Shown: positions 1-40,484, numbered from the stretch's first letter. The stretch: 40,484 bases of DNA from Bacteroidales bacterium (GCA_029938715.1 JAOZUK010000026.1:1-40484); one strand, 5' to 3'. Notes: a model not told the origin generated them from the sequence alone. A program made the numbers and translations.

Positions 1-747
1 GGGGGTATCAAAAAAATCAAGAATCTCTGCTTCAACTTTCTTGATCTCCTCTTCCTGAACGTTCACAAAATGTGTAAGGATGTTTTCTGCTTCGGTTTGT
101 ACAATATGACAACCAAATGCTGCTGTAATCATGGTCGCATCAGAATGCATATCAAGCATTGCTTCAATGGGATGTCCGAAATGTCCTATCCTTGCATTTT
201 TGAGATCATGTAACACCTTGGCAATCTGACAATACTCAGCTATCTCTGCATCAGCATTGTTATCATTCTCCAATGTACCTATGATCACATGAGGTACACG
301 CTTACCCATCCTTACCGCAGTAGCGGCAAACTCGGGAACAGAACAGAAATCGTCATTGCAGAGCTGCATATAGGTTGAACCTTTTGCATAGTCCATGGCT
401 TTTAATGGTTGCAGGGCAACCATTACCAATGGAACATCAATATTCCTGATGATCGTTCCGAAGGTGGCAGAGGTGGCATAGGTGACCATGTCGCAAAATA
501 TCAAATCCAGATTTGCACCCTTCAGTTTAGGTACCAGTTCATAGGCACTCTCTGCATCATCAATCAATCCAAAATCGATTACATTCACATCATATCGTTG
601 CAGCTTATCAATAAACACTGACTGCTTGCGATGCATCTCTTCCAGGAGGCCCTCAAATTGATCCCAGTATTTCCAGAATCCAACACCAAATACCCCAATA
701 TTAGCAGTTAATGGTTTTCTTCTCTCAATATTCTTAGTATCACTCAT
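1..747 (-). CDS. L-arabinose/L-fucose isomerase-like protein (3' end outside window)
   Basis: About 249 codons are visible, from ATG at 745-747; the C-terminal half lies beyond the window edge. The translation starts MSDTKNIERRKPLTANIGVF and carries GHPIEAMLDMHSDATMITA, which resembles the central region of the L-arabinose/L-fucose isomerase superfamily (cytosolic ketol-isomerases that use a divalent metal). There is no signal peptide, in contrast to the secreted enzymes upstream. The start lies inside the end of the MFS gene (8-bp overlap), so the two are probably translationally coupled. Position last in an operon with a GH106 rhamnosidase and a transporter suggests it isomerises the imported aldose. 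Which sugar is not decidable: the metal-binding residues expected later in the protein are not in view. The family call is by motif resemblance only. Confidence 0.7.
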   Translation of the reverse strand, partial: MSDTKNIERRKPLTANIGVFGVGFWKYWDQFEGLLEEMHRKQSVFIDKLQRYDVNVIDFGLIDDAESAYELVPKLKGANLDLIFCDMVTYATSATFGTIIRNIDVPLVMVALQPLKAMDYAKGSTYMQLCNDDFCSVPEFAATAVRMGKRVPHVIIGTLENDNNADAEIAEYCQIAKVLHDLKNARIGHFGHPIEAMLDMHSDATMITAAFGCHIVQTEAENILTHFVNVQEEEIKKVEAEILDFFDTP

Positions 748-2026
748 GGTTCGATATAATATTTAGATTAAGCGGACGAATTCTGGGTATCATGAGCAGC
801 AGAACCACAAATCCCAATGGGTACATGATCCCCGATGCTATCCACATGGGCGTATAGGAAAAACTCTCAACGATTTTGCCAATAAGTGGATTTAAAACCA
901 AGGCTGCAATTGCACCTGCAGTACCAGCCAGTCCCACCATGGTAGATGTAGCATTCTTTCCAAATAACTCGCTGGTTATTGTAATATAGTTTGTGATCCA
1001 GAATCCATGTGCAAACATTAGAAGTGACATGAAAAAGATGGACATTCCAACAGTTGAAGCGGTAACTGTCAGAGGCGTAAGCATAGTAAGCAGCGCAGCC
1101 AGTCCCATGATCGATTTCCTGGCCCTGTTCTGTGAAACTCCCGATTTAATAAGGCGATCGGAGAGCCAGCCTCCAATCATATTTGATACCCCCAGGGCAA
1201 GGAAAGGAATCCAGAAAAGGTTTCCGATCACTTCAAAGGATACACCCCTCTCTTCACTTAAGTACTTGGGAATCCAGAACATAAAAAAGTAAAAAACCGG
1301 ATCCAGAAGAAACCTTATGCTAATAAGTCCCCATGCCTCTTTAAATTGCAGAATCTTCCTGATCGGAACAGAGACCCTTTTTTTGCTGCCGGAAACACTC
1401 TCCTCATCAGGTTTATCTGTCTCAATAAGTGCCAGTTCCTCCTTTGTGATTAGCTTTGAGTTTTGTGGCTTTCTGAAAAACAGCAACCAGATCAGTACCC
1501 AGATCCCTCCAAATATGCCGGTTGCGACAAACGCGCCTCTCCATCCAAACTGTGAGATCAGATGTACCGTTAAGGGAGGTGCAATAACTGCTCCCAGCGC
1601 CGAACCGCCAATGGCGATTCCCATGGCCAGCGCTCTTTGCTTTTTGGGGAACCACTCGGTCACTCCTTTTGCAGCTCCCGGAAAGCATCCCCCCTCTCCA
1701 ATGCCTAAAAAGAAGCGCGCTATTCCGAGTTGGGTAACATTTTGCACCGCTCCGTGCATGGCATTGGCAATTGACCATAAACCCAGCGAAACAGCCAACC
1801 CCCAGCGTGTGCCAAACTTATCAATAAGCCAACCACTGAGTGTGAACATCAAAGCATAACTGATCAGAAAACCTGTATTTACCCATCCATACTGGACATC
1901 AGTCATTGCGAATTCAGCCTTGATCTTAATAATGGCTATGGAGAGCACCTGCCTGTCCAGAAAGCTCAATGCCGTTGCAATAAACAGCAATCCTACAATG
2001 ATCCATCTTAAATTTCTAATTTTCAT
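740..2026 (-). CDS. MFS transporter, anion:cation symporter type (hexuronate/sugar-acid transporter-like)
   Basis: A 428-residue inner-membrane protein with about twelve hydrophobic segments. TM1 begins right after MKIRNLRW and contains FLDRQVLS, the place where the anion:cation symporter family (ExuT, GudP, DgoT) typically has N-Y/F-x-D-R. The loop WLIDKFGTRWG matches the MFS loop 2-3 signature D-R/K-x-G-x-R. Family members import hexuronates or related sugar acids by proton symport. I place the start at 2026 because GGAGG lies five bases upstream. An in-frame ATG at 2053 would add nine residues and overlap the GH106 stop by one base. The gene sits between the rhamnosidase and the isomerase, so it plausibly imports a mono- or oligosaccharide released outside the inner membrane. 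Substrate is inferred, not seen. Confidence 0.85.
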   Translation of the reverse strand: MKIRNLRWIIVGLLFIATALSFLDRQVLSIAIIKIKAEFAMTDVQYGWVNTGFLISYALMFTLSGWLIDKFGTRWGLAVSLGLWSIANAMHGAVQNVTQLGIARFFLGIGEGGCFPGAAKGVTEWFPKKQRALAMGIAIGGSALGAVIAPPLTVHLISQFGWRGAFVATGIFGGIWVLIWLLFFRKPQNSKLITKEELALIETDKPDEESVSGSKKRVSVPIRKILQFKEAWGLISIRFLLDPVFYFFMFWIPKYLSEERGVSFEVIGNLFWIPFLALGVSNMIGGWLSDRLIKSGVSQNRARKSIMGLAALLTMLTPLTVTASTVGMSIFFMSLLMFAHGFWITNYITITSELFGKNATSTMVGLAGTAGAIAALVLNPLIGKIVESFSYTPMWIASGIMYPLGFVVLLLMIPRIRPLNLNIISNHE

Positions 2027-2031
2027 TGTAG

Positions 2032-2036
2032 CCTCC
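2032..2036 (-). promoter_or_regulatory. Shine-Dalgarno sequence that decides the MFS start
   Basis: The minus strand reads GGAGG followed by CTACA and ATG at 2026-2024. Strong Shine-Dalgarno sequences are uncommon in Bacteroidota, so this one favours the start at 2026 over the in-frame ATG at 2053 and suggests the transporter is initiated independently rather than only by coupling to the preceding gene. Confidence 0.55.
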
Positions 2037-2052
2037 ATCTTTCTTAGCTGCA

Positions 2053-5000
2053 TTAATAAATGATGCTCCTTTCTACAGCGTAAATCACACTTACCGGCCC
2101 ATATAGTCCTGACTTTCTAAGTGGTGCATCTGTCCAGGATTTTACTTCGGCTGCTACACTTCCTTCAATGTTGGTTTGACAGTACTGCTTCTTATCCGGG
2201 TGCATGGCATCACCGATTAATCTGTTGCACCACGTATTTGCAATATCAATTTCCAGCTTATTTTCACCAGCTTTTACTACATCTGTAATTTCAATGCGAT
2301 ACGGAGCTTTCCATAGCGTACCGAGATATTTTCCATTTATCGTTACATCTGCCAGTAACCAGAGATTACCGAGGTCCATAAATATTCGATTTTCATTGCC
2401 TATATTTTCCTTGGAAATAGTAAAACTGTTTTCGTAGTGAGCAATTCCAGAATAGAAGTTTATCCCCTGATTATCAAATTCCGAAAGTGACTTCAATTCA
2501 GTGGTTATCACAGAATCCGGAGCTCCCCATCCTTCTGTAAAGGAAATTTTCCATTCGCCGTTTATTTCAATTGGATCTGGAATATCATTCACGGAAAACT
2601 TCAGAATCTTGTTTCCCTTTGTTATCATTTCGAATTCCTCGTTCTTAAAAGCAGTAAGAGCGATCTTTTCTTTATCCATATGGTTTACGATATTTTCACC
2701 CGTAATGCTTTCTAAATGAGCCCTGTTTTCATCTGGAGAAAAAACAACAAAAGCAGACCCGTATTTGTCAAGGTTCATTTCAAATGAAATACCCTCTTCT
2801 GATTCTTCGTAGACAAGCTGTGGGCTTTTCCCTCCGTTATCGGCAAACCAAAGCTCCGGAGTTTTATTATTTACTCTGAATGTTGCAGAAAATGTGACTG
2901 GTAGATCCCTTTTGTTCCTGATGAAATAAATCTCTTCACTCTCTGTGCTCCGGTGTATAAAATCCAATTCGGCACTTTCATCTGAACTAGTGAATTGAAA
3001 ATCCGGATTCACTCCACGTTCTGCCAGCACCTTGTTTATGGTTTTTCCAGAAATGATTTTTCCTTTTCCGTAATTATTCTCCTGAACGGTATTGCCATCG
3101 ATCTTGCCCCAAAGCTTAGCTGCCAGTTCCTGTACAGCCACATCATGTTCCTTGTGCTGGTACAATCCGGTTGATTTTATGGGCCTGGGACCAAGTACGG
3201 TCGCCCCTTTGGCTGCCAGTTCCTCTATCCTTTGCAGTGCAGCCAGTGTGATATCGTCCTGCTTGGGAAGGACTAATACTTCATAGCTCATGCCGTCCGG
3301 CAGAACAATTTTATGATCTATGACATCCATCCGGGTAAGCATTACCTCCAGGTTGGTCACATCATAATCGTATCCAAAATCAAGCGACCGGTTTGTATGT
3401 TTGGGAGGAATAAAATTAGCTCCCCTGTCCCCATAGTAATAGACCACATCCCCAACAAAAAGTCCTTGCTGTAAAAGGAAAGAAGAGCGTGCCAGATAAT
3501 CCAGCCAGGGCTTCATTTGATTCCACCAAACCAGATTCACATTGAAATGGCTTCCTGCATGATAGACCCATCCCGGTTTGCCTGCTTCCGGCGGATTGTG
3601 TTCACCCATGTGCCACACCACATGGTTCATTCCTTCACAAAAGGCCCTGTCGGCAGAAGGCTTCAGATCCACAGGTCCGTCCATCCAGTGGCGAAAACCT
3701 GTAAAGGACTCCATATGCACAGTTTTTCCACCATAAATATGAGCGGCTGATGCGGTCTCCTTTACTACCCAGAGTCCATCCCAATGTTCACGCCAGGGCC
3801 AAAATTCTCCTTGCATCTCATCAATTGAATTAAGAGCTCTTAAAGCTTCAACAGGCACCAGGTGAATGGGTGGACCAGGACCTGCAGACTCAGCTTTGAT
3901 AGCCATTCCTCGATTTTTTGCGGTATTATTTGCAGTAATATAGAATCCGTCAATTAACAGATCTCCCAATGTTTTCTGGTAGTCATACAAGAAACGAGCT
4001 GTAGTCTCTTCATCCTCGATTACATAACCACTTAAAGCAGGAAGGTATTTTATTAAATCATAGCTTCTGTAGCTCTTGAATTGCTGAGGCAAGTCGTAAG
4101 TCCAAAGAAGACCTCTTACCTCATAACTTGGAAGATATAAATTGTCAATTGGCGACTTGAACAAATCGCCAAATTTTCTTTCCAGTCTTTCTGTTATATA
4201 GTTAATATGATTCTTTGTGGCTGTTGCGCTCAGGTGGTCAGTAGCCAGGCCATCTGATGCTGGGTTAGGGATTTTAAGCTTCTCTCCGGTATTGGACATT
4301 ACATATCGGATAATTTCCCATTCTCCTGCCGGCACATCCCACTCTAATATACCATCAGCGATAAGTTTATCAGAGATAATCTGAATCGAATTAGCATCTT
4401 CGATACGTAACGGTGTTTTTCCGTTTGATATCCAACTTCCTGCATCACCTTTGTATTTGCCATCGTTCAGGTTTTTGGCTCTCCAGTTTCTTTCGCTTCC
4501 CAATTGAGAGTTGAATCGTACTTCCATACCACCATCATACCTGTTGTTGTATGGACGATGAATTACATCTTCTCCTTCGTGATTATATAATTCAAACTCC
4601 GCTAACTGTACATAGTGAGATTTTGTATTGTATCCATCATAAATTTTCAACCTTACGAATTTTGCCTTTGTATCTTTTGGAAGGCTGAATTTTTGTCGTC
4701 TGGTATTTGCTTGTAACGTTCCATTGTAAGCAACTTTGAAACTTGCATCCTTGTCATCGGTTTCACTCACATCGACTGAAAAATTCTTTGTAAAAATGTT
4801 TTTACCGTCGGCTATATCCTCATTGTTATTTTCACAGTTAGATAATACTACATGGTCCAAATCATGAAGTTTATCATATCCTAATTTATACACAAACGTG
4901 TAAGCATCCTGACGGTTCTTAACCGGAATGGCCAAAACAGCAACTTCTTCCGAAATCACAGGCTTCCCATTTTTATCTAGTATGGCTAATTCCGGAAGCT

Positions 5001-5517
5001 CAGGATATTCAAGTTTAGTTTTTAGCTTTTGGGGGCCCTGCACTGTAATGCTGTTTTGGTACAAAGCAAGAACAGCTTCGTCCGGTTCAACCCAGGAACC
5101 ACCCATATCCCAACTGCTACAAGCAGCAAGTTCCACACTCATTCCCAATTCATCAGCTTTTTTCACTATGAAGCTAAAATTATCGAGCCATTCATCGCTC
5201 ATAAATTTTGGTCCGGCAGGTGGAAAAAATTCCTCGTTACCAATGATACCCATATCAAAAACCAATAATCCTCCAATTCCTTTTTCAGCATATTGCTCCA
5301 ATTCTATCTGAACAAAATCTTTGTTCAGATAGCCATTAAGTAAAATAAAATAAACCGTTGGTTTTGCTTCATTGGGTGGGTTTTGAAATCCCTCGTACAA
5401 GGCTATTGTGCTTTTTAATACATCCGCTTTTTGATGATTGACGGATTTATCATTGCGGCATCCTGTCAGGCAGAAGATCAATAAAACAGACAGTAGGATA
5501 AAAGGTTTTTGCTGCAT
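2053..5517 (-). CDS. GH106 family alpha-L-rhamnosidase-like lipoprotein
   Basis: 1154 residues with a lipoprotein signal (LTGC, Cys20), so probably anchored in a membrane facing the periplasm or cell surface. The N-terminal barrel carries typical GH106 features: FQNPPNEAKPTVYFILLNGY near residue 45, then GIGGLLVFD and a run of aromatic-rich segments such as WHMGEHNPPEAGKPGWVYHA. A discoidin-like beta-sandwich insertion ends in YVQLAEFELYN, and the C-terminal part (GEWKISFTEGWGAP onward, ending near NKLEIDIANTWCNRLIGDA) is the jelly-roll domain usual in this family. GH106 enzymes remove terminal alpha-L-rhamnose from pectic or algal polysaccharides. It follows the CocE gene by 17 bases. Start ATG 5517 fits the signal peptide. 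The family has many divergent members, so the exact linkage is unknown; catalytic glutamates were not assigned. Confidence 0.8.
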   Translation of the reverse strand: MQQKPFILLSVLLIFCLTGCRNDKSVNHQKADVLKSTIALYEGFQNPPNEAKPTVYFILLNGYLNKDFVQIELEQYAEKGIGGLLVFDMGIIGNEEFFPPAGPKFMSDEWLDNFSFIVKKADELGMSVELAACSSWDMGGSWVEPDEAVLALYQNSITVQGPQKLKTKLEYPELPELAILDKNGKPVISEEVAVLAIPVKNRQDAYTFVYKLGYDKLHDLDHVVLSNCENNNEDIADGKNIFTKNFSVDVSETDDKDASFKVAYNGTLQANTRRQKFSLPKDTKAKFVRLKIYDGYNTKSHYVQLAEFELYNHEGEDVIHRPYNNRYDGGMEVRFNSQLGSERNWRAKNLNDGKYKGDAGSWISNGKTPLRIEDANSIQIISDKLIADGILEWDVPAGEWEIIRYVMSNTGEKLKIPNPASDGLATDHLSATATKNHINYITERLERKFGDLFKSPIDNLYLPSYEVRGLLWTYDLPQQFKSYRSYDLIKYLPALSGYVIEDEETTARFLYDYQKTLGDLLIDGFYITANNTAKNRGMAIKAESAGPGPPIHLVPVEALRALNSIDEMQGEFWPWREHWDGLWVVKETASAAHIYGGKTVHMESFTGFRHWMDGPVDLKPSADRAFCEGMNHVVWHMGEHNPPEAGKPGWVYHAGSHFNVNLVWWNQMKPWLDYLARSSFLLQQGLFVGDVVYYYGDRGANFIPPKHTNRSLDFGYDYDVTNLEVMLTRMDVIDHKIVLPDGMSYEVLVLPKQDDITLAALQRIEELAAKGATVLGPRPIKSTGLYQHKEHDVAVQELAAKLWGKIDGNTVQENNYGKGKIISGKTINKVLAERGVNPDFQFTSSDESAELDFIHRSTESEEIYFIRNKRDLPVTFSATFRVNNKTPELWFADNGGKSPQLVYEESEEGISFEMNLDKYGSAFVVFSPDENRAHLESITGENIVNHMDKEKIALTAFKNEEFEMITKGNKILKFSVNDIPDPIEINGEWKISFTEGWGAPDSVITTELKSLSEFDNQGINFYSGIAHYENSFTISKENIGNENRIFMDLGNLWLLADVTINGKYLGTLWKAPYRIEITDVVKAGENKLEIDIANTWCNRLIGDAMHPDKKQYCQTNIEGSVAAEVKSWTDAPLRKSGLYGPVSVIYAVERSIIY

Positions 5518-5534
5518 GCTTATTCTTTATACAT

Positions 5535-7187
5535 TCAGTTAATGTCCAGAACCGGAAGAGTAATATGTGAGGGGTACTTCTCCCCGAAATATATCTTCTG
5601 ACGGGCAATCCTTGGGTTTTGTGCATTGAAAATATCCTCTCCTGAATTCAGGTTGCGGTTGTATCTGGGAAAGAGGGCTGAAGAGATCACCACACGTAAC
5701 TTATGGCCAGCCTCAATCTGGTAGCCAGTTGCCCAGACGGATATATCAATCTGCTTTATCCAGGGATCGGCCCTCACCTCTGAATACACAGTTTTACCAC
5801 CTTCCTGGATATTAATGATCTTTCCATCAGCGCGCACTTCCTGCAGGGAGACAAAGAAATCAGTAGATGGTGCATCCGTACCGGCATATATGGTGGCGTC
5901 AATTGGCCCCAGCAGGACTAGCGGTTCCTCCAGCGCTTCACTTTCAAATACAACCTGGTCCGGGCGTTCTGTATTCGGATTCTGGTATGCCGGTCCCACC
6001 CCCACTCCAAGGAATGTTCCACCAAGCGATGGAAAGGGATCAGCCGGGTCATAAGTATATTCAATCACCTTCTCAGTGTGATCATGGTCCCGGTTTATGG
6101 TACCATCCGGATTCAGATAATAGGGAGTCGCTTTACTATTTTGAGGTGGCCAATGATCAAAATCCAACCACTCATTCCTGTGCATTATAAAAAATGAGTA
6201 AGGTTTGCCGGAACCGGTCTGCACACTCTTTTCTGAATCATCTTCCAGATGACGTTTGGTAAAAGCAACAATATCATCATCAAATTCTGAAAGATTACCA
6301 TCTTTACCGAAATCCGTTTCTATGGTTATCTGACCATGAGCGTATGGACCAATAACCAGCCGGCTATCGGGATGACGGTAGGGTTCCATCATTTCAAAAT
6401 CACGGATCTGTGCCATGAGGAAAATATCATACCATCCTGCAATGGTTAAAACGGGACACGTAACAGCAGCACGGTGGTTCATGGTTCCCCAGTAGGCATC
6501 CTCGTAAGGATGCTCCAACCAGCTATCCATGAAATCAATCTGCTTCACAGTAGAATCATCAGCAACCGACAGGGGCAGAACGAAATAGCTATTCTTCATC
6601 TTCTCTGGGTCAACTACATTATAGGTTCTGGAGCCATTGGAGAGTCCCCAATTAAGAGCAGTCGCCAGGGAATAGATCCCTCCCGGGTAAACCAGCTCAT
6701 ACATTTTCGCCGAGGTAACGGTTGGCGTGATCACATCCAGCTGATCGGCAATGGCCCATTGTGTATAGCCCACATAGCTACCGCCCCAGCCTGCAATTTT
6801 ACCATTGGACCAGGGTTGTGACCGGATCCACTTCACCGTGGCAAGCCCGTCACTCCTTTCGTGTATAAAAGGGTGGTATTCTCCATTGGATTCGAATTTG
6901 CCACGTGTATCCTGAAGGACAGTAACCCATCCGTTTTTCAGGAAACTCCTGATATAATGTGCTCCACCCTCTCCTAATCCGTTCATATTGTAAGGGAGCC
7001 TGACAAGGATGCAGGGAAATGGGCCCTCTCCTTCCGGGAAATAGAGGTCGGTCCCCAGTTTTATAGAGTCTTCAACTGTGATGAATACAGTCTCCTTAGT
7101 AAGCGCTGTGCTTTCCCCTTTTTGAGAATGTAACAGGAGTTGGGAGGAGAGTGCCACCAACCCAAGCAACGTGATGATCTTTTTCAT
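5535..7187 (-). CDS. secreted CocE/NonD-type alpha/beta hydrolase (putative glycan esterase)
   Basis: 550 residues with a Sec signal peptide (MKKIITLLGLVALSSQLLLHSQ). The alpha/beta-hydrolase core has the nucleophile elbow GWGGSYVGYTQW with Ser137, an acid candidate in AGWYDIF (Asp254) and a histidine in GPYAHGQ (His284), the order expected for the CocE/NonD and X-Pro dipeptidyl-peptidase (S15) family. The C-terminal part (YTYDPADPFPSLGG onward, ending in GEKYPSHITLPVLDIN) is the jelly-roll domain normal for the family. Known members hydrolyse cocaine, cephalosporin esters or X-Pro peptides. Its start overlaps the upstream nucleoside-hydrolase homologue by ATGA and a rhamnosidase follows, so an ester on a polysaccharide (acetyl, methyl or aromatic) is the more likely substrate here. 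That role is inferred from context only. Confidence 0.85.
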   Translation of the reverse strand: MKKIITLLGLVALSSQLLLHSQKGESTALTKETVFITVEDSIKLGTDLYFPEGEGPFPCILVRLPYNMNGLGEGGAHYIRSFLKNGWVTVLQDTRGKFESNGEYHPFIHERSDGLATVKWIRSQPWSNGKIAGWGGSYVGYTQWAIADQLDVITPTVTSAKMYELVYPGGIYSLATALNWGLSNGSRTYNVVDPEKMKNSYFVLPLSVADDSTVKQIDFMDSWLEHPYEDAYWGTMNHRAAVTCPVLTIAGWYDIFLMAQIRDFEMMEPYRHPDSRLVIGPYAHGQITIETDFGKDGNLSEFDDDIVAFTKRHLEDDSEKSVQTGSGKPYSFFIMHRNEWLDFDHWPPQNSKATPYYLNPDGTINRDHDHTEKVIEYTYDPADPFPSLGGTFLGVGVGPAYQNPNTERPDQVVFESEALEEPLVLLGPIDATIYAGTDAPSTDFFVSLQEVRADGKIINIQEGGKTVYSEVRADPWIKQIDISVWATGYQIEAGHKLRVVISSALFPRYNRNLNSGEDIFNAQNPRIARQKIYFGEKYPSHITLPVLDIN

Positions 7188-8134
7188 TTCTTCGGTTCTT
7201 GAATCATTAAATTTTCAATTACTTCAGCCAGTTCCTCGTTGGAGATTTTATTGTACAAGCGGTAGTCCTGCCCATTTTCACCTGCTTCCCATATCGCTCC
7301 ATCCTCCAAAGTAAACGAGAGGGTCCCCCTTTTAAGCTTGAAATAGTCACTTTCACCCTCCACAGCAAACAGTGTGGAGATCTGATCCCAGCTGCTTCTG
7401 TCAATCTCATTGTAATGGTTTTCCCATAATTTATAAACTGTTTTTATGGGATTGGTATCCGGTAGTTCCTGTGTACGTCTGCCCGTTTTTACTGCCTGTC
7501 CGTCTACCGTAAAAACAACAGGTACCGGGAATTCATTAATGGCTGTTTTGGATGCATCCCGGTCCCATCTCATATTCCAATTCATACCCTCTCCAAGCAT
7601 GGCCACCCACCATTTCACCTTTTTGCGGACAAGCTCTTTTCCGGACAGAGGACTCCATTCATCCGGTTCGGATTCCAGCAGTTTCGCGATATTTGTTAAG
7701 TGGCCAACGGTGACCATGGTGACGCTTGCATCTTCCTGTGATGACAGAATCCGCCTGTAGAGGTTGGTTGCCTCTTCAATTTGCTTCTGCTCTCCCATAT
7801 CATTGGGAAAAGTTTTTGCAATCGTTTCAGCATAAACCGAACCCTTGTTCACACCCTCTATAAATGGAGCACCGATGGGAATATCAGGACGCCCCCAAAA
7901 AGTATTGATCGCATCAAGGGCAAACGGGCTCCAGAAATGCGTGGTTGAGAGGATTGTGGCCAGTATCTCCACATCACCCCGGTCAGCAAAAGTATGCAGC
8001 ATATAAAGCGCGCCAACATCATCAATATCTGAATCGAAGTCCGTATCAAAGATAATTTTTTCCTGACTGTAAAGACTGATTTGACAAATAACAGCTAATA
8101 GAAAAGACGAAATAATAACATTTTTCAGGTGCAT
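7184..8134 (-). CDS. secreted inosine/uridine nucleoside hydrolase-like protein (copy B)
   Basis: 316 residues with an N-terminal signal peptide (MHLKNVIISSFLLAVICQISLYSQ). The calcium-site motif of the nucleoside hydrolase superfamily is present as DTDFDSDIDD (Asp30, 32, 38 and 39), with the conserved Asn region GEGMNWNMRWDRDAS and a late Asp in SSWDQ (Trp249-Asp250). Classical members hydrolyse the N-glycosidic bond of ribonucleosides in the cytoplasm. This one is exported and encoded between GH172 and an esterase-like hydrolase, so a furanosidic substrate within a polysaccharide is worth considering. The residue before the late Asp is Trp rather than the His of inosine/uridine-type enzymes. 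It is similar to copy C at 25018-26058 (both have GKEL(V)xKKVKxWVAM) and more distant from copy A. It ends with an ATGA overlap with the next gene. Confidence 0.8.
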   Translation of the reverse strand: MHLKNVIISSFLLAVICQISLYSQEKIIFDTDFDSDIDDVGALYMLHTFADRGDVEILATILSTTHFWSPFALDAINTFWGRPDIPIGAPFIEGVNKGSVYAETIAKTFPNDMGEQKQIEEATNLYRRILSSQEDASVTMVTVGHLTNIAKLLESEPDEWSPLSGKELVRKKVKWWVAMLGEGMNWNMRWDRDASKTAINEFPVPVVFTVDGQAVKTGRRTQELPDTNPIKTVYKLWENHYNEIDRSSWDQISTLFAVEGESDYFKLKRGTLSFTLEDGAIWEAGENGQDYRLYNKISNEELAEVIENLMIQEPKK

Positions 8135-8148
8135 TGCTTTCTCTTTTT

Positions 8149-9651
8149 TTAGTTCGTATTCCTTTTTTCAAAACTTCCAACCGGTTCAAGAACAATGGCA
8201 TCGATGAACAGATTGCCGGGTGCTCCGGGATTTGATGTTCCACGGTAAACAGCCTTCAGGATATGAGTGCCTTTTTCCAGGTTATGCATATTCCCCAGTT
8301 TAATATCTGTGACAAAGTGATGTTCCTCAAAAAGATCCTTCGCTTCCACCAGCAACTGCTCATTGAGATAAAAATCATACACTCCTGCATCGCCACGGGG
8401 CCAGACACGTGCAAACACAAGGTAATTTCCGCTTTCTGATACATCGAAGGGGAGGATGAGTGTCTCTCCTTCGCGGTCAGGAGTAAAATGCAACCCCTTG
8501 CGATTGGTGTAGGATATGTCTTCGTGTATCACTGCATTCTCCGGCAGGTTAGCTTCCAGGGTCTCATCCACCTGGATCAGTGTAAACGGTGTCATCCGAT
8601 CGGCCGCCGGAGGCATTTTTGTAAATCTTTTTGCCTCCCCGATCTGGTACCAGAACGCGACTGATGAATAGAAATCGGGCCGCCTGTCACTATAAGCTTC
8701 CGCCAGAGTGTTGTCTTCGTAAAAGGTATTCCCCTTATGTTCAATTGAAAATTTCAAGGATTTCTCAAAAAACACAGGATCAGTCACATGCCATCGATAA
8801 GCAGTGATCCTGCTGCCTGTATTCATGCCTTCCCATATGGAAACTCCGTAATTCGGACGGTTAACAACCCTGAAAGCCCAGGCGTCGTTAAAGTAATCTT
8901 CTGTCCCCGTTCCATGAAGTGTGGGTACGGTATCACCATCCACATAGAACCGGTCATCTCCCTCACCAAACCAACCGGGCTGACTGGCCCTCACTGACAG
9001 AACAGTGCCCACGTAATGCCCTCTGCCTGCAATATCTGCTATCAAATAATCCTTTCCTTGCTGTGGAGGATTCTCCTGACGATACCGGGCATGAAAATAG
9101 GGGACGTCCTCAGGAACCAATCTTTTTTCCCAATCCACATACCAGTAAAGTCCAGTGGTATCGCTTTCCGATTCATTGGTAATGGTGACCCGGGCTGATT
9201 CTCTGAAAGGCATATTCCAGTAGCAATTGTATGCCCGGCCAAAGGATGATGTGGCCACCCGTGCACTGTTAATATTTACCTGCATACCATGTCCTGCTGC
9301 AAAAAAATCACCCAATGGAGCCTCCACTGCCGGTTCCTCGCTCCCATCCCAATAAATCCGTAAAACCACTGATCGGGGGAAACCTCGCTCATAACCAAAA
9401 GCGGTAAACCAGATATGGGTGATCCTGCCTGGCCCCTCCAGATCTGCAAGCACCCGGGACTGACCCGGATCAAACCTCCTTGCATCCGCATTCCCATTTT
9501 CCCACTCCAGGTCATAACTGGAAGCCCGTTGTGTGATGGCTCTTTCCGGGTACTCCATGGAGTCTGACGGATACTCACTATTTTTTCCGGATTGTACACA
9601 ACTGTTACATGCAACAACAACAAAAATCAGGTATCCAATAAAATACTTCAT
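8149..9651 (-). CDS. GH172 (DUF2961) family lipoprotein, putative furanosidase
   Basis: 500 residues. A lipoprotein signal is visible (VVVAC, Cys15; a second Cys at 18). The body matches DUF2961, now GH172: LEGPGRITHIWF, VVLRIYWDGSEEPAVEAPLGDFFA, and GTGTEDYFNDAW are the hallmark segments. Characterised GH172 enzymes act on D-fructofuranose or D-arabinofuranose units, so a furanosidase activity is expected. The last roughly 110 residues (SYTNRKGLHFTPDREGETLILPFDVSESG onward) form an extra beta-rich module resembling a carbohydrate-binding domain. The start is an ATGA overlap with the stop of the upstream nucleoside-hydrolase homologue, and 14 bases separate it from the next one, so three possible furanose-acting proteins are co-expressed. 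Confidence 0.88.
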   Translation of the reverse strand: MKYFIGYLIFVVVACNSCVQSGKNSEYPSDSMEYPERAITQRASSYDLEWENGNADARRFDPGQSRVLADLEGPGRITHIWFTAFGYERGFPRSVVLRIYWDGSEEPAVEAPLGDFFAAGHGMQVNINSARVATSSFGRAYNCYWNMPFRESARVTITNESESDTTGLYWYVDWEKRLVPEDVPYFHARYRQENPPQQGKDYLIADIAGRGHYVGTVLSVRASQPGWFGEGDDRFYVDGDTVPTLHGTGTEDYFNDAWAFRVVNRPNYGVSIWEGMNTGSRITAYRWHVTDPVFFEKSLKFSIEHKGNTFYEDNTLAEAYSDRRPDFYSSVAFWYQIGEAKRFTKMPPAADRMTPFTLIQVDETLEANLPENAVIHEDISYTNRKGLHFTPDREGETLILPFDVSESGNYLVFARVWPRGDAGVYDFYLNEQLLVEAKDLFEEHHFVTDIKLGNMHNLEKGTHILKAVYRGTSNPGAPGNLFIDAIVLEPVGSFEKRNTN

Positions 9652-10583
9652 AAGCGTTTAAAATTTTGTTTCACATACAAATCCATCAGGCGTTTACTGA
9701 ATTCATCCACATCAATATCTGTAGCAATCACACAATTGGGATCTCTGGCTTCATCAATAACCGTATGACCCTCATCATCAACATACATATATACTTCACG
9801 TGTTTCATACAGTTCCGGCCATAGAACCAGACCCAGGGCAGTACAATCCCACAAAATAGGTGTATGCCATTCTCCTGAATAGTTTAATTCCCAAAGACGA
9901 AGTAGTTCTGTAAGAGCATCGGTTAAGGGTGTATCTCTGGCCTCTACCTGCATGCATCGCTCTTTGTTCCATTTAATCGCACCGGCAACCTTTACTCCTG
10001 ATAGAGTTATATTATTATCGATATTGGATATAAAGGCCTGTGATGCTTCTATATCACCTATAACATTCCACTCTAAGGCCCCAAAGTGATAATCTCCAAA
10101 CATAGAGTATATATGCTTTGCATGCGATAATGCTTTACTATCTAACTCAATAATATCCTTCATGTTCGGCACAGGGCCTACGGTAAACAATATGACCTCT
10201 CCCGGGTATGCATTCAGAGTTTTTACAATAAATTCGGCAGCACTCTGCTCTTGAGACTCTATCTTTTTGAATCCCTTACCATATTCAAATTGTGGTGATG
10301 CACCATCTCCTGTTTTTCTGCCAATATATACCGGTATATGGTCCATGCCTGTCTCATAGAGCATGCGTAATGCAATGCGGCCACGGGCTTCTGTGTCTCC
10401 ATAGTCCATACATATACCCAGTATATCAAACTCATCCTGAGCTGCCAGCATCATTGCAACCGCAAAGGCATCATCAATATCACCACCAAGATCACAATCC
10501 AGGATAATTTTCTGCCTTTCCCCACCAAAACCCAGGTTGAATACCAACAAACCAAATAATATTAGTGATGCGATTCGTTTCAT
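9648..10583 (-). CDS. secreted nucleoside hydrolase-like protein (copy A), first gene of operon
   Basis: 311 residues with a signal peptide (MKRIASLILFGLLVFNLGFG). It has the calcium-binding signature DCDLGGDIDD (Asp29, 31, 37, 38), the VGPVPNM segment, EWNVIGDIEAS and a late Trp245-Asp246 pair in LWDCTALG. This is the nucleoside hydrolase fold. The family cleaves ribosides, but export and operon position ahead of GH172 argue for an extracellular glycoside substrate. It is clearly diverged from copies B and C, which share more sequence with each other. No gene is found upstream on the same strand for over 240 bases, so this should be the operon's promoter-proximal gene. I found no convincing TAnnTTTG box in the leader. 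Confidence 0.8.
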   Translation of the reverse strand: MKRIASLILFGLLVFNLGFGGERQKIILDCDLGGDIDDAFAVAMMLAAQDEFDILGICMDYGDTEARGRIALRMLYETGMDHIPVYIGRKTGDGASPQFEYGKGFKKIESQEQSAAEFIVKTLNAYPGEVILFTVGPVPNMKDIIELDSKALSHAKHIYSMFGDYHFGALEWNVIGDIEASQAFISNIDNNITLSGVKVAGAIKWNKERCMQVEARDTPLTDALTELLRLWELNYSGEWHTPILWDCTALGLVLWPELYETREVYMYVDDEGHTVIDEARDPNCVIATDIDVDEFSKRLMDLYVKQNFKRL

Positions 10584-10831
10584 CTGTTTAAGTTTTCAGA
10601 ATTAAGAATAAAGTGTCCGGAAATAAATCAACGTCAATTTAGCATTTCTATGAAAGTGGGACAATACATTATATGAGCCTAATTTTGTACTATTTGACTC
10701 AACAAATCGCATCCACTTATATACTTGGGCTACTCCATTCGCAGAACAGGCCAAGCAAAAGAGACAGCATAATGATGCGGTCAAATCTATATTGTGAGAT
10801 ATGGGTCAAAAACATAAGGGTCTGTGTATGG
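10584..10831. other. intergenic stretch with no recognisable gene
   Basis: This is the leader side of the first operon. A 60-codon minus-strand open frame exists here but has no domain-like sequence, and I see no convincing promoter box or hairpin. Confidence 0.4.
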
Positions 10832-11078
10832 TTAATTTTTCAAAAGCTTCTCCAGGAGATCTATATTCAATTCGTGGTCTGGTTCAAACTCTTTACTGTT
10901 CACATATTCAATCAGACTTGTACGTAGCTGCTGAGCGGCGGGACGATCCTGGAGGTCTGTATCAAGATCCATGGCACAGACCAGTAGTTTACCTTTTCCA
11001 ACCCTTGTTTCGAACAGGGTGCCCAGTTTTGCATTGCGATCGTAATTATCAATAATCTGTAAGATGGGCAAGAAATTG
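10832..11078 (-). pseudogene. C-terminal remnant of a GH2-type glycosidase
   Basis: About 80 codons translate to a tail with KLGTLFETRVGKGKLLVCAMDL, DRPAAQQLRTSLIEY and LLEKLL near the end. The same blocks occur in the C-terminal region of the intact GH2 enzyme of this window (KLSALMEARVGNGAIMICNIDL, ETANQLLRSILSY, LVEELL), so this is the tail of a GH2-like enzyme that has lost its catalytic part. Sequence is well diverged from the intact copy, so it is not a recent duplicate of it. The remnant is open upstream to about 11078, where recognisable similarity stops shortly before the tandem repeats of the ATPase gene. Confidence 0.7.
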
Positions 11079-11123
11079 CCAACGGTTTACTAGCTTTCAG
11101 AGTCCTATTTCACAATGAATTCC

Positions 11124-11192
11124 ACTAACGAAAGGTGTTGTTGTTTACTAACGAATATATATGTTGTTTACTAACGAAAGGTATTGTATATT
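11124..11192 (+). repeat. three tandem 23-bp repeats upstream of DUF4143 ATPase
   Basis: ACTAACGAA recurs at 11124, 11147 and 11170, an exact 23-bp period. Copies 1 and 2 both end GTTGTTT; copies 1 and 3 share ACTAACGAAAGGT. The third copy runs into the promoter -7 box. Even spacing just ahead of a start codon suggests binding sites for a regulator, possibly autoregulatory. Confidence 0.8.
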
Positions 11193-11194
11193 TG
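11164..11194 (+). promoter_or_regulatory. Bacteroidota-type promoter of the DUF4143 ATPase, apparently leaderless
   Basis: TTG at 11164-11166 and TATATTTG at 11187-11194 are separated by 20 bases, matching the -33/-7 pattern of the Bacteroidota housekeeping sigma factor. Transcription would begin about 5-7 bases downstream, at or next to the ATG at 11199, leaving no room for a leader. The elements lie inside the tandem repeats, so a protein bound there would block transcription. Confidence 0.6.
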
Positions 11195-11198
11195 AAGA

Positions 11199-12407
11199 AT
11201 GATACTGAAATCAGAAATAGAAGAAATAGCTCAATCGCAAAAGAAGAAAATAATTACCAGAGATTTGGGCATTGCCAGAATCGTTGATTGGACATTACCT
11301 GACACCCGCTCACATGCGCTGATCCTTACAGGAATTCGACGCTGTGGGAAAAGCACTTTCATGTATCAGTTAATGAAAAAGACCGGAGAGAATTGTTTCT
11401 TTCTCAACCTTGATGATCCTCGACTTTATGGGTTTGATCTTAATGATTTTTCGCGAGTACATGAGATAATTTCAGAAGGCACATACAAATATCTATTCTT
11501 TGATGAAGTTCAGCTAGTTGATAAATGGGAACGTTTTATTCGTCAGCTAGTTGATCTTCAGGAGTACTATGTTGTATTATCCGGATCCAATGCCTCTATG
11601 CTAAGCAGTGAATTAGGTACACACCTGAGTGGACGGCATATAAGCAAAGAGCTGTTTCCTTTTTCGTACGAGGAGTTTATAAACTGTACAGAAGCTCAAA
11701 GAGGGATAGATACTACAATAGCTTTTTTAGAAACCGGAGGATTTCCTGCATATGTAAAAACTAAATATCCTGAAATGCTTTCCGAAGTATTGAATGATAT
11801 CATTTACCGGGATATTTGTGTGCGTTTTGGTGTAAGAAATCACAAAGCCCTGCAACAGCTCTCTATCTATCTAATTTCAAATGTCGGCAAACTAATGACA
11901 GCCAATAGCTTGCGTAAGGTGCTGCCGGTGGCTTCAACTAGCACGATGATGGAGTATCTGAACTATTTTGAAAATGCTTACCTCGCTTTCTATGTCCCCA
12001 GATTTAGTTATTCTTACAGAAAGCAAATCCAGAACCCTCGTAAAATATACGCAATTGATACAGGTATGGTATCGGTAAATTCCAGATCATTCAGCAATGA
12101 TGTTGGCAGGAAATTTGAAAACATGGTCTATCTCTCTTTGCGAAGAAGGTACAATGAAGTATTCTATTTCTCTGAGAAAGGTGAGTGCGATTTTGTGTTT
12201 TGCAAAAATGGAAATCCGGAGGGTCTGATACAGGTTTGCCTCACGCTTACAAGGGATAACCTGAAGCGGGAATTGGATGGTCTGTATGAAGCCATGGATT
12301 ACTTTAAGATCAAACAGGGTCTGATTATCACACTGGAGCAGGAAGACCAATTTATGAAAAATGATATGGAAGTTGTTGTGAAGCCTTATCATCAATGGGA
12401 ATCCTAA
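11199..12407 (+). CDS. AAA ATPase with C-terminal DUF4143 nuclease-like domain
   Basis: 402 residues. The N-terminal AAA_14 domain has a Walker A motif in GIRRCGKS (residues 45-52) and Walker B in YLFFDEVQ (Asp102-Glu103), followed by a sensor segment VVLSGSNASML. The C-terminal DUF4143 part contains DTGMVSV and a restriction-endonuclease-like segment GECDFVF then GLIQVCLTL, where QVC stands in place of the classical E-x-K. These proteins are widespread in Bacteroidota and often scattered like selfish genes; no biochemical role is established. It stands alone, between a GH2 remnant and a GH78 pseudogene, opposite in direction to both flanking operons. Next Met is about 55 residues downstream and beyond Walker A, so ATG 11199 must be the start despite the lack of a leader. 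Confidence 0.88.
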   Translation: MILKSEIEEIAQSQKKKIITRDLGIARIVDWTLPDTRSHALILTGIRRCGKSTFMYQLMKKTGENCFFLNLDDPRLYGFDLNDFSRVHEIISEGTYKYLFFDEVQLVDKWERFIRQLVDLQEYYVVLSGSNASMLSSELGTHLSGRHISKELFPFSYEEFINCTEAQRGIDTTIAFLETGGFPAYVKTKYPEMLSEVLNDIIYRDICVRFGVRNHKALQQLSIYLISNVGKLMTANSLRKVLPVASTSTMMEYLNYFENAYLAFYVPRFSYSYRKQIQNPRKIYAIDTGMVSVNSRSFSNDVGRKFENMVYLSLRRRYNEVFYFSEKGECDFVFCKNGNPEGLIQVCLTLTRDNLKRELDGLYEAMDYFKIKQGLIITLEQEDQFMKNDMEVVVKPYHQWES

Positions 12408-12464
12408 TTGAACTCAAGCCTTGTGCAGATCGATAGAAGTCATATTCCCATTGAAGATACATAG

Positions 12465-12629
12465 TTAGGGAATCTCCGGCTCAGGGTTTTCTGAAACTAC
12501 GCTTCGAATCTTCACATTATCCACCAGGAATACAGCAGGATCCAACAGCGGTTTATCGCTTCCTGTCTCTATCGTTCCGCGGTTGGAATCGGATTGCTCT
12601 TCTTCTTTGTTCCACCTAAAGTCCTCGGG
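12465..12629 (-). pseudogene. C-terminal remnant of an unidentified secreted protein
   Basis: An open frame of about 54 codons ends at TAA 12465-12467. Its translation includes PEDFRWNKEEEQ and ends PAVFLVDNVKIRSV plus a short acidic tail, which looks like the last strand of a beta-sandwich domain. It is out of frame with, and overlaps by 14 bases, the GH78 remnant upstream, so it is probably a separate fragment joined by deletion. I do not recognise its parent family. Confidence 0.35.
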
Positions 12630-12972
12630 CTTCTTTAACCTTTATACGCACCCAGCCGGCATAGTTTTGTCCAAGGTCGTATACATACTTTCCTCCATCC
12701 AGTTCATGGAAATTTTCAGGCAATAATTCCTTTCGAAACAAGGGCGTTGAAGCAGCATTTGAATAATCGCAGCTAATCCACCGGGCCTCCCAGTCGGCCG
12801 GATCTAAGATCCCCATGCTCCATTTCGCTGGCTCACTCCAGGGGAAAATGTCTCCCTGATTATCCCAAACCCTTACTTTCCAGAAATAAGCCTCCCCTGA
12901 TGCATCGTACCCTGGTCTTTTGAGAGTACTACCCAGGATAGCTCAGGATTCCTTTCATCAATTCCAAGAGGG
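12616..12972 (-). pseudogene. GH78 alpha-L-rhamnosidase remnant with internal deletions
   Basis: The N-terminal GH78 region can be read in pieces. LCPLGIDERNPELSWVV (high-coordinate end) is followed, after a frame change and missing sequence, by EAYFWKVRVWDNQGDIFPWS, then ILDPADWEARWIS and PLFRKEL. It jumps directly to DGGKYVYDLGQNYAGWVRIK, which in the intact GH78 at 22258-25008 lies about 190 residues further on (GIWVDAGTQLAGWLRIK). It ends at TAG 12616-12618. The catalytic (alpha/alpha)6 barrel is absent. At least two deletions and one frameshift are therefore needed, so this is a decayed gene rather than a sequencing slip. The high-coordinate end abuts an oppositely oriented gene fragment at about 12975. 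Confidence 0.8.
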
Positions 12973-12980
12973 CAAAGATA

Positions 12981-13970
12981 GTGGGTAGTGTAGTGTATGG
13001 AATGCTTATGTACCATCACTATTTTCCGGAAAATGATACTTCATTGCTTATCGCCCGTTATGCTACCGATTATCTGATTGAGACAGCTGAACCAGCCGGA
13101 GCCCCGCTCGCTTATTTTCCGCAGGTATACGAAGGAGAGGCAGTAACCGCTGGAAGATTCGGAGAAGAAATAATTACGATGGAACCTGCTGTTACCGCGA
13201 CCATCTTTTTGCATTTGTTTGATGCTACAAAGGATCCAAAATACTTTCTGGCAGCCACAAACATAGCCGACACCTATGCCAATAATCAGTTACCAAACGG
13301 CACATGGTATATCAGGATAAACAAAGAAACTGGAGAACCTGCTTCACCAACATTATGTATCCCCATTGGTATAGTCGATTTTATCTCCATACTTATTGAT
13401 AAATACCACCAGGAACAATACCGTGGGATGATTCAACCCGCCATAAAATGGATCATGGACAATCCTGTACAAACATTTGACTGGACCGGTCAATTTGAGG
13501 ATTATGCAGCGGCTTCTCCCTATGAAAATCTGACCAAATACGAAGCTGCATGATTTGCACAATATCTTCTGGAGCATCAGGATGAAGACGATACTTACAT
13601 TCCGCTGGCGAAAGAATTAATTGCATTTTGCGAGGACCAGTTTATCTTTTGGGAAACGCCGGAGATCTACGATTCATGGGGCACCCTGGCCAACCGATGG
13701 GTAGTTCCCTGTACTGCAGAACAATTCCAGGGGTATGTTCCTGTGGATGCAAGCAGCGACCACATGGTATTCACTTTTCTTAAGGCTTATGAATGTATAG
13801 GGGATCCGATTTATCGGGAGAAAGCCATTGCACTGGCAAATACAATTGTAAATATCCAACACGAAGATGGTAAGATTCCAACATTTCTCACTCCAACCCT
13901 GCCAGAATTCTGGCATAACTGCATGGTGGCAAGTTTAATGATGCTGGAAAAAATGACAACCCTTGACTGA
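12981..13970 (+). pseudogene. (alpha/alpha)-barrel secreted-enzyme-like gene, 5'-truncated and interrupted by TGA
   Basis: A single reading frame of 330 codons is interrupted once by TGA at 13551-13553: the frame reads ...NLTKYEAA, stop, FAQYLLEHQDEDDTYIP... and continues to TGA 13968-13970. Helix-rich repeats with conserved aromatic and glycine turns (FGEEIITMEPAVTATIFLHLF, TGQFEDYAAASPYENLTKYE, TLANRWVVPCTAEQF) suggest a six-hairpin or (alpha/alpha)6 toroid fold, seen in many glycosidases and polysaccharide lyases. The TGA sits where TGG (Trp) would fit. The frame is open upstream of the GTG at 12981 without signal peptide or proper start, and it abuts the GH78 remnant, so the 5' end is also lost. 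The specific family is not recognised. Confidence 0.65.
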
Positions 13971-14060
13971 CTACAAAAGATATGCAGTCAGCACTTACCG
14001 CGTGGGGAGGTCGGATTCCTCTTTGAAGATCTTTAAGAATAGTTACTGAAGGAAATTATT

Positions 14061-15149
14061 TTAATCGGGAATAAAAAGTGGCAGATCCAGCCACGCCAGA
14101 CCTATATGTCGTTTCATATGGCTCGTGCTGTTTCCACCTGGGGCATCGTAAAACAAAGCCAACCGGTGGCCAATCTGAACAACCGATGGCAGCCCAATGC
14201 ACTTCTTTGACCAGGTACAATTTTGACCATCTAATACAACTGCCTTATTCTCAGCATCCCATTGGTTCAGATCTTTGCTCCAGTATACCCAGATGGCATC
14301 GGTGTATTCTCCTTCATCAATGCCAATATGGTTGGTGAACAGAAACCAGGTCTCAATACTTTCCTCGTAATATAATGTGGAGTTCTCTATCTGCTCTTCA
14401 ATAGGAACCATGGGTTGTGGGTCAGGAATCCACGGACCATCCAGGTCCTTGGTCCTGGCAATACCCAGCGTGCGCTGAACAGATGGATTTCCTGGCTTCT
14501 GAGTTGTAGCACTGAAGAACTGAAGATACTCGTCATTGTTCTTGATGACCATACCAGGACTGGCGGTGATGGAATAATAGGTGTCAGGACTGGTTCGGAA
14601 AGGCACAACATCCTTCTGTTTGAGCCACGGACCTGCAGCACTTTTTCCTTTGGCCTTCATGGTGAGATAGGGAAATGAAGGAATCAGATCAGGCGCGTCG
14701 CTAACATTAGGTGTTCCCAGATAGAACATATGCCATTCCTCTCCGTCAAAATAAGTAACACCATAGGAAGCCGACTTCGAGTCCTCTTCATCAGGTTTAC
14801 CGAAATCGAGGATGGGGCCTCTCTTTTCCCAGGCTAAAAGATCCTTGCTTACAGCCTGAGAACAGAGCCATCCTTTAGGTCCTGCTGCGTCGTAGTGCAG
14901 ATAATAGGTGCCATCTGCCTCGAACACCCATGCGTCGCGGGCACCGAGGAGGTCGCATTTGTCCGGTCCATCTCCGTACCTGAGTACAATTCCATGGTCC
15001 TTTGCATCCATCCTCAGCGTGGCCGCCGGTCTGCCATCACGGTATTTCTTTATACCGGCCTGTTTTTTGTTCTCTTCTGATTGCGCTGCAACTGATGTTA
15101 TTGCAGCAAATAAAATCAAAGCAACACGTATTATCTTTGTCACTATCAT
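14061..15149 (-). CDS. secreted GH43/GH32-like five-bladed beta-propeller protein
   Basis: 362 residues from ATG 15149; a GTG at 15164 would add five residues. A signal peptide follows (IIRVALILFAAITSVAAQ). The body alternates WYLHYD- and FYLG-type blade strands: DAWVFEADGTYYLHYDAAG, DGEEWHMFYLGTPN, YLQFFSATTQ, WFLFTNHIG and HRLALFYDAPGG. Such repeats are typical of the GH43/GH32/GH117 clan of furanosidases and related enzymes. ARDAW is a candidate for the first acidic residue of the active site. It is the last gene of the second operon, 21 bases after the GH106 gene. Substrate cannot be assigned; arabinofuranose or galactose derivatives are usual in related families. Confidence 0.7.
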   Translation of the reverse strand: MIVTKIIRVALILFAAITSVAAQSEENKKQAGIKKYRDGRPAATLRMDAKDHGIVLRYGDGPDKCDLLGARDAWVFEADGTYYLHYDAAGPKGWLCSQAVSKDLLAWEKRGPILDFGKPDEEDSKSASYGVTYFDGEEWHMFYLGTPNVSDAPDLIPSFPYLTMKAKGKSAAGPWLKQKDVVPFRTSPDTYYSITASPGMVIKNNDEYLQFFSATTQKPGNPSVQRTLGIARTKDLDGPWIPDPQPMVPIEEQIENSTLYYEESIETWFLFTNHIGIDEGEYTDAIWVYWSKDLNQWDAENKAVVLDGQNCTWSKKCIGLPSVVQIGHRLALFYDAPGGNSTSHMKRHIGLAWLDLPLFIPD

Positions 15150-15170
15150 AATATCTCTTTTCACTTGCCC

Positions 15171-18100
15171 TTACTTAATCACTTCTATGGTTACCGGTCC
15201 CATTAGGCCCGATGGGGTAAGTGCTTCGCCCTCTTTCAGATCTGCCACCGTGTAGGTAGTATACCGATCTGCTTCTGGAAGGTACATATCCCCAACCATG
15301 CGGTTCCTCCATACATTCACCACCTCAACCTGCAGTTGGTTTGTACCGGCTACAAGCAATTCTTTTGCATTCAGTCGGTAGGGTGCCATCCACGCTACGC
15401 CCAGATCCTCTCCATTGAGTTTTACCTGTGCCATCACACCTACTTCACCCAGGTTCAGGAACATGTCCCCTTCGGGGATTTCACCCATAGTGAATTCTGT
15501 TGTATAGGTGGCTGTTCCGGAATAGTACTTCATGTGATCATCCGGTGACTCGGTCCAGCTGGAAAGCTCTACAAATTTCACAGGATCGCTTGGGCCAAAC
15601 TCCTTATTCTCAAATTCAACGGTCCATTCTGAATCAAGTGCAGTCAGCAGCTCGGGTTGGGGAGAATTCTCCCCATATCCTGCCCCGGTAGTCTCATTGC
15701 TGCCTGAAGAAAAGACAATAAAGCAACTTTCATGCTTCTGCATGGCCAATGGAATGGTGGTTCGGGATCCATCATCTGTGTAGTCATTGAGCTGTCGGAT
15801 CTCACCGGTGACTGCATCCCACAATTGAGGCTGAAGTCCCGATACCCTGAATGAGGGCTCAAAACTCAATACACCATCTCCCTGGTTGGTGAGGAAATAG
15901 ATCTCCATACCAGGCATGGTGCGGTGGGTCCATAAAAACGGCGCCTCAGCGGGATAGACCACATCACCAGGAACCTGGATAAAATCAAGTGCCTCCTGAA
16001 GACCCATACCATCCAGCACATAACCCTCTCCTACTGCATTTTCAAGCTTTCCACTTGTGTGGGATTCGCCCCACATGCGGTTGGCAATATCCAGGATATC
16101 CCGGTCACACTGAGGATAATTGTGAAGGCTGGGTGACTTCAGCGGTTTGCCTCCAAGGATGGTTCCACCTGCCTGCACCAACTCTTCCATTTTGGCCAGA
16201 ACATTAGGCCTCATATTTGAATTTTCTGGCAAAACAAGAATGGAGTAGGTCAAACCGTCTGGCAGAACAAATTTGCCATTTTCAACCGAAAGTCTATCGA
16301 GGATCACTTCGGCGTTGATATAGTCGTAGGAGTATCCTACAGGAAGATCAGGATCTTTGGTACCCGTCATTTTCGGAGCATCTTCGCCAATAAAATAGAG
16401 TACATCGGCGGCGTATTTACCCTGTTGAAGCATGTGCTGACACCTGCGGGTATAATCCACCCATGCCGAACCCTGGTCAAACCATGTATTCAGACGGTTA
16501 AATTCGGTGGAGAACCAGGCATTGACTCCGGGAGCCTCTTCACGGGGCTGTTGAATGTACAGGTGGTACACATAATGGTTGATCCCTTCTGTCCAGCTCC
16601 AGTCACCCCTCTTTTTCAACAGGGCCGGATGGCGTTTATAGGATTGCTGTCCCGCAGTGAAAGCTTCCGCAGAGGTAATGGGCTTTCCATACATATGTGC
16701 AGCAGAGGATCCTGATTTGCATTCTATATCGCCCAGGCTTCCTTCGTTCCAGAACTCGCCGGCTACCAGGTCGCTTTGACCACCATACATCAGGAATTCA
16801 CCTGGATATCCCCAGTGCCCATAGGGCTCCAACCAGGTCTTAAGTCCGTATTCATTGGCCACTTTACGCAAACCTCCCACATATTCGTAAGCCACATCAT
16901 CTGCTACGGAACGACGAAGGTCCCAGAGGAAACGATCCGACTCTTCCACGCTTCCAACCACACGACCAGAGATAACCGGCAGGTACTTTACCGGATCATA
17001 TCCAAACTTCTTCTGGAACTTTGCAGCATACCCATCGGTCCAGTTCTGTGAACCCATCTCATAGCTGTCGGCGATCAGGTATTTCAGGGCCGGCCGGCTC
17101 TCTTCTGGAATCCTTTTAATGATCTCTGCCATATATTGTTCAAAGTGGAATCGGGCCAGCTCAGAACTGGCTTTGTCTAACTCGTAGCCTTTACCCTGTG
17201 GGGCAGCCGGTGAATTTTCTGTCCCTGTGGGAGTCATTCCAATCCGCAATACGGTCCATTCTCCTTCTGGCACATCTACCACGGTCAATAAACCATTGGC
17301 ATCCATCTGATCACTGATGTCATGCACCTCTGAAATCAACATATTCTGATCTGTAATGGCTTCCTGGGATTCCCACAGGTAAGTATTGAATTCGGGAAAA
17401 GGTGTGGGGTGCATCTTTCCCAGAGATTTTTCGATGTAGTTCTCCAAAACCTGGGCTTCCGTGATCCGAATCTCGGCAAAACCAGCTGCAGACAATAAAC
17501 GTCCGGCTCCTGCGGCCGCATCCCAGCTTGCACTTGTGGCATTGGTGCATACCAGCCTATATGCTTTTGCATCCGTTTCAGGAATAGATATAGCTAATGG
17601 ACCGTGGGTTACCGGCCCTACGTTTACTCCACTGTTGCTGCGATCAAACACAAAGGATTTAATGGTTTTATAAGCTCCGTCTACCTGGGCCTGTAGCTCC
17701 ACATTGCATTTAAAAACGGGGGTTGCGGGTGTAAGAACAATGCTTCGGGCTGTGATGGACTTTGCTGAAGAGATATCTACTACAAATGGATCTTTGTTGC
17801 TCCTTTTAAAGAGTACATTCCGCTTTGAAATATAATTTTCCTCAGATGCTATTTTTTGAAATCCAAGCACATAGGTATCCTGAAACTCATCCGCTGGTTT
17901 TGGCAACTTTACAGAAATCGTACCGCCTCCCTGAACTGTTGTTTCGGAGTAAACCAGGTGACGCATGGCCTTGTCATAGGTGACCCAGGGACCGCCGCTC
18001 TGGCTCCATCCGGGACAGTTAAACATACCTATATCAATACCAATTCGATGGCCCTCATTAACTACGTGAACCATGGCATCCCACCATTCATCGCTGAACA

Positions 18101-18410
18101 GGGGTACAGGACCATCCACTTCATCCGGATTGATGTTACCGATCAGGACCGCTCCCAATCCAAACTCCTTCATGGCTTCCAGGTCCTTGGTGATTCCCTC
18201 TTTGGAGATATCATCCCCTATCCAGTAGTAGTAACACCAGGGTTTATTGGTATCGGCTGGAGTGATAAATCCCTCCTGGATGTTATCATAAACCTCCTGT
18301 GATATCTGTACCGGGCGGGTACAAAATGCAAAGGTCAGGGATATTGCGAGCAAAATGGAAAGCCTGAAAATATTTCCTGTGTAATCCGAATTCCGTTTCA
18401 TAATCTTCAT
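15171..18410 (-). CDS. GH106 alpha-L-rhamnosidase-like protein
   Basis: 1079 residues. The start has a long positive N-region and a hydrophobic segment (FRLSILLAISLTFAFCT); FAFC is a poor lipobox, so either lipoprotein or plain Sec export is possible. The catalytic part shows GH106 hallmarks: PWCYYYWIGDDISKEGITKD, GLGAVLIGNINPDEVDGPVP, FNCPGWSQSGGPWV, then EGINHYVYHLYIQQPREEAPG. The C-terminal jelly-roll (LDSEWTVEFENKEFGPSDPV, WMAPYRLNAKELLVAG, NVWRNRMVGD) is complete. It removes alpha-L-rhamnose from a polysaccharide or oligosaccharide. It lies 15 bases after the sulfatase stop, in an operon with GH78, suggesting both enzymes work on different rhamnose linkages of one glycan. Diverged from the GH106 of the first operon. 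Confidence 0.87.
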   Translation of the reverse strand: MKIMKRNSDYTGNIFRLSILLAISLTFAFCTRPVQISQEVYDNIQEGFITPADTNKPWCYYYWIGDDISKEGITKDLEAMKEFGLGAVLIGNINPDEVDGPVPLFSDEWWDAMVHVVNEGHRIGIDIGMFNCPGWSQSGGPWVTYDKAMRHLVYSETTVQGGGTISVKLPKPADEFQDTYVLGFQKIASEENYISKRNVLFKRSNKDPFVVDISSAKSITARSIVLTPATPVFKCNVELQAQVDGAYKTIKSFVFDRSNSGVNVGPVTHGPLAISIPETDAKAYRLVCTNATSASWDAAAGAGRLLSAAGFAEIRITEAQVLENYIEKSLGKMHPTPFPEFNTYLWESQEAITDQNMLISEVHDISDQMDANGLLTVVDVPEGEWTVLRIGMTPTGTENSPAAPQGKGYELDKASSELARFHFEQYMAEIIKRIPEESRPALKYLIADSYEMGSQNWTDGYAAKFQKKFGYDPVKYLPVISGRVVGSVEESDRFLWDLRRSVADDVAYEYVGGLRKVANEYGLKTWLEPYGHWGYPGEFLMYGGQSDLVAGEFWNEGSLGDIECKSGSSAAHMYGKPITSAEAFTAGQQSYKRHPALLKKRGDWSWTEGINHYVYHLYIQQPREEAPGVNAWFSTEFNRLNTWFDQGSAWVDYTRRCQHMLQQGKYAADVLYFIGEDAPKMTGTKDPDLPVGYSYDYINAEVILDRLSVENGKFVLPDGLTYSILVLPENSNMRPNVLAKMEELVQAGGTILGGKPLKSPSLHNYPQCDRDILDIANRMWGESHTSGKLENAVGEGYVLDGMGLQEALDFIQVPGDVVYPAEAPFLWTHRTMPGMEIYFLTNQGDGVLSFEPSFRVSGLQPQLWDAVTGEIRQLNDYTDDGSRTTIPLAMQKHESCFIVFSSGSNETTGAGYGENSPQPELLTALDSEWTVEFENKEFGPSDPVKFVELSSWTESPDDHMKYYSGTATYTTEFTMGEIPEGDMFLNLGEVGVMAQVKLNGEDLGVAWMAPYRLNAKELLVAGTNQLQVEVVNVWRNRMVGDMYLPEADRYTTYTVADLKEGEALTPSGLMGPVTIEVIK

Positions 18411-18425
18411 TTATGTGAGTTATAT

Positions 18426-19895
18426 TTAATTTTCTTGATTGGCTGTATCAGCACTAAAATAGAAATTGTACCAGTTTCTTTCTCTTGAGACTGGCCCTTC
18501 AGGAACACCAGGCTCGTATAAATCTGAAGCCCAGGCCTCCAACTCTTTTTTTAATTCGGCGGCCTTGTTTGGGTACTCTCCAATGAGATTCTCCGACTCG
18601 ACTCCTTCGGGATCCAAATCAAACAGGAACTCAAACTCCCCTGCTTTCAGAAATTTCCAGTTACCCGATCGAACTGCGGTCTGGTCCCAGAATCTCCAGA
18701 AAAGGTATTTATGGGGTGCACCTGTTTTCTCCCCTGTAAGGTAGGGAATCAGATTGACTCCATCCATCTCTCCAGGGTGATCCAATCCGGCCACTGCTAC
18801 CGCAGTTGCTGCCACATCCAATGAGATCACCGGTTCATGATATTCCTTTCCGGCAGGTAATACGGCGGGCCAGGTGACGAGATAGGGAACCCTGATGCCT
18901 CCTTCTGATAACATTCCTTTTTCACCCACCAGTGGATCATTCAGGGATCCGTCCCAGGCACCTCCTTTAAATTCCAGGGTCCGGTCCTCTTTAACCATTT
19001 TGGTGGGAGCTCCATTGTCTGAAATAAAGAAAATCAGGGTATTCTCAGCAATCTCATACTCCTCAAGGGACTTCCTTAACCTGCCCACCCCATCATCGAT
19101 GGCGGACATCATGGCCAGGCAATAGCGCCTGCGTTCCGGCATATCACCTGGAAACCTTGCAAGGTATTTATCGGTAGCTTCAAGCGGCACATGGGGTGCA
19201 AAATAAGACAGAAAGAGGAAAAAGGGTTGATCATGGTTTCGTTTTATAAATGCCAGGGCAGCATCACTCTGCACATCAAGGCGGAACCTGGGGTCGGGCC
19301 TCCACTTAAATTCCTGGTCATTTCCATCCAGGTCAAAATTGGCCCAATATTGTCCCATTGGTCCATAGTAGGTTTCCATAAATCCACGCTCAGAGGGATA
19401 GTAAGGAAACCTGTGGTCAAAGGTTATATCAGCAGGTCCTCGCTTATTCCTGGGTTTGGCTGCAACCTCAGGTAAATTTTCCTCAATCCACGGGTCCATC
19501 ACATGGTTGGGATCCAGGTGCCATTTACCTACCATGCCTGTTACATATCCTGCCTGCTTCATCCGCTGGGGAAGAAGGACCTCCTCAAGCGGTACGGGTC
19601 GTGTTCCATTGTGATCCACACCAAAACGTTCCTGGTACCTTCCCGACATCAGACCCGCACGGGAGGGTATACACTGGGGAGCTGTCACATATCCCGATGT
19701 CATCCGGATTCCATCTCTGCCCAGTTGATCCAGGTGGGGGGTATTAATATCGTCTACAACCCCCTGAATACCAACATCGGCAAATCCCTGATCATCGGTG
19801 AAGATTACAATGATATTGGGTCTTTCAAGCGTTTTCTCACAAGAAGTGATCAGGACTGCACCGGTCAGAATTGCCGCAATTATCAAATTTTTCAT
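18426..19895 (-). CDS. S1-family (formylglycine) sulfatase lipoprotein
   Basis: 489 residues with a lipobox (LITSC, Cys19). The sulfatase core begins RPNIIVIFTDDQGFADVG, giving the metal-binding Asp34-Asp35, and Cys75 in CIPSRAGLMSGRY is the C-x-P-S-R residue converted to formylglycine. SYFAPHVPLEATDKYLARF and FFISDNGAP supply further conserved active-site segments. It removes sulfate esters from a glycan outside the cytoplasm and depends on a maturation enzyme (anSME-type radical SAM), which is not in this window. Placement between two GH106-type genes implies the rhamnose-containing polymer is sulfated, as in algal or echinoderm polysaccharides. SulfAtlas subfamily cannot be told by eye. 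Confidence 0.92.
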   Translation of the reverse strand: MKNLIIAAILTGAVLITSCEKTLERPNIIVIFTDDQGFADVGIQGVVDDINTPHLDQLGRDGIRMTSGYVTAPQCIPSRAGLMSGRYQERFGVDHNGTRPVPLEEVLLPQRMKQAGYVTGMVGKWHLDPNHVMDPWIEENLPEVAAKPRNKRGPADITFDHRFPYYPSERGFMETYYGPMGQYWANFDLDGNDQEFKWRPDPRFRLDVQSDAALAFIKRNHDQPFFLFLSYFAPHVPLEATDKYLARFPGDMPERRRYCLAMMSAIDDGVGRLRKSLEEYEIAENTLIFFISDNGAPTKMVKEDRTLEFKGGAWDGSLNDPLVGEKGMLSEGGIRVPYLVTWPAVLPAGKEYHEPVISLDVAATAVAVAGLDHPGEMDGVNLIPYLTGEKTGAPHKYLFWRFWDQTAVRSGNWKFLKAGEFEFLFDLDPEGVESENLIGEYPNKAAELKKELEAWASDLYEPGVPEGPVSRERNWYNFYFSADTANQEN

Positions 19896-19951
19896 CTCTA
19901 TCTTTTTTACTGTGTTTTACTGGCTATCCTGTCAGCAAAACATTATACCAT

Positions 19952-22255
19952 TTAATCAGATACTAAAAACAGGGAACTAGCGGAAGGCAAATTCAGTTTG
20001 ATCTCGGTACAGAATTCCCCTTTTCTGATTACAGTTTTTGAGGAGATCTCATTGGTCAAACCAGTATGTGGATCCCATCCAAATACCCGTTTCATCCCCC
20101 GGAGCAGGACCTTCGAGTCCAGGTTCCTTTCCGATGAGTTTGAAAAGAAATAGAGATCTTTTCCCTCCTTCACCTTATGGGTGTAGGTAAGTGCCCCGTT
20201 ATAGTCGGGACGCTGCATCTCCATCCACTCTTTGCTGTCAAGTGTTAACCCGAACTGGTAGGTTGAGAGCTGGCCCGTATCCCAGGTATCTTCTTCAAAA
20301 TAAACATCCCGTACCGGGAGACATTGTTCCAGGGCCTGATTCAGTAATTTAACAGATGGAGTGGGAAGGAATAGTGCCAACCCTCCGGCTTTATTTTGAT
20401 TTTCCCCATTCTCGAATAGTTCCGCCATGGCCTTTTGGACCAGTTCATCTTGCCCAAATTCAGCTGCAAACTCAGGGATTTTGCTGGTAGCAATCACTTT
20501 GCCTCCGTTCCTGTAAAACTCCACAAGTTTTTGTGCGACACCTGTCTGTATGGTATTTCCGCCAGGAAGAATGATGACCTGGTATACTTCCCTGTTCACT
20601 TTATTATTTAGGATCATCTGGTCATCTTCCAGGAGACAGTTTTCAACCAGTACCTGTGGGTGCAGGTAGGTAAAATCCATCCTTAACCTTCTGAAAAGAG
20701 TTTCTCCCACCTCCATGTAATCAAGCTCAGGAGGCATTTCACCTCCCACATATCCATATTCCCAGCCCTCGCCAAACCTGTTATAAGCCTGGGCTGAGGC
20801 TATGGGATACATCACCGCCACATCGGACACATGACGTCCCCCCTGAAGCATATAGCTGAGTCTTCCAATGTACTTGTTGAATTCGTTGAGCTCCTCCACA
20901 GACATGGCCTTTTCCAGTCCCCCGGGAAAAGGGGTCTGCATATTGATACCCATGGCATACTGATCCATGGCTACCTTGTAAGCAATATGAATGTCGCACT
21001 CCTGGTATGCTGCATAGGTCTCGGCCCATGTAATGGGTTTGTCGTAATTGTAAGCCGAGGAGGTTACCACTTTATAACCGGGATTCATGCGCCCCCAGTA
21101 AAATATATCATCTGCCCCGGGTATTTGTTGATGCTTAAATACTTTCATAAGATCTCCATTGGCCATGGACGGATTGGGTCGCTCCTCCTGATCCATGTGG
21201 CCCGATAACATGATTCCATGGGTTTCACACCAATCGGCCAGCTGTTTCACAAAGTTTTCCTCATACATATCAGCCCTGATCCCAAGGAGAGCGTTCCTGG
21301 CAGCTGAGGTAAGAGGGCCAATATCGTACCAGAGTGAAGGATAATACTTTATGGGTGATTCTCCATATTTTTCCAGATACCTTTCATTGAGGGTGCTTGA
21401 CCAGATTCTACCATCCATCCAGTGCATGGAAGGTTCATCATAAAAGGTCATTGGAATCACATTTCCAAAGTACTCACCAAAACCCTGGTAAAATTTCTCA
21501 TAGCTGATGGAGAGAAACTTTTTTACGGCCTCCTTCTCAATATAGTTCATGATACCCGGGTTACGCAGATCAAGTACTGCCTGATGATTCAAATAAAAAA
21601 CCATCATTTTCCAGTCTCCCTCCGATACCTTTGCACGTACGATCCCGTTTGAGTAAGAATCGCTGATATCTTCAATGTGATTTTGGGTTCTATCCCACAG
21701 CACAGCCCCCAGATAAGTTCCTTCAGGCACTTTCAACTTAATCGTACCTTCCCCCTGATGATCCTTTTCGACCTTGTCCAGCCTGGAGGCCATATATTCG
21801 GGGAATTGCTTAAAAAACTGTCCGGCAACCTGACCGGTGGGAAAGTAGTAATCATCATAGAGGATTACGCGCATACCCAATTTTTCAGCTTCATCCAGGT
21901 AGGCCCTGTAGACTTCAATAAACTCCTCACTCAGGTATTCGATCCCCTTGTACCCCAGTCTCATAAATGGTTTTCCCTGCTCCACATACCATCGGGGCAA
22001 TTTGCCCGCATGTCCTTTGTGGGCAGAGATAAAAACGCCCCCAAATCCCAGGGAGTGGAAGTGCTGTATCTGTTCCCTGGCCATTTCTTCATCCACCTCA
22101 TCCAGCATCATCCCAAATCCGGCATGACCCTTGTAAACATTGGGCGGATTAGCAAATACCTTCTTGTGGGGGAATTCATCACCTGTTCCAGTTGATTGAC
22201 ACTGAAATAAAAACAGGGACCATAAAACCAGCAAGACTATATTTATTATCTTCAT
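19952..22255 (-). CDS. short GH106-like secreted glycosidase, family uncertain
   Basis: 767 residues from ATG 22255, two bases after the GH78 stop; an in-frame TTG at 22261 is less likely. The N-terminus is hydrophobic (KIINIVLLVLWSLFLFQCQ). A barrel-like region has features shared with GH106 proteins (HFHSLGFGGVFISAHKGHAG, EAEKLGMRVILYDDYYFPTG, MTFYDEPSMHW, SGHMDQEERP), followed by a flavodoxin-like segment (YQVIILPGGNTIQTGVAQKL) and a terminal beta domain (VFGWDPHTGLTNEI). It lacks the C-terminal jelly-roll of the two full-length GH106 proteins here. Context argues for a polysaccharide hydrolase; DEP and HMDQE carry candidate acidic residues. It may belong to an unclassified glycosidase family in the same clan. 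Confidence 0.65.
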   Translation of the reverse strand: MKIINIVLLVLWSLFLFQCQSTGTGDEFPHKKVFANPPNVYKGHAGFGMMLDEVDEEMAREQIQHFHSLGFGGVFISAHKGHAGKLPRWYVEQGKPFMRLGYKGIEYLSEEFIEVYRAYLDEAEKLGMRVILYDDYYFPTGQVAGQFFKQFPEYMASRLDKVEKDHQGEGTIKLKVPEGTYLGAVLWDRTQNHIEDISDSYSNGIVRAKVSEGDWKMMVFYLNHQAVLDLRNPGIMNYIEKEAVKKFLSISYEKFYQGFGEYFGNVIPMTFYDEPSMHWMDGRIWSSTLNERYLEKYGESPIKYYPSLWYDIGPLTSAARNALLGIRADMYEENFVKQLADWCETHGIMLSGHMDQEERPNPSMANGDLMKVFKHQQIPGADDIFYWGRMNPGYKVVTSSAYNYDKPITWAETYAAYQECDIHIAYKVAMDQYAMGINMQTPFPGGLEKAMSVEELNEFNKYIGRLSYMLQGGRHVSDVAVMYPIASAQAYNRFGEGWEYGYVGGEMPPELDYMEVGETLFRRLRMDFTYLHPQVLVENCLLEDDQMILNNKVNREVYQVIILPGGNTIQTGVAQKLVEFYRNGGKVIATSKIPEFAAEFGQDELVQKAMAELFENGENQNKAGGLALFLPTPSVKLLNQALEQCLPVRDVYFEEDTWDTGQLSTYQFGLTLDSKEWMEMQRPDYNGALTYTHKVKEGKDLYFFSNSSERNLDSKVLLRGMKRVFGWDPHTGLTNEISSKTVIRKGEFCTEIKLNLPSASSLFLVSD

Positions 22256-22257
22256 TA

Positions 22258-25008
22258 TCAAAGATTTACCATAAATAAATGATCTCCAGCGACCAGCTCA
22301 CGGGTGCCATCGGGTAGCAGCAATTCGGCAGTAGTATTGGGAGGTACAGTCACATGATACTCAAACTTTCCTGTGGAAGTCTGTGTCCATGCTGCTTTAA
22401 TCTCACCCTGAATGGATTGGTAACTGGCCCGGGCATGGTCCAGGTCCTTTACAAAATTGGGTCGGAAGATAATCTTTCGAAAGCCAGGCTCGTCCATATC
22501 AAAGTTTATTCCAGCCAGATGGCGGTAGAAATAGTTATCAACTGCTCCCATAAAGTGATGTATATCAGAACTTTCCCTGGTATACCCTTCCCATAGTGTA
22601 GTGGCTCCCTCCCCCACCATCCAGCCGAAAGAGGGCCAGGTAGGTTCCACGATCAATTGATAGGTTAGATCGGCATACCCATGTTTGGGCAAATACTCAT
22701 AGGCGGAGTGGACAGCAAATATCCCTCCATAGAGGTGATTCTCCTTCTCCTCCACAATGTTATGGATCAATCGGTCCTCCACCCGCTGAATATCAGCTTC
22801 TGGTACAATCCCATAATCCAGTGCACAAACATTCAGAATGGGTACATACTCATTGTAAGGAACATCTCCAATGTACTCTGCACTATCCGGATCATAGATC
22901 CATCTGTTGATGCCGGTTTTCACCCTCTCTGCCTGGGCTGCAAGCTGCTTCTGATCCTTATTATAGCCAAGTATACCTGCCATATGGGACATGCGTTTTA
23001 ATACCAGGTGAAAGTTCAGGGCTGCATTGGCCGCATTTCCCCCTGGTTTTTGACCATCCTTATTCGGTAAAGGGGTCACCCAGTCTCCCAGTACCTCCTG
23101 AAAGATCCCATCCATTTCCTTCATATTGTTATTCTCCCACGAGTAATCAACCCACAACATCATCTTGTCCCAGTATTGTTCGAACAGGCGCGTATCTCCA
23201 TAATACATGTACATGTACCAGGGTACATGCACTGCAGCTGAGGACCAGAGAGTAGATCGGCCACGGAGATAGTTGTTATCGGGTGCGATGATGGAAAGCC
23301 CCCCATCGGGATTCTGAGTATCGAACATATCCCTTGTATACTTGGTCATCAGGGCCGCCAGGTCGTAATTGGCCATTCCGAATTCCATCCCGGTGACCGC
23401 ATCACCCATCCATCCGTTCTTCTCCCGGTGTGGACAATCGGTGGGGATGCTATGCAGGTTGAACCGAAGTGATTTGGTACAAATGTCATGCACGGCATTG
23501 GCTACCTCATTGGAACACTCAAATGATCCTACAAGTGGAACATCTGAATGTACTTCGATCACTTCAATATCATCTTTGGTCAGTTTACCATTATAACCAT
23601 AGATGGTGGCATAGCGAAATCCTTTGTAAGTAAACCTGCAGATGGCCTCCTCTCCCGGCTCTCCTTTGGCCACATAGGCCATCTGTTGTAAACCGGCAGG
23701 CTGATTTACATCCTCTGGATTTTCATGCTCCCCGAAATAGACCAATATCTGATCTCCCTTTTTTGCCTCCGGGAGTTTGATTCTTAACCATCCTGCCAGC
23801 TGGGTACCGGCATCCACCCAGATTCCATTTCTCCAGCCTCCCTGATTTACAACCTCAACGGGGGGATAGGATTTTACCTTGCGAATGGGCTGACAAAGTT
23901 GTGCTGTTAATTTTCCTCCTGGTGAAGGGGCAGGTTGTACCTGGTCCCATTTTGAGTCATCCAGTCCGGTCTCCGTCCATCCTTCTATCTCTTTGGTGGC
24001 ATCATAGATCTCACCCATATGAGGTCCGTTATACACCACCGGTCCGCCTGTTACTTTCCACGAAAGATCTGTCACCAGGTCTTCACTGCTGCCATCGGTA
24101 TAATCCACTTTGATCCGGCAGATCAATTTGGGTTGGCCCACATACCCATCTTCGCGATAAAATCCCCAGTGATCGTAGGCACGCTGGCTGTAAAAACCAC
24201 TTCCCAGCATCACTCCCACCGCATTCTTCCCGATTTTAAACAGATGGGTAATATCATGTGTTGCATAAAGGATGGTTTTCTTGTAGTTGGTCCATCCCGG
24301 ATCCAACACCTGATCGCCAATACGCTCTCCATTCACAAAAAGCTCATAATAACCGATTCCACTAATAAAGGCTGTAGCCTGAGCCACTTCTTTGGGAGCA
24401 TCAAACTCCTTTCGGTATAAGGGGGCGGGATCGTATCTTTTATCATCAAAAAAATTGTACAGTTCCCAGAGGTTCATTCTGCCTCCAAAATAGCTGGGTA
24501 GCGTCCACTCAAAGCAGCTCTTCTCAATCTCTTTCTTTCTCCACCACTCTTTGGCCCACTCCTCCTGGGGCCTCCAGGAGATCCATTCGGCCCCTTTCCA
24601 ATGGGCCTTTGAAAATAGTCCGGTAGTAAAGGTGGCTCTCTTGCTCCATGCCTGTTCCTTCCCATTCTTGTCCCATATTTTCACCTTCCAAAAGTAGGAA
24701 GTAGCGGCCTCCAGTGGTTTTCCATTATAGGCCACATGGGTATTTTGGGAAGAGCGTTGTTTCCCTGAATCAAACATATCTCCCCGATACTGCTCTAAAA
24801 GTTCAGGAGATGAGGAAACAATCAGCCGATAGGCTTTTTGCAGTTGTCCGTCTTCATCAGTAGATAGTTGCCAGAAGAATCGGGGATCAGTCATATCCAC
24901 CCCCATGGGATCCTCCATGTATTCGCATTTCAGGTTAACTGCATCCAACTGCGCACTTAGCTGCAGATGAGCAAGTAAAATGAGAAGTAGAACAAATGCC
25001 TTTTTCAT
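22258..25008 (-). CDS. GH78 alpha-L-rhamnosidase
   Basis: 916 residues with a Sec signal peptide (MKKAFVLLLILLAHLQLSAQ). Domains in order: N-terminal beta-sandwich (residues about 25-135, WKVKIWDKNGKEQAWS), jelly-roll region with FVNGERIGDQVLDPGWTNY (about 224-242), a second sandwich (GTQLAGWLRIK), then the (alpha/alpha)6 barrel from about 490. The GH78 active-site segment TDCPHREKNGWMGD is at 523-536, and GEGATTLWEGY and MGAVDNYFYRHLAGI follow. The C-terminal beta domain ends the protein. It hydrolyses terminal alpha-L-rhamnose in the periplasm or outside. It begins nine bases after the nucleoside-hydrolase homologue and is followed by the GH106-like gene with a two-base gap. Length is normal for the family. 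Confidence 0.93.
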   Translation of the reverse strand: MKKAFVLLLILLAHLQLSAQLDAVNLKCEYMEDPMGVDMTDPRFFWQLSTDEDGQLQKAYRLIVSSSPELLEQYRGDMFDSGKQRSSQNTHVAYNGKPLEAATSYFWKVKIWDKNGKEQAWSKRATFTTGLFSKAHWKGAEWISWRPQEEWAKEWWRKKEIEKSCFEWTLPSYFGGRMNLWELYNFFDDKRYDPAPLYRKEFDAPKEVAQATAFISGIGYYELFVNGERIGDQVLDPGWTNYKKTILYATHDITHLFKIGKNAVGVMLGSGFYSQRAYDHWGFYREDGYVGQPKLICRIKVDYTDGSSEDLVTDLSWKVTGGPVVYNGPHMGEIYDATKEIEGWTETGLDDSKWDQVQPAPSPGGKLTAQLCQPIRKVKSYPPVEVVNQGGWRNGIWVDAGTQLAGWLRIKLPEAKKGDQILVYFGEHENPEDVNQPAGLQQMAYVAKGEPGEEAICRFTYKGFRYATIYGYNGKLTKDDIEVIEVHSDVPLVGSFECSNEVANAVHDICTKSLRFNLHSIPTDCPHREKNGWMGDAVTGMEFGMANYDLAALMTKYTRDMFDTQNPDGGLSIIAPDNNYLRGRSTLWSSAAVHVPWYMYMYYGDTRLFEQYWDKMMLWVDYSWENNNMKEMDGIFQEVLGDWVTPLPNKDGQKPGGNAANAALNFHLVLKRMSHMAGILGYNKDQKQLAAQAERVKTGINRWIYDPDSAEYIGDVPYNEYVPILNVCALDYGIVPEADIQRVEDRLIHNIVEEKENHLYGGIFAVHSAYEYLPKHGYADLTYQLIVEPTWPSFGWMVGEGATTLWEGYTRESSDIHHFMGAVDNYFYRHLAGINFDMDEPGFRKIIFRPNFVKDLDHARASYQSIQGEIKAAWTQTSTGKFEYHVTVPPNTTAELLLPDGTRELVAGDHLFMVNL

Positions 25009-25017
25009 AATGATCTA

Positions 25018-26058
25018 TTAGTTAGGCCTGTGCATCATCAGGGTTTCGATTTCATAAGCAACAGAGTCGGGTGACATTTTCTCAATCAACCTCATATGTT
25101 TTCCATTAGGGTCATCCTTCCATTGATTGCTTCCATCCTCCTGTGTAATGAACTGCCCGGTTAAATAGTTATAGTAGGGTTCAAATCCTCTTGCTGCAAC
25201 TAATACAGCAGTCTGGTCCCAGCTTCTTCGTCCCACCTTGTCATAAGGGTTTTTAGGAATGCAGAGGGCATAAACCATTCTGATGGGGCTGTCTGCAGGG
25301 CCATCTTTTATCAGGCGTAAACCTGTTTTGACTTCAACACCGATTTCAAATCCGCTGAATACAATCGGTGTTGGCCAATGATCAATTGCATATTGAGAGG
25401 CAAAAGGATCACTTACCACATTTGCCTCTTTTCCTTCTGGAAACTTTCCTGCCATAGCAACCCATGATTTTACTTTTTTTGCCACCAACTCTTTGCCATC
25501 GAGCGGTGATATTGAATCAGGTTTCGACATAAGGAGGTTCTTCAGGTTGGAAAGAAATCCTACTGAAACAATAGTTACCGAGGTATCTGGCTGTTGTGAC
25601 AAAACTTTCCTGTAAATCTGCACTGCATCAGGTGCCTCATTGGTGCTATTAAACCTATATGGATAATGAGCAATCAAAGAATCGTGATAATGCAAATCCC
25701 TTGAATCCTGACTTCTGGTTGGAGTTTTTGGAGAACCAATTGGAACTTCAGGGCGTCCAAAATAAGTATTGATAACGCTGATGCCAGGCACCACCAGAGG
25801 GCTTAAATTTGAAGACAGAGTGGCCAGTATTCTAACTTCGCCCAGGTCAGCAAGAGCATGTAGCATGCCCAGGGCCCCCACATCGTCGTAATCTCCACCT
25901 AAATCTGTGTCGAAGATGACGGGAACAGCTTCTTCATTTCCATTGTTTTTTACTGCCTGCACGGCCCGCGAGGAACCGAAATGGTTACAAGAGCTTAAAG
26001 TAATACATATCAGCAGGATACTCAGGTAAAAATTAGTATCTCTAATACCAAATTCCAT
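25018..26058 (-). CDS. nucleoside hydrolase-like lipoprotein (copy C)
   Basis: 346 residues with a good lipobox (LSSC, Cys24), so membrane-anchored outside the cytoplasm. The nucleoside hydrolase calcium motif is DTDLGGDYDD (Asp50, 52, 57, 58 with one Asp at 56 region variant), followed by GRPEVPIGSP, VSVGFLSNL, GKEANVVSDPFAS and the late pair Trp280-Asp281 in RSWDQTAVL. It resembles copy B of the first operon more than copy A. Together the three copies are the only non-CAZy family shared by both operons, which argues that this fold does something routine in digestion of the target polysaccharide. Cytoplasmic nucleoside salvage is unlikely because of the lipoprotein signal. True substrate unknown. 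Confidence 0.8.
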   Translation of the reverse strand: MEFGIRDTNFYLSILLICITLSSCNHFGSSRAVQAVKNNGNEEAVPVIFDTDLGGDYDDVGALGMLHALADLGEVRILATLSSNLSPLVVPGISVINTYFGRPEVPIGSPKTPTRSQDSRDLHYHDSLIAHYPYRFNSTNEAPDAVQIYRKVLSQQPDTSVTIVSVGFLSNLKNLLMSKPDSISPLDGKELVAKKVKSWVAMAGKFPEGKEANVVSDPFASQYAIDHWPTPIVFSGFEIGVEVKTGLRLIKDGPADSPIRMVYALCIPKNPYDKVGRRSWDQTAVLVAARGFEPYYNYLTGQFITQEDGSNQWKDDPNGKHMRLIEKMSPDSVAYEIETLMMHRPN

Positions 26059-26086
26059 CTAGATTATTTTTCATAGGCAAACTACA

Positions 26087-26875
26087 TCACAGTTCTCTAA
26101 TCCAGATATTTCTGAAGCTGATGGCTTCGCTCGGGTCGCCATGATCCTGTAGCATAATCGGTCCATCGCCATGCTCCTCGACCACAGGAAATCCAATATA
26201 GGGAGTGGTACCGTTTATCCTCGTATTGTTTTGAACAATTACCCCGTTGTGAATTACGGTTACAAAAGGATAAGTGCGATAGGTACCATCTGCTTTGAAT
26301 GTGGGAGCCGTAAATATAATATCATACACATTCCATTCACCCGGTTTTTTCATGGCATTCACCAGGGGAGCCGTTTGTTTGTAAATACTCCCGGCCTGTC
26401 CGTTTGCATAGGTCTTGTTTTCGTAGTTGTCCAAGACCTGAATTTCATAAATTCCTTGCAAAAATACCCCGCTGTTGCCACGACCCTGGCCGCTACCGGT
26501 AATAGAAACTGGAACTTTCCACTCCAGGTGAAGCTGAAAATCCCGGTAATGCTTTTTAGTTTCAATGGCACCGGTACCCTTTTTTACTGTAAAAACACCC
26601 TCTGATACGATCCATTGAGCCTCTTCACTTTTGCCGCCTTTCCAACTGGACAGGTCTTTGCCATCAAACAGAACATCAGCATCAGAGGGGGCCGGAACTG
26701 CTTCATTACAAGCAATATTGCCTGGAGCCACTACTTCAGGCTGGGGTAGCCAGAACTCTGACATATCAGGTACCATCTTACCAGGTTTGGGGAACTCTTC
26801 CTGGGCTGAAAGTACATTGGAAGCAGCAACGGCAAATAACAAGATGAAAACTTTCCTGACTTCAATTGTATTCAT
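26087..26875 (-). CDS. DUF1080 (3-keto-disaccharide hydrolase-like) secreted protein, first gene of operon 2
   Basis: 262 residues with a signal peptide (VFILLFAVAASNVLSAQ). DUF1080 landmarks are clear: VLFDGKDLSSWKGG, FQLHLEWKVP, GNSGVFLQGIYEIQVLDNY, WNVYDIIFTAP, VIHNGVIVQN and PIMLQDHGDP. The fold is a concanavalin-like jelly-roll. Some members hydrolyse 3-keto-glycosides, others are simply glycan-binding or hydrolase domains in polysaccharide loci, so the activity here is open. It stands 28 bases ahead of the nucleoside-hydrolase homologue and starts a seven-gene minus-strand run to 14061. Divergent from the GH2 operon with 273 bases between the two starts. Confidence 0.85.
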   Translation of the reverse strand: MNTIEVRKVFILLFAVAASNVLSAQEEFPKPGKMVPDMSEFWLPQPEVVAPGNIACNEAVPAPSDADVLFDGKDLSSWKGGKSEEAQWIVSEGVFTVKKGTGAIETKKHYRDFQLHLEWKVPVSITGSGQGRGNSGVFLQGIYEIQVLDNYENKTYANGQAGSIYKQTAPLVNAMKKPGEWNVYDIIFTAPTFKADGTYRTYPFVTVIHNGVIVQNNTRINGTTPYIGFPVVEEHGDGPIMLQDHGDPSEAISFRNIWIREL

Positions 26876-26943
26876 GGTAGTTTAAGTATTTGGTTAAGAA
26901 AAGGTTAAAATGACTTTAATTAAAATAATCATTTGGATAAGTT

Positions 26944-26972
26944 CAAAATCTAAAATCTCAAACGCTAAACAA
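26944..26972 (-). promoter_or_regulatory. possible promoter of operon 2
   Basis: On the minus strand TTG (26972-26970) is followed 17 bases later by TAGATTTTG (26952-26944), close to the Bacteroidota -33/-7 pattern but with one extra base between TA and TTTG. It would give a leader of about 60 bases. In the same 273-bp divergent gap, GCTTTCATT occurs at 26987 and 27012, which might be an activator site. Weak evidence. Confidence 0.25.
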
Positions 26973-27148
26973 TATAGAGGGATTAGGCTTTCATTGCAAT
27001 ATCAAAAATGCGCTTTCATTTGTATTATTTGATCCAAAAAGTGCAAATAAAGGCCCGCTTTGGGTATTTACCTGAATCGGTTGGTTTTGTATGTTTATTC
27101 GATCTTCAGAATCCAGTGGGATTTCTGCTACCCTTAAACAAAACCATC

Positions 27149-30100
27149 ATGTTACAAAAGTCATTTTGTGTCTTATTTGGATGTGCCATTATTTGTATGA
27201 TACCCCTGTTCAGCCAGGAGGCCATATCACTTGAAGGAACATGGAAAGTAAAACTGGATCCTGAAAATGCTGGAATGGTAGAGAAATGGTTCAATGATTC
27301 CTTCACCGACGAAATCACCCTGCCCGGTTCACTGGATGAGCATGGTATCGGGAACCCCCTTCCCGAAATTCATATGGGTAAACTGACCAGCGAAACCCGA
27401 TACGTGGGATCTGCATGGTACCAGAAGGAGGTGGTGATCCCTGAAACCTGGAAGAATCGCAGGATCGAACTGACCCTGGAACGTGCCTGCTGGGAAACCA
27501 CCGTCTATGTGGATGGAGTTCATACCCCCATTGAGAACAGTCTGACTACCCAGCATCTTCATGACCTGACAGGAATGCTCACCCCGGGAATACACCTCCT
27601 CACCATTCAAGTGGATAACACAGTAAAAATCAATATCGGGCATACATTTGGAAATATGCTCTGGCCCCATGCACTCAGTGAGGAGAGCCAGACAAACTGG
27701 AACGGTATCATTGGAAAGATTGAACTGATTTCCACACCAATGGTATGGATCCAAGATCTTCAGGCCTACCCTGATCTGGAGAAGAAGAATATCAGGATTG
27801 CTTTGAAATTGCGTAACCGGAGCGGTAGCCCGGTACACGGAACACTTGATCTCTCCATGGATCCTGATGGCAGCCGGTTAGAAGATCTGTCATTCAGCTT
27901 TGGAGGAGCGGACACCATACTTGAAGTAGAACTGCCCTTTGGGGAAAGCCCACGTTACTGGGATGAATTCAATCCCGGGCTTTATACACTGAAGGCTCGT
28001 ATTGAAACACGCTATGGAGGAAATCAACAATCCGTTCAAACCGGATTGAGAGACTTTAAGGCAGTGGAGCAACATTTTTTACTGAATGGACGCAAGATTT
28101 ATCTAAGGGGAAAAGTGTGCTCCGCCATTTTTCCTCTGACCGGCTATCCGCCCATGGCAGTGGACAGGTGGAGAGAGATCTTTCAGATCTATAAGGATTA
28201 TGGACTGAACCACCTGCGCTGTCACTCCTGGTGCCCTCCCGAAGCAGCCTTCCGGGTTGCTGATGAAATGGGATTTGTGCTGCAGATTGAGCCACCGCTC
28301 TGGGATGGATATGGATTGGTGGGAAGCATTCCGGAAAGGGCAGCATTTATTCTGAAAGAGACCGGTAGAATGGTTGAATCCTATGGAAATCATCCCTCCT
28401 TCTGCCTGATGTCCCTGGGTAATGAGCTGGGAGACGGAACAGATCCTTACCTGGCATACCTGCTGGATTATTTGAAAAAGAAAGATTCCCGCCACCTCTA
28501 TACCTCCACAACGCACCCTGTAGGAATGGATCGGAAAGATGATTTTTTCGTAGCCGCAGCCACGCCCAAAGGTAGTTGCCGGGGGATTAAACCATTTACA
28601 GATTACCGGGAACAACTGGATCTCCTTGAGCGACCCCTGATTGCCCATGAACTGGGACAACCAGCCATGTACCCCGATTACAAAGAGATTGGAAAATATA
28701 CCGGGCATCTGAAGCCCAGGCACCTCATTGCATTCCGTAAGTCTCTGGAGAAAAAACATATGTTGGACCAGGCAGATGACTTTGTAAGGGCATCCGGTGC
28801 GCTGCTGGTGGAGATCTACAAGGAGAATATCGAGGCCCAGCTTCGAACGCCCAATAGTGCCGGGTTCCAGCTCCTGGATATCCAGGATTACCCGGGACAT
28901 GGTCTGGCTACCATCGGAATACTGGATGCTTTCCTCGATTCGAAAGGACTTATTACTTCTGAAGAATACAGGAGGTTTTGCAGTCAAACGGTTCCCCTCA
29001 TTCGCATGCCGGGATTTGTCTATACTAATAGCCAGGTGCTGAAGGCCAGTGCAGAGGTAGCTCACTATGGTCCGACCGACATCATGGATCAGACGTTTCA
29101 ATGGCGAATCATCAATGGCAAAGGGAAAGCCATCTATTCAGGAGTATTCGCAAAAGCAACCATCTCTACCGGGACCACAACCGCACTGGGTACCATTGAG
29201 GCCGACCTCTCAAAAATCAGAAAGCCTGAGCAACTTCAGATTGAGGTATTCCTATCCGGGACCAAGGTGATCAACTCCTGGAAGTGCTGGGTATATCCAA
29301 CTGAGGGGAAAGTTGAAATTCCAGATGATATCCTACTTACATCCCAACTGGATGAGCAGGCACTTGAAGTCCTGCAGCAGGGCGGGAAAGTCCTGATCAT
29401 TCCTGAACCCGAAACCCTCGAACATGTTGAAGTGGCCCGGTGGGATCCGGTGTTCTGGAGCTACCAGCTGTTCTCACAACCCAAAATCATGGGAATTCTC
29501 TGCGATACGGATCATCCAGCATTGGATCTGTTTCCCACCGCGTTCCATTCTGACTGGCAATGGCGTGATTTGCTGGACCAGTCTGAAGCACTGGTCATCG
29601 ACAACACACCTCCAGCTTATCGTCCTATAGTCCAGTTTGTACCCGATTTCAACACCAACTTCAAACTCTCCGCACTGATGGAAGCCAGGGTAGGTAACGG
29701 GGCTATTATGATCTGTAATATTGATCTCTTAAACAATAAAACACATCCTGAAACTGCGAACCAACTTCTCAGATCCATCCTGAGCTATATGGAATCCAGA
29801 CAATTTATTTCAGCACCTGTACTGGAAACGGAACTGGTTGAAGAGCTTCTGAAGCGTGTTCCGGAAAACAGCAACAAAAGTGAGGAACCAGATGCATCTC
29901 AAGCTGTAGTTCATGTGGATGCAGGTGCACTGAGCACCATCGGCCCGCCAAAGAGATGGAGTGAAGATGGTGAACTGGACCAGGTCAATGCATTGAAAGA
30001 AGATTATGCCTACTCGGTGGAAGGATCGGTTTACGTAGATATTAACCAGTCTGTCTGGTTCGGTGATAACCTGAAGATCAGGGTAAGCTGTCCTGCCGGT

Positions 30101-30334
30101 TTTAAAGGATCCTTTTATGTATACATGAATGACGTGAACAGTCAAGGCAGAGCTGCCCATATCTTCTTTTGCGGACAGGATAAAGGACCCCTGCGCCGGT
30201 ATGACCGCAACGGTGTTTGGCTCAGGTTTGAGGTCACTCCGGAAATGGCTCAAAGCGGAGAATTACTTTTTGATGCCCGCAATGATGCCGGCCCCAATGT
30301 TACTGTTGAAAAACTGATATTAATCGCTGATTAA
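27149..30334 (+). CDS. GH2 family glycoside hydrolase, secreted
   Basis: 1061 residues from ATG 27149, chosen because it gives a proper signal peptide (MLQKSFCVLFGCAIICMIPLFSQ); the frame is open 47 codons further upstream without protein-like sequence. GH2 architecture: sugar-binding jelly-roll (LEGTWKVKLDPEN, VGSAWYQKEVVIP, WETTVYVDG), immunoglobulin-like domain, then a TIM barrel with acid/base Glu426 in SLGNELGDG and nucleophile candidate Glu501 in LIAHELGQ. After the barrel are extra beta domains, with a flavodoxin-like stretch (VLQQGGKVLIIPEPE) and a terminal module near 950-1061. GH2 members include beta-galactosidases, glucuronidases and mannosidases; the substrate cannot be inferred. 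It leads a plus-strand operon with the GH99-like gene 12 bases downstream. A GH2 tail remnant related to its C-terminus lies at 10832-11078. Confidence 0.88.
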   Translation: MLQKSFCVLFGCAIICMIPLFSQEAISLEGTWKVKLDPENAGMVEKWFNDSFTDEITLPGSLDEHGIGNPLPEIHMGKLTSETRYVGSAWYQKEVVIPETWKNRRIELTLERACWETTVYVDGVHTPIENSLTTQHLHDLTGMLTPGIHLLTIQVDNTVKINIGHTFGNMLWPHALSEESQTNWNGIIGKIELISTPMVWIQDLQAYPDLEKKNIRIALKLRNRSGSPVHGTLDLSMDPDGSRLEDLSFSFGGADTILEVELPFGESPRYWDEFNPGLYTLKARIETRYGGNQQSVQTGLRDFKAVEQHFLLNGRKIYLRGKVCSAIFPLTGYPPMAVDRWREIFQIYKDYGLNHLRCHSWCPPEAAFRVADEMGFVLQIEPPLWDGYGLVGSIPERAAFILKETGRMVESYGNHPSFCLMSLGNELGDGTDPYLAYLLDYLKKKDSRHLYTSTTHPVGMDRKDDFFVAAATPKGSCRGIKPFTDYREQLDLLERPLIAHELGQPAMYPDYKEIGKYTGHLKPRHLIAFRKSLEKKHMLDQADDFVRASGALLVEIYKENIEAQLRTPNSAGFQLLDIQDYPGHGLATIGILDAFLDSKGLITSEEYRRFCSQTVPLIRMPGFVYTNSQVLKASAEVAHYGPTDIMDQTFQWRIINGKGKAIYSGVFAKATISTGTTTALGTIEADLSKIRKPEQLQIEVFLSGTKVINSWKCWVYPTEGKVEIPDDILLTSQLDEQALEVLQQGGKVLIIPEPETLEHVEVARWDPVFWSYQLFSQPKIMGILCDTDHPALDLFPTAFHSDWQWRDLLDQSEALVIDNTPPAYRPIVQFVPDFNTNFKLSALMEARVGNGAIMICNIDLLNNKTHPETANQLLRSILSYMESRQFISAPVLETELVEELLKRVPENSNKSEEPDASQAVVHVDAGALSTIGPPKRWSEDGELDQVNALKEDYAYSVEGSVYVDINQSVWFGDNLKIRVSCPAGFKGSFYVYMNDVNSQGRAAHIFFCGQDKGPLRRYDRNGVWLRFEVTPEMAQSGELLFDARNDAGPNVTVEKLILIAD

Positions 30335-30346
30335 AAAAAATTAAAC

Positions 30347-31528
30347 ATGAAGAATATTCCCCTTTTAACAGTGATCCTCTTTACCCTGCTTGCAGCCTGT
30401 GTACAGGAGGATAAAATAACCGTGGCAGCCTACTACTTCCCCAATTATCATGAAGATCAACGAAATACATCCTATTTTGAAGATGGATGGACAGAGTGGG
30501 AACTGGTAAAAGAGGCTCAACCCAGATTCCCCAACCACCATCAGCCCAATCTCCCTGCCTGGGGTTATACCGATGAGGCCGATCCGGTTCAGATGGCTCA
30601 AAAAATTAAAGCAGCTGCCGACCATGGAATTGATGCCTTTATATTTGATTGGTACATGTATGAAGATGGTCCTTTTCTCGAACGGGGTCTGGATGAAGGA
30701 TTTTTGAAGGCTGAGAATACCGAGCTCCTCAAGTTTGGATTGATGTGGGCCAATCACGACTGGGTGGACATACATCCTTATACGCGCGGAGAAGAACAAA
30801 AATTACTTTATCCGGCAATCGTTACCCCGGAAAGGTTTGATGAGATCTGTGATTTTGTAATAGAGAACTATTTTACCAGATCAAACTACTGGAAGATTGA
30901 TGGCAAAGCCTATTTCTCGGTATATGATGTGCAGAAGTTTGTGGAAGGGTTTGGCAGCATGGAAGCCACGAAAGCAGCCATGGACCGCATGCGCGAAAAA
31001 GCCAGAGCAGCCGGACTAAAAGGGGTACACTGGAACCTGGTGGCCTGGGGAAACCCCATTCTTCCGGTGGAAAAGGCACCCTCCAATACACCCGAGCTTA
31101 TCGAAATGCTGGGATTTGATTCAAGCACCTCCTATGTCTGGATTCACCATGTGCCCCTTCCTGAAACACAAACCGATTTCAACTATGTAAGGGATGCCTA
31201 TTTTGAGCACTGGGACAAGGCGAAAACAGAATATGGAGTTCCCTATTATCCCAATGTGACTATGGGTTGGGATCCTACTCCCCGATGCAACCTGGAATCG
31301 GAATGGGCACCGGTCGGTTATCCCTTTATGAATACCATCGGTAACAATACCCCCGATAACTTTAAGATTGCGCTTCAGAAGACCAAAGAAAAATTGCTGG
31401 CTGATCCAAACGGACCGAGAATACTGAATATCAACTGCTGGAACGAATGGACCGAAGGGAGTTACCTGGAACCCGACAAAGTAAATGGTATGGCTTACCT
31501 GGAGGCGGTTAAGGAGGTATTTGAATGA
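30347..31528 (+). CDS. GH99/WbsX-like lipoprotein (glycosyl hydrolase-like TIM barrel)
   Basis: 393 residues with a lipobox (LLAAC, Cys18). The sequence matches the WbsX/GHPP group: VAAYYFPNYHEDQRNT, GWTEWELVKEAQPRFPNHHQPNLP, AADHGIDAFIFDWYMYEDG, ENYFTRSNYWKIDGKAYFSVYD and, near the end, INCWNEWTEGSYLEPD. Relatives were first annotated as O-antigen glycosyltransferases, but the fold is a GH99/GH71-like barrel and lipoprotein versions are common in polysaccharide-degradation loci, so an endo-acting hydrolase is plausible. Candidate carboxylates lie in the WNEW motif near the C-terminus. It overlaps the next gene by ATGA. Confidence 0.82.
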   Translation: MKNIPLLTVILFTLLAACVQEDKITVAAYYFPNYHEDQRNTSYFEDGWTEWELVKEAQPRFPNHHQPNLPAWGYTDEADPVQMAQKIKAAADHGIDAFIFDWYMYEDGPFLERGLDEGFLKAENTELLKFGLMWANHDWVDIHPYTRGEEQKLLYPAIVTPERFDEICDFVIENYFTRSNYWKIDGKAYFSVYDVQKFVEGFGSMEATKAAMDRMREKARAAGLKGVHWNLVAWGNPILPVEKAPSNTPELIEMLGFDSSTSYVWIHHVPLPETQTDFNYVRDAYFEHWDKAKTEYGVPYYPNVTMGWDPTPRCNLESEWAPVGYPFMNTIGNNTPDNFKIALQKTKEKLLADPNGPRILNINCWNEWTEGSYLEPDKVNGMAYLEAVKEVFE

Positions 31529-32657
31529 ATATAAAATTCAAACTGGAAGGGCTGTTTGCTTTACTCCTGCTGGTATCCAGCATCACCATGAAGGGTCAGG
31601 ACAATCTGGCCGGCACTGCTGTTGCTGCTGCGGACACTTTTCATATAGATCATCCTGCTGCTGCTGCTATAGATGGGATACAGTTGATGGTGGAGGATGG
31701 GAAGTGTTAGCAATGGATACTCTGGATATAAGTGAGATTAATATTGCTCCAGGCGCCACAGCCACAGCTGATGAATCCAGTGAGAACGGTCCGCCGTCAG
31801 GAGCCATTGACGGCGACACCACCGATTGGACAGGATGGTCCGTGACCTCTACTTTTGAACATGCACCCCACTGGATGGAGCTAACATGGGAATCTGCCCA
31901 ATCTGTGAATAAGGTGGTCTTATATACAACTTCAGCAGCGGATGGGGCCTATGCTTTAAGGGGATACCGGATTCAATACTGGGATGGTGCAGACTATCAG
32001 GATCTGGATACGATTAGCGGCAACATGGCAGCTCGAATTACAAGCACCTTTCCTTCGGCTGTCACTACAAAAATCAGAATCTACTGTGAGGAACCTGACT
32101 CTGCAAGCAAATGGTACCGCATCAGTGAGTTGGAGGTTTATACCGATGTAAAGATTGAACCTCACTGGCTGGAACTTACCTGGGCTGCCCCAAAAATCAT
32201 GAATAAGGTGGTTCTATTTACTAATTCAAATGAGAATGGAGCCTACGCATTAAGGGGCTATGATATTCAATACTGGGACGGCACGACCTATCGAACTGCA
32301 GCATCTGTAAGTGGAAATTCAGATGGAAGGGTGTCGAACACCTTTCCATCTGTTAATACCTCTAAGATCAGGATCTATTGTAAGGAGCCTGATTCTGCAA
32401 GCAAGTGGTATCGCATCAATGAGCTGGAAGTCTATTACGATGCGCCTAAACCGGTTGAAATTGTTCCTCACTGGCTTGAGCTATCCTGGGAATCGGCTTT
32501 GACCATGAACCGGATTGTCCTGTATCCCAATTCGGCAAAGGAGGGTGCCTTTGCATTAAGAGCTTATGATATTCAATACCTGGAGGACTCTGCATGGCAT
32601 CCCCTGGCCGCTGTAATCGACAACACAAAGGCTGAGGTGACCAGTTATTCAGAATGA
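31525..32657 (+). pseudogene. secreted F5/8-type (discoidin) repeat protein, frameshifted and 3'-truncated
   Basis: The start ATG at 31525 overlaps the preceding stop (ATGA) and encodes a signal peptide (FKLEGLFALLLLVSSITMKGQ). It reads to AAAAIDG near 31675, then runs into TAG 31708-31710. Reading continues in the neighbouring frame: DTVDGGGWEVLAMDTLDIS and on to 32657. One G missing from the GATGGG run near 31672-31677 would restore AIDG-D-TVDGGGW, matching the later AIDGDTTDWTGW. Three discoidin-like units follow (at 31866, 32160 and 32466), with PHWxELxW and RAYDIQY or RGYxIQYWDG motifs. The third stops abruptly after AEVTS, where the first two continue with TFPSxxTxKIRIYCxEPDSASKWYRI. 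It would bind glycan or cell surface. The frameshift may be real decay or a sequence error. Confidence 0.75.
31866..32645 (+). repeat. three tandem discoidin-like domain units in the coding sequence
   Basis: Units start at 31866, 32160 and 32466, about 294-306 bases each. Units 1 and 2 end almost identically (EPDSASKWYRIxELEVY). Unit 3 is cut at the junction near 32645. Each unit lacks the N-terminal AIDG part of a full F5/8 domain except the first, so the array looks like duplicated C-terminal halves. Confidence 0.75.
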
Positions 32658-34099
32658 AGTTCGGAGCATTCAGATGGTTCATGGTAGCAAAGTGGATGGC
32701 AGCTCCATCAATGGTCGTTTGCATGGCATCGTGAATATGGTTGTATTCAACCACGTTTCCGCCCTGATTACAAAAAACAAAGATACCGTTACGCGAAAGG
32801 TCCTCGAAATGATTGTGACCAATATAGTTGCCTGCGATGTGATTCAGGATCGGAGCGACCTTCTCTGCAGCTTTGCCGGGTGTATAGACCTTGGAATCGT
32901 CCATGTAGGATAAGCGCGAACCTGTGAGCAATACGCCCCCTCCTCCCGGGTATAAAACTGTATTCTGGTGAAAATAGTTCTGCTTACAATCCAGGTGCAA
33001 CCACAGTGCATACCCCCCAATATTCTCGAAATGGCAATTATCGATTCGGCAATTTGATGCATTTTCAAACACGACTGCTCCATCGGTATGCACCCTGGCC
33101 TCTATATGACCCAGGGTATAAGTAGCATGGCGAAACTCCAATCCTTTGAAATTAACATACTTCACATGTGTTCCATTCTCAACATCTCCTTTTAAGAAGA
33201 GAATGCGATTCAGATAGGGGGCAATAAATTCCTGATTGTTGGGATCCTGACCCTCTTCGGGTTTAAAGTACAGGCGTCCTTTTCGAGTGTCGAGATACCA
33301 CTCCCCGGACTGATCCAGCTCAGATTTTACCCCCTCGATCCAGAACCAGTTTCCCTCGATCACTTCTCCATGTCGCTCTCTTGGACCGATTGAAATGGTT
33401 GAATTAGGGACATCCACTTCGGAGACATCGTTCCGTTGATTAAAGAACCTCCAGTTTGATACAATATTTATTTGTGCATCCTCTTCACTCCCCCACGCTT
33501 CCCTGACTTGTCCGGGAGCCAGTTCAATATGACTCAATGACCCTCCGCTTGCATACAAAAAAGGATTCTCCTGATCTGCATTGGGATAGCGGGCCCTGAT
33601 AGCCCTTTTGCCGTCTACAAATAACTGTCTGAAATTCCAGCCCTCTCCCGGCTCCTGCCTATACTCTTCCGCTCTGTTTATGTCTTTTTCCCAGGCCCTG
33701 GCTTGTGGGAGATCCAAAAACCAGATCCCATCATAAGCTTCCTGCCAATGCCCATCCAATAACTTTCCTCCGCTCAACACAACCCTCTCTCCTTCAGCAG
33801 CCCTCCAGGTTACCGGAGATAATTCAGTACCTGAATCTTCAGGATAAAACTCAAGAGTCTTGTCCAGATTTGTCTATGCTTTGAACAACCTTCCTGGCCC
33901 TCCCCAGGGTTGCGAATGGATGACGTTTTGAACCCTTACCCAGATCGTTCCCATTTAATGAAACGTAGTACCTTTGAGTTTTATAGCTCTTCACGGAGGA
34001 AGAATTCTCTGATCTTTCAATTTCATTGCAAGCGCAAACAACTGCGAAAGAAATCAAGATCAGAATAAAACTACATATTTTGATTTTCAGGACAACCAT
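32650..34099 (-). pseudogene. GH141-like parallel beta-helix glycosidase, broken
   Basis: The gene starts at ATG 34099 with a signal (ILILISFAVVCACN, lipobox-like VCAC) and the usual opening YYVSLNGNDLGKGSKRHPFATL. It hits TGA at 33851. The next recognisable piece, in another frame, is LEFYPEDSGTELSPVTWRA from 33855 downward, then LSGGKLLDGHW, FRQLFVDGKRAIRARYPN and many beta-helix turns ending near IFVFCNQGGNVVEYNHIHDA and GAAIHFATMNH. Between the two parts the VYLRGGTYYL-type strand normal to this family is missing, so a short deletion plus frameshift occurred. The 3' end loses similarity near 32650 where the opposite-strand discoidin gene begins, so the C-terminal third is gone. GH141 members are fucosidases or xylanases of pectin and xylan. 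The family call is by motif. Confidence 0.75.
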
Positions 34100-34144
34100 G
34101 TTTCAATTTTTGTTGAGGGAAACTGTTTGCACTTACCCAGCTTT

Positions 34145-35095
34145 CTAGAATAGATTGTTGGAGATATTAAATCCTAGATTATCAATTCTTTTTTGAAGTA
34201 AAATCCCGTATTTATCTTTCATTTCATCAGATAAAAAACTTATATCAATCAATTCAAACCAGGAAGACAGAGCTTTTTGAATGGTATCTACCATCTTTTC
34301 AATGATTTTATCAGTTAAACCACACCGCTCTTTTCCAAAATAATTAACCAGTACATCGTAGTTGAGATTGCTTTTTTTTCCTTTCAATGTTAAAGCAATT
34401 TCTTCAAATTCACCTTGAAGTAAAATAGAAGAGTTTAACAAGTCATATGCTGGTGAAAGTTCAACTTTACCGTTCCTGAGAATTACAGAATAATTTTTAA
34501 GGTGCATGTCTTCATTCCCAATCAAATAGCTGAAAATCACTATTTTGAATAAACGCGCTTTTTCAATAGCCGGGAAAGTGCAGTATTCATCTATCAACTT
34601 CACCAGCTTTTCCATGGAAAAATTGTACTTGGTATCCCTGCCTAAACCTGCTAATTGAGCAAAATCCTCAACTGCAACCTTGTCCTTCTGTCCCTTTCTG
34701 TCAAATCGTTTGATGAAGTAAGTCAACGAGCCATCCTTCGAATATATTAAACCGTGTAAGGGAACTTCAATTCCAATGCTTGCAGCCAAACGCATGGTGA
34801 GGTCTTCATTTTGTGGTAGCTCAGGAAATAGGTGATGCTGGGGCTTCAGGATGTACCTCCCTCTTTTATCGACAATATCAAAAGAACCTTTTTTGATATT
34901 TAGAACTGCGCTTAGTTTAGGTTGGACTCCCTGTATGGACATTTTTGTTGCCCTTTGCATCGCTTCAGCCCGTAACTCCTCAGCGGTAAAGTCAAGCAAT
35001 GCAAGCGTTTTTAATGTGGGTGACAAAAACTTTAAACCCTTTTCACTATAAGTTTTATCATAACAAGGGCTGTATGTTATCGGGCAATGATTCAC
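34145..35095 (-). CDS. hipT: HipT-type serine/threonine kinase toxin (HipA core without N-subdomain)
   Basis: 316 residues, matching the kinase part of HipA. The glycine-rich loop is MSIQGVQPKLS with Ser53, the ATP-binding lysine is in YILKP (Lys84), the catalytic loop is GNEDMHLKN (Asp196) and the metal-binding Asp218 is in AYDLLN. In HipBST systems the HipA N-terminal subdomain is a separate protein, HipS, and HipT phosphorylates a tRNA-related target (tryptophanyl-tRNA synthetase in the characterised E. coli O127 case). Here the loop has S-I-Q instead of the S-I-S motif with two phosphorylatable serines reported there. It overlaps hipS by ATGA. All key kinase residues are intact, so the toxin is probably functional. 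It lies just beyond the start of the broken GH141-like gene. Confidence 0.88.
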   Translation of the reverse strand: MNHCPITYSPCYDKTYSEKGLKFLSPTLKTLALLDFTAEELRAEAMQRATKMSIQGVQPKLSAVLNIKKGSFDIVDKRGRYILKPQHHLFPELPQNEDLTMRLAASIGIEVPLHGLIYSKDGSLTYFIKRFDRKGQKDKVAVEDFAQLAGLGRDTKYNFSMEKLVKLIDEYCTFPAIEKARLFKIVIFSYLIGNEDMHLKNYSVILRNGKVELSPAYDLLNSSILLQGEFEEIALTLKGKKSNLNYDVLVNYFGKERCGLTDKIIEKMVDTIQKALSSWFELIDISFLSDEMKDKYGILLQKRIDNLGFNISNNLF

Positions 35096-35406
35096 GGTGA
35101 AATTTCTTTTACAGTTACATGACCCACCATATCATCTCCAACAGCCAGTAGTTGGGTGTAAAAATCATTTCGGTCTATTTTCCTAAATTTTAACAGGCCT
35201 TCCAGTTGAAAGCCTTCCGGGAGCAGTCCTTCAAAAAAAGGTGGGAACGAATCGAATTCATATCCCGTCAGGCTTAAAGGCATCGTTAGAGATACAGGAA
35301 ATCCTGTATATCCAGATGTGTATTCAAAATGGTATTTTTTACCAATCTCAAGTTCCTTTAGCTCACCTGCTTCCTGTCCATTTACAAATACTTTAGCTGC
35401 TCTCAT
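35092..35406 (-). CDS. hipS: HipS-like protein (HipA N-terminal subdomain as separate gene)
   Basis: 104 residues equivalent to the HipA N-subdomain 1: AKVFVNGQEAGELKELEIGKKYHFEY, PVSLTMPLSLTGYEFDSFPPFFEGLLPEG and LAVGDDMVGHVTV. FFEGLLPEG is the typical signature. In tripartite systems HipS acts as the antitoxin that neutralises HipT, while HipB represses and augments. It overlaps hipB by 14 bases and hipT by ATGA, so the three proteins should be made in a coupled ratio. Start ATG 35404-35406 is the only Met near the domain start. A fused HipA is excluded because each frame has its own start and stop. Confidence 0.88.
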   Translation of the reverse strand: MRAAKVFVNGQEAGELKELEIGKKYHFEYTSGYTGFPVSLTMPLSLTGYEFDSFPPFFEGLLPEGFQLEGLLKFRKIDRNDFYTQLLAVGDDMVGHVTVKEISP

Positions 35407-35629
35407 TATTAAGAATTTGGTTCATATAAGGACTATTCAGCTGAACTTTAATATTTAGCACTGTTAGTATTTTTCGTAAAGTATTCAATTGTATCGTTCC
35501 CTTGCCTTTCTCCATATCAAACACAACTGTTTTTCCAACTCCAGCCATTTCTGCCAACTGCAGTTGACTCAGTCCTGCAGCCTTACGATGTTTTCTAATA
35601 ATACTTGCCAATAATTCAGGTTCTAACAT
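35393..35629 (-). CDS. hipB: HipB-like XRE-family DNA-binding antitoxin
   Basis: 78 residues with a Cro/C1-type helix-turn-helix: IIRKHRKAAGLSQLQLAEMAGVGKTVVFDMEKGKGTIQLNTLRKILTVLNI. This is the first gene of the HipBST cassette and should repress its promoter together with HipS and HipT. The start (ATG 35627-35629) is two bases after the TAA of the Ig-like gene on the same strand, so either that gene drives it or a promoter lies inside its 3' end (see 35649-35679). The sequence is normal in length for the family and shows no damage. Confidence 0.85.
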   Translation of the reverse strand: MLEPELLASIIRKHRKAAGLSQLQLAEMAGVGKTVVFDMEKGKGTIQLNTLRKILTVLNIKVQLNSPYMNQILNNESS

Positions 35630-35631
35630 AA

Positions 35632-36147
35632 TTATATTGCTAAAGCGGTAAATATAGTGTATTTGATTTCGCCAAGCAAGTGATATCGCACATTATTACT
35701 GCTACAGAGGGAAATAACAACTGATTCATAAATAAAATCATAATGATTTACCAATATTACTGCCTCGGCAGTAATATTATTCATTAATATACAATCCGGT
35801 ATTTTTGTGGTTCCTACAAAAAGCTCGGATAAAATAGTATCAAGTATCGTTCCTCCGGCATCAAAGGCAATGGCCTGTATTTGGTAATAACCTGCTTGCA
35901 AATCGGTAATTGTATGCTCAAATGGGGCACTCAGGTCTTCACCAATTTTTACCTCGTTCTGGTAAAACTCCATTTTATTAACCTGATCGGCATTATCGCC
36001 GTCAACAGATACAATGTAAAGAGCATCGGAACCGGGGCGGTAACTGCTCATCGTACCAGGGATTGAGAAAGAAATGTCCTGGGCATTTAATCCACTGAAC
36101 ATGGCAAATGCTGATATCAGTATAAGAAATTTCGATTTGAATTTCAT
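35632..36147 (-). CDS. small secreted Ig-like domain protein, C-terminus probably displaced
   Basis: 171 residues with a clear Sec signal peptide (MKFKSKFLILISAFAMFSGLNAQ). Residues about 40-115 form an Ig-like bacterial surface module: NKMEFYQNEVKIGEDLSAPFEHTITDLQAGYYQIQAIAFD. This is the pattern of Ig domains attached to glycosidases. From roughly residue 120 the sequence (NHYDFIYESVVISLCSSNNVRYH...) no longer resembles a domain and looks like chance reading. I infer that the gene was cut here and that its present stop is in sequence brought in with hipBST. Its 51-base distance from the propeller gene upstream suggests it was once part of that unit. Function of the remaining part: glycan or cell-surface binding at most. 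Confidence 0.5.
   Translation of the reverse strand: MKFKSKFLILISAFAMFSGLNAQDISFSIPGTMSSYRPGSDALYIVSVDGDNADQVNKMEFYQNEVKIGEDLSAPFEHTITDLQAGYYQIQAIAFDAGGTILDTILSELFVGTTKIPDCILMNNITAEAVILVNHYDFIYESVVISLCSSNNVRYHLLGEIKYTIFTALAI
35649..35679 (-). promoter_or_regulatory. possible hipBST promoter
   Basis: On the minus strand TTG at 35679-35677 is followed after 20 bases by TATATTTA at 35656-35649, matching the spacing of the ATPase promoter though the last base of the -7 box is A. It lies within the doubtful 3' end of the Ig-like gene and would leave a leader of about 15 bases. Weak. Confidence 0.3.
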
Positions 36148-36197
36148 TTTTTTCTTTTAATAATAAGTCGCAGGGTGATTTAGCTTACAATATCATG

Positions 36198-37484
36198 CTA
36201 TTTAACAAGTTCAAACTTCTGGAATACACATCCATAGTGGCTTCCCGGAGGATTTTCGATGATTTCTTCGCCGTTCCAGTTGGTGGCGAAATTTCCGGAA
36301 TATAGCAGCCACGCGCTTTTCCCATCCTTGCTGATAAATTTGGAGGGGATATTTAAAAAGTATGCCTGCTCACCAAAGTTCTTCATATAGGAAATCAGCT
36401 TCCACTCGCCGGTCAACCGGTCCGCTTCAAGAATGTAAGAGTTCATCTTTGAACAGGTATTTACTCCATCGGTCACGCACATCAGGTATTTTTTCAATGG
36501 TGCATTGTAGGTGATGGTCACACATCCCATGTTATTATTCCACTCCAACAGGGGCTTTATTTTCTTAAAATCGTTTGTCCAGACAGAATTTCCGGTTTTG
36601 TCCTTCCCGGCATAGAATTCATATTGCGAGGCATCGTTGATGTTCTCAATGGTGGGTGTAACACGCAACAGGTACACCTGGTCTCCTGTAATCCACGAAG
36701 CATTGTAGAAACGCGTGTCTGCATCATGTATATCTGCCCCATGCGCCACCAGGTAAGCTTTACCATCGGGCGAATGCTCCATATTCTTGCCAAAATCCAC
36801 AAAATGGGGGGAACCAATTTTGACAGGATATCCATACATGCCTGTCTCTCCGAATATGGGTTTCTCAGGTGTATGCGGTGTATCCTTCCAGCTGCGCCCA
36901 TAGTCGGTGGAATAACGGAAGCCCACAAAGGGCCCCAGCCATGGCCAATTGTAGGTCATATCGCCGAACTTTGTCTGACCGGCCGGATCCAGACTGTAGG
37001 TCCCATAGTACCATACTCCATTATAAATCAGGCTACCGGCGGGGTACCTTCCATGGTAAGGAAAGGCCGAAGCGTGTGACAAACCAAGGCTGTAGATGGT
37101 GAGTGTGGTGGGATCATCACCTTCCATCACAGCGTTCCCGGTGGAGGTTCTTTCTGCTCCATAACCGAAATCAACCACCCCATCAGAAATAGAGAGGTCC
37201 TTTCCTCCGTCCAAACGGGGACAGTGCCCATCGGTAAAGGGAGAATACAATCGGTCATCCTCTGCCCAGGTGGGGTACCAGGTATCCCCTACCCGGAAAC
37301 CGCTTTTCTGACCCGGAAAATGTATGCCTGAAAATTCGTCCGATTGAGGAAAGGGGCAATCTGTAGGTGTTTCGGATTGCCATGTAAAGGGATCATATTT
37401 CTGTATCTCAGGCTTTATCTGTGCTTGTAAGAATAAACTCAAAAAGAGACAGCCAATGAGAATGTAATATCTTTTTTCCTTCAT
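36198..37484 (-). CDS. secreted propeller-like protein of unknown function (DUF4185-like)
   Basis: 428 residues with a signal peptide (YYILIGCLFLSLFLQAQ). Repeated strands DTWYPTWAEDDRLYSPF, SLIYNGVWYYGTYSL, FVGFRYSTDYGRSWKD, GKAYLVAHGAD, MGCVTITYNAPLKKYLMCVTD and KSAWLLYSGNF suggest a five-bladed beta-propeller in the GH43/DUF4185 style. Acidic residues occur in ADEDD-like and DIHDADTR positions, but I cannot match an active site. It follows the MFS fragment by about 70 bases on the same strand. It could be a glycosidase, a lyase or a binding protein. It is intact and has no neighbours that clarify its role. Confidence 0.55.
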   Translation of the reverse strand: MKEKRYYILIGCLFLSLFLQAQIKPEIQKYDPFTWQSETPTDCPFPQSDEFSGIHFPGQKSGFRVGDTWYPTWAEDDRLYSPFTDGHCPRLDGGKDLSISDGVVDFGYGAERTSTGNAVMEGDDPTTLTIYSLGLSHASAFPYHGRYPAGSLIYNGVWYYGTYSLDPAGQTKFGDMTYNWPWLGPFVGFRYSTDYGRSWKDTPHTPEKPIFGETGMYGYPVKIGSPHFVDFGKNMEHSPDGKAYLVAHGADIHDADTRFYNASWITGDQVYLLRVTPTIENINDASQYEFYAGKDKTGNSVWTNDFKKIKPLLEWNNNMGCVTITYNAPLKKYLMCVTDGVNTCSKMNSYILEADRLTGEWKLISYMKNFGEQAYFLNIPSKFISKDGKSAWLLYSGNFATNWNGEEIIENPPGSHYGCVFQKFELVK

Positions 37485-37554
37485 TTATTTACTTTTTTCG
37501 TATCCCTAAATTCCCGCAAAGCATCCCGCCTGGCAATTTACTACTTTTAGTAGC

Positions 37555-37980
37555 TCAATTCTTCCCTAATTTACCCTCCCACAGTTCTTTCATTTGCTCC
37601 AGGGTTTTGCCCTTGGTCTCGGGCAGATATTTCAGACAGAAGAAGAATCCTGCAATATTCAGGATCCCGAACAGGACAAAATTAAATACCGCGCCTATAC
37701 CCAACAGGTAGGGTGAAACCAGGATCACCAAAAATGTAGCCATACATAATACTGATGAGGAGAACCCGATGGCTCTACCCCGAATCTCGGCAGGAAACAT
37801 TTCCGAGATTAACACCCATACCACGGGTCCCAGGGTGAAAGCAAAGGTGGCGATATAGAGCATCACCAGCACCAATACCAGTGCGCCGGAAGATTCCGAA
37901 CTGAAAGCCCAGGTGAGCGAAACAGCTTAATGGACATCAGTCCGGTACCCACAAGCATCAGGACACAATTCACCTGATGA
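37555..37980 (-). pseudogene. sugar-porter (MFS) fragment, C-terminal end only
   Basis: The last three or so transmembrane segments of a sugar-porter MFS protein are present: FTLGPVVWVLISEMFPAEIRGRAIG and the terminal PETKGKTLEQMKEL signature, ending at TAA 37555. Upstream, the frame closes at a TAA near 37930 but a different frame carries VLMLVGTGLMSI, which fits the preceding sugar-porter loop and helix, so a frameshift is also present. The N-terminal two-thirds of the transporter is missing. Beyond about 37980 no similarity is seen. Confidence 0.75.
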
Positions 37981-38178
37981 ATCAAATAATAGCCTTACAA
38001 TCCATTTGAAAGAAAAACCTGAACTAAGACAATATTCTTCGATATCCCTTGACAAATGACCTGGGAATAGTTCTGTTTCGAAGCGGTTTAAACTTCATTT
38101 CAGACGAGACAGGCCGCTCATCAGCAATTCGAAATGCGTAGGCATCACACTCGGTGAATTCGATGATAACTTCATATA
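37981..38178. other. gap with a short unidentified open frame
   Basis: No gene is recognised. A minus-strand frame from about 38186 to TAG 38024-38026 reads YEVIIEFTECDAYAFRIADERPVSSE and then KPLRNRTIPRSFVKGY. It has a protein-like look but no start codon or family match, so it may be another gene remnant. Confidence 0.25.
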
Positions 38179-38296
38179 TTAAGTGTCTATTATGTGATAT
38201 TTAACACATAATAGGCATATAAAGTGTGTATTTTCAATGAGAATTATGTACATTCATATTTTATTAAGGTGAATAATGTGATTTTTATCACCTAAT
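38179..38296 (+). repeat. palindromic repeat array upstream of the second DUF4143 ATPase
   Basis: A unit of about 34 bases starting TTAAG, with ATGTGAT in the centre and CAC(A/C)TAAT at the end, occurs at 38179-38212 and 38264-38296. The first unit contains a perfect 10-bp inverted repeat, CTATTATGTG at 38187-38196 and CACATAATAG at 38205-38214, around an 8-base loop. The second contains GTGAT-TTTT-ATCAC at 38278-38291. Another ATGTGATTATCA overlaps the start codon at 38308-38320. These look like operator sites for a dimeric regulator; no Bacteroidota -7 box is obvious. Confidence 0.65.
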
Positions 38297-38318
38297 CGAT
38301 ACTTAAAATGTGATTATC

Positions 38319-39641
38319 ATGGAGATCAAAAGAAATATTGAGCAGAAACTAATTGAGTGGAAAGAGTCTGTTCATAGAAAGCCGTTAATTATTCGTGGAG
38401 CAAGGCAAGTCGGAAAAACTTTTTCGCTGGAAAAGTTTGGAGAGAACAATTTTAAGCAGACTGCATATTTCAATTTTGATGAGCAAGCAGAGCTAAAACA
38501 ATTCTTTAAAGACACTAAAGATGTGCAGCGTATTTTAAGAAATTTATCATTGGTCTTTGGCATTGAGATTAAACCTGATACTACGCTAATTGTTTTTGAT
38601 GAGATTCAGGAGTGTAACGAGGCATTGGGAACTTTGAAGTATTTTTGTGAAAAAGCTCCAGAATATGCGGTAGTAGCCGCTGGTTCAATGCTGGGAGTAG
38701 CAATGGCAAAAGGTCGAACATTTCCAGTAGGGAAAGTTGATTTTATTGACATTTACCCTGTTACTTTTTTGGAATTTTTATCCTTTTCAGATCCACAATT
38801 ATGCGAGTATCTCAAAAACATTGATCGCATTGAGCCCATTCCTGATATATTTTATAATCAACTATTAGAACAGTTTAAAACTTATTTTATCACCGGAGGA
38901 TTGCCGGAAGCTATTGTCTCGTATCTGGAAAATTTAGATAGTGAAAGAGTTCAAAAAACCTTGCGAAATGTGTTAGATGCCTATTCACTGGATTTTTCAA
39001 AGCATATTGATAAATCTGATATATTAAAAGTTGGTTATGTATGGGATTCCATACCATCTCAATTGTCGAGAGAAAATAAAAAATTCTTGTATCAAACCGT
39101 GAAACAAGGTGCACGAGCACGGGAATATGAGAATGCAATAGAATGGCTTGACAGAGCAGGATTGATACATAAAATATATAGAATCTCAGCAGCAAAACTA
39201 CCACTATCTGCTTATCGTGATCTATCAGCATTCAAATTGTATATGCTGGATACCGGCCTGTTAAGACGACACGCACTTTTATCACCTTTGGCAATTACGG
39301 AGGGGAATCGGTTATTTACTGAATTTAAAGGGGCACTGAGCGAGAACTATGTCTTGCAGAGCCTTATTCATCAGTTTGAGGGTAGACCAGCCTATTGGAC
39401 TTCGGGTAATAAAGCTGAAATAGATTATGTTATCCAATACAATAATGAACTTATTCCAATTGAGGTAAAATCGGGAGAGAGTGTTAGGGGAAGAAGTCTT
39501 TTCGTCTATAACGAGCTTTATCATCCAAAATTACGCATCCGATTCTCAATGAAAAATTTGAAATTCGATAACGGATTACTAAATCTCCCCCTGTTTTTGG
39601 CGGATAGTACTAAAAAAATTATTGGACAAAATATTCTCTGA
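38319..39641 (+). CDS. AAA ATPase with DUF4143 domain (second copy, PD-(D/E)xK intact)
   Basis: 440 residues from ATG 38319; a GTG at 38310 would add three. The AAA_14 domain has Walker A in GARQVGKT (residues 27-34) and Walker B in IVFDEIQ (Asp94-Glu95), then VVAAGSMLGVA. The C-terminal DUF4143 region contains YMLDTGLL and the nuclease-like triad AEIDYVIQ plus PIEVKSG, with the E-x-K preserved. It differs substantially from the ATPase at 11199-12407 and is not a recent copy. Biochemical function of the family is not established. It is on the plus strand between an MFS remnant and a convergent GH78, with only 10 bases to the latter's stop. Confidence 0.9.
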   Translation: MEIKRNIEQKLIEWKESVHRKPLIIRGARQVGKTFSLEKFGENNFKQTAYFNFDEQAELKQFFKDTKDVQRILRNLSLVFGIEIKPDTTLIVFDEIQECNEALGTLKYFCEKAPEYAVVAAGSMLGVAMAKGRTFPVGKVDFIDIYPVTFLEFLSFSDPQLCEYLKNIDRIEPIPDIFYNQLLEQFKTYFITGGLPEAIVSYLENLDSERVQKTLRNVLDAYSLDFSKHIDKSDILKVGYVWDSIPSQLSRENKKFLYQTVKQGARAREYENAIEWLDRAGLIHKIYRISAAKLPLSAYRDLSAFKLYMLDTGLLRRHALLSPLAITEGNRLFTEFKGALSENYVLQSLIHQFEGRPAYWTSGNKAEIDYVIQYNNELIPIEVKSGESVRGRSLFVYNELYHPKLRIRFSMKNLKFDNGLLNLPLFLADSTKKIIGQNIL

Positions 39642-39651
39642 GTACGACTCC

Positions 39652-40484
39652 TTAATTCAATACCAGCTTGTATACCCCCGATCCCAATTCAAACTCTTGG
39701 GTTTTATTTCCAGTTTGAAAATTCATTACACTATCTGCTTTCTTCACCGGCTTGTTATTGATCAGCAGATTACCCTTGGGTAAAATAATGGTCGAAGTGG
39801 TATTGACTGGAACCTCAATGACCATGGAGATATCTTCACCCACTCTTTTCCACTCACTTCTGATCTGTCCATACATACAATCATGTGTTGCATTTACAAA
39901 CTCCAGCGACTCAGGAAAAAAGGGTTGAATGTCAAAATGTTTGAATCCCACACGGTTTGGATCGGGTCTTATCCCTGCCAGATCTTTATAACACCAGTGT
40001 ACAATGTCTCCAAAAAACATGTGGTTCCGTGAGTTATCCAGTGATTCCATATTAAAATCTTCAAACAGCGTGGTGGCTCCCAGTTCCATCCAGTACCCCC
40101 AACCCGGATAGCGTGTATTTTTAGAGATCTGGTAAGCCAGATCAGCATAGCCGTTATCCGACAGGGAATGGGGAATCCATTTTGCTCCAAGCACTCCACA
40201 ATCGAGCAGGGTATCATTCCTGACAATTACCTTGGCCAGGGTCGCTGCCACTTTTTTTACATCCTTTGGAGGAACCATGTTAAAATAGAGGGCTGCAGCC
40301 AGGGAGGTTTGCTCGCTGCCGGCATAGGTTTTTTCCTTTGCCTTGTAATATTCCTGGTTGAACGCAGATTTAATCTCCCCTGCCAGCTGGCTGTAATAGG
40401 CTGCATCCTCCTCTTTCCCCAGCAAGGACGCAATTTGAGATACTTTTGATGTAAGATCGTAGTAACAGGCCGTGCTGGTCAGGT
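39652..40484 (-). CDS. GH78 alpha-L-rhamnosidase, 3' part (5' end outside window)
   Basis: 277 codons are visible and open to the window edge. The piece is the end of the (alpha/alpha)6 catalytic barrel and the C-terminal beta domain: TRYPGWGYWMELGATTLFEDF, GDIVHWCYKDLAGIRPD, GFKHFDIQPFFPESLEFVNAT and the terminal IEVPVNTTSTIILPKG. The same blocks occur in the GH78 of the second operon (TWPSFGWMVGEGATTLWEGY, FYRHLAGINFD, GFRKIIFRPNF, VPPNTTAELLLPDG). The segment bearing the catalytic acid lies upstream of the window. No damage is visible, so it is probably functional. It opens another block of minus-strand carbohydrate genes past this window. Confidence 0.88.
   Translation of the reverse strand, partial: LTSTACYYDLTSKVSQIASLLGKEEDAAYYSQLAGEIKSAFNQEYYKAKEKTYAGSEQTSLAAALYFNMVPPKDVKKVAATLAKVIVRNDTLLDCGVLGAKWIPHSLSDNGYADLAYQISKNTRYPGWGYWMELGATTLFEDFNMESLDNSRNHMFFGDIVHWCYKDLAGIRPDPNRVGFKHFDIQPFFPESLEFVNATHDCMYGQIRSEWKRVGEDISMVIEVPVNTTSTIILPKGNLLINNKPVKKADSVMNFQTGNKTQEFELGSGVYKLVLN

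Follow-up and report, generated by a model that had tools for sequence, protein, structure and literature searches.

Closest described systems

Ribose-utilization systems (RUS) of Bacteroidetes, of the BT2803-2809 type of B. thetaiotaomicron, were reportedly described by Glowacki et al. in 2020 (cited in PMC12596196). Nucleoside hydrolases (NHs) possess the motif DxDxxxDD, with DxDxxxxxDD as a fungal variant, and the ribose-binding motifs ExN and GN (PMC10526354). A hallmark of the purine-specific group II NHs is that the His preceding the last Asp is replaced by Trp, and the NH of C. fasciculata splits the O-riboside pNP-ribose well (PMC8910321). Members of glycoside hydrolase family GH172 act on D-Araf and D-Fruf (PMC10115798, PMC8605356); mutating Y187, W267, E270, E291, D292 and W298 in alphaFFase1 cuts or abolishes activity (PMC8605356). 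A limited literature search revealed no report uniting NHs with GH172/DUF2961, rhamnosidases or CAZymes in polysaccharide loci.

Gene organization

The window, i.e. the whole stretch of DNA analysed here, is an entire contig of 40,484 nucleotides (JAOZUK010000026.1) from a Bacteroidales bacterium (GCA_029938715.1). The following features were annotated:

740..2053, minus: MFS transporter, nearest to aldonate/galactonate-type models (PF07690 1.1e-65; best NCBIfam model TIGR00893, under its cut-off)
2053..5517, minus: GH106 alpha-L-rhamnosidase (PF17132 1.3e-149)
5535..7187, minus: putatively exported CocE/NonD-family serine hydrolase, acyl esterase-like (PF02129 Peptidase_S15 and PF08530 PepX_C; TIGR00976 CocE_NonD 8e-94)
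7184..7187, minus: ATGA shared by the NH-A stop and the CocE start (sequence; plus-strand TCAT)
7184..8134, minus: NH-A, divergent RUS-type NH-like protein of 316 aa (PF01156 2.2e-9, 37.9 bits)
8149..9651, minus: GH172 (DUF2961) exo-furanosidase (PF11175 8.8e-84, 281 bits against a cut-off of 27)
9648..9651, minus: ATGA shared by the NH-B stop and the GH172 start (sequence; plus-strand TCAT)
9648..10583, minus: NH-B, putatively exported NH-like protein of 311 aa (PF01156 IU_nuc_hydro 2.1e-39, 136 bits)
14061..26875, minus: second cluster, comprising GH130-like, GH106, sulfatase, partial GH106-like, GH78, NH-C and 3-keto-disaccharide hydrolase-like genes (Pfam)
22258-25008, minus: GH78 beside NH-C (Pfam)
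25018..26058, minus: NH-C, third NH-like protein, adjoining GH78 (PF01156 1.1e-12, 48.7 bits)

NH-B, GH172, NH-A, CocE, GH106 and MFS form a coupled run of six genes on one strand. NH-A is separated from GH172 by a 14-base gap (8135-8148) and CocE from GH106 by 17 bases; GH106 and MFS overlap by one base. The three consecutive ORFs, both ATGA overlaps and the 14-base gap were found as given in the preliminary description. Export signals had also been claimed for all of these proteins, and signal-peptide-like N-termini can indeed be read by eye in NH-B, GH172, NH-A and CocE, suggesting export; by the same reading, the GH172 N-terminus contains a lipobox-like VVAC. With the PF01156 cut-off at 34.2 bits, NH-A scores just above it and NH-B strongly. 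Three of the five PF01156 matches in the genome are located in this single 40-kb rhamnoside region.

The larger ORFs of the window gave no match to a SusC/SusD pair, within a search limited by the contig ends. Annotation of the window identified no ribokinase, ADP-ribosylglycohydrolase or permease forming a RUS locus with an NH, and nuclease, nucleotidase and nucleoside/base transporter genes were absent from its annotated genes. A DUF4185 match at 36198-37484 is under threshold; as a GH183 partner it was rejected on this ground and for being unlike the BNR protein of locus L069.

Relationships of the nucleoside hydrolases

The two NHs, introduced as 'copy A' and 'copy B' in the preliminary description, are not copies: NH-A and NH-B are only 23% identical (pairwise E 2e-7) and fall into different clades of a maximum-likelihood tree of 37 rows. 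Judged by sequence, they are two different NH subfamilies. This identity and the separate clades rule out that a single NH gene was tandemly duplicated to form the bracket around GH172. NH-A, which has a long stem branch, groups with NH-C, its nearer paralogue (42% identity), in a clade of 28 rows (support 99/98). NH-B belongs to a separate clade (support 96/94); three long-branch rows of the tree are uncertainly placed, one of which, L040, joins the NH-B clade, and the six core rows of that clade alone have a support of 83/83. The NH-B profile matches RihB/RihA-type NHs in the PDB at E about 1e-29. AlphaFold2 models of NH-A and NH-B (pLDDT 92.7 and 85.4, respectively) retrieved NHs alone among the 50 PDB matches listed by Foldseek.

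Active sites of NH-A and NH-B

The characteristic motifs are D30xD32...D38D39, N185-W-N187 and W249-D250 in NH-A and D29xD31...D37D38, E171-W-N173 and W245-D246 in NH-B. The N-terminal motifs, DTDFDSDIDD and DCDLGGDIDD, are of the longer DxDxxxxxDD form. The last calcium-coordinating Asp is present in all rows of the respective alignments (D250 of NH-A, 24/24 in A5; D246 of NH-B, 6/6 in A6). As far as the alignments tell, the aspartates for calcium and ribose are retained in NH-A as well as in NH-B. Both proteins are likely to be catalytically competent.

The ExN motif is kept in NH-B, while NH-A displays N-W-N and its orthologue D-W-N, with the Glu lost. The GN motif is absent and the ribose-binding loop is shortened in the alignments of both proteins; since PF01156 membership follows from profile and fold, the missing GN bears on substrate and not on family. 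Trp replaces His before the last Asp (W249 and W245), as it does in 20 of the 24 A5 rows, with W, Y or F in A6. In the beta3-alpha3 loop, Tyr101 was located in NH-A (in a gappy alignment) and no Trp was seen in NH-B; most relatives have an aromatic residue where this position aligns (W in 11/24, Y or F in 11/24). That the Trp-for-His exchange proves a substrate other than nucleosides was discarded, since Trp is also found in group II NHs. The fold may or may not have been repurposed as an O-glycosidase: the exchange is likewise the hallmark of group II, while an ordinary NH already splits the O-riboside pNP-ribose (PMC8910321).

GH172

When aligned to 7v1v, Y169, W227, E230, E251, D252 and W258 of the window GH172 correspond to Y187, W267, E270, E291, D292 and W298 of alphaFFase1. 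All six compared catalytic/-1 subsite residues are kept, among them the nucleophile E251 (E291) and the acid/base E230 (E270), which supports a catalytically intact enzyme. The protein has a C-terminal extension of ~130 aa without Pfam match. Phmmer matched 7v1v at 1.7e-53 and 8ic8 at 1e-50, with the four solved members being about equally distant (175-185 bits). The fructofuranosidase, the exo-D-arabinofuranosidases and an uncharacterised structure from Bacteroides uniformis resemble this GH172 about equally, so that its sugar cannot be named from sequence.

Association with ribose utilization

Loci were surveyed around relatives 33-50% identical to NH-C or NH-A. A PfkB gene together with ADP-ribosylglycohydrolase and/or sugar/ureide permease genes was present beside the NH in 9 of 20 such loci and in none of 14 controls, the latter being random stretches of overlapping, not identical, genomes (Fisher p 0.003; two of the nine are near-duplicates, and p is 0.005 without one of them). 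The one kinase tested is an equivalog-level ribokinase (NCBIfam TIGR02152, 383 bits). Such gene sets agree with the RUS loci of Bacteroides, and hence with scavenging of ribose. The occurrence of many NH-A relatives in ribokinase operons points to ribose release in general and not to D-Araf or D-Fruf. The genome studied here has a permease-ribokinase-ADP-ribosylglycohydrolase locus at C737:54841-58399; no NH was found on that contig.

Conservation of the neighbourhood

When 324 genomes from the order were compared, G408 (contig DAOWJB010000339.1, labelled Bacteroides sp. CSMAG_2058) was the only one with close orthologues of both NH-A and this GH172. The order there is GH78, GH172 (80%), NH-A (78%), a second GH172 (30%), CocE (73%), a 410-base gap and NH-B (82%), followed by a PL11-like rhamnogalacturonan lyase on the opposite strand. 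GH172>NH-A is thus conserved, beyond what chance adjacency would give, and the bracket of GH172 by two NHs is not, NH-B lying past CocE in the sole other genome. The same genome carries an ADP-ribosylglycohydrolase on C23, near a contig end.

The NH-GH172 pair put forward for survey in the preliminary description is present in a single additional genome of the Bacteroidales (78-80%). Comparison of all PF01156 and PF11175 places in 149 genomes of the order and 164 of the class gave no further co-located pair. A widely conserved pair is ruled out by these samples.

A scan of genome contigs with NH-B gave two loci. The homologue in JAOZLK010000065.1 (75%) is followed by a TonB receptor, GH78 and GH106, its upstream side ending at the contig end. 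Others are in G567 (44%), with three sulfatases and GH92 nearby, in G639 (40%) and in G120 (46%). In G120, genes for a phosphoesterase and a purine nucleoside phosphorylase share the strand of the homologue and have a thymidine-kinase-like ORF between them (read by eye). Glycan clusters with NH-B relatives comprise L073 (GH78/GH106/TonB), L148 (sulfatases and GH92) and L069 (GH78/GH172/PL11-like).

Possible function of the operon

Our preferred reading, with a probability of about 0.45, is that the operon acts on a rhamnose-rich glycan carrying pentofuranosyl residues, with GH172 as exo-furanosidase and with NH-A and NH-B freeing, outside the cytoplasm, ribose or a closely similar pentofuranose. 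GH172 would be an ordinary retaining exo-furanosidase of the alpha-D-Araf or alpha-D-Fruf type. The two NHs would be separately recruited, calcium-dependent hydrolases of the NH fold, exported if their by-eye signals are correctly read. The ribose may derive from this glycan, in which it would be an O-linked ribofuranosyl residue; its uptake and phosphorylation could fall to the C737 locus elsewhere in the genome. A ribose-type pentofuranose is the most likely product of both NHs, and the same rhamnose-rich glycan is plausibly its source; the gene neighbourhood hints at this substrate, and the NH-A/GH172 pair comes from two genomes. This setting hints that NH-type enzymes may strip ribose-like sugars from polysaccharides as well. 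It is conceivable, if less likely than not, that one or both of NH-A and NH-B act as O-ribofuranosidases (or on other pentofuranosides) together with GH172 on a rhamnose-rich polysaccharide, i.e. a glycoside hydrolase family hidden in the NH fold.

Ribofuranose is present in bacterial O antigens and capsules. The O7 glycan of K. pneumoniae contains three Rha and one Ribf (PMC11231755), and bacterial side chains of alpha-Ribf, Xylf and Araf are known (PMC11127046). Given that polysaccharides with rhamnose plus Ribf exist, one such substrate would unite the rhamnosidases, GH172 and the NHs. An alpha-linked Ribf side chain would be unfit for an NH, since NHs cut beta-ribosides. The PL11-like gene of G408 points instead to rhamnogalacturonan I. 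We know of no ribose in that polymer.

Scavenging of nucleosides or other N-ribosides, with NH-A and NH-B as exported nucleoside hydrolases placed by chance in a glycan operon and with GH172 serving the glycan alone, is a credible account, though we lean away from it. NH family and fold agree with it, as do the ribokinase operons of the relatives, the G120 homologue near purine nucleoside phosphorylase, and the group II purine-NH signature of Trp before the last calcium Asp with a mostly aromatic beta3-alpha3 position (PMC8910321); the fold, the residues and the link to ribokinase are accounted for just as well by ordinary scavenging of nucleosides. It fits poorly with the window annotation, which has no nuclease, nucleotidase or nucleoside/base transporter, with the clustering of PF01156 matches in one rhamnoside region, and with the loss of the ExN Glu in NH-A and of GN in both NHs (motifs as in PMC10526354). 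That the fold was repurposed for a furanoside other than ribose, e.g. D-Araf or apiose, comes closest to the preliminary description and is improbable. The replacement of the ExN Glu of NH-A by Asn (Asp in the orthologue), the shortened loop and the long stem branch would suit such a change, as would a GH172 partner from a family acting on D-Araf/D-Fruf (PMC10115798, PMC8605356); yet the Asp and Asn residues for calcium and the ring hydroxyls remain, as they do in NHs specific for ribose, ExN is intact in NH-B, and relatives are tied to ribokinase.

Least probable is a coincidence, in which rhamnoside clusters of this lineage gather many hydrolases and an NH stands beside GH172 without joint function. 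The pair is known from just two genomes, its bracket is unconserved, and about 10 GH172 and 5 PF01156 places in the genome give ~0.16 pairs within 10 kb expected by chance. Against this, GH172>NH-A, CocE and NH-B stay together at 73-82% identity in two different families of the order although the genes have been reshuffled, and the overlapping starts suggest co-transcription. The dedicated module for a furanosidic side chain that had been proposed stands in part: the intact GH172, the kept aspartates, the rhamnoside cluster and the pair in one more genome favour it, while the unconserved bracket, the rarity of the pair, the two subfamilies and the relatives with ribokinase do not. If NH-fold enzymes of glycan operons prove to be ribofuranosidases, many 'nucleoside hydrolases' of Bacteroidales would need new names, and a class of polysaccharide-degrading enzymes would become findable.

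Comparison with known systems

The window GH172 shares its six catalytic/-1 subsite residues with alphaFFase1 of Bifidobacterium dentium and the DgGH172 enzymes of Dysgonomonas gadei. It differs from them in the extra C-terminal ~130 aa and in the lack of a D-arabinan or fructan enzyme beside it, save the sub-threshold DUF4185 (36198-37484).

The likeness to RUS is at the level of the clade: NH-A and NH-C belong to NHs often found with ribokinase, ADP-ribosylglycohydrolase and permease. In this genome, the C737 locus has these three genes but no NH, whereas the window operon is devoid of ribokinase, ADP-ribosylglycohydrolase and SusCD and has GH172, GH106 and CocE.

With group II (IAG-type) NHs, e.g. 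Trypanosoma vivax IAG-NH, NH-A and NH-B share the Trp that immediately precedes the final calcium-binding Asp, and NH-A is aromatic (Tyr101) where the beta3-alpha3 loop position aligns. Unlike group II NHs, they carry DxDxxxxxDD in place of DxDxxxDD, lack GN, appear to be exported (signals by eye) and, in NH-A, lack the ExN Glu; in profile score they are nearer to group I chains. The group I pyrimidine NHs RihA, RihB and YeiK can be aligned with almost all of NH-B (E about 1e-29), but both NH-B and NH-A have Trp for His before the last Asp and a shortened ribose-binding loop.

Glycan-related genes

The genome to which the window belongs contains 12 DUF2961 (GH172) matches, and every other genome of the order sample has fewer. 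A match to DUF4185, the GH183 endo-D-arabinanase family and a natural partner of GH172, lies at positions 36198-37484 and is sub-threshold (33.9 bits; cut-off, 39.5). In the protein encoded at 19952-22261, the GH106 match is confined to a short middle part of the family; this protein possibly represents a distinct family. The following genes also belong to the window:

11199-12407 and 38310-39641, two AAA_14/DUF4143 ATPases, within the glycan region
25018-26058, NH-C, the third nucleoside-hydrolase-like (NH) protein, adjoining GH78
34145-35095, HipA_C protein, within the glycan region
39652-40425, C-terminal part of a GH78 rhamnosidase

Since the last of these is located close to the contig end, the glycan region may extend past the window. 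In the related G408 locus (L069:11631-14024), a single protein carries an FGE-sulfatase (sulfatase-modifying factor) domain followed by a PL11-like C-terminal domain.

Nucleoside-hydrolase-like proteins

The window's genome possesses a putative ribose locus, L173 (G000:C737:46000-60000):

L173 8842-12400, run of permease, ribokinase and ADP-ribosylglycohydrolase genes

No NH gene was present in this run, which is preceded by genes for a DeoC/LacD-type aldolase, three sulfatases and an AXE1 esterase. Clusters of 3-5 NH-like genes, accompanied by ADP-ribosylglycohydrolase, PfkB and permease genes, were observed in two other genomes (L143, G432:C80; L144, G674:C10), with an Sde182 NH-like protein additionally present in L143. 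NH-C shares 42% identity with NH-A and approximately 50% with the NHs of ribokinase operons.
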